Assembly (NCBI RefSeq): GCF_011065895.1
Contig: NZ_JAALCR010000001.1
Location: 1 to 64,000 of the forward strand
Reading direction: 5' to 3'
DNA length: 64,000 nucleotides
Source of the DNA: Paludisphaera rhizosphaerae
GTDB taxonomy: Bacteria; Planctomycetota; Planctomycetia; Isosphaerales; Isosphaeraceae
The notes under the pieces are model-generated. The model was not told the origin of the DNA, did no database searches, and saw only the letters and a program-made list of their open reading frames with translations. The position numbers were made by a program, and so were the translations under genes. Positions 1-64,000 of this stretch are shown one piece after another; position 1 is the stretch's first letter, and each line of letters opens with the position of its first letter.

Positions 1-41
1 GCCGTTATGGCTCAGGCAATGAGAGTCGGAGGCTGACGGCT

Positions 42-209
42 TCGTCCCCTCTCCCCCCGGGAGAGGGCAGCCGCGCAGCGGCGGGTGAGGGTCGTGGGAT
101 TTCGGAGGGCGTGACGGTTGTGCAAGTCGTTGAGCCAGGCTGTGCCTACAGGTCCGACGACCCTCACCCGGCCCTTCGGGCCACCCTCTCCCGGCGGGAG
201 AGGGGACGA
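42..209. repeat. Imperfect inverted repeat (REP/MITE-like)
   Basis: The arm at about 42-95 (tcgtcccctctcccccc...gagggtcgt) is repeated as its reverse complement at about 158-209 (acgaccctcaccc...gaggggacga), with a central spacer. The inner parts can fold further (gggagagg, cggcccttcgggcc). The stem type resembles the palindromes near 12541 and 21071. It lies in the roughly 380-base gap before the response regulator; no gene is supported in that gap. Confidence 0.6.
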
Positions 210-383
210 GACAAATCTGCGTCGCAAAACGCGACGAACGAAGCCAATGTCACATCGATCGAAACGGTGATTGAACAGGCAGTTACGCCAATCACCATCG
301 TTCCGTCGCCGCGTAAACGAACCCGCCCCAGGGCGGCTGTGTGAGGCGACGGGGTTGGCTCTTTGACAATTCGGACGAGGGCT

Positions 384-1751
<1,368 letters not shown>

Positions 1752-1787
1752 CAGTCCTTCTCGGTTCTGCGGGGAGCGGCTGACGGG

Positions 1788-2552
1788 CTAGGAGGCCGTC
1801 GGCCGGGCGGCCGGCAGCCGGACGGAGAATCGCGAGCCCCGGCCGGGGACGCTCTGGACCTCGATCGACCCGCCGTGGGCCTCCACGATGTTCCGCGTGG
1901 TGGGAAGGCCCAGGCCGGTCCCCCCCTTGCGGGTGGAGTAGAAGGGGTCGAAGATCCGCGAGCAGACGTCCTCGGGGATGCCGCAGCCGGTGTCGACCAC
2001 GTCGAGGACCACCGTGGGGCCGTCGCAGCGGGTGGTGAGGATCAACTCCCCCCCCTCGGGCATGGCGTGCTCGGCGTTGAGCATCAGGTTGAGCACGGCC
2101 TGTTTGAACGCGTCGGCGTCGAGCGGAACTCTTGGGAGGTCGTCGGCGAAGTGGGTGCGGACGACCACGCCGCGGAGCGAGGCCTGGGGCTCATAGAAGT
2201 CGCACAGATCCTCGACGACCGAGTTCAGATCGGTCTCGACGGGCCTGACGTCCTGGAGGCGGGCGAACCGGAGGAAGTTCTCCAGGATGTCCTGGAGCCG
2301 CCGGGCCTCATGTTTGAGCCGTTCGATCCGAGCCCCGGCGCGGCGTTCACGGGGGGTCTCGGCGTCCTGAAAGTCCTCGGCGAGGAGGTCCAGGTTGAGC
2401 GAGAGAGTGGAGAGGGGGTTGCGGATCTCGTGGGCCAGCCCGCCGGCGATCTGGGCAATGTGCGCGTTCTGCTCGCGGAGACGACGGGCCACGTCGGGCT
2501 CGGCCGTCGTCGGGGCGGGCTCGGGGGCGGTGGCGACGAGTGGTTGGGCCAT
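1788..2552 (-). CDS. Soluble sensor histidine kinase (NtrB-like)
   Basis: Cognate kinase of the adjacent response regulator. The 254-residue protein has a HisKA segment with the H-box HEIRNPLS (phospho-acceptor H41), an N-box around 155-165 (NLMLNAEHAM), and ATP-lid glycine motifs DTGCGI and GGTGLGL (about 188-215). No membrane segment or input domain is present, so the signal must arrive through another protein or the short N-terminal coiled region. The start at 2552 (MAQPL) is chosen because longer in-frame starts run into low-complexity sequence beside the pnp stop. Kinase and regulator face the same way and are probably co-transcribed. Confidence 0.88.
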   Translation of the reverse strand: MAQPLVATAPEPAPTTAEPDVARRLREQNAHIAQIAGGLAHEIRNPLSTLSLNLDLLAEDFQDAETPRERRAGARIERLKHEARRLQDILENFLRFARLQDVRPVETDLNSVVEDLCDFYEPQASLRGVVVRTHFADDLPRVPLDADAFKQAVLNLMLNAEHAMPEGGELILTTRCDGPTVVLDVVDTGCGIPEDVCSRIFDPFYSTRKGGTGLGLPTTRNIVEAHGGSIEVQSVPGRGSRFSVRLPAARPTAS

Positions 2553-2679
2553 GGTTCCGATGCGCCGACTCCGGGGCGAAGAGACGATCAGGGGCCGCGG
2601 GGCGGTGTTACGCCGGGGGCTCGGTCCTTGCGGTCCCGAGCCCCCAGTAGTCTTTATCGGTTCGCCCGAGGGGCGGACG

Positions 2680-4995
<2,316 letters not shown>

Positions 4996-5268
4996 GCTGT
5001 TACCTGGATGATTCACGGAGTCGTGGGGCGATGGCGGGGACCGCGAGGCGCTTTTCGCTGCGCCGCAGAGACGATCGGCCCGAGGAAGGGCGATGCCCGT
5101 GATCGGGGACCTATAGCGAAGATGGCCGCGCCCGGAAGGGGCCGGCCGATCTTGCAGGCGGGTCGTCGGCCGATCGCGACGGATCGACGCGGTCTCGCAT
5201 CCGCGGACGATCGTCGCGTGCCGCCCGGTACGGTCGATCCGGCGGGCGGCGCGGCGATTCCCTCCGCT

Positions 5269-5538
5269 TTACTTACGGATGCCCAGGCGGCTGATCACCT
5301 CGAGGTACTTCTTCCGGTCGTGCAGCCGCAGGTACTTCAGCAGGCTCGAACGCTTGGAAACCATCATCAGCAGCCCGCGGCGGCTGGCGTGGTCCTTGCT
5401 GTGGGTCTTGAAGTGGTCGGTGAGGTCATTGATCCGAGCGGTCAGGAGGGCGATTTGCACCTCCGGAGAGCCCGTATCGTGCTCCGCACGGCTGAAAGAC
5501 CCGATGAGTTCCTGCTTCTTCTCCTTCGTGATCGCCAT
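5269..5538 (-). CDS. rpsO: 30S ribosomal protein S15
   Basis: Primary 16S rRNA-binding protein of the small-subunit platform. The 89-residue product has standard S15 length and signature ([15 protein letters not shown], HxKDHxSRRGLL, [18 protein letters not shown]). The start at 5538 (MAITKEKK) follows a GGGGCGAG ribosome-binding site; an upstream in-frame ATG four codons away is less typical. It lies upstream of pnp on the same strand. In other bacteria the rpsO leader is autoregulated; no such fold was identified here. Confidence 0.97.
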
Positions 5539-5697
5539 CGCTCGCCCCAAAACTCCGGCCTTCGCGTTGGAAGCCGTTCTTGTGGTACCCTCTACACTTC
5601 AAGTCAACCACCATAGGCGAACGGGCGTCGGATTACAACCCCTCCCAGGACGTTTCTCGCCGTCGTTGGAACGCCGCGGGCCTCCAAACCGGAACGA

Positions 5698-8280
5698 TCA
5701 TCGCCGGTTCTCGCGCATGGCCTCAATTCCCGCTCCCCAGGTGAACGTATGCCACGCTCGACCCCAGCGCGACTGGACGGTCAGGCCCTCCGGCCCCCAT
5801 TTGGGGATTGAGGCCAGGACGATCACGACGGCCGCTGCCAGCCAGAGCGTCTTCAACCATCCCGCCCGAGGGAGGACCGCATGGTCCGCGGAGTCGACGA
5901 CGCGACCCGGTCGGATCGAGCCGATCAACCCCAGCAGCAGCCCCAGGCCGGTGACCGCCATCCCCGCCGGCAACCCCGCAGGCCTGTATCGAAAGACGAC
6001 TCGATGCGTACCCGGTTTGACGAAGACCGCCCGGAACGCGACGTACGCCGGACGAACGGGAGTGGGCTCACCGTCGACGGTCGCCGTCCAGCCGGGGTCG
6101 AAGGTGTCGGCCAGCACGAGATAGCCGGGCGTCTCGGCCTCGACCCGAACGACCACCTCGTCGGGAACTTCGCTCTCGATCTCGGCCTTGCCGACGACCG
6201 GGGCATCCCCCAGCGGCCGGTCGGGGTCTTCGACCACCAGCCGGCGCTGGATCTCCGGGCCGAGGGTTCGCAGGGCGGCGATTGCTTCTTCTCGATTTCC
6301 GGCGTAAGCGGGATTCCCCGCCATCCGCGCTCGAGGCAGGGCGTTTGGGTTGACGTGCAGGAAGACTTCGCCGAGCGGCTCGTTGGGGACGAACGTCGAT
6401 CGCAGGCTCCGGCCGACGACGACGTGGCTGACGCTGTCGAGGTCGAACCGGCCGCCGCCGTACTGGGTGTTGTCGAAGAAGTCGATGATCCGCCGGGGGA
6501 TCATGGGCGTCTCGCCCTTGGACGAGGCCAGGCCCCAGGCGGCGGGCAGGCTCCAGTCCAGGGCGTCGCGAGCCTTCATGAAGTCGATCGGCTCCGAAGC
6601 GTATCCGGGTTCCCCGGCGCTCCGGTCCCCCTTGCCGAAGAGCCGGATGAAAGTCGGGTCGGCCTTGAGTCTCGCGACCGCCTCCGGGGGCCTCGTCCAG
6701 TATTCCGGCGTGACCGTCACCGGGTCGACGGCGTGCGCTCCCAGCAAGTCCAGCAGGACCAGCACCGGCAGGATCCAGGCCAGCCGGGCGCGGCGGCCGG
6801 CGGCCGTCGTCGAGGCGGCGATCCGGGCCAGCACCAGTCCCGAGGCCAACAACACGCCCGTCCGGACCGCCGAGACGGTCATCTCGCGGCCGAGCCAGCG
6901 GTAACGGTCCAGGTGGTAGGGGGTCGTCCAACGCCTCGCGTCGCTCCAGACGGGCCAGTAGACGTAGGCCAGGATTGGCAGCGAGGCGAGCACGACCACG
7001 ACCACGAAGATCGTCGCCGCTTTCAGTCGGACGACGCCGGGTCTTCCCAGCCGTTCCACGCCGACCGCCGCCAGACCCGCGACGGCCAGCGAGACCCACA
7101 GGTGCAGCCGCACGGGCTCGCGCGAGCTGCCGGCGACTGGGATCTTGTTGGCGTAGTCGAACAGGAACGTGAACCGGCCGAGCATCAGCAGGGCCCCGGT
7201 GATCGCCAGCAGGGCGAGCCCCGTCGTCCATCGGTCGCGGCCCCCCGTCCCCGACGCGCCGACGATCGCGAGAGCCAGGGCCAGCAGGCCGAGGTAGGCG
7301 TTCATCTCATGGTAAGGATAGAAGCCGTCCATCCAGTCGGTGTCGCGGGCGCGGGTGCCGTAGGCTTCGCGGAGGACGAGTGTTGGCAGCAGTTCAGGGC
7401 TCCACGAACCGTAGGTCAATTCTTGGTAGGACAACCCGCCGGCGCGGGGGGATCGATCAAGCAGTTCCTTGGACGGAATCCACTGGACGGCCGAAATCAG
7501 CACCCCCAGCGCCACCAGTCCGATCGTCCGGGACAGGACGCTGCGGGCCTCGTCGCGGGTCGCCGATGTGCAGGCTCGATAGAGCCCCAGGAATCCGACG
7601 ATCCCCGAGCAGAGGATGACGTCCTGCAAGTGCCCGGCGAAGACCTGGCAGGCCAGAGCGAAACCCCCGAGCGCAGCGCCTCGCCAGCGACCGGTCAACC
7701 ACGACCATTCGAGCGCCCAGATCACGAAGGGGACGCTCGCCAGGGCGTTGATCATGCTGGTGTGAACCAGGTGCGCCCAGGTGAACCCCCCTGCCCCGAA
7801 GATCGCCGCGCCGGTCAGGGCGCCGGCCGGGCCGACGTGCCGTCGGAGCCAGCCGTAGGTTCCCGCGCCGGCGAGCCAGATCGAGAACACGGTGTCGAAG
7901 TTGAATGCCTTCCACGTCTCCATCCAGGGGTAGAAGACGTATTTCAGCGGATGGAAGTAGCCCGCCTGGCTCTCGCTGAAGAGCGGCATCCCGCAGTAGA
8001 GCCACGGGCACCAGAACGAGAACCGACCGGCCCAAAGTTCCTGGGCGAAAAACCGGCGGTAGGGGTAGTTGATCTCGGTGACGTCAAAGTAGAAGAACGC
8101 GCCCCGAAGGAAGACGGCCTCGCGAAAGATCCAGCAGAGCCCGGCGGTCCAGATCGCCAGAGCGATCGCGTCGCGGACGCCCCATCGCGGGGGCTGGAAC
8201 CAGAACGACTCGGCCTCGGGGGCCTTCTCTGCCACTTGCGACACGAAAGAGCACTCGCTGCCGGCCCGGCCGGCGGTCAT
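5698..8280 (-). CDS. YfhO-family polytopic membrane protein
   Basis: An 860-residue inner-membrane protein with more than ten hydrophobic segments and a soluble C-terminal beta domain. The C-terminus carries the pattern of the YfhO family (GWTATVDGEPTPV, then GTHRVVFRYRPAG, then a last helix); members are glycosyltransferase-like and linked to cell-surface glycan modification. Its ATG at 8280 overlaps the TGA of the upstream gene (ATGA), so the two are translationally coupled. Aromatic-rich loops (FYFDVTEINYPYRRFF) lie between the first helices. The sugar donor and substrate are unknown. Confidence 0.8.
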   Translation of the reverse strand: MTAGRAGSECSFVSQVAEKAPEAESFWFQPPRWGVRDAIALAIWTAGLCWIFREAVFLRGAFFYFDVTEINYPYRRFFAQELWAGRFSFWCPWLYCGMPLFSESQAGYFHPLKYVFYPWMETWKAFNFDTVFSIWLAGAGTYGWLRRHVGPAGALTGAAIFGAGGFTWAHLVHTSMINALASVPFVIWALEWSWLTGRWRGAALGGFALACQVFAGHLQDVILCSGIVGFLGLYRACTSATRDEARSVLSRTIGLVALGVLISAVQWIPSKELLDRSPRAGGLSYQELTYGSWSPELLPTLVLREAYGTRARDTDWMDGFYPYHEMNAYLGLLALALAIVGASGTGGRDRWTTGLALLAITGALLMLGRFTFLFDYANKIPVAGSSREPVRLHLWVSLAVAGLAAVGVERLGRPGVVRLKAATIFVVVVVLASLPILAYVYWPVWSDARRWTTPYHLDRYRWLGREMTVSAVRTGVLLASGLVLARIAASTTAAGRRARLAWILPVLVLLDLLGAHAVDPVTVTPEYWTRPPEAVARLKADPTFIRLFGKGDRSAGEPGYASEPIDFMKARDALDWSLPAAWGLASSKGETPMIPRRIIDFFDNTQYGGGRFDLDSVSHVVVGRSLRSTFVPNEPLGEVFLHVNPNALPRARMAGNPAYAGNREEAIAALRTLGPEIQRRLVVEDPDRPLGDAPVVGKAEIESEVPDEVVVRVEAETPGYLVLADTFDPGWTATVDGEPTPVRPAYVAFRAVFVKPGTHRVVFRYRPAGLPAGMAVTGLGLLLGLIGSIRPGRVVDSADHAVLPRAGWLKTLWLAAAVVIVLASIPKWGPEGLTVQSRWGRAWHTFTWGAGIEAMRENRR

Positions 8281-9869
8281 CGGGGACGTAAAGGCCACGT
8301 CGCGATCGTCGTCCCGCGCTCGTTGAGAAGCACCTCGCCCCCTTCCGCGAGCGCCTGCTGCAAGAATCGCTGGTCCTCCGGAGAGGGCCGGGCGATCAAG
8401 AGCGTCGGCCGGCCGCCCGGGAGGTCGTGCGACCACTCGGGGAAGCGGTTGGGAAAGATCGGGTTCGGGACGCCAAGCAGGGGACGATCGCTCAGGAACG
8501 CCAGGCGGTACGCGTCCCAGTATCCAGCCTGGAAGGCGGCGACCTCGGGATGCTCGCCCAACCAACGGAGCGCAGGATCGTCGACCGCCCGACGGACGAC
8601 CGCCCCCCTCTCGTCGATCCAACCTAGTCGACGATACCACGCCGAGGCGTCCAGGGCGAACGCCCCGCCATACGTCGCCGCGATCACAAGCGCCGCAGCC
8701 AGTCCGACGGTCGACCGCTTCGACAACCCATCGAAGACCAGCCCGAAGCCCAGAGCCCCCGGAATCAGCAGCAGCACGAGGTATCGGTAGTTGTCCGCGT
8801 TGAAGATGTTCCGGTTCACCACGAAGGCCGCCAGGATCGCCGCCGACGAGACCAACGTACCGACCGCAATCGCCCGGCCCTCAGCCGAGTTCGCTTTCCA
8901 GACCCGCAGCTTAAGCAAGGTGATTGATGCAACGAAGGCACCCAGTCCCAGGGCCGTCGCGACGACCGCCGTCAGCGCGATCTCGGGTCGACGGATTCCG
9001 GCTCGTTGCACTGGTGCGCCGGTTCCCAGCAAGGCCGGGTCGGGGTCGGCCTCGAAGCCTGGGAGGCGATGGCCGGCGACCAGCCGGGGCAGACAGTCCA
9101 GGAAGAGGATACGCGTGTGTTCCTTCAGAAGGGCCGGGTCGAGACTCCAGGCGAACTGCTCGTTGTAGGCGTCGTAGGGTTCGAGCGCCCGGCCGATCGG
9201 CCGGGGGGCCACACCGACCGCGAAGCCCGCGAGCATTGCCAGCGAGCAGAGCCCCGCCGATCGCCAGGTCCAGCCGCTCCGCGTCTCGATGAGCGCTGTC
9301 AATCCGCCCGCGAGCAGGCCGACGAGCGTCATGAGGAACATCGAGTCATGCCAGAGCCCCAACCCGCACCAGAGGCCCAGCAGCGCGGCCCTCCCCTTCC
9401 CTCCCTTAATGATGAGCCAGGCCAGCAACGCCCAGGCCCCCGCGCTCCAGGCTGCGGCCAGCATGTGCCCGCCCGTGATTCGGCCGGTCAGCCAGATCGT
9501 CCCCGTCGACGCGAACGCGAGCGGTACGAGCGACCAGGTCGCGACTCTCGGTCCGAAGCCCGCCCAGACCGCCGCGAAGACGCCCGCGACGAACAACCCG
9601 TACGCGATCGTCCCCCCGGCCACGAGCGTCGAGGGCGACGTTCCCCAGATCCGCGCCGGCAGATAACTCAGCAGAACCGCCCCGGTCCCCATGTAGGGCG
9701 TGCCCGGATAGTGCCATCGCCAGCGGCCTTCCACAGCCTGCTGAAGCGTCAGCCCGTCAACGGCCAGGTCGCTGTCCAGGTGCGCCGGTGCGTTCACAAC
9801 CAGGGGCACGCGAACCAGGACGCACCAACTCAGGGCGACGATCAATCCGGCGAGGGCGAGGCGTTTCAA
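8277..9869 (-). CDS. Polytopic membrane protein, glycosyltransferase-39/ArnT-like
   Basis: A 530-residue protein with a signal-anchor N-terminus and about ten or more hydrophobic helices. The first periplasmic loop contains HLDSDLAVDG; acidic residues in that loop are typical of GT-C glycosyltransferases. This is a fold-level guess. The start codon is TTG, overlapping the TGA of the Uma2 gene upstream, and the stop overlaps the YfhO-like start. The three genes therefore form a tight unit, and the two membrane proteins probably act in one surface-glycan step. Confidence 0.65.
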   Translation of the reverse strand: MKRLALAGLIVALSWCVLVRVPLVVNAPAHLDSDLAVDGLTLQQAVEGRWRWHYPGTPYMGTGAVLLSYLPARIWGTSPSTLVAGGTIAYGLFVAGVFAAVWAGFGPRVATWSLVPLAFASTGTIWLTGRITGGHMLAAAWSAGAWALLAWLIIKGGKGRAALLGLWCGLGLWHDSMFLMTLVGLLAGGLTALIETRSGWTWRSAGLCSLAMLAGFAVGVAPRPIGRALEPYDAYNEQFAWSLDPALLKEHTRILFLDCLPRLVAGHRLPGFEADPDPALLGTGAPVQRAGIRRPEIALTAVVATALGLGAFVASITLLKLRVWKANSAEGRAIAVGTLVSSAAILAAFVVNRNIFNADNYRYLVLLLIPGALGFGLVFDGLSKRSTVGLAAALVIAATYGGAFALDASAWYRRLGWIDERGAVVRRAVDDPALRWLGEHPEVAAFQAGYWDAYRLAFLSDRPLLGVPNPIFPNRFPEWSHDLPGGRPTLLIARPSPEDQRFLQQALAEGGEVLLNERGTTIATWPLRPR

Positions 9870-10426
9870 GGGAAGAGTTCCGCAACGGTGCAGCGGAACC
9901 CAGGAAGCTCCGGCTGGTCCTCGATAACGTCACCCTCGGTGAGAACGACGGGAGGCGTCTGCGAGTCCCGGAAGATGGCGACCGACCGCTTCTTCGGGTA
10001 GACGAGCCAGACGGCGAGTCTGCCGGCGGCGAGGTATTCCGAGGCCTTCTTCAACAAGTCGCCGCGTCGGTTGCTGGGCGAGGCTACCTCGATCGCCACG
10101 TCGGGCGCGAGGGGGGGAAGCTTTGCCGTCTCGCTGGGCTTCGGCCAGCGGGCGTTGCTGAAGAACATGAAATCCACGCCGCGGACCGTGTCCGGGTTCT
10201 TCTCGGTCTGGACAAGGGTGTTGTTCGATGCTCCGTGGCCGTAGCTGGTTCGCCGCTGGTATTCCCAGAAAAGCCCCGCAACGCGACCGCAAACGACCCC
10301 ATGTTCGAAGTGCGACGGCGGCGATTCGACCACCTTTCCGCGGACCAGTTCGTGGATGCCTTCGCCGTGGTCGGCGTCCATGAACTCCTCGGCGGTCATG
10401 AGGCGAGGGTGCGAAGCGGTCGACAT
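9866..10426 (-). CDS. Uma2-family (DUF820) PD-(D/E)XK nuclease-like protein
   Basis: A 186-residue protein with the family layout: MTAEEF near the N-terminus, LVRGKVVE, then the catalytic-type core PDVAIEVASPSN with downstream lysines (LLKKASEYL) and the terminal strand AVWLVYPKKR. The family has a restriction-endonuclease fold, is greatly expanded in planctomycetes and cyanobacteria, and its role is mostly unknown. The ATG at 10426 is the first methionine compatible with family length. Its stop overlaps the TTG start of the following membrane-protein gene. Confidence 0.8.
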   Translation of the reverse strand: MSTASHPRLMTAEEFMDADHGEGIHELVRGKVVESPPSHFEHGVVCGRVAGLFWEYQRRTSYGHGASNNTLVQTEKNPDTVRGVDFMFFSNARWPKPSETAKLPPLAPDVAIEVASPSNRRGDLLKKASEYLAAGRLAVWLVYPKKRSVAIFRDSQTPPVVLTEGDVIEDQPELPGFRCTVAELFP

Positions 10427-10446
10427 CGCGCGGGCCTCCTCGGGGG

Positions 10447-12240
10447 TCAGACGGCCCCGGCCATGGCTTCGAGCTGCACGACGGAGCGGTTCTGTTCCTT
10501 GGCCAGGTAGTCGCGGCCGTACTTGATGTGGATGTGGTCCCACGCCAGGACTTCCTGGACGGGGCGTTCGCGCTGGCTGTAGAAGGGGACGTCGACGCCC
10601 AGATCCTCGAAGGTCTGCCACCAGAGCTTGGGGTCGAAATACTCGGTCCAGGCGTCGAGTCGAGCCCCGCGCCGCCAGGCTTCCTCCATCACGGCGGCGA
10701 CGCGGCGGTCGCCCCGGGTGAGGATGCCCTCGAGCATGCTGCGCTCGATGTCGTGGCACTTGACGGTGACGGACCGCATCCGGACCCGCGACTTGAGGTA
10801 CTTGTGCGCCCAGTGGAAGTATTCGCGCGGCTTCATGCCGTTCCACTGGTAGGGCGTGTGGGGCTTGGGGACGAAGTTGGAGACGCTGGCGGTGACGTCG
10901 GCGTAACGGCCGGTAACGTCCTTGCCGATCCGGGCGATCGTCTCGGCCATCTCGATGATCCCGTCGAGGTCCGCCGGCCGCTCGCCGGGAAGGCCGCACA
11001 TGAAGTAGAGCTTGACCTTCCGCCATCCACGACGGAACGCCTCGGCCGCCCCTTCGTAGAGGTCCTTGTTGTCGATCGGTTTGCGGATCTGGGTCCGCAT
11101 GTCGTCGCGGGCGACCTCGGGGGCAAGGGTCAGACCGCTGCGACGGCCCTCCTGCAGGAGGGCGGGGATCTTCTTGAGGGTCTCGGTGATCCGCAGGCTG
11201 GGGAGCGAGATTTTCACACCCAGCGGCGTGAAGACCTCCGACATCCTCGTAACCAGCCGCTCGAAGTCGGGGTAGTCGCTGGTGGAGAGCGAGAGCAGGC
11301 TGATCTCGTCGTAGCCGGTGTTGCGGTAGGATTCGAGCGCAGCCTCGACGATCGTCTCGACCGTGCGATATCGGAGCGGTCGCTTGATGACGGTGCTCTG
11401 GCAGAACCGGCACTGCCACGGGCAGCCGCGCATGATCTCGATGGCGATGCGGTCGTGGGCCGTCTCGACGAACGGGACGACGGGCTTCGTCGGCAGCGGC
11501 GAGCCCTCCAGATCCTGGATCACGCAGGGGCGGATGCCGGCCGGGAGGTCGTCGCGAGTCGGCCGGATCTCCAGGATCGTGCCGTCTTCGTTGTAGATCG
11601 GCGTGTAGAATCGGGGGACGTAGGCCCAGGGCTGGGCCGCGGCGATCTTCGCCAGCTTCTCCTCACGCGAAAGGCCGGAGCCCTTCATCTCGCGCCACAT
11701 GTCGCAGACGATCGGGAGGCTGGGCTCGCCGTCGCCCATGACGAAGAGGTCGATGTAGGGGGCGAGCAGTTCCGGGTTCTGACCTCCCGGCCCGCCGGCG
11801 ACGATCAGCGGGTCGTCGGCCGTCCGGTCCTCGGCATGGAGCGGGATTCGGCCCAGGTCGAGCATCGTCAGGACGTTGGTGTACGAGATCTCGTACTGGA
11901 GCGAGAAGCCGATTACGTCGAACTGGCTCAGCGGCGTGAAGGTCTCCAGCGAGTAGAGGGGCAAGCCCTCGGCGCGCATGGCGGTCTCGAAGTCCGGCAG
12001 CGGCGTGAAGACGCGCTCGCAGGCCCAGCCGCGGTCGTTCATCAGGCTGTAGAGCACCTGGAGGCCGTGGTGGCTCATCCCCAGGGCGTAAGTGTCCGGG
12101 AAGGCCATGCAGACCGTCCCAAGCACCTCGGCGTGGTTCTTGACGACGCTGTTCAACTCGCCGCCGACGTACTGGCCGGGCGTGCGGACCTTCGAGAGGA
12201 CCCGCGCGACGACGGCATCCTTCAATTCCTGATTGAGCAT
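10447..12240 (-). CDS. B12-binding/radical SAM protein (TIGR03960-like)
   Basis: A 597-residue iron-sulphur enzyme. An N-terminal cobalamin-binding-like domain (PDTYALGMSHHGLQVLY, GDGEPSL) precedes a radical SAM barrel whose CxxxCxxC cluster is MRGCPWQCRFCQ. The family is typically encoded alone or fused to a DUF2344 domain; that domain is absent here. The substrate is not established. The start at 12240 (MLNQELKD) follows a strong GGGGGAG site; an upstream extension would be low complexity. It lies immediately upstream of the Uma2 gene on the same strand (20-base gap). Confidence 0.82.
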   Translation of the reverse strand: MLNQELKDAVVARVLSKVRTPGQYVGGELNSVVKNHAEVLGTVCMAFPDTYALGMSHHGLQVLYSLMNDRGWACERVFTPLPDFETAMRAEGLPLYSLETFTPLSQFDVIGFSLQYEISYTNVLTMLDLGRIPLHAEDRTADDPLIVAGGPGGQNPELLAPYIDLFVMGDGEPSLPIVCDMWREMKGSGLSREEKLAKIAAAQPWAYVPRFYTPIYNEDGTILEIRPTRDDLPAGIRPCVIQDLEGSPLPTKPVVPFVETAHDRIAIEIMRGCPWQCRFCQSTVIKRPLRYRTVETIVEAALESYRNTGYDEISLLSLSTSDYPDFERLVTRMSEVFTPLGVKISLPSLRITETLKKIPALLQEGRRSGLTLAPEVARDDMRTQIRKPIDNKDLYEGAAEAFRRGWRKVKLYFMCGLPGERPADLDGIIEMAETIARIGKDVTGRYADVTASVSNFVPKPHTPYQWNGMKPREYFHWAHKYLKSRVRMRSVTVKCHDIERSMLEGILTRGDRRVAAVMEEAWRRGARLDAWTEYFDPKLWWQTFEDLGVDVPFYSQRERPVQEVLAWDHIHIKYGRDYLAKEQNRSVVQLEAMAGAV

Positions 12241-12540
12241 CGGCTCCCCCGAGAGATTCGTCGATTGGCCGGAACCGTTTGGTCGCGCGACAAGGGCGTG
12301 AGGTTCGAATCGTTCGCGAGCCAGGTCGAAGGCCGGCGTCCCGTGGTCTTCGCGCCCGGGACGGGTCATGTCCTGAATCTTAACGGATCGAATGGCCGGA
12401 TGACCAGCCGACGCGCGCTTTGCCGTCCGTCTATAATTCATGTGAGCGTCACGGCCTTGTGGAAGTCCGCCCGAAGGGCCGGATGAGGGGGGATCGGCGT
12501 TGGACCGAGTGCGAGCCGCCGGATGGGCATCCGACGGCGG

Positions 12541-12597
12541 TCGTCCCCCTCATCTAACCGCTTCGCGGTCTGTCTTCCCCCACGAGGGGGGAAGACC
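12541..12597. repeat. Palindromic extragenic repeat
   Basis: The sequence tcgtccccctcatctaaccgcttcgcggtctgtcttcccccacgaggggggaagac contains nested palindromes (ccgcttcgcgg; gtcttccccc...ggggggaagac). A near-identical copy in the opposite orientation is at 21071-21127. It lies in the 415-base gap between the divergent radical SAM and pdxA genes. No further gene is supported in that gap. Confidence 0.65.
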
Positions 12598-12655
12598 GTT
12601 TTCGTCCGTGACGGTCAGTGACAACAAGCCTGCCCGAGCACCGAGAAACGCCGTC

Positions 12656-13699
12656 ATGGACCGTCCGAAAGTCGCACTCACCATGGGAGACGTCGCTGGC
12701 GTCGGTCCCGAGTTGATCGCCCGGGCCTGGAGTCGGCCCGAACTGCACGCACTCTGCTCCCCACTCGTCGTCGGCGACGTGGCCGTCCTCCGTCGGGCCA
12801 TCGAGGAGACCGTCGGCGACGGCGAACGCCCTCGCGTCCAGCCGATCACGACCCCCGAGGAGGCCGATCCCTCCCCCTCGCTCATCCCCTGCTTGCAGCC
12901 CCCGGGGGCCGAGGACGTGGTCGAGGTGAAACCCTGCTCGGTTGACGCCCGCGCCGGTCGGGGGTCGTATGTCTACCTCGTCCACGCCATCGACCTCGCC
13001 CTGGAGGGTCGGGTCGACGCGATCACGACGCTGCCTCTGAACAAGGAATCGCTGAGCCTGGCGGGCGTCCCCCATCCGGGGCATACGGAGATCCTCGCCG
13101 AGCGTTGCGGTACGCCCGATCACGCGATGATGCTGTATCTTCCGTCGCACGAGGGGCATGGCGTGGGCGTGGTTCACGTCACGCTCCACATGGCCCTGCG
13201 CGACGTCTTCGACGCGATCACCATCGAGTCGGTCGCGGCCAAGATCCGGCTGGCCGACCGCTCGATGCGGCCTCTGACGGACGACGGCTCTCGACCGCGG
13301 ATCGCCGTGGCCTCGCTCAACCCCCACGCCGGCGAGCACGGCCTCTTCGGCGACGAGGAGATCACCACGATCGGGCCTGCTGTCGAAATCACGAGGTCGG
13401 AGGGACTGGCTGTCTCCGGCCCCTTCCCCAACGACACGCTCTTCCGGGACGCCCTTAGCGGGAAATTCGACGCCGTCGTCGCCATGTATCACGACCAGGG
13501 GCACATCGCCCTGAAGACGGTTGGCTTCTGGAACGGCGTGAACGTGACGCTCGGCCTGCCGATCGTCCGCACGAGCGTCGCGCACGGGACAGCCTTCGAT
13601 ATCGCCTGGAAAGGGACGGCCGATCCCTCAAGCCTGTTCGAGGCCCTGCGCGTGGCGGCGAGGATGGTCGCCTGGAACCGTCGACATCCTCAGGGGTGA
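12656..13699 (+). CDS. pdxA: 4-hydroxythreonine-4-phosphate dehydrogenase
   Basis: NAD-dependent oxidation and decarboxylation of 4-phosphohydroxy-L-threonine in pyridoxal phosphate synthesis. The 347-residue protein opens with the family signature VALTMGDVAGVGPE and carries the metal-site histidines in HPGHTEIL, VHVTLH and YHDQGH. The end matches the family (GLPIVRTSVAHGTAFDIAWKG). The ATG at 12656 is set by the conserved N-terminus. The gene stands alone, converging on the next minus-strand gene with no gap. Confidence 0.95.
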   Translation: MDRPKVALTMGDVAGVGPELIARAWSRPELHALCSPLVVGDVAVLRRAIEETVGDGERPRVQPITTPEEADPSPSLIPCLQPPGAEDVVEVKPCSVDARAGRGSYVYLVHAIDLALEGRVDAITTLPLNKESLSLAGVPHPGHTEILAERCGTPDHAMMLYLPSHEGHGVGVVHVTLHMALRDVFDAITIESVAAKIRLADRSMRPLTDDGSRPRIAVASLNPHAGEHGLFGDEEITTIGPAVEITRSEGLAVSGPFPNDTLFRDALSGKFDAVVAMYHDQGHIALKTVGFWNGVNVTLGLPIVRTSVAHGTAFDIAWKGTADPSSLFEALRVAARMVAWNRRHPQG

Positions 13700-14374
13700 T
13701 CAGAGCCGGGTGCGGGGTCGCTTGGGAGCGTCCGCGGGAGGCTCGGCCGGAGCGGGATCCGTGCCGGGGGCTGTGGGATCTCCGCCCGGTGCACCGGGCA
13801 TCTCTTCGATGATGGTCGGCTGCCGAAGGTGGACGTCGTCGCGGGCTTCAGACAGGTCCAGCAACTCGTCGAGAGCGTCCTGGATGTCGTGAATCTCTCG
13901 ATGCATCCCGCTGATCTCGTTCCAGATGCGATCGAGCGGATCCTCGGACCCTTCCTTGTCGGTGAAGATGAGGAGGTTGTCCTCGGGGATCAGCCTGTAC
14001 GTCATGCCGACCTGATCCAGCAGCAGCTTCAGGCCCGTCTTGAGGCGTCCGTTCTTCAACGCCAACTCGACGGGCTCGTCCTTGTCGAGATCCAGCCTCT
14101 GCATCGCGGAGATGTCCAGGACGACTTCGCCGCCGAGATCCATCGACAACTTGCGGACGACCTGATCGAGGGGCGTCGGCCGGGGGAAGTCGAACGCGTA
14201 AGGCCGGAGCAAAGCCTCTTGAAGCGAAACCTTCCCCTCGGTCTGCGGCGGAGCCGCCGTGCCGACCGGCGCGGGTTCCTGAGGGGGCTTCTGCGCGTGC
14301 AGCGGGATTTGCGAAGCGGCCAGCAGGCCGACCACCAGCCCCGCGAGGCCGAACAGCGTGTTACGGAACGTCAT
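13700..14374 (-). CDS. Secreted protein with secretin/TonB short-N-terminal-like domain
   Basis: A 224-residue exported protein with a hydrophobic N-terminal signal (about 5-28, ending near QIPLHAQ). The central part (about 60-140) matches the pattern of the secretin and TonB short N-terminal (STN) domain: PLDQVVRKLSMDLGGEVVLD, a leucine-rich strand-helix unit, then YRLIPEDNLLIFTDK. A short predicted helix follows and the tail is Pro/Ala-rich. Planctomycetes have many such proteins of unknown role. The start at 14374 is the methionine at the head of the signal peptide. No operon partner is visible. Confidence 0.6.
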   Translation of the reverse strand: MTFRNTLFGLAGLVVGLLAASQIPLHAQKPPQEPAPVGTAAPPQTEGKVSLQEALLRPYAFDFPRPTPLDQVVRKLSMDLGGEVVLDISAMQRLDLDKDEPVELALKNGRLKTGLKLLLDQVGMTYRLIPEDNLLIFTDKEGSEDPLDRIWNEISGMHREIHDIQDALDELLDLSEARDDVHLRQPTIIEEMPGAPGGDPTAPGTDPAPAEPPADAPKRPRTRL

Positions 14375-14457
14375 CGGCCGCCCTTTCCGATCCTGCAGCA
14401 GGGACTTCCGCCCGGATCGACCCAGGCGGCAACCTCGCCATTGTAACCCCGCCGCCG

Positions 14458-15567
14458 TTAGTCGACGACCCTTCCTCGCGTGACGGTCGCGTCGACTTCC
14501 ACCGTCGAAGGAAACCCGAATCCGGTCCGATCCAACACCAGCGCTGAGGCCGCCGACGCTCGGATCGCCGCCTCGCGGACTAACTCGACCTCCGCTACGC
14601 CCGACTCCGGCTGCCAGCCTCGCTCCATCAAGGTCGCGATGAAACAAGCCGCGAACGCTTCCCCGGCGTGGTTCGTGTCGCGAGGGGGCCGATCGCGGGG
14701 AAACGCCGGCAGGGTCAGCGACTTCGCCGACCCCTGGGGATCGGTGAACCGAACCAGCACCCCCGCCGGCCCCCGCGTGACGACCAGGATCGAGAGTCGC
14801 GCCGCGATTTCCTGGGAATCCTCCAGGGCGTCCCATTCCGCCTGGTTGCAGCAGAGGACGTCGACCGGCGCGATCAGCTTCCTCGGCGGATAGGTTCGGT
14901 CGAGTACGTTCCGTATCGCGGGAGCCAGAACGCGAAGCCGGGGCCCGGGCGCCTTGAGCACGTCGGCGGCAAGCCGGTTCGCCAGCCCGCAGACGACGAG
15001 GACCTCGCTGGGGATCGCGGTGAGCGGGGCTAGATCTTCGGGCTGGAGGGCGTCGTGGCAGCCTCGGAAGCCGACAGCCAGCTTGTCGCCGTGCGGCCCG
15101 CTGGAGACCAGCAGCGTCCAGTCGGCCGGGACGTTTGTGCGGATGGCCGTGCTCGAAATGCCGTGACGATCCAGCAATTCGGCGACCGCTCGGCTCGTCG
15201 GGTCGTCTTCCGGTCCCAGGGCCGAGACCAACTCTCCCCCCAGAGCGGCTGCAAAACCAGCGCCCATGCCGCCCAGATCGTCCTCCCAGACGACGCCGCG
15301 AACCCTGCTCCGGCTTTCGGCCGACGGGCCGACGGGCCGGTCAAGTTCGACGGCCCCCCACGGTCCGGGCCAGTCGGGCGGCGGCGCGATTGTGATCGTG
15401 CTCCTGTCTGGGCCTATCAAGACAAGCTCGTCGCCGTCGCCGAACCCCTGCCGGCCTTCAACGCTCTGATCCAGCGGTGAATCGCATTCGGAGCCGAGTA
15501 AAGGGCGGTCCACTCGCAATACGCGGTCAAGATAAGCAGGGCCGAAGACCCGGACGCGGCCGAGCAT
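14458..15567 (-). CDS. PfkB-family carbohydrate kinase-like protein, altered active site
   Basis: A 369-residue ribokinase-fold protein. The N-terminal strand ([20 protein letters not shown]), the glycine-rich substrate region ([14 protein letters not shown]), the ATP region ([14 protein letters not shown]) and the C-terminal helix pair fit the family. The signature normally reading DTxGAGD, whose Asp is the catalytic base, reads DTNHAGEAF: Gly is replaced by His and the base Asp by Glu. It may be a divergent kinase or have lost activity. It stands alone on the minus strand, 126 bases before the divergent hydrolase gene. Confidence 0.72.
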
Positions 15568-15693
15568 GGGGCGTTCCCCTGGGAAGAGAAGTCGACCCGC
15601 GGGGTGAACCCGACGTGTTCAGGCCGATCTTCATCGGTCTATAATACTAGATCGCCTTTCGAAGGTTCCCGCGTCGTGCCGAAGGAGAGTAGG

Positions 15694-16575
15694 GTGTCGG
15701 TTGACATTGAATCGGATGTGGAGTCGCTCGATCATCCCGTGGACAACGCGCCTGTACGCTCCACGTCCCATCGGGGGCTGACGATTGAGGGCTATTCCCG
15801 GGCCGCCGTCCAGACGTACTGGCGGGTGCCGGAGCTGAAGCTCGGCTTCGACCTGGGGCTGCAGCCGTGGTCGTTCATGACCACGCCCAACTGGTTCGTC
15901 TCCCACGCCCACCTCGACCACATCGCCGCCCTCCCCGTCCTCGTCGCCCGCCGCCGGATGATGAAGATGGAGCCGCCGACGATCTATCTGCCCACCGAGG
16001 CCGTCGAAGGGGTCAACCTGATCCTTCGCGGGTTCCAGCGACTGGATCGCGGGCGGCTGCCGGTCAAGCTGGTGGGCGTCGAGCCGGGGGAAGAGATCCA
16101 GCTCTCGCGCGAACTGGTTGTGCAGGTCTTTCCGACTCGGCACACGATCCCCTCGCTGGGATTCCTCGTCTGGGAGCGTCGGAAGAAGCTCAAGCCCGAG
16201 TATCACGACCTGACCGGCGAGCAGATCCGCGACCTGCGGCTCTCCGGCGTCGAGGTCTCGTCCGAGATCCGGATTCCGAAGGTCGCCTACATGGGCGACA
16301 CCGCGCCGGCCGGCCTCGACGCCAATCCGGAGGTGTATCGCGCCCAGATCCTGATCCTGGAGATGACCTTCGTCGCCCCCAACGAGCGGCCTTCGGTGAT
16401 CCACAAGTACGGGCACACCCACCTCGACGACCTGATCGCGCGGGCCGACCGGTTCGAGAACGAGATGATCGTGGCCTCGCACTTCAGCACCCGCCTGCAC
16501 CCGGACCACATCCAGCGGATCGTGGACCGGCGTCTGCCGGATTCGCTCCGGTCGCGGATGAAGATCTGGCTGTGA
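15694..16575 (+). CDS. Metallo-beta-lactamase-fold hydrolase (RNase Z-like)
   Basis: A 293-residue hydrolase. The HxHxDH zinc motif is HAHLDH in [16 protein letters not shown]; later metal ligands are likely in VFPTRHT, YMGDTAP (Asp) and KYGHTHLDD / ASHFSTR. The layout resembles RNase Z/ElaC-type tRNA 3'-processing enzymes, but length and insertions fit a wider MBL group, so no symbol is given. The GTG at 15694 is preferred because an AAGGAG site sits at 15681-15686; an earlier in-frame ATG would add 30 residues lacking family features. It converges on the kinase gene. Confidence 0.75.
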
Positions 16576-16594
16576 GCCTTCGCCGCTGGAGTCG

Positions 16595-18784
16595 TCAAGG
16601 CCCCGGCGGGTGCGGAACGCTCTCCAGAAGTCTCTTTAACTGAACGTCGTCCGGAAACGACTCGACGAGTCCCCGGGCGACGGCTTCGACCTTGCGGTAA
16701 CATTCGGCGGCCCGGTCCCTGCTTCCGGCCTTGGTCCAGACGTCCCCCAGCGCCCACCAGGCCGTGAGCGTCCGGCGGCGGTCGCCGGGGCCGGCCGGGA
16801 AGTCGACGGCCAGGGCTTCGTAGGCTGCAATCGCGCGCCGATAGGCGGCGTCTGCCTTTTCCGGCCTTCCCTGGGCCGCTTGTAACGCGGCCTCAACCTC
16901 GTCCCTTGCGGCGCGGACTCTCCGGAGGGGGGGCGATGGTTCGTTCGGCGCGTCGGGGAGTCGGACGGCGTCGAGAATCGACCGGGCCTCCTTCAACTCG
17001 TTCCGGGAGATGAGTTGGTTGGCGCGGTGGAGTTCCCACTCCGCGGCGGCGATCGCATGACCGGACTCTGAGGGTTCGCGTTCCGCCAGCCGACGATAGA
17101 GGTCCGCCATCTTCTCCATGGCTGCGACCAGGGCCCTGTCGTCACCGGATTCAGCGGCGTCGGGCAGTTTTCGGGCCGTCGCCAGCACGTTGAGTTTGAG
17201 AACGGCCGGATGATCCGGGGCCGTCGCCAGCATCTGATCGGCGGTCGAGGCCGACTCGCTCCTCAGGGCGTCCGCCTCGTCCCCGCGCCCCAACCGATCG
17301 AGGATCGAGGCCAGTTCGAAGCCCAGGATGCCGCGATTCGCCTGGAGCGTCCGATCCGTGGTCGAGCTTTCGGCGAGTCTGCCCATGGTCTCGCGCGCCC
17401 GTTTGTAGGACCGGGCGGAGTTGTTCAGGTCGCCCGCCGAGGCCTGCGCAGCGGCCAGGCGAGAGTAGGCGTCGGCCAGGTAGTAGGTGACCTGGGGTCG
17501 GTGGGGGGCCAGAGCGTCCAGGTCGTCGAGCGTCTGGCGGGCCTGGTCGAGAGCCTCGATCCGGAGAGCCTCGCCTCCCGGCAGCGATTTCAATTGGTCG
17601 GAGAGCCCGAACTGGTGGCGATCGAGCGACTTGAGCGTGGAATCGAGGATCTTCTCGGTTTCGGCCCGAGCCTGGTCGAGGCGGGCGTTGGCGGCGATGA
17701 GTTCGGCGTTGCTCTGGGACAGGTCCGTATTGGCCTTGTTGACCTGCCGGTTCTTCTCGGCGACCCAGGCGAAGCCCACCGCCAGGCCGACGACGCCCGC
17801 GGCGGCCAGGCCGGACGCCGCGGCCTGCCAGGGCCGACGACGAGCCCACCGCCAGGCCCGCTCCACGAGTCCCACGGGGCGTGCGGCGATGGCTTCCCCG
17901 TTTCGGAACCGGTTCAGGTCGTCGGCCAGTTCAAGGGCCGTGGCGTATCGTCGTTTGGGCGACTTCTCCAGGCACTTCAGGCAGATCGTCTCCAGGTCGC
18001 GGGGGACCTTCGGCTGCAAGTTTCGGGGCGGGACGGGGTCCATCCAGATGACCATCATCAGCGTCTGAACGACGTCCGGGCTCTGAAATGGAGGACGCCC
18101 CGTCAGCATTTCGTAGAGCAAGGCCCCAGTCGCATAGACGTCGACGGCTACGCCCGACGCGCCGGGCTCCCCCTTCGCCTGCTCGGGAGGCATGTAGGCG
18201 GGGGTGCCGACGATCTCGCCCGTTCGGGTCAGATGCTCCGCCGGAGAACCGCCTGAATCGCCGCCCCTGTCGAGAAGCTTGGCGACGCCGAAGTCGGTCA
18301 CCTTGGGCGTACCGTCCTCGGTGAGCAGGATGTTCCCTGGTTTCAGGTCGCGGTGGACGACGCCCTGCTCGTGCGAGGCCGCGATCGCTCGGGAGACGGC
18401 CTCGACGATCTCAGCCGCGTGGCGAGGATCTTGAGGAGTCGCGGCCAGCTTCTGCGAGAGCGAGCCGCCCGCCACGAATTCCTGGATCAGGAACGGGACG
18501 CCGTCGGCGTCGCCGGCCTCGTAAAGCGAGGCGATGTTCGGATGCTGGAGCCGGGCGACGGCCCTCGCCTCGTCGCGAAATCGTGCCAAAGAACGCTCGT
18601 CCGGGTCGCGCACCAGAACCTTGAGCGCGACGATGCGTTCCAGGTCGACGTGGCGAGCCCGATAGACCTTCCCCATGCCTCCCCGGCCGACCAACTCGAG
18701 GACGACGTATCCCGGGATGTTCGGCGCGTCTGGCGGGGGGGATGGGGTGTCTGTGGATGTCGCATCAATCGTCGGGTCCAGCAT
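16595..18784 (-). CDS. Membrane Ser/Thr protein kinase with helical repeat sensor half
   Basis: Hanks-type kinase of 729 residues. The N-terminal catalytic domain (about 24-300) has the glycine loop GRGGMGKV (33-40), Lys55 (VALKVL), HRDLKPGN (144-151) and DFG (164-166). One membrane segment follows near 330-352 (GLAAAGVVGLAVGFAWV). The remaining 370 residues are helical and TPR-like, with a coiled stretch just after the membrane. Planctomycetes encode many such kinases; their targets are generally unknown. The start at 18784 (MLDPTID) is chosen over an upstream ATG that adds 16 unremarkable residues. Confidence 0.9.
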   Translation of the reverse strand: MLDPTIDATSTDTPSPPPDAPNIPGYVVLELVGRGGMGKVYRARHVDLERIVALKVLVRDPDERSLARFRDEARAVARLQHPNIASLYEAGDADGVPFLIQEFVAGGSLSQKLAATPQDPRHAAEIVEAVSRAIAASHEQGVVHRDLKPGNILLTEDGTPKVTDFGVAKLLDRGGDSGGSPAEHLTRTGEIVGTPAYMPPEQAKGEPGASGVAVDVYATGALLYEMLTGRPPFQSPDVVQTLMMVIWMDPVPPRNLQPKVPRDLETICLKCLEKSPKRRYATALELADDLNRFRNGEAIAARPVGLVERAWRWARRRPWQAAASGLAAAGVVGLAVGFAWVAEKNRQVNKANTDLSQSNAELIAANARLDQARAETEKILDSTLKSLDRHQFGLSDQLKSLPGGEALRIEALDQARQTLDDLDALAPHRPQVTYYLADAYSRLAAAQASAGDLNNSARSYKRARETMGRLAESSTTDRTLQANRGILGFELASILDRLGRGDEADALRSESASTADQMLATAPDHPAVLKLNVLATARKLPDAAESGDDRALVAAMEKMADLYRRLAEREPSESGHAIAAAEWELHRANQLISRNELKEARSILDAVRLPDAPNEPSPPLRRVRAARDEVEAALQAAQGRPEKADAAYRRAIAAYEALAVDFPAGPGDRRRTLTAWWALGDVWTKAGSRDRAAECYRKVEAVARGLVESFPDDVQLKRLLESVPHPPGP

Positions 18785-18913
18785 GGGGCGCACCTGTCTG
18801 GAGTGGCTCGGGGGCCCGACGGAGACCTGCAAACGACGTCCCGGCGCGCGTCGAATCCCCGGCAGGAGTCGATCCGCCGGGGACTCGGTCGTCGAGAGTC
18901 GGTCGTCGTTCGA

Positions 18914-19543
18914 TCAGGCCGAACGCCGGCGCGCCGCCAGTCCGATGGAGGCCAGCGCCCCGATTCCGAGAAGTACCAGACCGGCGGGTTCGGGAACAGC
19001 CTGGATGCCCGTGCCGGAAACCTGGGTGATGCGGAGAGAGACCCCGCCGGTGTTGTCGCCCACCGCGTTGTCGCGAACCATGAAGTTCAGCACGGCGTTC
19101 GTCGACAGCGTGAAATAGGCGGTGAAATTCTGCACCGCAGCCTGCGAGGCCACCTCGGCGGCGCTCGACCCGAGCGCGGAGCCCATGCCGAAGAGGACCG
19201 TCTTGTTGGCGTCGGACTCGTTGGAGATCAGGAAGCTCCAGGCCCAGTTCTGGCCGCTGCTCGACTCGTTGAAGCGGAAGGCGTTGTAGAGCGCGCCGAC
19301 CTCGCCGTAGGCGTTCGTCACCATGTAGGTGCCGGCCGTCAGGATGAGTTGATTGAGGCCGCCGCCGGGGGCCTCGGAGATCGGGGTGACGACCTGGCCA
19401 ACCGTGGGCGCGAGGCCGCTCTCCGCGTACCCATAGTAGCTGGAGTTGATGTTCACGATCACATCGGCCGAGGCGAATCCCGGGATCGCGAGAATGAGCG
19501 CGAACAGACCGGCGAATCGGAAGGACCCGAGTCGAATCGTCAT
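18914..19543 (-). CDS. PEP-CTERM sorting-domain protein
   Basis: A 209-residue exported protein with an N-terminal signal peptide (about 1-26, ending AIPGFASA) and a C-terminal PEP-CTERM tag: VPEPAGLVLLG, a hydrophobic helix and the basic end AARRRSA. Such proteins are processed by exosortase and linked to exopolysaccharide export. The middle is a beta-rich region with GQNWAWSFLISNESDANKT and no recognised enzyme motif. A good promoter lies upstream at 19688-19715, implying a leader of about 135 bases. Only the sorting tag is confidently assigned. Confidence 0.85.
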   Translation of the reverse strand: MTIRLGSFRFAGLFALILAIPGFASADVIVNINSSYYGYAESGLAPTVGQVVTPISEAPGGGLNQLILTAGTYMVTNAYGEVGALYNAFRFNESSSGQNWAWSFLISNESDANKTVLFGMGSALGSSAAEVASQAAVQNFTAYFTLSTNAVLNFMVRDNAVGDNTGGVSLRITQVSGTGIQAVPEPAGLVLLGIGALASIGLAARRRSA

Positions 19544-19687
19544 TGCTGCCTCCTTGGTGTTGCGCCGAGGTGTCGGCGTCGAGACCGGGCCCGCTTTCCA
19601 TCGCGGGCTCGCCGGGCGAAGTCTGTCGACTTCCCGGCGGGTCGTCCGGCGGCCTTTCTTCGCGTGGACGAAGAAGGTCGGTGAGTC

Positions 19688-19715
19688 AAGATAAGCGAAA
19701 CGCCGGATCTGTCAA
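19688..19715 (-). promoter_or_regulatory. Sigma-70-like promoter of the PEP-CTERM gene
   Basis: On the minus strand a perfect -35 TTGACA (19715-19710) is followed after 16 bases by TATCTT (19693-19688). It points at the PEP-CTERM gene starting at 19543. It lies in the 367-base divergent gap shared with the aldose epimerase gene, for which no comparably good promoter was found. Confidence 0.55.
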
Positions 19716-19910
19716 GGCTCACCTTCAACGCAAGCGGCATGACGCGAAGTTGCCGGCGATCCCGTCGCGACCCCGTTGCGTTCGGCTCCGGCGCTGGTCA
19801 CGATGGGACGTATTCGCGAGGCCGAACGCGTTTTCACGCGAGGCCGACGCGCTCTGCACTGGACCGATCCTAGGTCGTGGTCTCCCCTTGGGGGATGTCG
19901 AGGTTCCGCT

Positions 19911-21062
19911 ATGAACGCGTTCGCAACTGGCGTGGGACGCGCCCACGCCGCGCTCTTCGGGTGGCTGGCATTAATGGCGATCGTCGCCCCGGCTTCGGCG
20001 CTCGGCGACGTCTCGGGGCTGAGCAAGATGGACTTCGGCAAGACGAAGGACGGCCAGGCGGTCGAACTTTACACGCTCAAGAACGGCAAGATCACCGTCA
20101 AGATCGCGACCTACGGCGCGACGGTCGTCTCGATCGAGGCCCCTGACAAGAACGGGCATGTCGACGACGTCACCCTCGGCTTCGACTCGCTCGAAGGCTA
20201 CCTGGGCGAGCACCCCTACTTCGGCGCAACCGTGGGCCGCGTCGCCAACCGGATCGCCAAGGGGAAGTTCACGCTCGACGGCAAGGACTACTCGCTCGCC
20301 ATCAACAACCCCCCCAACACGCTTCACGGCGGGGTGAAGGGCTTCAACCGGGTCGTCTGGAAGGCCGAGCCGGTGCAGTCGCCCGCCGGTCCGTCGGTCC
20401 GCATGACCTATGTCAGCCCCGACGGCCAGGAGGGCTACCCGGGCAAGATGACGACGAGCGTCACGTTCACCGTCACCGCGAACGACGAGCTGCGGATCGA
20501 GTACAAGGCGACGACCGACAAGGCGACGCCCATCAACCTCTCGAACCACACCTACTTCAATCTGGGCGGCGGGTCGTCGGATTCCTCGATCCTCGACCAT
20601 GAACTGACCCTGGCTGCGTCGCACTACACGCCGGTCGACGACACGCTGATCCCGACCGGTGCGATCGCCCCGGTCGTTGGGACGCCCGTCGACTTCACCA
20701 AGGCGACAAGCATCGGCGCCCGGATCGCCGCGATGACGGGCGACCCCGGCGGCTACGACCACAACTTCGCGCTCGACTCCAAGACCGGCGCCCTGGCCTT
20801 CGGAGCGCGAGTCTATGACCCCAAGACGGGCCGCGTGCTGGAGATGACCACGACCGAGCCGGGCGTGCAGTTCTACAGCGGCAACTTCCTGGACGGCACG
20901 AACGTCGGCAAGAAGGGGCGAGTCTACAAGAAGCACCACGGCCTCTGCCTGGAGGCCCAGCACTTCCCCGACTCGATCCACCACGCCAACTTCCCCAACG
21001 CCGTCCTTAAGCCCGGCGAGACCTACACCCAGACGACCGTCTATAAGTTCTCGACCCGCTGA
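19911..21062 (+). CDS. galM: Secreted aldose 1-epimerase (mutarotase)
   Basis: Interconverts the alpha and beta anomers of aldoses. The 383-residue protein has a signal peptide (about 1-32, ending APASALG), then the galactose mutarotase fold: FGATVGRVANRIAKGKF, PPNTLHGGVKGF, the catalytic-type His in NLSNHTYFNLGG, and the catalytic Glu in GLCLEAQHFPDS. The start at 19911 follows a GAGG site. A sodium:solute symporter and a GH13 amylase follow on the same strand, so the block looks like extracellular sugar processing and uptake. Confidence 0.93.
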   Translation: MNAFATGVGRAHAALFGWLALMAIVAPASALGDVSGLSKMDFGKTKDGQAVELYTLKNGKITVKIATYGATVVSIEAPDKNGHVDDVTLGFDSLEGYLGEHPYFGATVGRVANRIAKGKFTLDGKDYSLAINNPPNTLHGGVKGFNRVVWKAEPVQSPAGPSVRMTYVSPDGQEGYPGKMTTSVTFTVTANDELRIEYKATTDKATPINLSNHTYFNLGGGSSDSSILDHELTLAASHYTPVDDTLIPTGAIAPVVGTPVDFTKATSIGARIAAMTGDPGGYDHNFALDSKTGALAFGARVYDPKTGRVLEMTTTEPGVQFYSGNFLDGTNVGKKGRVYKKHHGLCLEAQHFPDSIHHANFPNAVLKPGETYTQTTVYKFSTR

Positions 21063-21070
21063 GCCTGACC

Positions 21071-21235
21071 GACGTCTTCCCCCCTGGAGGGGGAAGACAG
21101 ACCGCAAAGCGGTCAGATGAGGGGGGCGACCGGCGGCGGTTTTTAACAAGCTTCGGAGCCGCGGCCTTCCGGATCTCCGCCCCTCATCCGGCCCTTCGGG
21201 CCACCTTCCCCCTCAAGGGGGGAAGGCCGTCGTCG
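21071..21235. repeat. Composite palindromic extragenic repeat
   Basis: The left half (21071-21127) is the reverse-complement version of the palindrome at 12541-12597. The right half (about 21181-21235) has cccctcatccggcccttcgg, ccaccttccccc and ggggggaaggcc, the same type as the repeat at 42-209. Together they form nested hairpins in the 307-base gap between galM and the symporter. They could act in transcript termination or stability, but no T-tract follows the stems. Confidence 0.6.
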
Positions 21236-21369
21236 ACGCCGTTACGACGGTTCAGCGACACCTCCGAATCCCCTTCTTCCAACTCCTTCGACCCAAGCCG
21301 AGCTGGAATCACGGCCTGATCGAGACGATTGGCCCGCCCCGCTCGCCGTCCGTGCCACAGGAAAGACGC

Positions 21370-23172
21370 ATGCATACCACATTGGCGTGGATCGATTACC
21401 TGATCATGGTGATCTATTTCGCCTTCGTCCTGGGGATCGGCTTCGCCCTGAAGCGGTTCATGAAGACCAGCACCGACTTCTTTCTGTCCGGGCGGTCCAT
21501 CCCCGCCTGGGTCGCGGGGCTGGCCTTCATCTCGGCGAACCTCGGCGCTCAGGAGGTCATCGGCATGGCCGCCTCCGGCGCCAAGTACGGGATCTCCACG
21601 GCCCACTTCTACTGGCTGGGCGCCATTCCGGCGATGGTCTTCGTCGGCCTGTTCATGATGCCGTTCTACTACGGCTCGCGGGCGCGGTCGGTTCCCGAGT
21701 ACCTGCGGTTGCGGTTCGACGAGAAAACGCGCGGGCTCAATGCGATCAGCTTCGCCGTGATGACGGTGATGTCGTCGGGCATCTCAATGTACGCGATGGC
21801 CAAGCTAATTGAGACGCTGCACATCTTCGACCCGCTGATGCAGGCGCTCGGCCTGCCGATGAGCTATGTCTTCCACCTCAGCATCATCGTCTCGGCCCTG
21901 ATCACATTGGGCTACGTTTACCTCGGCGGCCTGACGAGCGCGATCTACAACGAGGTGCTCCAGTTCTTCCTAATCGTCGCCGGATTCTTTCCGCTCGTGG
22001 CGCTGGGGTTGTGGAACGTCGGCGGTTGGGAAGGCCTGGTGGCGAAGTGCCCGCCGGGCTTCGGCCATGCCTGGAAGGGGATGACAAACCCCGACAACAA
22101 CCCGCTGGGCGTCGAGTGGTTCGCGCTGGCGATGGGTCTGGGCTTCGTCCTCTCGTTCGGCTACTGGTGCACGGACTTCCTCGTCGTCCAGCGGGCGATG
22201 GCGGCCGACTCGATGAGTTCGGCGCGTCGGACGCCGTTGATCGCGGCGGTCCCCAAGATGATCTTCCCGTTCCTGGTCATCCTCCCCGGCCTGATCGCCG
22301 TCGCCCTGCCGACCCCGACCGCCGCCGACCTTCCCGCCGGCGCTCCGGAGTCGGTCGTGAAGGCCGAGTCGATGGGTAAGGGGATCATCCCGGCCAAGGT
22401 GGACTCCGCTGGAGTCGTCCAGGTCGACACCAACGGCAAGCCGGTGCTCGACTACGACCTTGCGATCCCCAACATGCTCCTCCACTACTTCCCGACCGGC
22501 ATGCTTGGCCTCGGCTTGACGGCCCTGCTCGCGAGCTTCATGTCGGGCATGGCGGGCAACATCACGGCCTTCAACACGGTCTGGACGTTCGACATCTACC
22601 AGGCCTACATCAAGCCCCAGGCCAGCGATAAGCATTACCTCTGGATGGGCCACTTCGCGACCCTTTTCGGCACGGTGATCTCGATCGCCGCCGCGTACGT
22701 TGCGACCAAGTTCAACAATATCATGGAGCTGCTCCAGCTCGTCTTCGCCTTTGTCAACGCCCCGTTGTTCGCCACCTTCGCACTCGGCATGTTCTGGAAG
22801 CGGGCCACGGCCGACGGCGCGTTCTACGGGCTGGTCTCGGGCATCGGCGCTGCGGCTCTCCACCACGGCCTGACGCTCCCCGGCGGGTCCGAACCGGGGA
22901 TCAAGGGGGGCTGGATCCACGTCCTTCACCCCTACCGAAATGAGATGGCCCAGAACTTCTGGACGGCCATCTGGGCCTTCTCGGTCTGCCTCGTCGTGAC
23001 CATTGCCGTGAGCCTTGTCACGAAGCCCCGGCCCGACAAGGAGCTGCAGGGCCTCGTTTACTCGCTCACGAAGCACGACGTCGATGAACACCTGCCCTGG
23101 TACAAGTCTCCCGGGTTCTTTGGGATCGTCGTGGTCCTGTTGAGCATTAGCCTGAACCTGATCTTCCGATGA
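21370..23172 (+). CDS. Sodium:solute symporter family protein
   Basis: A 600-residue polytopic transporter of the SSS/SGLT family with about 14 hydrophobic segments. Family features include DFFLSGRSIPAWVAGLAFISANLGAQE in the first helices, SVPEYLRLRFD after the third, and the extended loop around 300-370. The start at 21370 (MHTTLAWID) follows AGGAAAG; an in-frame ATG six codons upstream is worse placed. It probably takes up a sugar, judging from the upstream mutarotase and downstream amylase; the substrate is not determined. Confidence 0.9.
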   Translation: MHTTLAWIDYLIMVIYFAFVLGIGFALKRFMKTSTDFFLSGRSIPAWVAGLAFISANLGAQEVIGMAASGAKYGISTAHFYWLGAIPAMVFVGLFMMPFYYGSRARSVPEYLRLRFDEKTRGLNAISFAVMTVMSSGISMYAMAKLIETLHIFDPLMQALGLPMSYVFHLSIIVSALITLGYVYLGGLTSAIYNEVLQFFLIVAGFFPLVALGLWNVGGWEGLVAKCPPGFGHAWKGMTNPDNNPLGVEWFALAMGLGFVLSFGYWCTDFLVVQRAMAADSMSSARRTPLIAAVPKMIFPFLVILPGLIAVALPTPTAADLPAGAPESVVKAESMGKGIIPAKVDSAGVVQVDTNGKPVLDYDLAIPNMLLHYFPTGMLGLGLTALLASFMSGMAGNITAFNTVWTFDIYQAYIKPQASDKHYLWMGHFATLFGTVISIAAAYVATKFNNIMELLQLVFAFVNAPLFATFALGMFWKRATADGAFYGLVSGIGAAALHHGLTLPGGSEPGIKGGWIHVLHPYRNEMAQNFWTAIWAFSVCLVVTIAVSLVTKPRPDKELQGLVYSLTKHDVDEHLPWYKSPGFFGIVVVLLSISLNLIFR

Positions 23173-23184
23173 GGATGCGACGAT

Positions 23185-23442
23185 ATGTCCCTTGATATTC
23201 GGGTCCCGATCGGACTTCTCTTCCTCTGCCTGGGGGGCTTGCTCACGGGCTTTGGAATCGTGACGCACTTCACGAATCCGGGCATCTACACGATGTCTCT
23301 GAACGTGAACATCAACCTCTGGTGGGGCCTCGTCATGATCGCCTTCGGCGCGGCCATGTTCTACTACGGTCGCCGAGGCGTCGCCCTCGCAGGCACGAAA
23401 CCCGAGGCGAAGGACGCCCTCGCTGCGGGGGACCTTGATTGA
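23185..23442 (+). CDS. Small two-helix membrane protein
   Basis: An 85-residue protein with two hydrophobic segments (about 8-27 and 45-62) and a charged C-terminal tail. It starts 12 bases after the symporter stop and its own stop overlaps the TTG start of the amylase gene (TTGA), so it is part of a translationally coupled run. It may be an accessory of the symporter; that is inference from position only. Confidence 0.75.
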   Translation: MSLDIRVPIGLLFLCLGGLLTGFGIVTHFTNPGIYTMSLNVNINLWWGLVMIAFGAAMFYYGRRGVALAGTKPEAKDALAAGDLD

Positions 23443-25274
23443 GCCGCCTCGTCCGGCTGATGGTCGTCGGTTGCTTCGCCATCACGGCGACCTCCGAGGC
23501 TCAATCCGTCGACCGCGTCGGCCCGCCTTCCTGGTGGGCCGACGCCTCGACTCAGAGGATAACGCTCCTCGTCGAGGGCTCCGGCCTGCTCGACGCGACC
23601 GTTCGGGTCTCGGAAGGCCCGCTCCGCATCCAGCGGGTCGAGGCGATCGCCGGCGGCCGGGCGCTCTTCGTTGACGTCGAGATTCCCGCCGGCGCCACTC
23701 CCGGTCGGTGCGTCCTGGAGGTTGGGCCGTCGCGGATCCCCTGGGAGATCGTCCCCCGGCCTGCTCGAAAGCCCCAGCCTTTCGGGTCTGACGACGTCCT
23801 CTACCTCGTCATGCCCGACCGTTTCGCCGACGGCGATCCTGCCAACAACGACCCTCCCGGCGGCGATCGGATGTATGACCGGAAGGACTCCCACGCCTAC
23901 CACGGGGGCGATTTCGCCGGTATCCGCAAACGCCTTCCCTACCTCGCCGACCTCGGCGTGACGGCCCTCTGGCTCACGCCGATCTACCGGACGGCCGACA
24001 CCTGGACCGAATCGAACGTCGACGGCCGACCCCGGAAGATGGCCGACTTCCACGGCTATGCCCCGGTGGACTTCTATGGGATCAACCCGCGATTCGGGAC
24101 CTTCTATGAGTACAGGTCGCTCGTCGACGAGGCCCACGCCCTGGGGATTAAGGTGATCCAGGACCAACTCCTGGGCTTCACCGGCCCGAAGCACCCCTGG
24201 CGGAACCGCCCTCCGACCGACGCCTGGCTGCACGGCCCGATCGACCACCCGCCGCAGTGCACGTTCAAGACCGAGACCCTGGCCGATCCGCATTCCCGGG
24301 AAGTCGACCGCCGAGGCGTGACCGACGGCTGGTACTATGGCGTCCTGCCCGACCTCGACATGCGCGACGAGCGGGTGATCCGCTACGCCGTCCAGCAATC
24401 GCTCTGGTGGACGACCCTGTTCGAGGCCGATGGCGTCCGGTTGGACACCTTCCCCATGGTCGACCGCACCTTCTGGCGGACCTGGCACGGTCGGCTTCAG
24501 GAGGTCCATCCGGGGATGCTCGTGGTGGGCGAGGCCATGTGCTGGGACGCCCCCCTGCTGAGCTTCTTCCAGGGAGGACGGGTCGGCTGGGACAGCGTAG
24601 ATCCGGGGGTTCAGTCTGTCTTCGACTTCCCGATGTGGGGGTCTTCGCAGGGCGTGTTCAAGGGGAAAGACCCCGTGTCGGCCCTCGCGAAAGGGCTGGC
24701 GAACGACCATCTGTATCCCCGGTCCGACCTGCTGGTCACGATGCTCGACAACCACGACCTGCCTCGCCTGGCGAGCGTCCCCGGCGTCTCCCCCGCGCGG
24801 CTCCGGCTGGCGGCGGCCTTCCTGCTGACCTCGCGAGGCATTCCCCAGTTGACCTGGGGCGACGAGATCGGCCTCCCCGGCGGTCTCGACGACCGCCGCG
24901 ACTTTCCGGGGGGCTTCCCCAGCGACCCCCGCGACGCCTTCACTCAGGCCGGTCGAACGCCCGATGAGGACCGCCTGTTCCAGACCTTCCGGGCCCTCCT
25001 CCACCTTCGTAAGACCGAGCCCGCCCTGCGCCGGGGGCGGCAGACGACGCTGGTCGCATCGGACGACGCTTACGTCTACAGCCGCGAATGCGAAGGCTCG
25101 ACGGTCGTCGTCGCCATCAACCGGGGCGAGAAGCCCGCCGTCCTCAAACTGCCGGACTCGTTCAAGGGCTCGGGTGCTGTGCTGTACGGCGAAGCTCGTT
25201 GGACGCCCCAGCCTGACGGGGCCGAGTTGGAAGTCCCCGCCGAGACGGCGGCCATTCTTGGCTACGCCCGCTGA
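23439..25274 (+). CDS. Secreted GH13 alpha-amylase/cyclomaltodextrinase-like hydrolase
   Basis: Hydrolyses alpha-1,4-glucans. The 611-residue protein has a weak signal peptide, an N-terminal Ig-like domain (about 25-105, common in cyclodextrin- and maltooligosaccharide-active members), and the GH13 barrel. The nucleophile is Asp336 (DGVRLDTF), the acid/base is Glu365 (VVGEAM), and the transition-state Asp lies in MLDNHDLPR (about 433). Region I is present as DFHGYAPVDFYGINPRFG. A small C-terminal beta domain ends the protein. The start is TTG, overlapping the upstream stop. Confidence 0.9.
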   Translation: MSRLVRLMVVGCFAITATSEAQSVDRVGPPSWWADASTQRITLLVEGSGLLDATVRVSEGPLRIQRVEAIAGGRALFVDVEIPAGATPGRCVLEVGPSRIPWEIVPRPARKPQPFGSDDVLYLVMPDRFADGDPANNDPPGGDRMYDRKDSHAYHGGDFAGIRKRLPYLADLGVTALWLTPIYRTADTWTESNVDGRPRKMADFHGYAPVDFYGINPRFGTFYEYRSLVDEAHALGIKVIQDQLLGFTGPKHPWRNRPPTDAWLHGPIDHPPQCTFKTETLADPHSREVDRRGVTDGWYYGVLPDLDMRDERVIRYAVQQSLWWTTLFEADGVRLDTFPMVDRTFWRTWHGRLQEVHPGMLVVGEAMCWDAPLLSFFQGGRVGWDSVDPGVQSVFDFPMWGSSQGVFKGKDPVSALAKGLANDHLYPRSDLLVTMLDNHDLPRLASVPGVSPARLRLAAAFLLTSRGIPQLTWGDEIGLPGGLDDRRDFPGGFPSDPRDAFTQAGRTPDEDRLFQTFRALLHLRKTEPALRRGRQTTLVASDDAYVYSRECEGSTVVVAINRGEKPAVLKLPDSFKGSGAVLYGEARWTPQPDGAELEVPAETAAILGYAR

Positions 25275-25919
25275 TCAGTCGTAGAGGATCTCGGCGAGTT
25301 CGAGAGTGAAGTCGGGGAGGACGTCCTCGCCGGAGAGAGCCTTGGGCTTCTCCAGCCGCTCGGGGGGGCGGCCGGGGCGGTGGATCTCGACCGTCTGGGT
25401 GGTCGGGTCGATCAGCCAGCCGAGTCGGACGCCCTGGTCGATGTACTCGGCCATCTTGGCCTGGAGATCGGGGAGGCCGTCGCTGGGGGAGCGGATCTCG
25501 GCGACGAAGTCGGGGGCGATGTGCGAGAACCGCTTCCGCTCGCGCGGATCGAGGGCCTCCCATCGTTCGCGACGGATCCACGAGGCGTCCGGCGAGCGGA
25601 CGGCGGCGTTTGGGAAGGTGAATCCCGACGAAGGGCTGAAGACCTTGCCCAGCCCTTTCCCCTTGTTCCAGGCCGTCAACGGGAAGCTGAGTTCGTTCTC
25701 TCGCCCGCCGCTGTCGGGAGAAGCCGGCGCCATCACGATCAGACCTCCATCGGCCGCCTGTTCCAGTCGCAAGTCTCGGTTCGAAGCGCAGAGGCCGGCG
25801 AAGTCGTTGGAGTCGACGATGAGGCGGACCCCCCTTGGGATCGTCAGGCTCACCGCGGTGCTCCCATCGTTAGTCCTTGCCTTCGCGATCGTCGGTCGAT
25901 CGAGCGTGGACGTGTTCAT
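25275..25919 (-). CDS. Uma2-family protein, tandem copy A
   Basis: A 214-residue member of the DUF820/Uma2 nuclease-fold family: LRLEQAADGGLIVMAPAS, PDASWIRRERWEAL, the core PDFVAEIRSPSDGLPDLQAKM and the C-terminal strand RLGWLIDPTTQTVEIHRPG. The last 318 bases are almost identical to the neighbouring copy B (25933-26250), while the N-terminal third has diverged, which suggests duplication with later gene conversion. It converges with the amylase gene with no intergenic space. Confidence 0.82.
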   Translation of the reverse strand: MNTSTLDRPTIAKARTNDGSTAVSLTIPRGVRLIVDSNDFAGLCASNRDLRLEQAADGGLIVMAPASPDSGGRENELSFPLTAWNKGKGLGKVFSPSSGFTFPNAAVRSPDASWIRRERWEALDPRERKRFSHIAPDFVAEIRSPSDGLPDLQAKMAEYIDQGVRLGWLIDPTTQTVEIHRPGRPPERLEKPKALSGEDVLPDFTLELAEILYD

Positions 25920-25932
25920 GGTGCGTCCCCAG

Positions 25933-26574
25933 TCAGTCGTAGAGGATCTCGGCGAGTTCGAGAGTGAAGTCGGGGAGGACGTCCTCGCCGGAGAGAGCGT
26001 TGGGCTTCTCGAGCCGCTCGGGCGGGCGGCCGGGGCGGTGGATCTCGACGGTCTGGGTGGTCGGGTCGATCAGCCAGCCGAGGCGCACGCCCTGGTCGAT
26101 GTACTCGGCCATCTTGGCCTGGAGATCGGGGAGGCCGTCGCTGGGGGAGCGGATCTCGGCGACGAAGTCGGGGGCGATGTGCGAGAACCGCTTCCGCTCG
26201 CGCGGATCGAGGGCCTCCCATCGTTCGCGACGGATCCACGAGGCGTCCGGGGCGCGGATCGCACCGTTCGGGAAGGTGAACCCTGATGACGGACTGAAGA
26301 CCTTGCCGAGTTGCTTGGCCCTATTCCAGATTCCGAGCTGGATGAGGAGTTCTGCTTCCTGCCCTCCGCTGTCTGAAGAAACGGGAGCCATCACGGTCAG
26401 TCCTCCGTCGGCCGCCAGTTCCAATCGCAGGCCTCGATTCAATGCGCAGAGCCCGGCGAAGTCCTCGGCGTCGATCCTGAGGCGAACATCGGGCGGCACA
26501 ATGAGCGACCAGTGCTGCGTGCCGGGAGGCGTCGCGACGTCGGGCTGAGGGGCTTCGAGGGTCGTAGGCTGCAT
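25933..26574 (-). CDS. Uma2-family protein, tandem copy B
   Basis: A 213-residue paralogue of the adjacent Uma2 gene, 13 bases upstream of it on the same strand. The same core motifs are present (PDASWIRRERWEAL, PDFVAEIRSPSDGL). The ATG at 26574 (MQPTTLEAP) replaces a longer Pro/Lys-rich in-frame extension starting at 26664, because it aligns with the start of copy A. Confidence 0.8.
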   Translation of the reverse strand: MQPTTLEAPQPDVATPPGTQHWSLIVPPDVRLRIDAEDFAGLCALNRGLRLELAADGGLTVMAPVSSDSGGQEAELLIQLGIWNRAKQLGKVFSPSSGFTFPNGAIRAPDASWIRRERWEALDPRERKRFSHIAPDFVAEIRSPSDGLPDLQAKMAEYIDQGVRLGWLIDPTTQTVEIHRPGRPPERLEKPNALSGEDVLPDFTLELAEILYD

Positions 26575-26617
26575 GGCGGGCCTCTTCGGAGTGGCCGGGT
26601 CGTGCGGTCGTCTGGAT

Positions 26618-27580
26618 TCAGGGGGCGTCTTTCCAGGAGAGGGTTTGTTTGACCCCCTCTTCAAGTGTCGTCGCGGGCTTGGCGTATCCAGCGCCTCGGA
26701 GTTTGCTCATGTCGGCCTGGGTGTAGTTCTGATACTGGCGGCCGAGCTCTGGCGGCATGTCGATGAATTGTATCCGAGGCTCCCGTCCCAGAGCTGTGAA
26801 AACGGCCGTGGCGAGGTCCTGGAACGTCCGCGACGTCCCCGTCCCGCTGTTGAAGATCCCGGAGACGCGAGGATTGGCCCAGAGCCAGAGCATGTGGTCG
26901 ATGCAATCCTCGACGAACACGAAATCCCTGCGCTGGCCGCCGTCGGGGAAGGCCGGGTCGTTCGATCGGAAGAGGCGGACCTCGCCCGTCTCCAGGATCT
27001 GTCTGCGAGCGTGCCAGACGACGCTCGCCATCTTCCCCTTGTGGATCTCCCTCGGCCCGTACACGTTGAAGAACTTGAGCCCGGCCCAGGCCGGCGGCTG
27101 GGGGCGGCCCTCGGCGATCTCATTCAGGGCCCAGACGTCGAAGTCGTTCTTGCTCTTGCCGTAGAGGTTGAGCGGTTCGAGGTCCGTCGGCGGGGTGCGG
27201 TCGCTGAAGCCCTTCGATCCGTCGCCGTAAGTCGCGGCGCTGGAGGCGTAGTAGAACGGTTTCTCCTCCGACGCGCACCAGTTCCAGAGGGCCTGCGTGT
27301 AACCGATGTTGTTTTCCAGGAGGAACGACCAGTCGGTCTCCGTCGTCGAGCTGCAGGCGCCCAGGTGGAAGACGGCCTCGATCCCGACGCCGGCCCCCTT
27401 CTCCAGGTCGTGGCGGAACTGCTCCATCGGGACGAAGCGGAACCTCCCCAGCCCCGTCCAGTTGACGGCGGTCGCGGCCGTCAGCGGGTGGTCGACGAGC
27501 AGCACCTCTCGGCCGGCCGCCGAGAGTCGATGGGCCAGGTTCGAGCCGATGAATCCAGCGGCCCCTGTGATCGCGATCAT
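26618..27580 (-). CDS. hldD: ADP-L-glycero-D-manno-heptose 6-epimerase
   Basis: Short-chain dehydrogenase-fold epimerase of the LPS-core heptose pathway. The 320-residue protein has the Rossmann motif ITGAAGFIGSN (GxxGxxG, residues 6-12), the family-specific LGACSSTTETD, the SSAATYGDG substrate segment, and the YxxxK pair in LNLYGKSK. FFNVYGPREIHKGKMAS is also typical of HldD. The ATG at 27580 is fixed by the Rossmann strand. It lies 43 bases upstream of the Uma2 copy B. Other hld genes are not in the window. Confidence 0.92.
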   Translation of the reverse strand: MIAITGAAGFIGSNLAHRLSAAGREVLLVDHPLTAATAVNWTGLGRFRFVPMEQFRHDLEKGAGVGIEAVFHLGACSSTTETDWSFLLENNIGYTQALWNWCASEEKPFYYASSAATYGDGSKGFSDRTPPTDLEPLNLYGKSKNDFDVWALNEIAEGRPQPPAWAGLKFFNVYGPREIHKGKMASVVWHARRQILETGEVRLFRSNDPAFPDGGQRRDFVFVEDCIDHMLWLWANPRVSGIFNSGTGTSRTFQDLATAVFTALGREPRIQFIDMPPELGRQYQNYTQADMSKLRGAGYAKPATTLEEGVKQTLSWKDAP

Positions 27581-27985
27581 CCGTGCCTCTCCCCCATGCG
27601 GTCCAGCCTGCGCAACCTGAACTCAAAACGGTCGCCCACCTTACTCGCCCCAGCCCATCCTCACCAGCCGACTCCCTCGCGGGCCCCGTCGACCATCAAT
27701 CCGCCTCGTCGGCGGGGCCGATGCGAGATGGGTTCGTTCGCGCTGAGGAGAATCGGTTTTCATGAATGTAAAGCTTGTTGTCAAAGGGTGTTATGCGAAG
27801 ATTTCTGCGTCGAAAATTGGCTTCGGTCGACCATTTTTGCGATTCATTACTCGCAGACCCCCGCCGGGGCGTGCGGCATTTCCCCAAGGGCTTCGACGCC
27901 TGATCGCCGTTGCCGGAAGCCGCCGACTCCCAGGTAGTATCGTACGACCAAATCGTCGAATTGATGCGTCATCGCAAGGCCTTCG
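27581..27985. other. Non-coding gap before the tRNA gene
   Basis: About 400 bases without a supported gene. It contains an A+T-rich patch at about 27760-27850 (tgaatgtaaagcttgttgtc, gaagatttctgcg, ccatttttgcgattcatt) that is unusual for this high-G+C region. I saw no coding pattern in it. Confidence 0.5.
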
Positions 27986-28014
27986 TTGACGGATCGGGGT
28001 CGCTCTGTTAGCTT
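27986..28014 (+). promoter_or_regulatory. Promoter of tRNA-Ser
   Basis: TTGACG (27986-27991), a 17-base spacer and TAGCTT (28009-28014). Predicted transcription starts near 28021, about 40 bases before the mature tRNA 5' end. This half of the gene is host DNA, so the promoter is retained after phage integration. Confidence 0.5.
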
Positions 28015-28062
28015 GGATCTCCGCACCGACTTCCCCATCGACCGGGAGGTTGAGATCGTTGA

Positions 28063-28151
28063 GGAGAGGTGGCTGAGTGGTCGATAGCGACGGTTTGCTA
28101 AACCGTTAGACGGAGAAATCCGTCTCGGGGGTTCGAATCCCCCCCTCTCCG
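28063..28151 (+). tRNA. tRNA-Ser (anticodon GCU)
   Basis: An 89-base serine tRNA. The acceptor stem GGAGAGG pairs with CCTCTCC, followed by a G discriminator. The D arm is GGCTGAGTGGTCGATAGC, the anticodon stem-loop is CGGTTTGCTAAACCG (GCT anticodon), the long variable arm is ACGGAGAAATCCGT, and the T arm is GGGGGTTCGAATCCCCC. No CCA is encoded. The 3' half (from 28093) is the attachment repeat, so this part is supplied by the integrated phage while the tRNA stays functional. Confidence 0.97.
28093..28145 (+). repeat. attL core (53-bp direct repeat, left)
   Basis: Runs from gtttgctaaaccg in the tRNA anticodon loop to seven Cs of the T stem, and is identical to 59594-59646. After it, both copies continue with tctccgctcc, but the right copy has one extra C. 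Confidence 0.92.
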
Positions 28152-29110
28152 CTCCTACCGTTCCCGTAAGGACTTGCGGCGATTCCCGCCGAGGGCAAGG
28201 ACGCCCAGTGCATGAATGCACTTTGCCGGTTTCAGGCCGGTTGTCGGATTCAATCCGGTAAAGATCGCCGTCGATGCGTCCTGAGATTCTCTCGCGTCGC
28301 ATCGGCCCGAGTGCGTCCAGTGCCGGCCCACACGCCTCTGTGGTCGAGCCAAGAATTCTCTCGACGACTCACCTTGGATTGTACCCGGGTGAAATGTCGG
28401 ATTGCCGAGGTCGCTGAATCCGACGGGAGTAGGGAGGGGGCTCCATAGCAACCCGCCCATTCCCGTTCTGCGTCCTCGTACTCGTACTCCTATTATTGAT
28501 CTCATTGGTTGGATGGATTGGCTTCGGCTCCGACCATCCACCTTGGTCATCGTCTTGCCCTTCCACCCCCCTGCTCCCATCTCCCTCGTCGGCGAGCCGG
28601 CTCGACCATCCTCGAATATTAATCAACGCATGATCATTCCTATCATGCGAATTGCTCGACGTGGTCTGACCGTACGTCCTCCTGTTGTCTTCCGTCATGG
28701 TCGTTCCCTCCCCCAACGCCTGGCTCCGCCTTGGTGGTCAAAAGACGGGAGCAGGGGGGGGATCTTTGTGGGGGGCGGGCATGCCGAGTTCGTGGCCTGC
28801 TCTTCCTGGGCGTTCTATGTGTGCTCACTCTGAGTGGGGGGTGGCTGCCAATGAGGGCACGCATTGAGCTATGGGGGGACGGCCTTCGATCATCGTCGTC
28901 GACGTACATCGTCCAGGACTCCCACCCCCCTGCTCCCTCTTCCCTCCCCGCACGCCAGCTGGATGACGACCAGTCGGATCTTCCACCAACGAGCAAACCC
29001 CTCCCCCTACGCCCGGATCCGCCAAGGGAGTCCGAATGCAGGAGCAGGGGGGGGATTCCCTCGGGGGTGGTCGCCGAGGGTTTGTGGTCTTCATCTGGGC
29101 GGCCGGGTGG
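28152..29110. other. Left-end phage non-coding region with motif copies
   Basis: About 960 bases between attL and the last late gene. It contains the putative integrase arm site (28242-28260), a hairpin ccggtttcaggccgg, and four copies of the GGAGCAGG repeat: antisense at 28566-28578 and 28925-28937, sense at 28748-28762 and 29041-29054. Twice on the minus strand the repeat is followed 15 bases later by GACGATG (ATGs at about 28548 and 28909). A short minus-strand frame 28369-28698 (MTEDNRRTYGQTTSSNSHD start, GGGGGAGGG site) is conceivable, but its composition does not look clearly coding. Confidence 0.5.
28242..28260 (+). repeat. 19-bp arm-type repeat, left end
   Basis: tgtcggattcaatccggta occurs here, 97 bases inside attL, and again at 59469-59487 between integrase and attR. 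Its palindromic core ccggattgaatccg-like sequence and its presence at both ends fit an integrase or excisionase arm-binding site. Confidence 0.5.
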
Positions 29111-31390
29111 TCAGGCCAAGATGATGGCGGCGTAGGGGTCGGTCTTGATTACTCGACCTGAGGGGGCGGCCGCGGTCGTCAGGGCGGTCGAGGTCGTGGT
29201 CGTCGCCGGGGTGGGGGTCGCCGAATCCGCCACCGTGCAGGTCACCTCGTACTCGGTCGAGGGAGTGAGGGCCGGCAAGTGTAGGACGGCCGCGGTCTCT
29301 CCCGAGAGGGGTTCATCGTCGAGGGTCCACGAGTACGTCTTTGCCCCCGTGCCTCCAGTCGAGGTGGCCGTGATGGTCGCCGAGGTCGACGTGATCGCCG
29401 AACTGGCCAGGGACAGGGTGAGGGCGGCGGCCAGTGTGGTCAGGCCGATGGAGTCGGCCGCGGTCGCCGGCGGGCTGTCCGAGTCGGTCACCGTCACGGC
29501 GATCGTATAACCACTCAGGGGGGCCAACCCAGTCAGGTCCAGGACAGCCCCGGTCTCCCCTTCAACAGTGTCTCCGTCGAGGGTCCAAGCGTAGGTCAGC
29601 GTCCCGACTCCGCCGGTCGGGGTGGCCGTCACCGTGGCCGTCGACGACGTGATTGAGGACGACGCCAGCGAGACCGACAGCGGGTCCGCCCCCAAGCCGA
29701 GAATGGACTCGATCTCGGGTTGAGCGAGTTCGGCGATCGCCGTCCACCCCGCGTCGTTGGGATGGATCCCGTCCACGAAAAGCCCAGAGTCGGCCGCAAG
29801 CTCCGAGATGTCCAGGAGGTGGACGCCGGCCTCCTCCCCACCGGCGTCGGCAATGGCACCGGCCAGGGCCGTGTTGTAGTCGCCCACGACGTCGGACCCC
29901 ACGCGGGCGATGTTCAGGAGCAGGATGGGGACGCCCGGGAAGGTCGCCTGGCTCTGCTCGATGATGTCGGCGATGTAGTCGGCGTAAGCGGAAGGGGTGA
30001 CCGTCGACCCACCCGGGTAGTTCGACTCGCCGTCCTGGGAGACGTCGTTCATGCCCACGTAGGCCGCGATCAGGTCGGGCTTGCCCATCGTGGCGGAGCC
30101 GTAGGCCGTGCAGTAGCCGTTGAACACGGTCAGGATCTGGTCCGAGCGATAGCCGGGGACAGCGATGTTGGCGGCGTTCGCCGGAAGGGCGTTTTCAACC
30201 TTGTAGGCCCAGCCCTTCGTGGAGTCGGGATAGGTCGAGCCCGCGAAGATCGCCTGGGTGATGCTGTCGCCGACGAACAGGATCTTCGACCTGAACGTCG
30301 ATGGGGCCGTAGCCTGACCCGCTTCGGCCGTGCGGAACGCGTAGACCTTGGGGGGCGAGGCTACCGGCGTTCGGAATTCGAGCGTGTGCGTTCCCGTCAA
30401 CCCGCTTGCGAGGGTCACCCAGCCCACGGTCCCTCCGGTCGGGAGGGTCTGAACGGAGCCGTCCGTCGAGCCGTCTCGCACCAGGTACTGGGCCCCGTTC
30501 TTCAGTACCAGGGCTTGCCAGGTCGGAGACGTCAGCACGGATCGACACGCCAGCTCACGGACGGATTCGCCGTTGATCGCACCAACGAAGTCACCTAGGG
30601 GTGGCTCGCACTTGCTGGCGTCCCTCGGCGAGTAGCGGCCCCCGACCTCAGCGGCCAGCGTGGGGGTGGTCGCACCGGGGGCACTTCGAACACGAAGGAA
30701 GGCACTCGATGAGTCGCCGTTGAACCCCCAGGCGGCCCCGGTGGTCTCATTCCTGATCGTGAGGGGGTGAGTCCCGGCGACCAGGTTGGAGGCGATCGGC
30801 AGGAACGTGTAGCCGGTGGGTGTCAGGGCGGACTCGGAACCGTCGATGGAGACGTAGAGAGGGTTCGTCGGACTGCTGAAGTTCTGGACCCACAGCCAGA
30901 CGTCTCCCGACCCGACCAGGGCCCCGCAGATCTCACCGCTCAGGGCGTTCCAACTGCCCGTCGACTGCCAGTCCCAGACGCCGAACGTGGTCAGGGGTGA
31001 GGAGACGCCTCCGGCGGGGAGGTAGGTCAACGACCAGAAACCCGGAGCGGATCCACTGACGGTGATACACGGCTCGTCCAGGGCTCCTGACCAGTCGTAG
31101 GAGATCACGGCGACGTGGGGGCCGTCCGTCAGGCCCGAGGCGAGAGTTACGGTCGTGTACTCGCCCAGCATCTCAATCGGGATGTCGACGGGCTCGCCTC
31201 CGTCGATGGCCACCGTGATGATGGGGTCGGTGTTCGCCGGGTTGCCGCTCGGCGAGAACACGTAGGGTCGGATCGCCAGGTCGGTCCCGTTGAACTTGAT
31301 CTCTCCGCCGCCCCCGCTGTTGAAGTCGGAGCCGCTGCGGAAGATGAACTTGGAGGCGTCGCTGGGGCTGGTGATCGTTGCGGTGGGCAC
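29111..31390 (-). CDS. Tail-tip/fibre protein with SGNH (GDSL) esterase domain
   Basis: A 759-residue last gene of the late block. Residues 1-340 are beta-rich with repeats resembling carbohydrate-binding modules. Residues about 368-565 form an SGNH hydrolase: GDSIT with Ser376, a conserved block GMND (Asn448), and DGIHPND with Asp540/His543. Two Ig-like repeats follow (about 568-655 and 658-745, each with YxWTLD). Phage tail esterases of this kind de-acylate surface glycans at adsorption. The start is GTG. The protein is probably the receptor-binding or glycan-cleaving tip. Confidence 0.8.
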   Translation of the reverse strand: MPTATITSPSDASKFIFRSGSDFNSGGGGEIKFNGTDLAIRPYVFSPSGNPANTDPIITVAIDGGEPVDIPIEMLGEYTTVTLASGLTDGPHVAVISYDWSGALDEPCITVSGSAPGFWSLTYLPAGGVSSPLTTFGVWDWQSTGSWNALSGEICGALVGSGDVWLWVQNFSSPTNPLYVSIDGSESALTPTGYTFLPIASNLVAGTHPLTIRNETTGAAWGFNGDSSSAFLRVRSAPGATTPTLAAEVGGRYSPRDASKCEPPLGDFVGAINGESVRELACRSVLTSPTWQALVLKNGAQYLVRDGSTDGSVQTLPTGGTVGWVTLASGLTGTHTLEFRTPVASPPKVYAFRTAEAGQATAPSTFRSKILFVGDSITQAIFAGSTYPDSTKGWAYKVENALPANAANIAVPGYRSDQILTVFNGYCTAYGSATMGKPDLIAAYVGMNDVSQDGESNYPGGSTVTPSAYADYIADIIEQSQATFPGVPILLLNIARVGSDVVGDYNTALAGAIADAGGEEAGVHLLDISELAADSGLFVDGIHPNDAGWTAIAELAQPEIESILGLGADPLSVSLASSSITSSTATVTATPTGGVGTLTYAWTLDGDTVEGETGAVLDLTGLAPLSGYTIAVTVTDSDSPPATAADSIGLTTLAAALTLSLASSAITSTSATITATSTGGTGAKTYSWTLDDEPLSGETAAVLHLPALTPSTEYEVTCTVADSATPTPATTTTSTALTTAAAPSGRVIKTDPYAAIILA

Positions 31391-31393
31391 GGT

Positions 31394-31777
31394 CTATGTC
31401 CTCGGGGGATGACTCTGGAGTTCAGCCTGAAATACCCCCTCGGCGGGGGGGACGGGAGCAGGGGGGGAATTCAATCCTTCCTCCACGCAGGCCGTGCAGA
31501 TCTTCGGCGTGACCGACTGCCCGAGCCTCGAACATCGGCCATAGCGGCAAGAACAGGAATCCGGCCCGAAGTATCGGCACTGGCGGGCTTGGTCGAGTAA
31601 CTCAGCTTCACGGGCGAGTTCTTCGGGAACCTCCTGCGTCGCCTCTTCTCCCGGAGTCGGGATGGTCGTGTCGAAGGGCAGGTCGGCGAGTTCGCGATAT
31701 TGGGCCCTGGTGACCGGGTCGGGGTTGTCCTCGGACGCCAGCCAGGCCACGCGGGGGATGTCGCCGTAAGTCTTCAT
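31394..31777 (-). CDS. Phage protein with cysteine-rich centre
   Basis: A 127-residue protein of unknown role. Between about 75 and 110 it has closely spaced cysteines (CRYFGPDSCSCRYGRCS, ICTAC) that could bind zinc or iron-sulphur. The ATG at 31777 overlaps the upstream TGA (ATGA). Near its 3' end the coding frame contains an antisense copy of the dispersed repeat, read as PPAPVPP. It lies between two tail genes, so a tail-associated role is likely but unproved. Confidence 0.65.
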   Translation of the reverse strand: MKTYGDIPRVAWLASEDNPDPVTRAQYRELADLPFDTTIPTPGEEATQEVPEELAREAELLDQARQCRYFGPDSCSCRYGRCSRLGQSVTPKICTACVEEGLNSPPAPVPPAEGVFQAELQSHPPRT

Positions 31778-32388
31778 ACGGTGATCGCCCCCCGGTAGCC
31801 GAGCACATAAAACGCCCCGAACTGATAGTTGAAATTCAGGGTGATCGACAGGGGGGAGCAACTCGTGTCGTTAAAGTTGGGCCCGGTGCTTGCGGTCTGC
31901 GTGTACTGGTATCGGCTCGCCGAGCAGCCCGTGGAGGACCAGTCGTATTGAGGGACGAGTTGAGGGGCCCCGACCGAAGGCAAGTAGAGTTGCCCTGGTT
32001 CGAGGAGGACTTGCGTGCCGGTTCCCGAGAATTGAAGCCAGTAGGCGTTGCCCCTGAGAGAGCCGAACCCGTCGCAATAAACCAAGATCAAGAAGTTCGC
32101 GGCCGTCCCGCCCCCAACCCCTACGCAGCCCGATGGAGATCCGACCCCCGTAAGGATCCCGGGCCTGGAGGCACCGTTGACGGTCGCCGGGAAGGGGACG
32201 CTGTAGAAGCCGTACCAGCCGTTGTAGCCGCTGTTGTAGTGCCTATGGAGGGTGGTGGAGCCTGCCGTCACCGCACCGAAGGAGGCCCAAGAGTACGTCA
32301 GGTCCGAGTCGGGCGGGGTGCAGGCGTGGGTAACGGTCGAGCAAGTTGCGTGGCCGCAGCAACACCGCTTGTAGGAGAGGATCGACAT
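31774..32388 (-). CDS. Phage tail-region protein, unknown
   Basis: A 204-residue protein that starts with a cysteine cluster (KRCCCGHATC) and continues as a Gly/Ser/Tyr-rich beta protein, as seen in tail-tip or collar components. The ATG at 32388 overlaps the upstream TGA by one base (TGATG), and the stop overlaps the next start, so it is tightly coupled. No enzyme motif is visible. Confidence 0.65.
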   Translation of the reverse strand: MSILSYKRCCCGHATCSTVTHACTPPDSDLTYSWASFGAVTAGSTTLHRHYNSGYNGWYGFYSVPFPATVNGASRPGILTGVGSPSGCVGVGGGTAANFLILVYCDGFGSLRGNAYWLQFSGTGTQVLLEPGQLYLPSVGAPQLVPQYDWSSTGCSASRYQYTQTASTGPNFNDTSCSPLSITLNFNYQFGAFYVLGYRGAITV

Positions 32389-32756
32389 CACGGGCACTCC
32401 AGGGGGCTGGCCACGTCGACGCCGTTGACGTTCACGACCGCCAGCAAGATCCCGGCCGAGATGGCTTCGTCGCAGAGGCTGTAGACGGCCGACGTGACGC
32501 CCGTCGAGACCAGGCCTCCGCCGTCCACGGCGACGAAATCGGCGTTACCCACCCCCAGCGTCGAACCCGAGCGGGCCGTGAGACCCCCGGTGGACGCGTA
32601 GGCCAGTCGGGTGCCGCCGGATCCCCCAGCAGCCCCCAGCCCGGTCGCCATGGCCATCGGTAGTTGCTGCGACAGCCGGACGACCAGGTTCTTGAGGTCG
32701 GCCACTTCCCGGCGAAGCAGATCGAGTTGGCGTTCCTTCTGTCGTTCGATGTTCAT
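32388..32756 (-). CDS. Phage tail-region protein with N-terminal coiled coil
   Basis: A 122-residue protein. Residues 1-35 form a charged heptad-like helix (RQKERQLDLLRREVADLKNLVVRL); the rest is Gly/Ala/Val-rich beta sequence. A helix followed by a small beta domain is common in trimeric tail fibres, but this is inference. It overlaps both neighbours by 1-4 bases. Confidence 0.65.
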   Translation of the reverse strand: MNIERQKERQLDLLRREVADLKNLVVRLSQQLPMAMATGLGAAGGSGGTRLAYASTGGLTARSGSTLGVGNADFVAVDGGGLVSTGVTSAVYSLCDEAISAGILLAVVNVNGVDVASPLECP

Positions 32757-34747
32757 GACTTCGCCCCCTCGGTGGATCCAACCCCGAAGGCCTTATTCAG
32801 GACGTCGGCCCCCTGTTGATTGAAAGCTCCCCAACCGCTCGACGCGGGAGGTCGTTCAGGTCTCATGAACTGGGCCTGGCCGAGCGGGGCGAACCGGTTG
32901 CCGACCTGGAGGTTGGTCGTCCAGTGCGATGCCGACTGATTATTCCAGGTCACGTTCACGCCCGTGACCGGAAGGTTGAGATCCTCCCACCCGGTCGTGT
33001 AGCCGTCGCCCGTCAGGGAGACCCCGACGCCGAACGAGAGGGCGTCCAGCCAGAGGTCGTTGAGGACGACGGTCCCTTCGACCATGCTGTCCTTGACCGA
33101 GTCGAGCAACTCCTGGGCGTAGGCCTCCATGTTCGATTGGTTTCCCGGATCCTTCCAGTCAGGCAGAGTAACGAGCCAGGTCTCCTCCAAGCCCTCGACG
33201 TCGTGGGAAGTTCCCTCATAGCCGGAGGCGGGTGCAACGGCTTCCAGGGTGCCCGTGTTGACCGCCAGGAGGGCCCGGACGTCGGCCGGGGGTCCACCGG
33301 CGATGTTGTAAGTGGGAGCGACGAAGATGATTTCGCCGGTGTCGTTGTCGATCGAGTGGATGAACAGGGGGAACTCGTTGTACGGCGGGCTTCCACTGGC
33401 CGACCAGCAGACCGAGCCGATCGGGTAAGAGGTCGTGGAGACGCTGTCCCCGTTCGACCCGATGAAGTGCTGGGGCGTGCTGAACTGCCGCTGGAGGGCC
33501 GCCCAGACCGAGGAGTCCGCGACCTGGTACTTCCGCCAGACGTAGGACGCCCCCGACGATACTCCGTAGAGCGTGAAGTGGTCGTAGCTGAGGTCGGGGA
33601 GGGGCTGGTCCAGGGTGAAGGTCGACGTGCCGCCGGACGACTTGCTCGTGTTGGATGTGACGAGCCGGGTGACCGACTGCGAGTAGCCCGTCAGGGTGGT
33701 CGACCAGAGGCGGATGTAGCCCTGGCCGTGCGACTGGTTCCAGGCGTTGGCGGCCCAGGTCTGCGTGGTCGGGTTGCTGGTCAGGACGACCGTCAGGGTG
33801 TCGGTGCAGGTGCAGGTCCCCTCGGACCGGGCGAGCTGGTCCTGGGCGTAGTCGGTGGTCCGCCATGCGGCCTTGGCGGCGGCGTTCGTCGTATAGGACC
33901 CCCAGGCGAACTTCTCCAGGAGGCCGCCGAGGGCCGTCGAGTACATCTTGCCCTCGTTGATCGGCGTGCCGCGGATGAGCACCCGCTGGTAGCAGTCGGC
34001 GACCGAACGACGTAGCGAGGGGGGATTCACCTTGTCGAAGTCGAGCGTGAAGGTGTGCTCGGACACCGATCGGAGGTTGAACACCCGGATCGTCCCGTCC
34101 CCCATGACGTGCAGCCGGTGGTTGGGCTGGACGCTCTCCAACCAGGTCGCCAGGGCCGAGAGGAGTTTCCCCCCGGAGACCCGAATCTCCTGGACCGGGA
34201 TCAGGGTGAGGGCCGCGAGATCCGCCAGGGTCGACGAGGGCAGCGTGTAGGTCGTCGGGGGGCCGGCCGTCACCGTGTAGCCGCCGATCCCCTTGGAATG
34301 CAAGAACGAGGCGTTGACCTCCATCGTGAGGACGTCAGCCAAGATCTCGCCCACGGACTTCCCGCTACGCGAGGTGCTGTAGAACGGGCTGTCGCTCTTG
34401 AAGTTGTAGGCGGCCGAATCCGTCAACGAATAGTCGTCGGTCAGGGCGGTGCGGTCGGCCTCGGCCCGGAGGTCCCGGCAGAGGTAGGTCGTCGTGAGCC
34501 CGCCGACCGGGAAGCTGACCTCGTTGTCGACGATCCGGCCCGCGAAGTAGGTCGTGCCGTCGATGGCCAGGGAAACGGTCTTCCCCATCCAAGGGTCGAC
34601 CAGGCCGGGGAGAGTCCCGCCCCGACGAGCGAGGGTCAAGCTGGAATAGCCGCCCAGGTTCAAGGACATCGCAGCCGGCCAAGGGGAGTCGGACCCGAGT
34701 TCGATCGGGGAGCCGTCGACGGTCAGCGTGGTCGTGTGGTCGCTCAT
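32753..34747 (-). CDS. Phage tail protein (hub/distal tail-like)
   Basis: A 664-residue protein directly downstream of the tape measure gene, the usual place of distal-tail and hub proteins. The first 110 residues are beta-rich with repeated hydrophobic strands (TVSLAIDGTTYFAGRIVDNEVSF), and the C-terminal part is also beta-rich. I recognise no catalytic motif. It resembles the late-control/hub class in size and position only. The stop overlaps the next gene's start. Confidence 0.65.
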   Translation of the reverse strand: MSDHTTTLTVDGSPIELGSDSPWPAAMSLNLGGYSSLTLARRGGTLPGLVDPWMGKTVSLAIDGTTYFAGRIVDNEVSFPVGGLTTTYLCRDLRAEADRTALTDDYSLTDSAAYNFKSDSPFYSTSRSGKSVGEILADVLTMEVNASFLHSKGIGGYTVTAGPPTTYTLPSSTLADLAALTLIPVQEIRVSGGKLLSALATWLESVQPNHRLHVMGDGTIRVFNLRSVSEHTFTLDFDKVNPPSLRRSVADCYQRVLIRGTPINEGKMYSTALGGLLEKFAWGSYTTNAAAKAAWRTTDYAQDQLARSEGTCTCTDTLTVVLTSNPTTQTWAANAWNQSHGQGYIRLWSTTLTGYSQSVTRLVTSNTSKSSGGTSTFTLDQPLPDLSYDHFTLYGVSSGASYVWRKYQVADSSVWAALQRQFSTPQHFIGSNGDSVSTTSYPIGSVCWSASGSPPYNEFPLFIHSIDNDTGEIIFVAPTYNIAGGPPADVRALLAVNTGTLEAVAPASGYEGTSHDVEGLEETWLVTLPDWKDPGNQSNMEAYAQELLDSVKDSMVEGTVVLNDLWLDALSFGVGVSLTGDGYTTGWEDLNLPVTGVNVTWNNQSASHWTTNLQVGNRFAPLGQAQFMRPERPPASSGWGAFNQQGADVLNKAFGVGSTEGAKS

Positions 34748-34748
34748 G

Positions 34749-36287
34749 TCAGTAGCCGAACTCGCAGATGGAGGGGACGGTGCCGGCCTGTTGGAGCAGG
34801 GTGGTCAGTCGGGCGTCCGCTCGGCCGAAGCGGTCGGCCATGCCCTGCTGGTTCTTCACGATCTGCTCCTGGATGGCGTACTGGGCGGCCGTCCGGTCGT
34901 CGAAGCCCATGGTCTGCTGGAACTCCCGGGAGGCGTCCGCGGCGGCCCTGACCTGGTCGCGTGAAAGCCCTAGCCCGGCGACCGTCTTCTCGCGTCCGTA
35001 CTTGTCCACGGAGGTCCGCTGGAAGTCCTGGACCTCGACGTCCCGGATGATGTCCTGGCCGGGGTGGTCGCGGGCGTCCTTCTCGGCGGCGAGCTGGTCG
35101 TCCTCGATCTGCTTTCGGACCGACTCGGATATGGCGTGGTAGCCCTCCGCGAGTGTCTTGGCCATGCCGTCGACTTCCTTGTCGAAGGCCTCCTTGACGC
35201 CCTTCATGTACTCCTGGAGGCGGGCCTCGTTGGCGTTGGCCTGCCGCTTCATGAACTCCTCGGCCTCGCGGTCCAGATCCTCCTCGATCTGATCGAAGGC
35301 CTTCTTGAAGATCGGGGAGTCCCGCCGCAGGTTCTCGACGTCGAGATTGGTCGCCCCACGCAGCACGTCGGCCAGCTTCGCGACGCCTTCCTTGTAGGGG
35401 GCCCCGATGGTGGTCGCGATGTCCCCCGCCACGGCCTCACCGCCGCCGGCCGCCGCGACGGCCTTCTTGACCTGGTCGGTCAGGGCCTTGTACTTGTCGC
35501 CGGTGCTTGACTTGATGCCCTCGACCAGCCCGTTGTCCGCCGCCGCTTCGGCCGCCTGGGACTGGGTGGACTTCAGGGCTTCCAGCCTCTTCAGTTCGGG
35601 ATGGCTGAGGGCGTCCGTCAGCGACTTCTCTTCCAACCCCGCGATCTCGTCGGAAACGCTCTTCAGCACCTTCTGAAGGTTGCCGAGATCCGCCGCGATT
35701 TCCGGGACCTTGGGCAGGCCTTCCCCGAGCTTGCCCGTCAACTTGTCCCAGTTGTCGTACAGGAGGCCGGCCCCGATGCTGACGATCGAGATGGCACCGG
35801 CCAGCCCGGCGGCCCCTCCCAACTGGGTGATCAGCGAGGGGATGTTGTTCTGCACGGAGCCGATCGCCCGGCCCAACCCCTGGGTGCCGAGGACGCTCGT
35901 GAAGTCCTGGACTGCGAATGCGGTCGTCTGGATCGCGTTGCCGTATCCCTTGGTCTTCTTCCCCGCGTCCTCGGCCGCCTCGGCGGCCTTGGTCGCCTCC
36001 GAGCGATAGCGGACCAGCGGAGGGGCGGAATCGGCGACCTCCTGGGCGAGGACCCGCTGGGCCCTGGCCTGCTCGATGAGCTTGGCGACGTAGGCGTCGG
36101 ACGACTTCTGTGCTTGCTGGAGCTGGGCGAAGTTCGAGCCTGAGCCGGCCAACACCTCGTAGGCGTCTTCGATCGCGTCCTTGGAGTGGGTCGCACTCTG
36201 GCCGACGCCGTCCAGGGCCTTGTCGACCTTCTTGGCTTCGTCGACGACCTTGGAGAAGTCCGCACCCAGCTTGATTTCATCGGCCAT
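34749..36287 (-). CDS. Tape measure protein
   Basis: A 512-residue protein with the expected features: long amphipathic helices at the N-terminus (1-110), a glycine-rich hydrophobic centre (about 145-175, LGGAAGLAGAISIVSIGAGLLY), then a long charged helical C-terminal half. Tape measure length sets tail length; this one is short and would correspond to a tail of roughly 75 nm by the usual 0.15 nm per residue rule. A copy of the dispersed repeat (34793) lies in its last 15 codons. Confidence 0.75.
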   Translation of the reverse strand: MADEIKLGADFSKVVDEAKKVDKALDGVGQSATHSKDAIEDAYEVLAGSGSNFAQLQQAQKSSDAYVAKLIEQARAQRVLAQEVADSAPPLVRYRSEATKAAEAAEDAGKKTKGYGNAIQTTAFAVQDFTSVLGTQGLGRAIGSVQNNIPSLITQLGGAAGLAGAISIVSIGAGLLYDNWDKLTGKLGEGLPKVPEIAADLGNLQKVLKSVSDEIAGLEEKSLTDALSHPELKRLEALKSTQSQAAEAAADNGLVEGIKSSTGDKYKALTDQVKKAVAAAGGGEAVAGDIATTIGAPYKEGVAKLADVLRGATNLDVENLRRDSPIFKKAFDQIEEDLDREAEEFMKRQANANEARLQEYMKGVKEAFDKEVDGMAKTLAEGYHAISESVRKQIEDDQLAAEKDARDHPGQDIIRDVEVQDFQRTSVDKYGREKTVAGLGLSRDQVRAAADASREFQQTMGFDDRTAAQYAIQEQIVKNQQGMADRFGRADARLTTLLQQAGTVPSICEFGY

Positions 36288-36298
36288 CGGTTCGCCCC

Positions 36299-36913
36299 TT
36301 AGTCGACGCTTCGAATGAGATCCCGCACGAAGGCGACGGCCGCACGTTGGGCCTTCGCACGACCTTCGGGACGCACTCCCCGCAGGTCTCGCCGCGGAAG
36401 ACGTCCTGCCCCGGTGAAGTGAAAATTGAGGAAACTTCGCCCATGGACGTCCACCACGTTGGCCCAGCCGGCCACGGCCGTCCAGGCACGGCGGGAAGGG
36501 TCGACGATGAACGAGGTGACCAGGTTGGTGATCACACGCGAGAAAACGCCCCGTGGTGCGAGAGGCGGCCCCGAAAGCTTTCTGTACTCGCTCGACGTGA
36601 GGTTGTTGTGCAGGCCGGCGGCCAGGGGTCCGAAACCGGCGAAGCGACCTTGCTTGGCGTTGGCCTTGGCCCCGTTCCGCTGGCGTCGGGCTTCATCCGA
36701 CCGCCCCTTGATGTTCGTCGGCGTCCCCTTCGGCCGGTACGTGACCGCCAGCATGATGTTTCCCCAACGGTCTTCACCGTTCAGGATCCCCCGGCGGTTG
36801 TCGTCGGAGATGATCTTCTGGAATGAGACCATCAGGGGCGTGGCGTCGATGTTCTCGATCTTGTCCAACTTGCGTTGGAGGTTCTTGATCCCGGTCAGGT
36901 CGACGTAGGCCAT
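36299..36913 (-). CDS. Tail completion/virion morphogenesis-like protein
   Basis: A 204-residue basic protein. The start at 36913 (MAYVDLTGIKNLQRKLDKI) is set by GGAGCAGGGG directly before the ATG, one of the dispersed repeats serving as ribosome-binding site. The N-terminal helix and basic central part (TNIKGRSDEARRQRNGAKA) resemble HK97 gp10 or phage virion morphogenesis proteins that join head and tail. Position between tape measure and tail tube genes fits. Assignment is tentative. Confidence 0.55.
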   Translation of the reverse strand: MAYVDLTGIKNLQRKLDKIENIDATPLMVSFQKIISDDNRRGILNGEDRWGNIMLAVTYRPKGTPTNIKGRSDEARRQRNGAKANAKQGRFAGFGPLAAGLHNNLTSSEYRKLSGPPLAPRGVFSRVITNLVTSFIVDPSRRAWTAVAGWANVVDVHGRSFLNFHFTGAGRLPRRDLRGVRPEGRAKAQRAAVAFVRDLIRSVD

Positions 36914-36930
36914 CCCCTGCTCCTCTCCTC

Positions 36931-37773
36931 TTAGATGCCGAACTGGGCGAACACCCAGTTGACTGCACGACGCAGGCGTCCTTGAGCTGGCGGAGTCGTC
37001 GTGGCCTTCCACGTGTGCTCCAAGGCTCGACTTGAAATACCCTGCCGGACAACGGGGGCCGTGCGGGCGGCATTGCGAAGCACGGCGTCCGGGGAGGATC
37101 TCCCCTCTCGCCACCAGGCCTTCAACTCGTCGGCCGTTCTCCACCCGCTGAATCGACCTTCGGCACTCGCACGGGCGATCTCCTCCATCGACCCCGAGTG
37201 GAGATCCAGGGTCGTCGGGCGGCGGCCTCCGCGGTCGAGCGGCAGTGGGTAGTTGGCCGGGGTGGTCGGGGGGACGGGAGCAGGGGGTGGGGAGGTCTTG
37301 CCCATGCCCCACCGGCGGTCGGTCTCACGCTTCGCGGCCTTGATCGACTTGGCGGGCATACCCAGGACGTCCCAGCGAGGGCCCTTCTTCTGTGCCCAAT
37401 GGGCGAGGACGACACCGAATTCGTCGTGGATGTTGGCGTCATACCGCCAATAGACCTGGACCCCATTCTTGAGACCCCTGGCGGTCAGCAGGCTTCGCAC
37501 GCGAGAGATGTCGTTGCCGGGCTGGAAGAGGGGGGCGGACGGATCGCCGGGAACCCCCACGGGCAACATCTTCGACCGACGACGACGAAGCCAACGGGCG
37601 GAGGGGCGACCGAGCGGACGGCCGTCACTGGCTAGGCCCGCAGCCAGGTCGGCGTCTTTCACTTTCAAGACGACCTCACTGGCCAGGGCCCAATACCGCC
37701 GACGATCCTCGGGAGATTTCACGTCGGGCGGTGCAGGCCATCGAACGATGAAGTAGGGCTTCTTCTTCGCCAT
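36931..37773 (-). CDS. Phage structural-region protein, unknown
   Basis: A 280-residue, strongly basic protein with many Trp and Arg residues and no recognised domain. The ATG at 37773 has GGAGCAGGGGGG three bases upstream. An internal copy of the dispersed repeat is read as PPPAPVPPTT at about residue 165, suggesting a linker between two parts. The N-terminal half contains RDDxxRV-like helix-rich sequence and the C-terminal half SGWRTADELKAWW. Confidence 0.6.
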   Translation of the reverse strand: MAKKKPYFIVRWPAPPDVKSPEDRRRYWALASEVVLKVKDADLAAGLASDGRPLGRPSARWLRRRRSKMLPVGVPGDPSAPLFQPGNDISRVRSLLTARGLKNGVQVYWRYDANIHDEFGVVLAHWAQKKGPRWDVLGMPAKSIKAAKRETDRRWGMGKTSPPPAPVPPTTPANYPLPLDRGGRRPTTLDLHSGSMEEIARASAEGRFSGWRTADELKAWWREGRSSPDAVLRNAARTAPVVRQGISSRALEHTWKATTTPPAQGRLRRAVNWVFAQFGI

Positions 37774-37792
37774 CGACCCCCCTGCTCCGATC

Positions 37793-38785
37793 TCAGGCGA
37801 CCGTCAGGACGAGGTCGGAGCCGGCCGTCTTGTCCCAGGCGTTCTTGACGACGATGTTCTGCATGAACGGGCCGCCGTAGTCGAAGTTCCGGGTGCGGCC
37901 GGAGATCACGTTGTTGGTGTTCAAGTCCACCTTGACGCTGTGGCCAGACGTCGAGAGGGTGAACTCCGTATCCTGAGCCGTCAGGGCCTGGTACGCGGCC
38001 TCGTCGTCGGGCGTGGTTTTGTAGGCAAGGTCCACCGTGAGGGTGGTCGAGTTGCCCCGCCCCTTATATCTGAGCGACTTGACGTATTTCGACTCGAAGA
38101 ACTGGGGGTTGATCGTCGAGGTCCAGGCGAAGGCGACGTTGCCGTAGTCAGCCCGGGTGGTGCCGATCTTCAAGCCGCCGACCACGAGATCCGGCCACAG
38201 GTAGGGGCCGCACGGGTAGTCGGTATCGGCCGGGAATGGGAACTCGGTCGCGTCGGGGTCGGCCACGCTGCCGGCGGCGTTGACGTCCTTGCGGATGCCC
38301 TGGAGCGAGAAGTTGTACTTCCAGATGGGGTCGCTGGACGAAGCCGCAAGGCTGCCGCTCAAGACCTTCACGCCGCTGTACCGCTTCCGGCGATAGACGC
38401 CGGCGTAGTCGTCCCACCAGCCGTGGTACAGGCTGACGCTGGCGAGGTCGCCGATCGGGAGCGAGCCAGCTCCGGCCGTGGTCGCCCAGGGGGCCGTACG
38501 TCCGCCGTTGATCGGGGTCAGGGCCCAGTTCAGCAGGACGCCAGCGAGCGTAGGGTACAGCTCGCCTTGGAGGGTGCCACTGCACGTGTACTGGGCCGTG
38601 TAAAAGCAGGAGATGCCGCTGTCGCCGTTGCCGCGGCCGATCTCGCCGATCGTCGGGTTGACGTCCATGCTGAAGGCGTTCGACTCCGACAGCTTGATCG
38701 CGAACGCGTCGGTGCCCAGCACGGGGTCTTCGACGGGGACGCCGAAGTGGTCTTCCTTGACGAGGAGCAGGTATTCAGTAGCCAT
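37793..38785 (-). CDS. Major tail tube protein (probable)
   Basis: A 330-residue beta-rich protein with evenly spaced strands, a Thr/Ser-rich centre and a C-terminal strand pattern like Ig-fold tail tubes. It lies between tail-terminator-like and tail-completion-like genes in canonical siphovirus order. There is no catalytic motif. High expression is likely from its position and clear ribosome-binding site. The alternative is a second tail-associated structural protein. Confidence 0.62.
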   Translation of the reverse strand: MATEYLLLVKEDHFGVPVEDPVLGTDAFAIKLSESNAFSMDVNPTIGEIGRGNGDSGISCFYTAQYTCSGTLQGELYPTLAGVLLNWALTPINGGRTAPWATTAGAGSLPIGDLASVSLYHGWWDDYAGVYRRKRYSGVKVLSGSLAASSSDPIWKYNFSLQGIRKDVNAAGSVADPDATEFPFPADTDYPCGPYLWPDLVVGGLKIGTTRADYGNVAFAWTSTINPQFFESKYVKSLRYKGRGNSTTLTVDLAYKTTPDDEAAYQALTAQDTEFTLSTSGHSVKVDLNTNNVISGRTRNFDYGGPFMQNIVVKNAWDKTAGSDLVLTVA

Positions 38786-38799
38786 ATCGATTCCTTGTG

Positions 38800-39315
38800 T
38801 CAGGGTGAGATTCGTCGGGTGACGTCAATCTGGAGGGCGCCGTAGCTGACCAGGCCCTGCTCGGCGGTCTGCTGCTGGGTGGCGGGCTGGGAGAACGTGA
38901 CGAGGCCGGTCTTGGCCCCTGCTTCCTGCAAGGACTTCCTGATCGCCTGCTGCTTCTCGATGGCATTCAAGGGGTAGAAGACCTGCTCGATCACCTCGAA
39001 GCAGTCGAGGGCGTCCAGGGCGTTGTACTGGCCGAGCGAATTGCCAGGCATCCAGAAATAAACGTCCACTTGAAGGATGCCGGACTGACTGTCGGACCCG
39101 TACCAGCTCGCGGCAGACGGGCGAGGAACCAGGTAAATGTGCGGGTTTGTGCCGGCCTGGGCGGGGTTGAACGACTGGCCGTCGGAGACGGACCACGCAG
39201 ACGGCGCCGGGAAGTACGCCGACAGGTAGGGATCCGTCTGGAGCAGCTCGACGATCTTCTGATAGACCCGACTGCGGTTGCCCCTCGGGAGGGCCGGCTT
39301 CATCATGGTGGCCAT
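38800..39315 (-). CDS. Tail terminator-like protein
   Basis: A 171-residue protein with helix-strand alternation (VYQKIVELLQTDPYLSAYF, then ILQVDVYFWMPG, then DALDCFEVIEQVF), as in minor tail/terminator proteins encoded just before the tail tube. The ATG at 39315 overlaps the upstream TGA by one base. Function is inferred from gene order. Confidence 0.55.
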   Translation of the reverse strand: MATMMKPALPRGNRSRVYQKIVELLQTDPYLSAYFPAPSAWSVSDGQSFNPAQAGTNPHIYLVPRPSAASWYGSDSQSGILQVDVYFWMPGNSLGQYNALDALDCFEVIEQVFYPLNAIEKQQAIRKSLQEAGAKTGLVTFSQPATQQQTAEQGLVSYGALQIDVTRRISP

Positions 39316-40157
39316 CAACGACTCCTGGTGACCGTGGTGCGAAAGCTGACCGTGAGGGAGACGCGTCCGTCGCCGACGAGGTCGATCTCGGCGATGCTCG
39401 TAATGAGGGTGTCGTTCGCCTTCCGCTCGTAGTAGTCGCTGAGGTCAAGCAGCGTAGCGGCCTGTGCGGACATGTTGGCGGCCCGTCGAAAGATCTTGGC
39501 GAGGACCCAGCAGACCTGGGCCTTTCGGAGACGTCGGCCGTTCGGCGTCCACTGAAGGAGGCCGTCGTCAGCCAAGGTATCTGCAAGGAACTCGTTGGTC
39601 TCGGGCTGGGGCGAAGCCCAGGGGATCGTGAACTGGTAGGGGGAGGAGGAGCAGGGCCGGTAGTGCGAGAGGATGACGAGGTCGAGCCATTCGCGGGCGT
39701 CCGCTCGGTAGTTCGTCCAGCCGGCCAGGTCGATGTTCCCCTTCCCGAGCATGGACTCCAGGCCCGGGTACTCTTCGTCGATCTCCTGGGCGGTGATGTA
39801 CGTGGGGCGGGCGACTCCCCCGGCGGGACCGGCTTCAAGCTGGACTTCGAAGTAGGCCAGATCCACGGGCGGGGTCGTGGCCAATCGGACGGCGGCCTGG
39901 TAGATTCCGGGGGCGAGTCCGTTCCAGGCGTTCGCCGGGAAATCGACCTGAACATTCCCCTCGTCGGGGTCTACCCAGGAAGTGGGCAACGTGGCCGCCA
40001 CCGGGAGGTCTCCCCCCGGCCACAGCACGCAGGTCAACGGATCGTCAGACGTGTAGGTGTCGGCGTCGGATTCGTATCCACCGTAAGCGGATCTCCGCCG
40101 CAGGCCGATCGTAATCGACGAGCCGTCAACGCCCTTGTGCCGGATGACCCTGTTCAA
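39315..40157 (-). CDS. Head-tail connector-region protein, unknown
   Basis: A 280-residue protein. The N-terminal 110 residues form a beta sandwich-like unit (DGSSITIGLRRR, LAPGIYQAAVRLA); the rest is helical (ITAQEIDEEYPGLESMLG, ADNMSAQAATLLDLSDYYERKAND-type helices), like head-completion adaptors. The start is TTG at 40157 with GAGGGG upstream. The 88-base gap to the coat gene holds a strong hairpin made of two motif copies. Confidence 0.55.
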   Translation of the reverse strand: MNRVIRHKGVDGSSITIGLRRRSAYGGYESDADTYTSDDPLTCVLWPGGDLPVAATLPTSWVDPDEGNVQVDFPANAWNGLAPGIYQAAVRLATTPPVDLAYFEVQLEAGPAGGVARPTYITAQEIDEEYPGLESMLGKGNIDLAGWTNYRADAREWLDLVILSHYRPCSSSPYQFTIPWASPQPETNEFLADTLADDGLLQWTPNGRRLRKAQVCWVLAKIFRRAANMSAQAATLLDLSDYYERKANDTLITSIAEIDLVGDGRVSLTVSFRTTVTRSR

Positions 40158-40189
40158 GCCAACGCCCCTCGGTGGTGGTTATGAGATCG

Positions 40190-40234
40190 CCCCCCCTGCT
40201 CCTCCTTGGTTGAGAAGACGGGAGCAGGAGGGGG
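40190..40234 (-). terminator. Strong hairpin between coat and connector genes
   Basis: On the transcript, CCCCCTCCTGCTCCC directly after the coat stop can pair with GGAGCAGGGGGGG about 18 bases later: a stem of at least 12 pairs made of two opposed copies of the dispersed repeat. No U-tract follows, so it may act as an attenuator, a processing/stability stem or a translation barrier rather than a full terminator. It sits where coat mRNA abundance would need separating from downstream genes. Confidence 0.6.
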
Positions 40235-40244
40235 AGACCGTGGA

Positions 40245-41129
40245 TCAAGAATTGACCGCGTAGATCAGCCCCAGCTTGGCCGAATTCGGGCCGAGAACAT
40301 CCGCCCCGAAGGTGACAAGCTGCTTGGCCACGGTGGAAAACTGCATGGACGGCCGAACGAATTCGACGTCGCCGAGCTGGGAGGCGAAATGGAACGGAGT
40401 ACCCTGACCGCCGACGAGGTAGACGTTGGCGTTCGACGACGCCTTGGTCAGGTGATTCGAGCAGTACACGGAGAACCCCGCGATAGACCCGACCAGGCCG
40501 GGCCTGGAGGCGACCTCGCCGAACTGGGCGGCGGTCACGACCGTGTTGCCGAGGTTGGAGACGTTGATGAAGTGGTCCTTGTCCTTGAGCAGGATCCCGT
40601 AGATTTCCGGGCTGACCACTAGCCAACGATTCGTAAGCGGGGCGTTCGACTTCGTCAGGGCGGTGGCGAGATCGACGATGGTTTCGTAGGGGTCCTTGGC
40701 CGACCCGCCCGTGAATGGGATGGCGGCGTTGCTGGCCCCGGTGATCTTGTTCGCAGTGGCGGCCTTGGCGTACAGGCCGAAGATGTACGTGTCGATCGCA
40801 TCCGAGATGGCGACGGCACCATCGCGGGTGATCTGGGACAGGGCTTCCGGATTCGTCTGGACACGCTCGACGTCGTCGACGTTGATCGCCCAGTAGGGCT
40901 TCTGGTCCAGCGTCAGCGTGTTCGCGGTCGCGGTGGCGTCCATCAGGGTGAAGTCGCTGCCGGGGGTGTAGTTGCCGGCGGTGATCAGACCCGTCGAAAG
41001 GATCTTCGCGGTGCCCGCGTTGACGACGACAGGCGTGGTGTCGCAGAACGACAAGGCGATGTTGGTGGCATGGACGTTGGCGATGATGGCGTTCTGCCAA
41101 GCGTCCTGCTTAACGATGCTGTTGGCCAT
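40245..41129 (-). CDS. Major coat protein (probable)
   Basis: A 294-residue protein directly downstream of the scaffold-like gene. It has the composition of a capsid protein: low Cys, evenly charged, mixed alpha/beta, with a long N-terminal helix region and C-terminal strands (GPNSAKLGLIYAVNS). Motif-level resemblance is to P22-/HK97-fold coats (ALSQITRDGAVAISDAIDTYIF as spine helix). No sequence signature is decisive; gene order is the main evidence. Its stop is followed by the strong hairpin. Confidence 0.7.
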   Translation of the reverse strand: MANSIVKQDAWQNAIIANVHATNIALSFCDTTPVVVNAGTAKILSTGLITAGNYTPGSDFTLMDATATANTLTLDQKPYWAINVDDVERVQTNPEALSQITRDGAVAISDAIDTYIFGLYAKAATANKITGASNAAIPFTGGSAKDPYETIVDLATALTKSNAPLTNRWLVVSPEIYGILLKDKDHFINVSNLGNTVVTAAQFGEVASRPGLVGSIAGFSVYCSNHLTKASSNANVYLVGGQGTPFHFASQLGDVEFVRPSMQFSTVAKQLVTFGADVLGPNSAKLGLIYAVNS

Positions 41130-41154
41130 TGTTCAATCCTTGGGCGATACGCCC

Positions 41155-41712
41155 TTAGAGACGGTAAACCGTCTTGCTGTGCTTGGGAGTCGATTCCGGA
41201 GCAGGTCCACGGCCGGCGCCGGACACGGGCTTGGGCTTGTGACCTGTCAGGCTGAATGACCGCTCAACCGGGGCGGGCGTGGTGGACTCCTCCACCGGGG
41301 ACTGGGCTTCCGCCCTGAGGTACTCGCGTGAGGCGAGCAGTGTATCGATGGTCTCGGTGAGCTTGGCCTCGTCGATCTCGTCGGCGTCGGCCTGCCAACC
41401 GGAGAGGTTGTAGGCGTCTTCAAGTGCGGTGGGCTTGATCTTCCCTTCGGCGGCCTTCGCCCAGGCGTCCTTGTGCGTCCGCGTGCGGATCTGGCCTTCC
41501 AGCTCGGCGATTCGAGCGGCGGCCTCGCCCGGGGCGGTCTTCAGCTTGTTCAGGGCGTCGTCGCGTTCGACCTCGACGTCTGCCAGGCGGGCTTCCAGTT
41601 CGGCGACCTTCGCCTTGGATTCGGCGAAACGCTTGCGATACCTCGCGGCCTCGGCGTTCGTGTTCTTGTCGGTGGGTTCCACGCTGGTCTCGGCCTTGGT
41701 TTCGTCGCTCAA
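41155..41712 (-). CDS. Scaffolding protein
   Basis: A 185-residue, highly charged helical protein: a coiled coil from about 22 to 80 (RYRKRFAESKAKVAELEARL) and a basic C-terminus (GHKPKPVSGAGRG). This is the usual design of phage scaffold or minor structural GPO-like proteins encoded between portal and coat. The start overlaps the portal stop by four bases. Confidence 0.72.
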   Translation of the reverse strand: MSDETKAETSVEPTDKNTNAEAARYRKRFAESKAKVAELEARLADVEVERDDALNKLKTAPGEAAARIAELEGQIRTRTHKDAWAKAAEGKIKPTALEDAYNLSGWQADADEIDEAKLTETIDTLLASREYLRAEAQSPVEESTTPAPVERSFSLTGHKPKPVSGAGRGPAPESTPKHSKTVYRL

Positions 41713-43208
41713 GATAGGGCTCCGGACGGTGCGATTTCTGTACTGGTAAATACACCTTCCCCGGGGTCAACCACGGGGGAGGGAGCAGGGTGGTGAGGAC
41801 CGGCCAGGAGGGCGTCGATCTCGGCGATCTTCCGCTGGTCCTGGCGGACCTTGATGTACCTTTGGACGGCCTCTTCGTCGGAGGAGAGGCGATACCGACG
41901 GCGGATGACGTCGATCGTCGACTGGTAGCCGGCCGCGATGGCGTTGGCGTCCTGCGTGTCCTGGTCGACGCCCGGGATCTGGACGATGTCCTCAGGCCAA
42001 CTCACAGTCAGGTTTGCCCCGCCCTGCCCGGCCTTGCTCAACTCGGGACGCTTGAGCCAGGCACCACCCACGGCCAGGACGGCTTCGGCCACATCGTTCT
42101 CGCAGACCTTCAGGGTCTCTTGCCGGGCCCGCGTGTAGTCCACCAGGGGCTTCTGTTCGGCCTCGATGGCGTCCCCCGAGATGGTCGAGGTCTGGTCCAT
42201 TCGATAGATGCTGAGCGGGACGCCGATGGCGGTCAGGGTGCGGTCGACGGACGAGTCGATGTGGGCCTCGGCCTGGTCGACCGACAGCTGGGCCTGGAGG
42301 TATCCGATGTTCGGCTGGCTCGACCCCTCCACGAGGAGTTCCGCCGGCATCCGCATGAACTCGCCGACCACGTCCGTGGGCTGCCACTGGGCCGTGACGC
42401 CCCCGACCCAGGCCTTGGGCAGGAGGTACTTCTTCATCCCCAGCGAGAGCTGATATCGCTTCTCATCGATCGCGGCCTCCTGGTCGGCCAGCCATTCGCC
42501 GACGCCGGGCGTGGTCAGTTCCGAGACGGGGAGCTGGTGGTGGATGAAGCCGAAGGGGAGACGGCCGTAGGGGTTGATCGTCCTGGCCACCTCCTGCGTC
42601 GATCGCCCCCCCGAGGTGACGAAACCGCCGGAGTTACGGCCGACGAACACGATGCGGAAGTCCCGCGACCACCAGGTCAGGCGGATCTTGCCGTCGGGGG
42701 TCGTGTCCCGCGTGATGACGTGGCCGATGGCCGTGCAGTCGTCCTCGTCGCCCCTGACGATCAGCTCGGAGGCGTTCCAGAGGTAGAGCCGGACGGGCTT
42801 CAAGCTGACCGCCGGAACGGCCTCGACGGCCGCGAAGCCCAAGAGGTGGGCGTAGACGTCGGCCCGGTGGAGCAGCGAGTTGATCTTGTTGTCCTGGTAG
42901 ACCTCGTTCAGGAACTTGTCCGAGGCCTCATCGTCCAGGATCTGCCGCGATGGGGGCGGGCTGTAGGACAGGCTGGTCAGGATGTCCACGCACCGCTTCG
43001 TGAGGCCGGTGGACTCGATCGAGATGTGGTCGTCGTCCCCGGCGTTCCGGCTCACGAACTGGCCGCCGTCGAGGGCGTAGTAGGCCAGGGTGCGGACGTC
43101 CTCGGAGATCCTCTCCTGCTCCATCGGAAATCCGGCGAGGCACTCGCGGTAGATTGAGGATTCGTAGTCCGTCAGGGGTCGGTCGGGGGGCGACAGTTGG
43201 TCGTACAT
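41709..43208 (-). CDS. Portal protein
   Basis: A 499-residue dodecameric-portal candidate located between terminase and scaffold. Features fitting portals are the N-terminal helix-rich wing, a central beta-strand clip region (VRLYLWNASELIVRGDEDDCTA) and a long helix near 300-380 (LSVDQAEAHIDSSVDRTLTAIG, RARQETLKVCENDVAEAVLAV). The ATG at 43208 follows a 45-base gap carrying a motif copy. The last 25 codons include a further copy (HHPAPSP). Confidence 0.78.
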   Translation of the reverse strand: MYDQLSPPDRPLTDYESSIYRECLAGFPMEQERISEDVRTLAYYALDGGQFVSRNAGDDDHISIESTGLTKRCVDILTSLSYSPPPSRQILDDEASDKFLNEVYQDNKINSLLHRADVYAHLLGFAAVEAVPAVSLKPVRLYLWNASELIVRGDEDDCTAIGHVITRDTTPDGKIRLTWWSRDFRIVFVGRNSGGFVTSGGRSTQEVARTINPYGRLPFGFIHHQLPVSELTTPGVGEWLADQEAAIDEKRYQLSLGMKKYLLPKAWVGGVTAQWQPTDVVGEFMRMPAELLVEGSSQPNIGYLQAQLSVDQAEAHIDSSVDRTLTAIGVPLSIYRMDQTSTISGDAIEAEQKPLVDYTRARQETLKVCENDVAEAVLAVGGAWLKRPELSKAGQGGANLTVSWPEDIVQIPGVDQDTQDANAIAAGYQSTIDVIRRRYRLSSDEEAVQRYIKVRQDQRKIAEIDALLAGPHHPAPSPVVDPGEGVFTSTEIAPSGALS

Positions 43209-43253
43209 GATCGTCCTCGCATTCGGGAGCAGGGGGGGGGCGTCCTGGCGGGG

Positions 43254-44753
43254 TTATTTCCGGCGGGCTTCGCGGACGAATGACTGGGATAGAGCGTCGA
43301 AGGTGTCGGGCGATCGCTTCAGGATCCGCTGGAGTTCTTCTTTTTCGATGAGAGCCGAGCGGCCGTCCCCCCTGGCGACGCCCCGCAACGCCTTGAGTTC
43401 CTCGACGAGTTCCTTGTCGGGCGGGATGTAGAATGGGGCACCGTGCTCGACGCCGATGAAATACCCGCGGGCGAGGCGGCGGGCCAACGTGAAGGCACAG
43501 GCACTGCGGGCGTTCGCGAAGTGCTTGGAAAACTCCACCGCGAGGTCCCCCCCAAAGTAGGGCCACGGGTTGTGCACCCCCTCGCGTTTCAGTGCGGCGG
43601 CCATCTGAGAGCCGATGTCCCCGCCGCCGTCGTAGCTGATATGGCTGTCGGGAACGTTGTAGGTGTGCTTGAGGCGGGCGACTTCGGAGGCGGCCCCCTC
43701 GACGCCCAGCATGTCGTCGGCCTTCAGGGAGATCACGCCATACGAGTCCCTGACTACCAGGACTGAGGCTGACTTACCGACCCCTCCGCCTACGTCGCAC
43801 GAGATGTAGACCTTGTTCTCGCCGGGCTTCGCACGATCGCGGTAGGCCTGGGCGGCGACCCGGCACTCCTCGCTGATCGCGTAGTCGAGATCCTCGATCG
43901 GTATCAGGATTTCCGAGGACGTTGTGGGCCATTCACTTAAAACGTGAGTCCTGAACCAGAAGCTGTTCTCACCCTCTTCGTTCCTCTTGCGGTCCAGGAA
44001 CGTCTTGTCGGCGATGCCCCAGGGGCTGTGATCGAGGTGGCTGTGGGGGCTGGCCGTGGACGGGACGCGGATCGCCCGCGAGGAGGACGCAGGGGGGATG
44101 CCCTTCTTCTCTGACTCCAGGGCCGTCAGATACCGCTGGTAGTAGCCCGTGTTGATGGAGAGGGGGTTGCCGACGATCAGCGTCCTGCGAGGTCCCAATC
44201 CCCCCAAGGCGTCGAAAACAAACTGGGGGATGCCCGACCCTTCCTCCACGACCACAAAGAGGTCCGACGAGTGGAACCCCGAGCAGTTTTCCTCCTTGTT
44301 CGCGGCGATCCCAATAATGCGTGAGCCGTTGGGAAAGACGATGTTCGGCCGAGCGGAACCGCCCCTGGAGATCTTGGCCCCGAGGTTGATGCGGGGCTTG
44401 TATTCCTTGCCCTGGTACGTGTAGCCGCCCAGGATCTTGCCGATGCCGGACCAGGTATTTTCCAGGATGGTGGCCAAGGATGGGGCGAAGACCAGGACGG
44501 TGGAATGCGGACGAGTGCAAGCCCACCAACAGATCAGAGAATGAGCTAGCGTTGATTTTCCCAGATTGTTGCCCGTCACCAGCACGGTCTCGGCGTTCTC
44601 GCAGACGGCCTCCGCCCACTCCTTCTGACCTTGGACGCCGGTGGCCTTGCCGGACCAGTAGGGCATCCCGCCCAGGATGACCTCGTTGAAAAGCGAGGGG
44701 TCCCACAAGCACTCGTTCCGGATGAAGCTGGCCACTCGTTCTTCAGGCGTCAT
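43254..44753 (-). CDS. Terminase large subunit
   Basis: DNA-packaging motor of 499 residues. The ATPase half has a deviant Walker A TGNNLGKST (60-68) and Walker B LFVVVEEGSG (165-174). The RNase H-like nuclease half begins near KVYISCDVGGGVGK, with the first catalytic Asp, and includes ISYDGGGDIG. The ATG at 44753 overlaps the stop of the upstream small gene (ATGA). The stop is followed by a repeat copy and then the portal gene. Confidence 0.9.
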   Translation of the reverse strand: MTPEERVASFIRNECLWDPSLFNEVILGGMPYWSGKATGVQGQKEWAEAVCENAETVLVTGNNLGKSTLAHSLICWWACTRPHSTVLVFAPSLATILENTWSGIGKILGGYTYQGKEYKPRINLGAKISRGGSARPNIVFPNGSRIIGIAANKEENCSGFHSSDLFVVVEEGSGIPQFVFDALGGLGPRRTLIVGNPLSINTGYYQRYLTALESEKKGIPPASSSRAIRVPSTASPHSHLDHSPWGIADKTFLDRKRNEEGENSFWFRTHVLSEWPTTSSEILIPIEDLDYAISEECRVAAQAYRDRAKPGENKVYISCDVGGGVGKSASVLVVRDSYGVISLKADDMLGVEGAASEVARLKHTYNVPDSHISYDGGGDIGSQMAAALKREGVHNPWPYFGGDLAVEFSKHFANARSACAFTLARRLARGYFIGVEHGAPFYIPPDKELVEELKALRGVARGDGRSALIEKEELQRILKRSPDTFDALSQSFVREARRK

Positions 44754-45052
44754 TCCTGCTCGATCCCTCGGGCCTCGATCAGACTGACCAACGCCAGGAT
44801 GTTGTCCCCTGCTCCGCCTTCCGACAGCCTCTCCTTCATCGAGACCTCGCGTTCCGTGAGGGCCAACCGCTCCGCGGCCAAGAGGGCCTTGAGAGCGGAC
44901 GTCTTCTCGCGGGGGCTCACCTTGGGATCCAGGGCGATCTTCTCCAGCTGCTGACGTAGCGAGATCCGCGTGTCGTTGTCGGTGATCCACCCCCCGGCGA
45001 AGGCCTGGCGGGCGAGTGCGACGTCGGACCGTGATTCGAGTTCCACGCTCAC
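44750..45052 (-). CDS. Small gene upstream of terminase, possible TerS
   Basis: A 100-residue helical, charged protein (DTRISLRQQLEKIALDPKV, ALKALLAAERLALTEREV). The GTG at 45052 overlaps the upstream TGA (GTGA) and the stop overlaps the terminase start, so expression is coupled to the large subunit. Position and helical nature suit a small terminase subunit, but I see no clear helix-turn-helix. Confidence 0.5.
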   Translation of the reverse strand: MSVELESRSDVALARQAFAGGWITDNDTRISLRQQLEKIALDPKVSPREKTSALKALLAAERLALTEREVSMKERLSEGGAGDNILALVSLIEARGIEQE

Positions 45053-45222
45053 TCCCCTTTGCTTTGCAGGATCGTCCACACGATGAGTTCGTCGATCGAC
45101 TTAGCCGCCACGGGGTCCGTCACAAAGGGGCCGAAGCGGTGTGGATGAAACCCGTCGAACTCGCACCGCAAGTCGGCAAGCTTCCGCAAGATTTCCAGGG
45201 TCTTCTTGTTCTTGTCGTTCAT
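45049..45222 (-). CDS. Small phage protein, unknown
   Basis: A 57-residue protein (MNDKNKKTLEILRKLADLRC start) that is helical and charged, ending SIDELIVWTILQSKGE. The start at 45222 is chosen for its position after an AAGG site; the longer in-frame version would run through motif-like sequence. It is coupled to the next gene by the GTGA overlap. No function is assigned. Confidence 0.5.
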   Translation of the reverse strand: MNDKNKKTLEILRKLADLRCEFDGFHPHRFGPFVTDPVAAKSIDELIVWTILQSKGE

Positions 45223-45256
45223 TGCCTTGCCTCGGCGGTTGGTGTACGGTCGGATC

Positions 45257-45640
45257 TCAGAGGGGAGCAGGGTGGGCGACCTGGGTGGAAAGGCTCTCAA
45301 CTTGGGTGGTGAGTTCCTCGACCCGACGCGAGAGGAGTTCGACCTTGGCCAGGAGTTCCGCGTTGTTGCGGACCAGGACGGCGTTCTCGTCGCGGACGGC
45401 CTGGAGGTCGGAGAGCAAGATCTGCTTGTACGATTGGAAATCGGCGGCCTCCTGCTCCCGCTCGGTCGCCCGATAGTCGGTCCAAATGCTCTTGACCTTG
45501 GGCCACGCGACGACCGCGGCCGTGACGGCGGCCCCGCCCCAGGTAAGGGCGACCGTGGCGGCGTCGGGAGCCTCGAACATGGCGAAGATCACACCGCCGC
45601 CCGCCATGCCGGGCCCGCAATACTTCAAAAAGTCAAACAT
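45257..45640 (-). CDS. Small membrane protein with coiled coil, holin/spanin candidate
   Basis: A 127-residue protein. The N-terminus has two hydrophobic stretches (about 8-24 and 27-45), then a basic hinge (WPKVKSIW) and a long coiled coil from about 55 to 122 (AVLVRNNAELLAKVELLSRR, VEELTTQVESLSTQV). A membrane anchor with an extended coiled coil fits a holin- or spanin-like role. The last codons are made from a repeat copy (AHPAPL). The start at 45640 is clear because the upstream frame is shadow sequence. Confidence 0.6.
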   Translation of the reverse strand: MFDFLKYCGPGMAGGGVIFAMFEAPDAATVALTWGGAAVTAAVVAWPKVKSIWTDYRATEREQEAADFQSYKQILLSDLQAVRDENAVLVRNNAELLAKVELLSRRVEELTTQVESLSTQVAHPAPL

Positions 45641-45944
45641 CCTTCGGATCCTCATGCGTGCGGCGCCGCCGCGGCTGGAACTCGGCCCGGACGTACAGCG
45701 TCGGGAAGCCGTCGATCGTGCGGATCTCGGACGTGTGGTCGCCGAGCAAGTAGTGGGAGGGGGGGTAGGCGTCCAAAAAGCCCAGGGCCGCGGATTTGCC
45801 CAGCAGTTGGGCCTCCGTAGGGGTGAGATCCTGTACGTCGAGGTCGAATCGATGGGCAAAATAGTGGGATTCGAAGGGCCCCAACGTGGGATCCGTGAGG
45901 ACGTACTTCTCTCGCAGGGACTTCAGGGCACTCTCGGCGATCAT
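45633..45944 (-). CDS. Phage protein, unknown
   Basis: A 103-residue protein (MIAESALKSLREKY start; DVQDLTPTEAQLLGKSAALGFLD) with a basic C-terminus rich in Arg. The ATG at 45944 follows GGGGAAGAAG. It overlaps the next gene by 8 bases. The N-terminal part may be a helical scaffold-like or DNA-binding unit; no assignment is made. Confidence 0.6.
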   Translation of the reverse strand: MIAESALKSLREKYVLTDPTLGPFESHYFAHRFDLDVQDLTPTEAQLLGKSAALGFLDAYPPSHYLLGDHTSEIRTIDGFPTLYVRAEFQPRRRRTHEDPKDV

Positions 45945-46026
45945 CTCTTCTTCTTCCCCTTGTGGACGTCGTACAGGACGCAGATGAAATACCCCACGTC
46001 TGGACGGGGACGGGAGCAGGAGGGGG

Positions 46027-46650
46027 TCAGTCGTCCTCGTCCCCCTCGCACGCAAACCAGACCTCGGCGGCCTCGGCGAGGAGTTCGGCCAGCCGGGCGT
46101 CGGACAACCTGAGGAGGATGGCGGCCTGGCGATATGAGTGGCCCCCCATGACCAGCTCTATAAGCCGTCGGGCGTCGGGCGAGAGCTTGCCCAGGACGGC
46201 CCCGATAAAGTCCTCGCCCTCCAACTCCGCCCCGGGGTCGTGCTGTAGGCGGTCCTGGGTGGTCAGGGGGACGCGAGCCACGGCCTCCCACTTCTCGACC
46301 GCCTCCCGCGTCTTCGCCGACGTCGAGGCGTCCACCCGAGGGAGCCGGACGACCCGGTCCCTGGTCGCCCAATGTTCGGTGAGTTCGCGGACCGTGTTGG
46401 AGATCAACATAGTGATAAGGCGAGGGTCGGCGAGATCGACGTAGGGGTACTTCGCCCACCGGGCGAGGAGGAGGATCGCCATGTGGTCGATGTCGCCGTG
46501 GTCCGCGGTCGGCAGCCGACGGCGTACCGCCCGCCTGACCGTCGGCAGTCGATGGACCCAATGTTTTTCGAGAAGATCCCGCTCATCGTCCGTCAGGCGT
46601 TGCTCCGCCGGGGTCCGACCACGCCTGGGCCGGTCGATGACGCCGACCAC
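46027..46650 (-). CDS. Sigma-70-family-like factor, possible late-gene regulator
   Basis: A 207-residue protein with a sigma region 2-like segment (about 50-100: HGDIDHMAILLLARWAKYP, RLITMLISNTVRELTEHW) and a C-terminal region 4-like helix-turn-helix (LSPDARRLIELVMGGHSYRQAAILLRLS). The start is GTG immediately after the upstream TAA. As the second gene of the late block it would be well placed to direct RNA polymerase to late promoters. The stop is followed directly by a repeat copy. Assignment is from pattern only. Confidence 0.55.
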   Translation of the reverse strand: MVGVIDRPRRGRTPAEQRLTDDERDLLEKHWVHRLPTVRRAVRRRLPTADHGDIDHMAILLLARWAKYPYVDLADPRLITMLISNTVRELTEHWATRDRVVRLPRVDASTSAKTREAVEKWEAVARVPLTTQDRLQHDPGAELEGEDFIGAVLGKLSPDARRLIELVMGGHSYRQAAILLRLSDARLAELLAEAAEVWFACEGDEDD

Positions 46651-47055
46651 TTACCGCCCCCTCCGGTGCCGCACGACTTCGTCGTCGTCGTCGTCGACGT
46701 CGTCACCCTCGTCGTCCCGGGGCTTGCCGGCCCACCGGACCCACCCGCCGTGCTCCAGCCACTTCCCGTCCTTGTCCTTCCGCTTCGGGTAGAGGGCCCC
46801 CGAGGGCTTCTTCTTCTGCCCGAACGCGATGACGCGGCCGCACTCGGGGTTCGAGCAGAACATCTCGCTGTAGGAGTGGTCCCCAACGACCCGCACTCGC
46901 GGGAAGGCGTCGGCCCCGCATCCCCGGCAGGTCCCGTGCTGGCCGAAGATCTCGTGGGCGGCGGCGTACTGCTTGAACGCGTCGGCCTGGTTGTCGGCCT
47001 CGACTTGGATCGTGACGTCCGGACTGAGCTTGAAGTTGTACTTGCTGGTCGGCAT
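46651..47055 (-). CDS. C4 zinc-ribbon phage protein
   Basis: A 134-residue protein with a four-cysteine zinc site (CRGCGADAF and, 30 residues later, CSNPECGRVIAFG) and an acidic tail (DDEGDDVDDDDDEVV). The start at 47055 has GGAGCAGGGGGG upstream, one of the clearest uses of the dispersed repeat as ribosome-binding site. It is the first gene of the late block. Nucleic-acid binding is likely. Confidence 0.65.
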   Translation of the reverse strand: MPTSKYNFKLSPDVTIQVEADNQADAFKQYAAAHEIFGQHGTCRGCGADAFPRVRVVGDHSYSEMFCSNPECGRVIAFGQKKKPSGALYPKRKDKDGKWLEHGGWVRWAGKPRDDEGDDVDDDDDEVVRHRRGR

Positions 47056-47393
47056 GAGCCACCCCCCTGCTCCGATATCCTCGCCGCGGCGGACCATCCG
47101 CTTTGGCCCTCGCTGGAAAGTACGCCAGCCGAGGGGGAAGACCCGGGAGGGGGACGACCAAGTCGGACACGGTCGCCGGGCGATGGGGAACGAATGCGGG
47201 AGCAGGAGATGAGGGGCACCGGGCGGGCCTCACTCTATCGAGGGGCGCCGCGATGAAATCTCTTCAGTCCCTTGACTTCCGCTCGGGGCGTCTCTATTAT
47301 CTCCCTCCCTTGACAATTCGGCTGGTTTGTTCAGAAACGCTCGGGGCGTTCCCCGGGCGGAGCTACCACCGGTTGTCATCTAGGAGTACGCAC
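47056..47393. other. Divergent control region between late block and early ATPase gene
   Basis: This 338-base region separates the minus-strand late genes from the plus-strand ATPase gene. It contains a sense copy of the repeat for each side (47062, 47198), a near-consensus promoter (47272-47300), a second TTGACA at 47310, and a GC hairpin (47339-47358) in the leader. No late promoter is obvious on the minus strand, which fits recognition by a phage sigma factor or antiterminator. A 15-codon frame at 47209 is probably not a gene. Confidence 0.55.
47272..47300 (+). promoter_or_regulatory. Near-consensus sigma-70 promoter of early ATPase gene
   Basis: TTGACT (47272-47277), 17-base spacer, TATTAT (47295-47300). 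It is the best promoter match I found in the prophage. A transcript would start near 47307, with an 87-base leader containing a GCTCGGGG/CCCCGGGC hairpin and then AGGAG before the TTG start at 47394. Confidence 0.65.
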
Positions 47394-48314
47394 TTGGTTC
47401 TCAACCCCGAAGCGTTGAAGTCGTACGAAGCGAAGGTGTTTGGTATCCGCGGAAGCATCGAGTTGGTGCTCGATCGAAGGATCGCCGGGCTCTACATCTG
47501 GGGAGACGGCGGAGTCGGCAAAAGCCACGTCGTAACGACGACGCTCCAATCGATGGGCGTTAAGTATCTACTTCACAATTCCCGTATGTCCGCTCCCGCC
47601 CTGTTCGATCATCTCGCCAACTCCCCGCACGACGTTCACGTCTTCGAGGATCTTGAAACCATGACAGAAGACAAATCCGCTTGGGATGTACTGAGATCCG
47701 CCCTCTGGAGTCAAGACGATCAGACCAGGCGTATCACCTGGAACGTCAAGGGTCGCACCGAACAAGCAGCGTTCGATGGCTCGCTCATCTTCACCGCTAA
47801 TGTCCCGCTGCAAGAGAACAACAGGGTGAACGCACTGGCTTCGCGACTGATCAACTATCCGTTCCATCCGACAGAGGCAGAGATATTGGCACTAGCGGCG
47901 AATCTTGCACTCCAAGGACATGAGCATCAAGGCTCACGACTTCCTCCGGAAGCCTGCCTCGAAGTCGTCGAGTACGTTGAGAAGCGAAGCCGCGAAACCC
48001 AACGAAAATGCTCTATCCGTGCCATCGTCAACGCATGGCGGGCACGCATCTCGTACGAGAACCATAAAACCCGACTGTCATGGCAGGAATCAGCAGACCT
48101 TCTAGTGCGACAGAGCTTCACCGCGATGCCGCAAACCCGCGAGGCTCGGAAGATCGTCGAACAGAAGATCGCCGAAGACATCTATAAGAAGGGTCTTCGG
48201 GGAGCCGCAGCACACGACGAATTCGCGAAGGCGACGGGCAAGGCGAAGTCAGCTTGGTACGACCGTCTGAAGGAACTGGGCATCCGGAATCCCGGAAAAC
48301 CGGAAAACAACTGA
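47394..48314 (+). CDS. Phage AAA/P-loop ATPase, probably replication-related
   Basis: A 306-residue ATPase with Walker A GDGGVGKSH (37-45) and Walker B VHVFEDLE (81-88), a sensor-like segment SLIFTANVPLQENNRVNALASR (about 140-160, arginine finger candidate) and a helical C-terminal part. It resembles phage helicase-loader or DnaC-like ATPases. The TTG at 47394 follows AGGAG at the proper distance; frames upstream lack a site. The gene has its own promoter and an intrinsic terminator at 48357. Confidence 0.75.
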   Translation: MVLNPEALKSYEAKVFGIRGSIELVLDRRIAGLYIWGDGGVGKSHVVTTTLQSMGVKYLLHNSRMSAPALFDHLANSPHDVHVFEDLETMTEDKSAWDVLRSALWSQDDQTRRITWNVKGRTEQAAFDGSLIFTANVPLQENNRVNALASRLINYPFHPTEAEILALAANLALQGHEHQGSRLPPEACLEVVEYVEKRSRETQRKCSIRAIVNAWRARISYENHKTRLSWQESADLLVRQSFTAMPQTREARKIVEQKIAEDIYKKGLRGAAAHDEFAKATGKAKSAWYDRLKELGIRNPGKPENN

Positions 48315-48356
48315 CGATTCCTTCCGACTTTCCGACTTTCCGAGTTTTCAATCGGG

Positions 48357-48394
48357 GCCGGAATCCCATCACGGGGTTTCGGCCTCTTTTCGTT
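48357..48394 (+). terminator. Rho-independent terminator of ATPase gene
   Basis: An 11-pair stem (GCCGGAATCCC/GGGGTTTCGGC with two G-U pairs), a five-base loop, then ctcttttcgtttt. It is preceded by three tandem ttccgact-type repeats (48321-48344). It lies 42 bases after the stop and also shields the convergent antirepressor gene. Confidence 0.65.
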
Positions 48395-48438
48395 TTCGAA
48401 GACCGCCGACCGTGGACGCCACGGCCGACGGGCGGTGG

Positions 48439-49224
48439 TTAACTGGCGGCGATGGCCCTCAGCTTGGGCGGTTCGGCTCGATCGACGAATTCGTCCCGCA
48501 GTCCTTCAAGGATCTCCAGGGGGTAGACGCCGACGATCCCCCAGGCTTCGCTGTGGATCTTGACGGGCTCGATGCCCAACTTGCGGCATCGGTTGGCGGC
48601 GATCTGACCGAGCCCCTGATCGGCCCGCGGCTTGAGCTTGATCTTGAGCTTGTTCGCATACCCGAGGATCGAGCATCGCCCGGTCGCGTTTTCGGCGTGG
48701 TCGAGTGCCCTCTGTGCCGTGTCGCGTACTTCGTCGACTGCGTCGGCCAGGGCGTTCAGCTTGGCCCGGTCCTCGGCTTGCTGCCGGGCCAGGGCGAGGG
48801 TCTTCATCCGGGCGTCGAGCATGCCGGCGAGGAGGACGGACATCTCGTCGCCCTTATCGTACTGGGGCCCGAATCGTTCGCCCTGACGGAAGTACCGATC
48901 GAGCACCTTGACCACCTCCCGGCGGTACTTGGTGAGCTTCGGCCTGACGACCTCGGCGACCTTCATCGGCCGGATCGTGGCCAACCACATGGGGACCTCG
49001 TCGAGCGGGATCATGGCCTGCTCTCGAAAGGACCCGCGGGCGTCATCCGTAACGATCATCGTTACGGTAGCCCACTCCTCCTTCTTCAGCTTCGTCAACT
49101 GACCCTGCAAGGTCAGTCCAAGTGCGTCGCACACCGACCGCACGCCCACGTGTACCACGCCGTCCTTGTCCACCGCCGCCAGGTCGTCCCCGTGAAAGTT
49201 GACCGTCTGGAGTTCGCCAACCAT
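48439..49224 (-). CDS. Phage antirepressor (P22 AR N-terminal domain)
   Basis: A 261-residue protein whose first 110 residues match the P22_AR_N domain: VNFHGDDLAAVDKDGVVHVG, SVCDALGLTLQGQLTKLKKE, then the MIPLDEVPMWLATI end. A helical linker (MDARMKTLALARQQAEDRAK) and a C-terminal domain follow. Such proteins usually relieve prophage repression by binding the repressor. The ATG at 49224 follows GGAGGGGGAGGGG. No CI-type repressor was recognised nearby. Confidence 0.82.
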   Translation of the reverse strand: MVGELQTVNFHGDDLAAVDKDGVVHVGVRSVCDALGLTLQGQLTKLKKEEWATVTMIVTDDARGSFREQAMIPLDEVPMWLATIRPMKVAEVVRPKLTKYRREVVKVLDRYFRQGERFGPQYDKGDEMSVLLAGMLDARMKTLALARQQAEDRAKLNALADAVDEVRDTAQRALDHAENATGRCSILGYANKLKIKLKPRADQGLGQIAANRCRKLGIEPVKIHSEAWGIVGVYPLEILEGLRDEFVDRAEPPKLRAIAAS

Positions 49225-49500
49225 CTTCCCCTCCCCCTCCTGTAGTGCCTGTTGGGGGCCCACGTCCTCGCCCCCCCTGTCCTCCTCTTTATAGGACGGA
49301 GGCGGGCGAAGACGGCCCGCGTTTTCGTCGGGCGATGGGGCCTCAAAGACGGGAGCAGGAGGGGGAGGTCCGCCGGGCGGGCATCGTGTCCGCTCGCCAT
49401 GCCCCCCACCCTGCTCCAGGCTCCCCGGCGGTCGGATTGGACAGGACGTGGGCCCCCCTAATCCCCCCCAAGCCCCCTCTGATAATTAATACAAGTAGAG
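49225..49500. other. Gap with opposed motif copies and a possible leader ORF
   Basis: Two repeats sit here, at 49351 (plus) and 49402 (minus). The minus-strand copy GGAGCAGGGTGGGGGG directly precedes an ATG (49400) opening a 95-codon frame (49113-49400) that overlaps the start of the antirepressor gene in another frame. Its composition (Arg-rich, Pro-rich) looks like shadow sequence; it could be a leader peptide coupling translation. No other gene is visible. Confidence 0.4.
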
Positions 49501-50286
49501 TTACATTCGGGGGGCGGACCGCCGAACCGGCGTCTCGACGGCCTTCTCGACCGTCCAGCCGGCCCAAAGTCGATCCTGGAGCAACTTGGGCGTGAGGCCG
49601 TAAGCACGAGCAAGGGCGGCCTGCGAGGGGTAGGTGACGCCCCCGTAGTCGGTCTCCTGGCTGTGGTGATGCCGCGGAGGATCTGACAGGGCACCCTGGA
49701 GGTCTTGCCCCCGGCCCAAGCGAGAGCGGAGCGTCTCGTACGCCACCGTGTTCCCCTCCGCCAACGCGACCAAAGGCTGCTGGCTGCCATCCCCGACGTC
49801 GATCCATCTGGTCGTCGGACGCAACCGGGCCCGCTCGGACCGCGTCATCCACTGGCACTGTCCGGGCCCGTAGTGGTCGCCGAGCAACGCAAAGATGTGA
49901 TCGTCGGATGGGGCGTCTCCGATGTCGCCGAGGAAGACCGAAAGCGTCCGCCATCGCTCGCAGACGACGACGCCCCGCCCCCCGTAGTACAGGTAATCGG
50001 CGTTGGATCGCCGGTGGCACTGGTTGAGGATCCTCAGCCAGGTCACTCGCCCACGCCCCCCCAGCTGCGAGGGAGTTGCGTCGTCGACGATCTCCACGTC
50101 CAGATCCGCCCGACGTCGTCGACATGGGCACTTCGCTCGACCAGCATTAAGGTGTTGCCCGATAACATCTTGCAGCACATCACAGGCGAGACATCTGCAC
50201 GTCCACGCCACCTTCGTGCCGCGATTGGCCGCACGCTCGATCACCTCAAACCCGCACAGCTGCCGCCCGGCCAAGTTCCTGAGCAC
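49501..50286 (-). CDS. HNH/AP2-type phage nuclease-like protein with N-terminal zinc site
   Basis: A 261-residue protein. An N-terminal cysteine region (CRCLACDV, CPCRRR) is followed by the phage HNH-type pattern: LRILNQCHRRSNADYLYYGGRG, VVVCERW, a strand-helix unit, and GHYGPGQCQWMTRSERA-like spacing. The expected metal His/Asp of the DRIDN-type motif is changed (SDDHIFALLGDHYGP), so catalysis is uncertain. C-terminal helix-turn-helix-like repeats (AALARAYGLTPKLLQDRLW) suggest DNA binding. The GTG at 50286 has GGGAGG upstream. Confidence 0.62.
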   Translation of the reverse strand: MLRNLAGRQLCGFEVIERAANRGTKVAWTCRCLACDVLQDVIGQHLNAGRAKCPCRRRRADLDVEIVDDATPSQLGGRGRVTWLRILNQCHRRSNADYLYYGGRGVVVCERWRTLSVFLGDIGDAPSDDHIFALLGDHYGPGQCQWMTRSERARLRPTTRWIDVGDGSQQPLVALAEGNTVAYETLRSRLGRGQDLQGALSDPPRHHHSQETDYGGVTYPSQAALARAYGLTPKLLQDRLWAGWTVEKAVETPVRRSAPRM

Positions 50287-50497
50287 GTCCCGCCTCCCCC
50301 GTCGTCCGTGTTGCGTCCCGGGGGGAAATACACCGCCCCGTCGCGGGGTATTCCTGGGATGGCGGGGCCAAGGACGTTCGCGGAATCGACGAGCGGTCTT
50401 CGAGGGCCGTGGCCTACAAGGATCTGGAGCAGGGTGGGCGATCGTCGGCGTGGGCCGGCGTAGCTTCCCAGGACGACACCCAGAGGGAGGCATCGAC

Positions 50498-50665
50498 GTG
50501 CTGAAAGTGCTGCGGAAAGAGGGGCAGTTGGTCGCCCTGACCATGCCTGATGGTCGACGGATTCTGATTGAACTAGGCGAGATGCGGGGCAATCGGACCG
50601 CCGAGCTGCTTATTTATGCCGATCGCGAAGTTGGTATAGACAAACTGGAGAACTTGCGGAGCTAG
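50498..50665 (+). CDS. CsrA-like small protein
   Basis: A 55-residue protein whose strand pattern fits CsrA: a short first strand (VLKVLRKEGQ), a central PDGRRILIELGEMRGNRTAE, then LLIYADREVGID and a short tail. CsrA dimers bind GGA motifs in mRNA leaders. The GTG at 50498 has GAGGGAGG seven bases before it. Sequence identity to known members is low by eye, so the call is from fold pattern. The abundance of GGA-rich repeats in this phage makes the function worth testing. Confidence 0.55.
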   Translation: MLKVLRKEGQLVALTMPDGRRILIELGEMRGNRTAELLIYADREVGIDKLENLRS

Positions 50666-50692
50666 GGTAAGCACCATAGGGAGTTAGTGATC

Positions 50693-51943
50693 GTGACCAC
50701 CTACGAATCAGCACTCGAATACTCTCAGGCGGGGCTCCGAGTCGTGCCCTGCAAGCCGCAAAGCAAAGAGCCTCTCATCAACGACTGGCCGAAGCGGGCC
50801 ACCACGTCGCCCTCGCAGCTTCGCGATTGGTTCGAGGGACACCCCGAGCGAAACATCGGCCTCCTGACCGGTGGCGGCGTCTTCGCCGTCGACGTCGACG
50901 AGGAGCAGGGTGTGAAGTCGTTGAATGGGTTCGTCCGCGGTCGTTCGTGGCCCCACACGGCCATGGCCGAGACCGGGAACGATGGCTTCCACTTCCTTTT
51001 CCGCACCAACGTCCAGGTCCCCACCCAGACGGGCTTCCGTCCCGGTCTCGACCTCCGCGGGGAGTCCGCGAAGATCGTCGTCGCCCCCAGCGTCCACCCC
51101 GACACGGGGACGGTCTACCGCTGGATCTCCCATCCCCTGGACGGGATCGCGATCGCCCCCCGATGGCTCCAGTCCTGGATCGTGAGCGAGTCGACGGCGA
51201 CGTCAAACACTCCGGCTTCGGGGGGATCGCCCCTCGTGCTCAATCATAGCGGCGACGTGGAGGCGTTGGCCGCGGACGTGATCGAGCGTTTCCCGGTCGC
51301 CCAGAAGGGCACTCGGAACGCGATCATGGTCAAGGTGCTCTGTTCGCTTCTCGGTCGTGGCCAGGAAGCCGAAGTTGCAGCTGAGGTCGCCATCCGTTGG
51401 TGGCAGCACTTCTACGACAGGGGGACGATCGGAACGACCCCCAAGGAGGCCGCCCGAACGATCGAGAAGTCCATCAAGTCCATCATCAAGAGCGGTTCCC
51501 TCCAACGAGCCGTCAGCCGGGATCACTCCGCTAAGGTCGCCGAGCAATCTCTCTCTCCCCAACAATCCGCGGCACTTGGACTCTCCGACCAAGAGGCCAA
51601 TACCCATTCTTTACATACAGGACTAACAACCTCCCTTCGGTCGGATCTCGATCGCTGGTTCGCCGAGGCCCTCCTGCTCCACTCCCAGTACGAGATCTCC
51701 AAGGAACCCACCCGCGAGGCCATCCCCTTCACCTCCAACCAACTCCGCGACCTCGTGGAGACACGCCATGGCCGGAAGTTGAAGGATCCCGAGATCGAAC
51801 GTCTGAAGGTGAAGTTCGTCAGCCGGCCCGACAAACCCGCCAATCGATACGAACTAGCCGAGCAGACCTACACGGGGTCGTCGTACTTGCGGAAGCCCTC
51901 CGAACTCCGACTGACCGGTCTACAGGGGTTGCTCCCTCCCTGA
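50693..51943 (+). CDS. Bifunctional primase-polymerase (Prim-Pol) protein
   Basis: A 416-residue protein with an N-terminal archaeo-eukaryotic primase-type Prim-Pol domain (about 1-180): the metal motif VFAVDVDEE with Asp67/Asp69, NDGFHFLF with His100, and GLDLRGESAKIVVAP. The rest is helical; no helicase domain is fused. The GTG at 50693 fits GGGAG at 50679; a GTG two codons earlier is too close to it. A 21-bp direct repeat begins inside the gene at 51611. Confidence 0.78.
   Translation: MTTYESALEYSQAGLRVVPCKPQSKEPLINDWPKRATTSPSQLRDWFEGHPERNIGLLTGGGVFAVDVDEEQGVKSLNGFVRGRSWPHTAMAETGNDGFHFLFRTNVQVPTQTGFRPGLDLRGESAKIVVAPSVHPDTGTVYRWISHPLDGIAIAPRWLQSWIVSESTATSNTPASGGSPLVLNHSGDVEALAADVIERFPVAQKGTRNAIMVKVLCSLLGRGQEAEVAAEVAIRWWQHFYDRGTIGTTPKEAARTIEKSIKSIIKSGSLQRAVSRDHSAKVAEQSLSPQQSAALGLSDQEANTHSLHTGLTTSLRSDLDRWFAEALLLHSQYEISKEPTREAIPFTSNQLRDLVETRHGRKLKDPEIERLKVKFVSRPDKPANRYELAEQTYTGSSYLRKPSELRLTGLQGLLPP
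51611..51631 (+). repeat. 21-bp direct repeat, copy 1
   Basis: ttacatacaggactaacaac plus c, inside the primase-polymerase gene; an exact copy follows at 51975. Extending five bases upstream adds four more matches. A+T-rich against its surroundings. Confidence 0.75.
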
Positions 51944-51974
51944 GACCACCGACAGGAACCAGAGGAAGGATTCC

Positions 51975-51995
51975 TTACATACAGGACTAACAACC
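51975..51995 (+). repeat. 21-bp direct repeat, copy 2
   Basis: The second exact copy of ttacatacaggactaacaac plus c, 364 bases after the first, just downstream of the primase-polymerase stop. The pair could be a control or origin element. Confidence 0.75.
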
Positions 51996-52084
51996 CAGAC
52001 TCAGTGATTCCCCGAACGTCCTCGCGAGGTCACGACCTATCATCTTCCGTCGAGTGAGGATCCCGCTGGAGCAGGAGGTAATTC

Positions 52085-52387
52085 TTGGACGACATCATCG
52101 TACACATGGGCGACCTGCGATCGACCCGACGGCTGGGGGCCGCCTACCTGCGGACGTGCAAGGTGGCCCGTTGGAGGTCTCGGCCGTTCGGGCGATGGGA
52201 AGCGGAGGCATGGTACGTACCGGCGTCTGTGATCGCCGAGCACGGCCTACAGCCACTCGCCGAGGTCGACGCCTACCTCGCCCGCCACAAGGCCTCCCAG
52301 GGCCGCCGGAAGCCCCCCAAGGCCTGCCAGGTTGGCCATGCGGTGGACGCGAGGGCACGGCGACACCTGGCAGAGATGGCGAGATGA
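52085..52387 (+). CDS. Small phage protein, possible DNA-binding
   Basis: A 100-residue basic protein starting at TTG, preceded by GGAGCAGGAGGT, one of the clearest repeat-as-ribosome-site cases. Residues 10-60 (LRSTRRLGAAYLRTCKVARW, EAEAWYVPASVIAEHG) have helix-turn-helix/excisionase-like spacing. Its stop is followed 14 bases later by the antisense repeat copy. A role as a small regulator is a guess. Confidence 0.5.
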   Translation: MDDIIVHMGDLRSTRRLGAAYLRTCKVARWRSRPFGRWEAEAWYVPASVIAEHGLQPLAEVDAYLARHKASQGRRKPPKACQVGHAVDARARRHLAEMAR

Positions 52388-52590
52388 TCCCCAGGGCAGC
52401 CCCCCCCTGCTCCCGTTCGTCGGCGTCGACCGATCGGGACCGCGGAGTGAAATCGCCGGTGCCGTCCTATAACCCCTCCAGGAACGCCCAGGAGGCCCAC
52501 GGCGGCGGCGACGGCCACTCGGACGTCCGATCCTACCTGGACGCACGAGCAGGCCCAGGGAGGACGAGGGAGCAGGGTGGTGGAGGCGTC

Positions 52591-52710
52591 ATGAAGGCCT
52601 CTTGTGATCGCCTTCGTAGGCTCATCGAACTCGCAATCCAGTCGAACGGATCTTACTCGGGCGGCGAGGATCTTAAATCGAGTCTTTTGTTGTTGACTTC
52701 GTCGGCCTAA
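52591..52710 (+). CDS. 39-residue phage peptide
   Basis: Starts at ATG after GGAGG (itself next to a repeat copy at 52568). The sequence (MKASCDRLRRLIELAIQSN start, ending LLLLTSSA) could form an amphipathic then hydrophobic helix. The promoter at 52693 overlaps its 3' end. Low confidence that it is translated. Confidence 0.4.
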   Translation: MKASCDRLRRLIELAIQSNGSYSGGEDLKSSLLLLTSSA

Positions 52711-52722
52711 TCTTGTTACCAT
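52693..52722 (+). promoter_or_regulatory. Candidate promoter before the 52772 gene
   Basis: TTGACT (52693-52698), an 18-base spacer and TACCAT (52717-52722), pointing at the next gene cluster. The -10 is weak. Confidence 0.35.
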
Positions 52723-52771
52723 CTAGATCGAGTGGATGGACGGTCATCGACGACAAACAGGAGGCCCAACC

Positions 52772-53059
52772 GTGATCCGCCGACTCCCCTACTGGTGCCA
52801 ATGGCTGTACTTCCACAGCCGGGCTTACCTCATCTACGAAGTCCTCGTCCTGCGGCCGCGGTGGCAGAAGGACCGGATCGAAGACCTGGAGCAGGAGATC
52901 CAGAACCTCATCGACGACCCCGAGTACGCGGCTGAACGTCACCAAGAACAGGAGGCCATCGAGGAGGCCTACCAGCGGACGGATCCGTCGCTGCCCTGGA
53001 CGTATCGTTGTTGCCTCGCGGTGGATCAAGTCCGCAGGGCGGCGGGAGGACGGGCATGA
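52772..53059 (+). CDS. Small phage protein with aromatic N-terminus
   Basis: A 95-residue protein: an aromatic, possibly membrane-associated N-terminal segment (PYWCQWLYFHSRAYLIY) and an acidic helix (RIEDLEQEIQNLIDDPEY). The GTG start at 52772 follows CAGGAGG. Its TGA overlaps the ATG of the next gene. No recognised family. Confidence 0.5.
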   Translation: MIRRLPYWCQWLYFHSRAYLIYEVLVLRPRWQKDRIEDLEQEIQNLIDDPEYAAERHQEQEAIEEAYQRTDPSLPWTYRCCLAVDQVRRAAGGRA

Positions 53060-53463
53060 CCGGCTGGTACAGGGACTATCTGGCGGTGACCAAGCTGCTC
53101 GTCGAAGAGTACGGGATCGGCGATCGATTCGCCCAACGGATCGCGATGACCGCTTCCACTCTTCGAGGGTATGAACCCGACCTCTCCCTGAATAAGGCCG
53201 TCGGGATGGCCCTCCAATCGGCAGCCGAGCAACCCCCTGGGTTTACCGAAGAACGAAGGGGCGCCCGGATCCCTGCCCGGATCCCGACAGTGCCCCACCG
53301 GTCGCTCTTCCCGGCGGACATGGCTGCGAGGCTCCGCGGAGAGGTTCGCGACCAACCCGCCAAGCGGCCGCCGACGATGGCTGAGATCGGAATGGAGTTC
53401 CGCCGCAACCCTCGACCGACCTACCCCGACTACTACCCTCCCCATTGTCGGGATCCCGAGTGA
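53056..53463 (+). CDS. Phage protein, unknown
   Basis: A 135-residue protein (MTGWYRDYLAVTKLLVEEYG) with a helical N-terminal half and a Pro/Tyr-rich C-terminus (RPTYPDYYPP). The ATG at 53056 overlaps the upstream TGA. No domain recognised; coupled expression with its neighbours suggests a joint early function. Confidence 0.5.
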   Translation: MTGWYRDYLAVTKLLVEEYGIGDRFAQRIAMTASTLRGYEPDLSLNKAVGMALQSAAEQPPGFTEERRGARIPARIPTVPHRSLFPADMAARLRGEVRDQPAKRPPTMAEIGMEFRRNPRPTYPDYYPPHCRDPE

Positions 53464-53473
53464 GGAGGCCTCC

Positions 53474-53860
53474 GTGGACTACCGCTGCCCGACCTGCGAA
53501 CGATCGTCGAGAAGTGACCGGCCGGTCCCTCGGGGGGCGACCCTTCGGTGTCCCCACTGCCGATGTCGTTTCCAGGTGGGCTTCGATCCCGTGGAGGCGG
53601 CCCTGAGCGAGGCGAGCGAGTCACGGAGGACTCCCCGCCCGACCCCCAGGCCTCCCCGGCGCCAGCGTTGGAGCCCGGGGGTGGCGGCCGCGATGAGCTT
53701 CATCCTGCCAGGCCTCGGCCAGGTCTACCGCGGGAAGATCTTCCAGGGCTTCGCCTGGGGGCCGGCCGTCCTATTGGGCTACCTCGCCTACGTCCTCCCC
53801 GGCCTCCTGCTCCATCTCCTTTGCGTCATCAACGCGAGATCGGGAGATGCCACGAGCTGA
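53474..53860 (+). CDS. Zinc-ribbon plus membrane (TM2-like) protein
   Basis: A 128-residue protein. The N-terminus has a CxxC...CxxC zinc ribbon (CPTC, CPHC); a basic Pro/Arg linker follows, then a hydrophobic region (about 74-122) with the pattern AAAMSFILPGLGQVYRGKIF, a Gly-rich loop and FAWGPAVLLGYLAYVLPGLL, resembling TM2-type proteins. The GTG start has GGAGG upstream. The architecture is typical of many bacterial housekeeping-like membrane proteins and unusual on a phage. Confidence 0.6.
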   Translation: MDYRCPTCERSSRSDRPVPRGATLRCPHCRCRFQVGFDPVEAALSEASESRRTPRPTPRPPRRQRWSPGVAAAMSFILPGLGQVYRGKIFQGFAWGPAVLLGYLAYVLPGLLLHLLCVINARSGDATS

Positions 53861-54086
53861 CCCGAGTCGGCATCGAGTCGGCCCGGGTCCTTTGGCTTCG
53901 ATGGCCGACGTCTACCCCACCCCTGCTCCGAATCCTTAGACAGCGGCTGTCATTCGATGGCCGACGCCATTCTCAACCTCTTTGAGCGGGAATAAGCCTC
54001 TTTGTTCCGATCGCCTGCATGGTGTCTTAGGGTGTGAGATGCCGAGCAACCTCGCTCGGTTACCTCAAGGAAAGGGAGGTTTCAGG

Positions 54087-54599
54087 ATGGCCGAATTCAA
54101 CCCAGACGAACTCAGCAGTGACGAGCGAGATGTACTGAGCTTGATCTGCTACTTTACCCAGGTCCTGAGTTCCAGGACCGTCGAGGGCGTCATCGATAAG
54201 GTCGTTGCGGCGGCCAAGGTGCGATACGGGCTTTCTCAGGATCGAGTTCAAGACGCAATCAATACGTTGTTCATGTTCAGGGTGATTGAGTCCAATGGGC
54301 AGAACCCGGTCTATGAGTCGATTCCCCACTCAGCCCTTCCCAAGTCCACACCTTCCGGCATCGAGGTGGCGATTCTGAAGATGTTGCACCCCTTGGGGAG
54401 GGGGCCGTTCGACTGGAAACAGATCATGTCAGCGATCAAGACGCGGCACGGCCTCTTCGTCGATGGACTTGAAGCCGACATTCTCGAAACGATGAGAGCA
54501 TTCGATCTGATCGCCTTGAACGCATACGGCCAGCCGCTGCTCCAAGCGGCAGGCAAGCACATCGCTGAGGAAGCACTCGCGGCAGGCCAGATCGAATGA
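54087..54599 (+). CDS. Unknown protein, two winged-helix-like halves
   Basis: A 170-residue protein. Both halves have a helix-rich pattern ending in a short beta pair: residues 10-75 (LSSDERDVLSLICYF, AINTLFMFRVIESNGQNPVY) and 90-165 (IEVAILKMLHPLGRGPF, ADILETMRAFDLIALNAYG). This fits a tandem winged-helix regulator, possibly the missing repressor, but that is inference. The ATG follows AAAGGGAGG, and a CCGAGC/GCTCGG hairpin (54042-54059) lies in the leader. Confidence 0.5.
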   Translation: MAEFNPDELSSDERDVLSLICYFTQVLSSRTVEGVIDKVVAAAKVRYGLSQDRVQDAINTLFMFRVIESNGQNPVYESIPHSALPKSTPSGIEVAILKMLHPLGRGPFDWKQIMSAIKTRHGLFVDGLEADILETMRAFDLIALNAYGQPLLQAAGKHIAEEALAAGQIE

Positions 54600-54649
54600 A
54601 CGTCCCCTCCAGACTCGCCCCCCCGATTTAAATCCAAGAAACGAGACTA

Positions 54650-54689
54650 GCCCGGCGGCCCCACCCTCGAAGAGGCGGAGTCGTCGGGC
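54650..54689. terminator. Hairpin between convergent genes
   Basis: A stem of about ten pairs with two G-U (GCCCGGCGGC with GTCGTCGGGC), closed inside by CCTC/GAGG. It lies between the convergent unknown gene and the TIR gene, and probably terminates in both directions. There is no long T-run on the plus strand. Confidence 0.4.
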
Positions 54690-54715
54690 CCTCCACATTC
54701 AACAACTCGATCGCC

Positions 54716-55672
54716 TCATCCTGACTTTCGCTTCGGCAACATCATCGAGAGACGTCGAGTGAGTTCGGCCGCCGTCTGTCTGACGATTTTCTGATAGCTT
54801 TCCCCGTCGGCATACAAGTAGACGGCCCTATTGAAATCTTCAACTCTTACTAGTGGGAAAAACATGTTGGCTGGGACGGTTTTGGTAGCAAGGCTGTTCA
54901 TAGGATGAGGGCGGTTTGCGTCGGCCTCAATCCCGAGGATCGGCCCACGCATAGTCAAGCTGACTCTCTTGAAGCGATTTGGATCGGCCGCCATGTATTG
55001 AAGTGCTCGCCCCACATCACCCTGCCATCTCAGATCGGCGAGGTTGAGCATCTCAAACGTCGCATAGAATGGCACCGTTCGATGTCGGCACGCTGCGGTG
55101 GGATTCCATCCGTTGATCTCATTGGTGCAGAACGCGGCCAAGTCCTTGCCTTTTTCCCCTGCCTTATGGGCCAACTTGAGCCCCGAAGCCACGCAAGTTG
55201 AAATCGATTCACCAGACTGAAGCCGTTCGATAAGGCTGAACACGTCTCGCTCGAACTCGACCCGTGTTGGACCAAGGACAGCGATTGCTTGTTTTGCGAG
55301 TTCGTTAATTCCCAGGGTAGAGGAACGACCTAACTTCCCAGCCAACATCGGAGAATACCGATACACATCCGCTTTGGTAACTTTGTGCCAAACCGTAAGT
55401 ATGCGTTTCCCACCTGCAACCAGCCCATCGAGTTCGTCGCGTGGCCAGTCTTTACGGAAGAAGTCGGGAGACAGCACTACGATCCCGATTCGAGAGTCCC
55501 GCAATCCCCGGTCGATGCTGGCTCGAAGGCTATCCCCCCAGCCCAATGTGAATTCATCGTACCAAACCTTAACTCTGCTTCGCCTAAGTCGTTTGACGAA
55601 TGGCCGGACGAACTCCTCCTTGTCTTCACTCGCATGTGAGATGAAGAAATCCCATTCATAGTCGATTGACAT
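54716..55672 (-). CDS. TIR-domain protein with AbiTii-like segment, probable defence gene
   Basis: A 318-residue protein. The N-terminal TIR domain (about 5-130) has the DFFISHASEDK start, VKVWYDEFTLGWGDSL, and the putative NAD-cleaving centre SPDFFRKDWPRDEL with Glu80. A middle segment (about 155-190: GLKLAHKAGEKGKDLAAF, NEINGW) resembles the AbiTii motif of abortive-infection proteins. The C-terminal part is unassigned. The gene is richer in A+T than its neighbours and has its own promoter, so it is probably lysogeny-expressed cargo protecting the host. The function is inferred. Confidence 0.72.
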   Translation of the reverse strand: MSIDYEWDFFISHASEDKEEFVRPFVKRLRRSRVKVWYDEFTLGWGDSLRASIDRGLRDSRIGIVVLSPDFFRKDWPRDELDGLVAGGKRILTVWHKVTKADVYRYSPMLAGKLGRSSTLGINELAKQAIAVLGPTRVEFERDVFSLIERLQSGESISTCVASGLKLAHKAGEKGKDLAAFCTNEINGWNPTAACRHRTVPFYATFEMLNLADLRWQGDVGRALQYMAADPNRFKRVSLTMRGPILGIEADANRPHPMNSLATKTVPANMFFPLVRVEDFNRAVYLYADGESYQKIVRQTAAELTRRLSMMLPKRKSG

Positions 55673-55711
55673 GGCCGCCCCCGTGTCCAGCCTTTGTTCA
55701 GCACCTTCTCA

Positions 55712-55740
55712 AGCATAATCAAACGGGGGGCGTGGGGCAA
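55712..55740 (-). promoter_or_regulatory. Promoter of TIR gene
   Basis: On the minus strand TTGCCC (55740-55735), 17-base spacer, TATGCT (55717-55712). It is placed about 40 bases upstream of the TIR start and faces away from the plus-strand promoter at 55777. Confidence 0.45.
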
Positions 55741-55776
55741 GTTTTTCTGAACGGGTGTCCAAGTGCAGCCGTCGCC

Positions 55777-55804
55777 TTGATCCTTGTCGAAACCCATGTA
55801 TACT
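55777..55804 (+). promoter_or_regulatory. Promoter of the 55841 gene
   Basis: TTGATC (55777-55782), 16-base spacer, TATACT (55799-55804), a good -10. It supports the start at 55841 (GGGAGA site) rather than an in-frame ATG at 55796 that would overlap the -10. Confidence 0.5.
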
Positions 55805-55840
55805 GTGGCCAAAACCTCACTTATAGTGGGAGACACGGCC

Positions 55841-56143
55841 ATGCTCTGGCGTCTGGAAGTCGTGCGAGAGGGGCAACACGAAACGCTGACGGCGGATCTC
55901 CCTGCCTCGTACTTCGTCGAGAACTGGGAGGTCGTCGCCCAGACAGTAGGGCCGTACGCGAGCGTCCGCCTCGTTACTGCCGACGGGATCAGTCTGGTGC
56001 CGGTCGGAGGACTCGGTCGCGACCTGGTGACGTGGTGGAAGGTCGAGCCCAGCCAAGCTGGCGAGCCCTCCCGGCCGGGACTTCGGGCGGCCTTCGTTCA
56101 GGCGGAGAACCTGGCGAGGGGCAACGCGTCGAAGTCCTCGTAG
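55841..56143 (+). CDS. Small phage-cargo protein, unknown
   Basis: A 100-residue protein with an alternating-strand N-terminus (MLWRLEVVREGQHETLTADL), an aromatic centre (TWWKVEP) and a polar C-terminus. The last 46 bases overlap the convergent zinc-ribbon gene on the other strand. It has its own promoter, like the neighbouring TIR gene. No family recognised. Confidence 0.5.
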   Translation: MLWRLEVVREGQHETLTADLPASYFVENWEVVAQTVGPYASVRLVTADGISLVPVGGLGRDLVTWWKVEPSQAGEPSRPGLRAAFVQAENLARGNASKSS

Positions 56144-56388
56144 GAGATCAGGAACGTCGGGAGATCCTTCCCCCGGCGGGTGACGAAGCAGGTGTGGGGC
56201 TCGGGTTCTTCGATGAACACCTGGAGCAGGAAGGGGGTCGAGGGGTCGAAGTCATGGGTCGTCAGGGCGTCCAGCCGCCACAGGTCGACGGCCGTCGCGA
56301 CCCGGAAGGAGTCGTCCAGGTTCTCCTGGCACTCGGGGCAGAACATCCCCGTCGAGGTCTCGCCGCAGGACAGGCAACGCTCGCTCAT
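56098..56388 (-). CDS. Small zinc-ribbon protein, family with a chromosomal paralogue
   Basis: A 96-residue protein with an N-terminal treble-clef-like zinc site (CLSCGETSTGMFCPECQENL) and a shared C-terminal segment (SYEDFDALPLARF). It is clearly related to the gene at 62333-62656 outside attR (CLSCG, LCDSCK, SYEDYLALSRAV). Start at 56388 follows GGAGGGATTCC. Unknown role; its 3' end overlaps the plus-strand gene by 46 bases. Confidence 0.65.
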   Translation of the reverse strand: MSERCLSCGETSTGMFCPECQENLDDSFRVATAVDLWRLDALTTHDFDPSTPFLLQVFIEEPEPHTCFVTRRGKDLPTFLISYEDFDALPLARFSA

Positions 56389-56485
56389 CGGAATCCCTCC
56401 CCGGGACGGTCGAAGTCGACGCAAGGGAGTCTATCACACGGGGGGACGGGGACATTTCCTCTCGACGATCTCCATGGTCACGTCC

Positions 56486-57076
56486 TCATCCGATCGTGAG
56501 AAGGTCTGAGAGCTTGAACGAGCCATAGGGTAGGTCGCCGACCACGATCGGGACCTCCTGCTCCGCGTCCCGCCGATAGTAGACGTCCACGCCGGGCATG
56601 GCGATCTCGCTGAAGCCCCCGCGGAGGTTGACCAACCAGTGCTGACGAAGACCCGCCTTGAGATACTTCCGGCGCCCCCAGAAGACCCTATCCTCGTTCA
56701 CGCCCGTGACGAAGTCGACGACCAGGGCCACGTCCTTGGGGGTGAGCATCCCTCCGACCCCCGGCGGGTGGACGACGACCCGGGGGCCGAACACGTTGAA
56801 CTCATCGAGGTGAAGGTGTAGCGGAGCCGCGGTCACGCTCCAGGCCGTCCCCAGACGGGCCCCGAGCAACTCCGCAAACGCCCCCGTCACGGCCTCGACG
56901 AACCGGTCGTGCTTGAACGCCATCACACGGCCGTTCACCAGCTCCAACCAACGGAGCCCCCTCTGCTCGTGCCACCCCTGGGCCATGATCCACGCGAGGT
57001 TCTCGGCGGTCATCCGATAGGGTGCATGCAGCCCCCGCAATCGTATGGCATTCGGGTTTCCTCGGACCGGCTCCAT
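56486..57076 (-). CDS. Uma2-family nuclease-fold protein (prophage copy)
   Basis: A 196-residue protein: family elements are WLELVNGRVMAF, PKDVALVVDFVTG with a downstream Lys (RRKYLKAG), and the terminal strand HWLVNLRGGF. Sequence is well diverged from the chromosomal Uma2 genes here. Start at 57076. A phage-borne Uma2 may have been acquired from a planctomycete host. Unknown function. Confidence 0.68.
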   Translation of the reverse strand: MEPVRGNPNAIRLRGLHAPYRMTAENLAWIMAQGWHEQRGLRWLELVNGRVMAFKHDRFVEAVTGAFAELLGARLGTAWSVTAAPLHLHLDEFNVFGPRVVVHPPGVGGMLTPKDVALVVDFVTGVNEDRVFWGRRKYLKAGLRQHWLVNLRGGFSEIAMPGVDVYYRRDAEQEVPIVVGDLPYGSFKLSDLLTIG

Positions 57077-57233
57077 CTCATCTCCCCCAGGTTACGCGGA
57101 CTCCCCACGACAACCTTAGCGGATGATCGGCAGTGTGCCATTGGGATCTTGTAAGATCCCCTTGGGGTTGATCGGTTCCCTCAAGATCCGGTATGAGGTG
57201 GCGTCTCGACAACCCTGGACATGGAGGTTCAGC

Positions 57234-57776
57234 ATGATCGCGGAGAGAGCTTTGTCCATTCTGGACGCCTCTGACAAAAGTAACAGTCCACAACTCAAGC
57301 GGGTGTTGAACGCCTGGAGTGAGACCAAGACGGTTGTTCACTTCGACCCAGAAGTCGCCGAGGCCCTATGGCGATCCGTGGTCGACTTCAGGCTGCCCCC
57401 CGGCTATCCCAGCGGCATCGGGGGATGCGTGTACATTCCCACGCCTGGCAGGCAACTCTACGACGAGCCTCTCCACGGGTTCTTCGTTTCCGGCCGGGGC
57501 GACCTGTTCGACTTCGTGCTGGACGGGCAAAGGGAGTTGTGGGCGACCTCGATGGAGCCGACTTCGATCATTCAACTCCACGACGTCGCCAGGCTCCTCA
57601 TTCCCTACATGTCCTTCGGTTGCTTCATGCGAACCTCGAACATCGTGCCTATGGCAGGGCAGAGAGATCGTCCCATAGAACTGCGAGCGAGGTACGAGGG
57701 CGACCTACCCGAGCGGGGCCTATGGGAACCCACGGAGGACGGTAGGCACATGAGATGGGTCAACCGACCGGCCTGA
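57234..57776 (+). CDS. Unknown protein
   Basis: A 180-residue protein with helical N-terminal (MIAERALSILDAS) and mixed central part (HFDPEVAEALWRSVVDFRLP, DEPLHGFFVSGRGDLFDFVL). The ATG at 57234 follows GGAGG. The stop is followed by a pair of opposed repeats. No domain recognised; cargo position suggests a host-directed or defence role. Confidence 0.5.
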   Translation: MIAERALSILDASDKSNSPQLKRVLNAWSETKTVVHFDPEVAEALWRSVVDFRLPPGYPSGIGGCVYIPTPGRQLYDEPLHGFFVSGRGDLFDFVLDGQRELWATSMEPTSIIQLHDVARLLIPYMSFGCFMRTSNIVPMAGQRDRPIELRARYEGDLPERGLWEPTEDGRHMRWVNRPA

Positions 57777-57785
57777 AATACATAC

Positions 57786-57822
57786 GGGAGCAGGAGGGCG
57801 ACCATCTCCCACCCCCTGCTCC
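57786..57822. repeat. Opposed pair of dispersed repeats (hairpin)
   Basis: gggagcaggaggg (57786-57798) and cccaccccctgctcc (57808-57822) are nine bases apart and can form a stem between the convergent genes ending at 57776 and 57902. Together with 40190-40234 it shows that repeats often come as pairs. Confidence 0.65.
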
Positions 57823-57901
57823 ATCCCCTCTCCGCGGTGGCACGTCGTGACCGCGGATGAACACACCGCCCCCCAAGCCCCCCCAGGGAATACCCCCCCA
57901 G

Positions 57902-58249
57902 CTAGACTGGCAACACGCGATGCACGGCGAACGATTGGGACTCCCAGGTCGTCGTCCCGGTCGTCAGGATGAACCGCCAGGTGCCCACCTGGTCGAGATC
58001 TCCGTCGCCGAACACGCGGACGACCAATCCATCCCGCCCGTCGGTGTGGAACATGGCCACCTTGTCCGTGCAGGTGCCGTCGGGGCGTCGGAAGGTGATG
58101 ATCGGAACGTCGTCGCCTCCCGAGAGGTCGACCGGCATGCCGTCCACGTCGAGGACGAGGATCTCCAGGCGGACGCCGACGTCCCCGAGGCAGAGGGTTA
58201 AGGTGGGGCGAAAGTCGTCTCCGCCCTTGTGGTTCACCTGATATCGCAT
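57902..58249 (-). CDS. BppU-like beta-sandwich protein
   Basis: A 115-residue beta protein. The pattern MPVDLSGGDDVPIITFRRPDG, then DGRDGLVVRVFGDGDLDQVGT and a final RFILTTGTTTWESQSF strand matches the N-terminal domain of the phage baseplate upper protein family (BppU). It lies far from the tail module, next to the integrase, and is expressed convergently with the gene ending at 57776. The ATG at 58249 is likely; an in-frame GTG at 58261 is possible. Confidence 0.5.
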   Translation of the reverse strand: MRYQVNHKGGDDFRPTLTLCLGDVGVRLEILVLDVDGMPVDLSGGDDVPIITFRRPDGTCTDKVAMFHTDGRDGLVVRVFGDGDLDQVGTWRFILTTGTTTWESQSFAVHRVLPV

Positions 58250-58371
58250 TGAGTAGAGCACGGAGTCCTTGGGAAGCGAGCAGGGCGGCGTTCGACTGAT
58301 GGGATATACCCCCCCTGCTCCTGCATTCCGAGTGAGCGTCGAGCGGCCCGTCGCGTCATCGGCGCCCTGCC

Positions 58372-59454
58372 TCACCCCGCCGCGGCCTCCGGCTTGGCCG
58401 TCCTGAGAGCTTCCAGCCGAGCATGTGCGTCCTGGAAGGTCGACGTTCGGAAGCGGCCGTAGACCTGCTCGATCATCTTGACCGAGGTGCCGGCCATCCG
58501 GGCGATCAGCAAGACGTCCAGGCCCGCCATGAGGCACTCGGAGATCCAGAGGTGGCGGAAGCTGTACACGGTGATCGAGGATCGAACTCCGGCCCTCCCT
58601 CGCACGCTCTGGAAGCGTTCGGCGAGGTTGACCGACGTGTAGGCCCCGCCCGAGGGCCGCTGGAAGATCGGTTCGGCGGTCGTCTTGCCGTCGAGGTGCT
58701 TCTCCAGGATCTCCACGGCCTCGCCCGACAGATGGATGGTCCGGACCTTCCCCGTCTTCCGGGCGGTCTTGTGCTCGCGTAGCACGATCGCCGACGCCCG
58801 TCGGTCGTAATCGCCCACCCTCGCCCGGATCAACTCGTAGGAGCGGGCCCCTGTCGCGTGGTAGAGCCTCAGCAGGTCGCCCATGTGGTCGAAGGAGTCG
58901 CCGGCGTTGAAGAGCTTCGCCACCTCCTCGGCGGTCGGCAGGTCCCCCTCGGAGAGTGACTTGGGGGGGAGATGGATGGGCTCGACTCGGGCGAAGGGGT
59001 CGCACGGTCGGATCCAGCCCTGGCGGACGGCCCGCCTGAACATCGCCTTGATCGAGGTCAGGTGTTTGCCCTGGTAGTCGAGGGAGTAGCTCTGCGAGGC
59101 CATCCACGACGTGAAGGCGTCGATCGCCTTGGAGTCGATGGAGTCCGCCGGCTTCGCTTCCCCAACGAACTCCACGAACCGGTTGATGTGGCGGGTCCGC
59201 TCAAGGTGGTTCTTGGCGGCCCGGTGCCGTCCGACCCATTCGAGGAACTTCGTCCGCAGGGTGGCCAGACTCATCCGTAGGTGCCGCTGGCGACCAACCG
59301 GCCGGGACTCTTCCTTGCCCGCGAGGAAGGCCCACAGGGCCGCCCTGGCCACCTCCTGTGGGGTCTCCTCGACCTTGCCGTAGTACCTGGGCGAGCCCCC
59401 AGCCTCGCTATACCAGTAGCCGTTTTTCGCCCTCACCTCGGGTCGTCTCGCCAT
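58372..59454 (-). CDS. int: Tyrosine-family site-specific integrase
   Basis: A 360-residue recombinase with an N-terminal arm-binding/core-binding part (1-165, SAM-like helices LATLRTKFLEWVGRH) and a catalytic domain with Arg204 (GARSYEL), Lys229 region, the second Arg in VYSFRHLW (Arg300), and nucleophile Tyr332 (VYGRF). The usual HxxR box reads YSFRHL, with Tyr in place of the first His. The gene starts 140 bases inside attR and reads away from it, the standard position. GAGGGG precedes the ATG. Confidence 0.92.
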   Translation of the reverse strand: MARRPEVRAKNGYWYSEAGGSPRYYGKVEETPQEVARAALWAFLAGKEESRPVGRQRHLRMSLATLRTKFLEWVGRHRAAKNHLERTRHINRFVEFVGEAKPADSIDSKAIDAFTSWMASQSYSLDYQGKHLTSIKAMFRRAVRQGWIRPCDPFARVEPIHLPPKSLSEGDLPTAEEVAKLFNAGDSFDHMGDLLRLYHATGARSYELIRARVGDYDRRASAIVLREHKTARKTGKVRTIHLSGEAVEILEKHLDGKTTAEPIFQRPSGGAYTSVNLAERFQSVRGRAGVRSSITVYSFRHLWISECLMAGLDVLLIARMAGTSVKMIEQVYGRFRTSTFQDAHARLEALRTAKPEAAAG

Positions 59455-59468
59455 CGGATTTGCCCCTC

Positions 59469-59487
59469 TGTCGGATTCAATCCGGTA
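59469..59487 (+). repeat. 19-bp arm-type repeat, right end
   Basis: The second copy of tgtcggattcaatccggta (first at 28242-28260), between the integrase start and attR. It is a candidate arm site for integrase binding and may overlap the int promoter region. Confidence 0.5.
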
Positions 59488-59593
59488 TAACTGAGGGAAT
59501 CATAAGCCGAATCGAGTGGATCGACAAGAGGCAAGTAGTGGCCCTAGTGGCACTTGCGACACACGCGAAGCGTGGTGAGGCGTCAGCCGAACC

Positions 59594-59646
59594 GTTTGCT
59601 AAACCGTTAGACGGAGAAATCCGTCTCGGGGGTTCGAATCCCCCCC
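59594..59646 (+). repeat. attR core (53-bp direct repeat, right)
   Basis: Identical to 28093-28145 and followed by an extra C and then tctccgctcc. The upstream bases cgtcagccgaacc do not pair as a tRNA 5' half, so this is the displaced tRNA-Ser 3' end. Confidence 0.92.
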
Positions 59647-59905
59647 CTCTCCGCTCCGCTAGAAGCTGCAAAGTCTTACGGCAGATTCTTCCCCTTCCTG
59701 GGGGTGCCGAGTGCTTGGTTGCACCTTGCCGGTTCCATGCCGGCTGTCTGATTCAAACAGCTCAATGATCCGGGTGGATGCGTCCTATGATCCTCCGGCG
59801 TCGCATCGGTAATCCTTCGCTCCAGATCCTTCCACGGATGCTACTGTCTCCTTCGGCGGCCGTGCGTGGCAGGATTCGGCCCTACGAATGGAGGGGAGAG
59901 GCTGT
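59647..59905. other. Flank homologous to the phage-side attL flank
   Basis: From about 59658 to 59809 this sequence is alignable with 28152-28305: shared blocks include ttgccggtt, gatgcgtcct and gcgtcgcatcgg, and both have a short ccggtt...gccgg hairpin. No gene is supported. It may be ordinary tRNA downstream DNA of which the phage carries a diverged relative, or the end of an older element. Confidence 0.55.
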
Positions 59906-60439
59906 ATGCCGCCGAGGCGAAGTCACACTCTGGCCGACCTGATGGGTTTCGTCGTCGCCGTCGGCGTGTCGCTGGGATGTCTGACTCTCTACTCGCGTAT
60001 CGACCCGATCGACTTCTCGGCCCGCAACATCACCCTCATGCCGGACTTGATGACGGCGGCGACGAGTTTCCTCGTCCCCATTTCGTTGTCGCTCGGCGCG
60101 ATCGCCATGCTGAAAACTCCACGTCGCCGATGGCCATACCATCCGGCCGTCATGGTTGGCGTCTCGATCGTAGCGGCGGCGTTCGAGTCGTCATTCGGCT
60201 TTGCCAAGCTGCTCTACCATGCTTCCGTGATAACCGCCGACAATCTCTCGCTGGCCTTCACGTACTGGGTAGACCATCTGCGGGGGATCGTCGTGATCCC
60301 GCTAATCGCCTTCGTACTCGTAGCCGCACTCGGGGGCCGACTCAGTTTGCCCAGGGATCTGATCGAGTGGGCGGCCGTATGCTCGGGAATTTCCTGGATC
60401 GTCCTCTGGTCTTCGCGGTATTGGCCACCGTTCTTCTGA
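59906..60439 (+). CDS. Four-helix membrane protein, tandem paralogue 1
   Basis: A 177-residue protein with four hydrophobic segments. It begins with the family motif TLADLMGFVVAV and has a conserved loop RRWPYHPAVMVG between helices 2 and 3. The ATG at 59906 follows GGAGGGGAG. It is the first of four tandem paralogues on the same strand with short gaps; function unknown. Confidence 0.65.
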   Translation: MPPRRSHTLADLMGFVVAVGVSLGCLTLYSRIDPIDFSARNITLMPDLMTAATSFLVPISLSLGAIAMLKTPRRRWPYHPAVMVGVSIVAAAFESSFGFAKLLYHASVITADNLSLAFTYWVDHLRGIVVIPLIAFVLVAALGGRLSLPRDLIEWAAVCSGISWIVLWSSRYWPPFF

Positions 60440-60453
60440 TCGGAGGCGACGCC

Positions 60454-60987
60454 GTGGACCGAGACAACCGATGGAACATCAGCCTCGCCGACCTCGCGGT
60501 CCTGATGGTCGGCTTTGCCCTCTCGATCGCTGTGTTGCGGTCGGCCTCGGACGTCACGCCGACACAGGGGGTCCTCTACTACCACTATTCGAACTACACG
60601 GCGATCACCGCCCTGTCCTCGATCCCGCTGACCTTGACTCTGGCGGCGATCGCCATCGCCAGGACCGGACTACGCGAGTGGCCCTTCCACCCCGCCATCG
60701 TGCTGGGTCTGGTCACGTTCGCCCTGGCGGCCGTCCTGATCGTCCCGGTGTCGAGGTCGAACATGTACCTCTTCAACGTCGGGGGCTTCGATGGTGATAC
60801 CCGGTACGTCATGTATGGGGCGTCCCTGGTGAAGTACGTCCCGAAGTTTCTCGCCGCGACGTGCCTCGTCCTTCTGGCATGCGGCGGGCTGAGAAGGAGG
60901 ACCGATTGGCTCAGGGCGGCGGGTTGGTTCTTGTCACTATGGTGGGTCGGCCTGGGGAGCGCAGCCTACGTACTGAGTTACTTCTGA
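60454..60987 (+). CDS. Four-helix membrane protein, tandem paralogue 2
   Basis: A 177-residue paralogue: ISLADLAVLMVGFALS at the start, then the loop REWPFHPAIVLG. The GTG at 60454 follows CGGAGG. It lies 14 bases after copy 1, so the genes are probably one transcript. Confidence 0.65.
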   Translation: MDRDNRWNISLADLAVLMVGFALSIAVLRSASDVTPTQGVLYYHYSNYTAITALSSIPLTLTLAAIAIARTGLREWPFHPAIVLGLVTFALAAVLIVPVSRSNMYLFNVGGFDGDTRYVMYGASLVKYVPKFLAATCLVLLACGGLRRRTDWLRAAGWFLSLWWVGLGSAAYVLSYF

Positions 60988-61000
60988 CGGGGGCGAGGCG

Positions 61001-61507
61001 TTGGACCGTAAGCTCTCGATCGCCGAGTTGGTCGTCCTGGTCGGGGCGTTCGCCCTGGCCCTGGGTTCGCTGCGTCTGTTCCTCTATATGATCCCCCTGC
61101 CGACTGACGCGAAGACCCAGGCGGCCTACCGGACGCGGTACGTCGTCGACGCCGCTTCGGCCTTCATCGCCCCGCTCTATCTTGTGGTCGTCGTCCTGTC
61201 GACACGCCGAACTCCGCCCTCGGAGCGGCAAGGCCATGCGGTCTTCGTGGCAGGGCCCACGATCCTTGGGTTGATGGCGTCTATCCTGTCCGGAGTCGCC
61301 TACCATGCCTTCCGTCGAACAGGGGGGGGGGCCGCCGTCGAACGGATCTACGGAATTTGCCAGAACTCAGGAGTAATCCTTTTCGTGTGTTTCGTCATGC
61401 TCGCGGTGGGAAGACGACTCCGTTGGCCCCAGGACCGCCTGGAATGGTCCGCCTGGGCGCTGATCGCGTGCTGGATGTTCCTGATCTTCCTGCCGGTGCT
61501 GGTCTGA
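61001..61507 (+). CDS. Four-helix membrane protein, tandem paralogue 3 (diverged)
   Basis: A 168-residue, most diverged copy: LSIAELVVLVGAFALA at the start; the WPxHPA loop is degenerate (RQGHAVFVAGPTILG). The start is TTG at 61001, 13 bases after copy 2. Confidence 0.6.
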   Translation: MDRKLSIAELVVLVGAFALALGSLRLFLYMIPLPTDAKTQAAYRTRYVVDAASAFIAPLYLVVVVLSTRRTPPSERQGHAVFVAGPTILGLMASILSGVAYHAFRRTGGGAAVERIYGICQNSGVILFVCFVMLAVGRRLRWPQDRLEWSAWALIACWMFLIFLPVLV

Positions 61508-61524
61508 CCTCCGGAGACGACGTC

Positions 61525-62061
61525 GTGGCCCGAGCCAAGCACTGGAATCCCAGCCTCGCCGACCTCGCCGTGCTCATCGTGGGTTTCGCCGTCTCGGCCG
61601 CTGTGCTGCGGTTCACCATGGCCAGCAGCCTCTCCTCGACGGGGATTCGACTCACGAAGAGCCTGCAAAACGCGGCGACGGCGTCGTTGTCCCTGTGCCC
61701 CTTGAGTTGGACGGTCGCCGTGCTCGCGATGCGGAGGACCAGCCGTCGTTGCTGGCCTTTGCATCCCGCCGTCGTTGTGGGCCTGACCTCATTCGCCATA
61801 GCCGTCTACGAATTCGTCCCCAGGGTCATGCCGGCCCTCCTGCGCCTCACGCGAAGTTGGTCGCTCGACTCCGCGACGCTCTTCTTCGGGGCGATGCTCC
61901 TGGGACACGTCGGGAAAGCCCTCTTCGCCTGGGCCTTCATCATCCTGGTCGCGAAGCGGATTCGACGGCCCGACAGTTGGCTGGCGGTCGCCGGTTGGCT
62001 GCTCTGGCTCTGCTGGGTCGGCGGCGACTTCTCACGCTACGTGGTGGGTTGGCTCGCTTAG
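61525..62061 (+). CDS. Four-helix membrane protein, tandem paralogue 4
   Basis: A 178-residue copy: PSLADLAVLIVGFAVS at the start and the loop RCWPLHPAVVVG. It ends with helix 4 and an aromatic stretch (YVVGWLA). The GTG at 61525 follows GGAG. It closes the paralogue array. Confidence 0.65.
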   Translation: MARAKHWNPSLADLAVLIVGFAVSAAVLRFTMASSLSSTGIRLTKSLQNAATASLSLCPLSWTVAVLAMRRTSRRCWPLHPAVVVGLTSFAIAVYEFVPRVMPALLRLTRSWSLDSATLFFGAMLLGHVGKALFAWAFIILVAKRIRRPDSWLAVAGWLLWLCWVGGDFSRYVVGWLA

Positions 62062-62332
62062 CAGGGCGATGCGGGCGATCACGTGCACGGACATTTCGCG
62101 GTTCTCATCGACCACCGTCGCCGCCTTCATTCGGAACGACCATACGCCATCCCGTTGAGTTGATTTCTCTCGAACATCACGGCCGCAGCGAGTTCGACGG
62201 CCGGGTGCACGATCACCAAGACCAACGTGGAGAGCTTCACGATCATTCCGCGATGATGACGGCCGCGTTGGGGGCTACTCCGCAGGACGAGATTCCAGGA
62301 GATCGCCGAGGTCGGCCGGCCGATGGTGTCGT
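62062..62332. other. Gap after the membrane-protein array
   Basis: About 270 bases. A minus-strand fragment 62127-62246 could encode a short hydrophobic peptide (MIVKLSTLVLVIVHPAVELA), possibly a decayed array-like gene in the opposite direction. No full gene is supported. Confidence 0.35.
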
Positions 62333-62656
62333 TCAGAGCGTGACGGCCCGGCTCAGCGCGAGGTAATCCTCGTAACTGAGGTCGAGGTCTCCGCACCCGG
62401 TCGGCCCCTGGAAGAGCCGGATCTGGAGGGGGCCGAAGGGATCGTCGAAGCTGGCGTGCAGCAGGAAACGATCGGACTGGGGCCTGTCCGCGAAGAACTC
62501 GGCCGGGAGGACGTGCCGGTAGCCGCGTGCGACGGCGGTCCGGTTGAGGCCTCGTAGCTGGTCGAGGGTGGCCGCCCGCTCGTAGTCGGCGATGAGCAGT
62601 TTGCACGAGTCGCAGAGGATCGCGGCGGATTGGGCGCCGCAGGACAGGCAGTGCAT
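62333..62656 (-). CDS. Small zinc-ribbon protein, paralogue of prophage gene 56098-56388
   Basis: A 107-residue protein with MHCLSCGAQSAAILCDSCKL at the N-terminus (two CxxC motifs) and SYEDYLALSRAV at the C-terminus. The architecture and end motif match the prophage gene. The start at 62656 follows GGGAGGAT. It lies outside attR, suggesting spread of the same small family by mobile DNA or host expansion. Confidence 0.65.
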   Translation of the reverse strand: MHCLSCGAQSAAILCDSCKLLIADYERAATLDQLRGLNRTAVARGYRHVLPAEFFADRPQSDRFLLHASFDDPFGPLQIRLFQGPTGCGDLDLSYEDYLALSRAVTL

Positions 62657-62966
62657 GGTTGGATCCTCCCGGGGGCCGATCGAAGACCGAAGAGAATCTA
62701 TCACACTTTGAGAATGATTGACCCAATGGCCTCGATTGAGGCCATCCATGATGTGAACCGGTCGACATCGTTGGACGTGATTGCGTCTGCATTTTTTTCT
62801 TGGCGACATGATCGACGGACCTGGTAAGGTGGCGGCGTCGACCCGTCGTCGATACCTCCTCTCCCCGAGGACGATATCCCTCGTCCTCCCGTCGACGGAT
62901 TCGGTCCATTCGATTCGACCCGTCTTGTAGCATGGCTCGCGCACGGACACTTCACGGGAGGTCGCC
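62657..62966. other. Gap with perfect hairpin
   Basis: A perfect eight-pair hairpin ATGGCCTC-GATT-GAGGCCAT is at 62726-62745, between two divergent genes. A T7 tract (gcatttttttctt) lies nearby without a stem. No gene seen. Possible operator or processing site. Confidence 0.4.
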
Positions 62967-63923
62967 ATGATGCGGAACCGCAGGGAGTTCCTCGGACTCG
63001 TCGGTGCAGCGACGACGATCGGCATGACCGGCGTCGGCAATGCCCAGGATCAACCCTCGCCAGGGACGCCGACGCCCGCAGCGAAGCGACGGCGTCCGAT
63101 CGGCGTTTCGACCTACTCGTTCTGGCAGTTCCGCGGCAACCGGCTGGGGATCGAGGACTGCATCGAGAAGGCCGCCGCGATGGGGTTCGACGGCGTGGAG
63201 GTCCTCCACGTCCAGATGAAGGACGACTCCAACCCTGCGCTCCAGAGCATCAAGCGGAAGGCCCATTCGGTCGGACTGCCGTTGATGGGCTTCTCGACTC
63301 ACCAGGGGTTCGTCTTCCCCGACGAGGCCGAGCGTAAGGCGAACATCGAAAAGACGCTCCGTCAGATCGACCTGGCCTACCGCATGGGCATCCCGACCAT
63401 GCGGATCAACACCGGACGCTGGAACACCATCAAATCGTTCGACGAGTTCATGGCCCACAAGGGAATCGAGCCCACGCCGGCCGGCCACACGGATGACGAG
63501 GCCTTCGGATGGGTCATCGGCGCGCTGGAGAAACTCCTCCCCCGCGCCGAGGAGTGCGGGGTCGTCCTCGGGCTGGAGAACCACTGGGGGCTCGGTCGTA
63601 CGGCCGGCGGCGTGCTCCGGATCGTCGAGGCGATCAAGTCCCCGTGGCTCAAGATGACGCTCGACACGGGCAACTTCCTGGAGAACTCGTACGAGCAGAT
63701 GGAGCAGATGGCGGCCAGCCCGATCGGCGTCGAACTGGTGCAGGCCAAGACGTATTTCGGCGGCGGCCGCTGGTATTCGCTGGACCTCGACTACGCGCGG
63801 ATCGCCAAGATCCTGAACGACCACGACTATCGCGGCTGGATCTCGCTGGAATTCGAGGGGAACGACGACGCCGAGACCGGCGTGCCGAAGAGCCTGGAGA
63901 TGCTTCGCAAGCACCTCGGTTGA
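62967..63923 (+). CDS. Tat-exported sugar phosphate isomerase/epimerase-like protein
   Basis: A 318-residue protein of the xylose isomerase-like TIM-barrel family. The N-terminus has a Tat-type signal (NRREFLGLVGAATT) and the barrel motifs SVGLPLMGFSTHQG, metal/acid residues in GLENHWGL and TLDTGNF, and the last Glu in ISLEFEG. The ATG at 62967 follows GGGAGG. Such exported isomerase-like proteins are very common in planctomycetes. Substrate unknown. Confidence 0.82.
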   Translation: MMRNRREFLGLVGAATTIGMTGVGNAQDQPSPGTPTPAAKRRRPIGVSTYSFWQFRGNRLGIEDCIEKAAAMGFDGVEVLHVQMKDDSNPALQSIKRKAHSVGLPLMGFSTHQGFVFPDEAERKANIEKTLRQIDLAYRMGIPTMRINTGRWNTIKSFDEFMAHKGIEPTPAGHTDDEAFGWVIGALEKLLPRAEECGVVLGLENHWGLGRTAGGVLRIVEAIKSPWLKMTLDTGNFLENSYEQMEQMAASPIGVELVQAKTYFGGGRWYSLDLDYARIAKILNDHDYRGWISLEFEGNDDAETGVPKSLEMLRKHLG

Positions 63924-63939
63924 GACAGGCGTCGACTCC

Positions 63940-64000
63940 TCAATCGATGAATCGATTGCGGCGCAGGTCGCCGTGCGGGTTGAAATCCCGGTAGTGGGGG
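63940..64000 (-). CDS. Partial gene, C-terminal end only
   Basis: The minus strand at the window edge ends in a clean frame: PHYRDFNPHGDLRRNRFID and TGA at 63942-63940. Only the last 19 residues are visible; the rest lies beyond the window. No family assigned. It converges on the isomerase-like gene. Confidence 0.45.
   Translation of the reverse strand, partial: PHYRDFNPHGDLRRNRFID

Follow-up and report, generated by a model that had tools for sequence, protein, structure and literature searches.

A decayed older element as the probable neighbour of a prophage at the tRNA-Ser(GCT) gene of Paludisphaera rhizosphaerae

The accretion of elements in tandem, one of them decayed, is a known and fairly ordinary kind of layering. 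A review of integrative mobilizable elements (PMC5704250) sets out a three-step history in which one element integrates and decays before another enters at its att site; in that source a CIME (cis-mobilizable element) is one that keeps both attL and attR when its integrase and transfer genes have been lost. At the ssrA gene of Dehalococcoides, PMC3146451 describes tandem genomic islands bordered by repeats of the 3' end of the RNA gene, some of the islands having no integration module. A third described system is tRNA-dependent lysogeny, where, according to PMC10865867, a tyrosine integrase uses a tRNA gene as attB without the gene being restored at the junction.

The locus considered here lies at a tRNA-Ser(GCT) gene of Paludisphaera rhizosphaerae, in a stretch of 64,000 nucleotides (positions 1 to 64,000 of contig NZ_JAALCR010000001.1, hereafter the window), and is, on the preferred reading given below, a further instance of such layering. 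As in the history of PMC5704250, two elements would stand in tandem at one target gene, one functional-looking and the other decayed; in contrast to it, the newcomer here is a prophage, and its older neighbour has seemingly lost the distal att site. Since a distal att was not found, the older element is not classed as a CIME in the strict sense. The likeness to Dehalococcoides consists of islands layered behind one RNA gene and of conserved sequence around the repeats; that system, however, has a serine recombinase, a 20-bp repeat and 28 repeats aligned across strains, whereas here there is a tyrosine integrase, a repeat of approx. 66 bp and only one left-over fragment that was found. With tRNA-dependent lysogeny the locus shares the tyrosine integrase and the use of a tRNA gene as attB, but it differs in having an intact tRNA-Ser at attL and a long shared core.

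The inner unit (28153–59590) is a prophage of the tailed-phage type, with matches in PHROGs for five of ten scanned proteins. It has genes on the minus strand for the major head protein (40245–41129), the portal (41709–43208) and the large subunit of the terminase (43254–44990), all recognised by PHROGs, and a tyrosine integrase at its attR end (58372–59454, minus strand; Pfam PF00589, phrog_1). The expected features are present: head and packaging genes, an integrase that adjoins an att site, and a junction where the tRNA is intact. A primase-polymerase (50687–51943; PF09250, Prim-Pol) is also encoded, as well as a TIR-domain protein (54716–55672, minus strand) whose TIR part matches ThsB of the Thoeris system and models of candidate systems; no partner gene was recognised among its neighbours at 53982–54599, 55666–56499, 56486–57076 and 57078–57341. 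Searches of viral contigs with the integrase, the head protein and the terminase, and of genome contigs with the integrase, gave no relative. The closest integrase (42%) is found in the same-genus genome G001, where the sole tRNA in the 72 kb fetched around it is a tRNA-Arg approx. 21.8 kb away; this integrase therefore offers no second example of the flanking sequences discussed below.

The two junctions of the prophage are marked by copies of the 3' part of the tRNA. The intact tRNA-Ser(GCT) at attL (28063–28152, plus strand) is supported by ARAGORN, Rfam and the synteny of the left flank; presumably its 5' part comes from the host and its 3' part was restored by the prophage. The left copy of the att core (28090–28155, plus strand) matches the sequence from 59591 onward, and the right copy at attR (59591–59657, plus strand) is a truncated tRNA-Ser that holds approximately its last 63 bases (about tRNA positions 28–90). 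This right copy is also called as a tRNA by ARAGORN; Rfam accepted only the left copy at the gathering threshold, and the 5' part of the right one is not homologous to the intact tRNA-Ser. In the right copy (59634–59661) a run of C is one base longer than in the intact tRNA, which is possibly a mark of decay or a homopolymer error. The truncated direct repeat stands between the prophage and an outer unit of 4.27 kb.

The feature that first drew attention to this junction is that the DNA beyond attR, where an earlier note on this stretch had seen homology to phage DNA inside attL, does resemble the prophage end adjoining attL. We refer to these two sequences as arm A (28153–28312, plus strand, the arm of the prophage beside attL) and arm B (59658–59815, plus strand, homologous to arm A and proposed to be the tRNA-proximal arm of an older related element). 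A pairwise alignment of 28152–28305 with 59657–59809 has 112 identical columns out of 160, with 13 gapped positions, in agreement with the identity of roughly two-thirds given in that note, and the blocks gatgcgtcct and gcgtcgcatcgg that it quoted are both present. The similarity is concentrated in a core (28202–28305 and 59706–59809) where 81 of 105 columns are identical; blastn gave 78% over approx. 104 bp, with an E-value of 3.8e-16. Between the tRNA end and the core, 49 bases on the left and 48 on the right match more weakly (30/54 columns), so the core begins 50 and 49 bases past the respective tRNA ends. From its start near the tRNA end, the homology extends for approx. 150 bp before it fades. 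Across the core there is no reading frame that stays open in both arms, and a coding explanation was rejected.

Chance similarity or an artefact of assembly would be a very improbable explanation of this resemblance. The extra C in the right copy of the tRNA could indeed be a sequencing error, as an artefact would have it; nevertheless, the local score between the arms is 91, against a mean of 19.4 and a maximum of 33 in 500 dinucleotide shuffles, both arms keep the same register to the two tRNA ends, and the flanks are collinear with those of relatives on both sides. When 185 tiles of the window were compared, the next best score was 38, for a tile that covers a 19-bp repeat near the integrase.

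This 19-bp repeat, TGTCGGATTCAATCCGGTA, is palindromic and is present inside arm A (28242–28260, plus strand) and, in an identical copy, 14 bp upstream of the start codon of the integrase (59469–59487, plus strand). No other match with up to three mismatches was found in the window, and 100 shuffles gave none. Two short partial copies of the motif, inverted with respect to each other, are located at 28395–28403 (plus strand) and 28416–28424 (minus strand); they are weak, given that the 9-mer GTCGGATTC is found at 7591, 20576 and 40065 as well. Once the phage is circular, one 19-bp copy would lie on either side of the att core, in the manner of arm sites for an integrase or excisionase, and the repeat is a candidate arm site for the integrase or Xis, or a candidate operator; alternatively, the right-hand copy could be an operator of the integrase gene. 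Because an identical palindrome is present on both sides of the phage att core, it is suggested that the arms are conserved by virtue of holding integrase-binding sites. There is no exact copy of the palindrome in arm B. Scans for the exact pattern of the palindrome in viral contigs, and of the last hairpin in genome and viral contigs, in collections that may leave out the genome studied here, gave nothing.

The same-genus genomes, compared over approx. 20 kb in either direction or as far as the contig reaches, bear on whether the DNA beyond attR is host core. In G001, G002, G004 and G005 the whole left flank as far as the tRNA is collinear, and in G003 it is partly so. To the right, a conserved block begins at window position 63932 in the comparison with G002, at 63944 with G005 and at 63940 with G004, and the distance from the tRNA to this block is only 108 bp in G002 and 79 bp in G005, being 733 bp in G004; in G001 and G003 the block lies a long way from the tRNA, and these two are unusable as empty sites. 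Short unrelated spacers separate the tRNA from the conserved block (63932–64000 in the window) in G002 and G005, from which it follows that 59658–63931, approx. 4.27 kb beyond attR, is extra in the genome studied here. There is therefore extra DNA, relative to G002 and G005, on both sides of the tRNA repeat: the prophage on the left and the 4.27 kb on the right. The possibility that the sequence from 59658 onward is core genome conserved at empty sites, which according to the earlier note would have spoken against an additional element, was examined and is not what G002 and G005 show. The search proposed there for further tRNA-Ser 3' fragments was negative: none was found to the right of 59657, and therefore no far end of the older element either.

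This comparison also bears on the first option raised in that note, namely that the phage carries a diverged piece of tRNA-downstream DNA from another host. Under this explanation 59658–59809 would be native to the host lineage as the sequence behind its tRNA, and imprecise excision from a related host would have given a phage ancestor its copy, which has since diverged. A homology that starts near the tRNA end and fades after approx. 150 bp is what a captured flank would look like, and 59810–63931 carries no signature of an element that was found; nevertheless, the two near-empty sites show spacers unrelated to it, and the sequence is absent from the other same-genus genomes searched (0/5) and from the tRNA-Ser loci of relatives that were compared. 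Capture requires a relative in which the sequence is part of the host's own DNA; the relatives searched include no such case, and this route is unlikely. The comparison of the relatives' tRNA-Ser loci and the genome searches in which the sequence was missing thus disfavour capture, and the sites of G002 and G005 favour the other option of the note, tandem insertion with an older element at this tRNA.

The searches on which this rests were as follows. At 29 tRNA-Ser loci in relatives, of which 27 are tRNAs and two are fragments, the first 500 bp downstream hold no arm-like sequence, the scores being 14–24. Among 45 downstream stretches, two of them from the genome studied here, no relative carries the sequence either. 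Arm B, searched against 397 genomes of the class including the one studied here, matched this genome and a single stretch of 34 bases in G028; this last match, of 35 aligned columns, had no extension and no tRNA in the 20 kb fetched, and was dropped. Arm A, searched against 45 genomes of the family, matched only its own genome. On the basis of the relatives' loci, the class genomes and the sites of G002 and G005, conserved host DNA downstream of the tRNA was rejected as the identity of this sequence.

A functional RNA has also to be considered, since the arms might be a structured trailer, a terminator or a small RNA downstream of the tRNA, held by selection on the RNA and carried by elements to restore the 3' context of the tRNA after integration. 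Arm A folds as a row of hairpins (z = −2.3, with 5 of 200 shuffles as good), and a structure shared by the two arms comprises 28 pairs, in two of which both partners have changed. Against this, arm B folds no better than its shuffles (z = −0.55, 56/200 as good), two sequences cannot establish covariation, there is no Rfam match apart from the tRNA, and the sequence is missing at the tRNA-Ser genes of the relatives compared. A covariance model built from both arms found only their own two copies as strong matches in the 45 family genomes, and weak matches in G023, G016 and G008 (E-values of 0.005–0.023) were taken as chance. A role as a structured RNA is not supported beyond the modest folding score of arm A, and this explanation seems rather improbable.

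The extra 4.27 kb (59658–63931), absent at this site in G002 and G005 and proposed to be a decayed older element or island, has an unremarkable content. Behind arm B there are four tandem genes on the plus strand (59906–60439, 60460–60987, 61001–61507 and 61525–62061) for small paralogous proteins of 168–178 residues, which on reading their sequences would seem to be membrane proteins. None of the four has a match in Pfam or PADLOC, nor in PHROGs for the three that were scanned there (the third was left out), and the fourth has a relative in only one of 58 other genomes (G001, 34%), being nearly unique to its own genome. These are followed by a small protein with two CxxC pairs detected by reading (62340–62654, minus strand) and by a TIM barrel protein similar to xylose isomerase (62967–63923, plus strand; PF01261). 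Close homologues of the latter (67–75%) are present in 14 of 36 other genomes of the family and in none of five of the same genus; in view of this distribution, some of the 4.27 kb may be lineage-specific DNA with no connection to an element. Among the proteins of this region that were scanned (the third paralogue without PHROGs), no integrase or phage gene was recognised. Apart from arm B, no convincing homology to the prophage was detected, and a tblastx comparison in which unrelated short pieces share one E-value was not used. The G+C content of the extra DNA is 0.635, that of the prophage 0.640, and those of the flanks 0.668 and 0.654.

Other genomes of the family provide parallels at the same gene. 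A truncated 3' copy of tRNA-Ser that starts at tRNA position 28–30 was found in six of 45 genomes, that is, the one studied here and G009, G018, G022, G035 and G113, and in all six the start falls in the same crossover region as in the copy at attR described above. When the DNA after the intact tRNA was compared with that after the fragment (G018 was left out, as its fragment was found without an intact partner), homology was detected in the genome studied here (score 91), in G035 (188) and, more weakly, in G009 (39); it was missing in G022 (19) and G113 (21), whose arms without homology within the genome match what is expected of single insertions. These values can be set against a comparison of 45 downstream stretches, two of them from the genome studied here, in 990 pairs, for which the 95th and 99th percentiles are 28 and 71 with true relatives included. 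The clearest parallel is G035, where a homologous arm and a broken integrase tail are present beyond the tRNA fragment. Of the integrase encoded beside the intact tRNA, only the C-terminal part has a counterpart in the DNA beyond this fragment, split over two frames, which is the expected appearance of a decayed older element. The piece with the intact tRNA and the piece with the fragment lie on different contigs, so that their linkage is not proven. For G009, the 6.4 kb examined past the fragment hold no counterpart of the integrase encoded next to the intact tRNA.

Tyrosine integrases were recognised by Pfam among the longest open frames just downstream of tRNA-Ser genes or fragments at six of 38 loci, a count that covers fewer loci than all the tRNA-Ser matches found and only the longest frames within 1.5 kb, and that misses integrases that are broken or more distant. 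At one locus of G001 (L014) there was no Pfam match, and the downstream DNA reads by eye like an integrase tail. A second and different family of tRNA-proximal arms is spread across several genera (G006, G012, G022, G025, G035, G113 and others); it adjoins a tyrosine integrase in G006, G022, G035 and G113, and some of its members show, by eye, terminator-like hairpins and tandem GGGCA repeats.

Taken as a whole, the DNA beyond attR is probably the tRNA-proximal end of an older integrated element with an attachment region related to that of the present phage. An older element would first have entered the 3' part of tRNA-Ser(GCT), which placed its arm, now arm B, directly after the tRNA. The present phage would then have integrated at the same tRNA, just ahead of arm B, and supplied a tRNA 3' part of its own together with arm A, in such a way that A came to follow the intact tRNA and B the left-over fragment. 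Either before or after the entry of the phage, the older element would have decayed, losing its distal attachment site and its integrase and leaving approx. 4.27 kb of arm and cargo. If the sequences after attL and attR are the arms of two related elements, their homology is the expected relic. That the outer unit starts with an arm related to that of the inner unit, and in register with it, is seen directly; the role of B as an att arm, its former membership of an element and the order of these events are what we infer. The distal att repeat of the outer unit, which would be expected unless it had decayed, was not found, and decay is the presumed cause. This missing site, the unremarkable genes of the remnant and the fact that it is not recognisably mobile are the weak points of the tandem explanation.

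A somewhat different possibility, which we regard as doubtful, is that the arm of approx. 104 bp is a dedicated module, made of palindromes in a row, which serves for integrase docking and takes the place of the 3' trailer of the tRNA, and which is exchanged among otherwise unrelated elements in this host lineage. If this were true, the older and the younger element would share only the module and no common backbone.

The explanation that an older element lies in tandem behind the prophage has consequences for how this region is read. The DNA beyond attR is not safely taken as plain host DNA, and statements on boundaries and cargo at this locus should allow for an older unit of 4.27 kb. In the family, tRNA-Ser(GCT) is a recurrent site of integration that is sometimes layered, and this matters for the choice of empty-site references.
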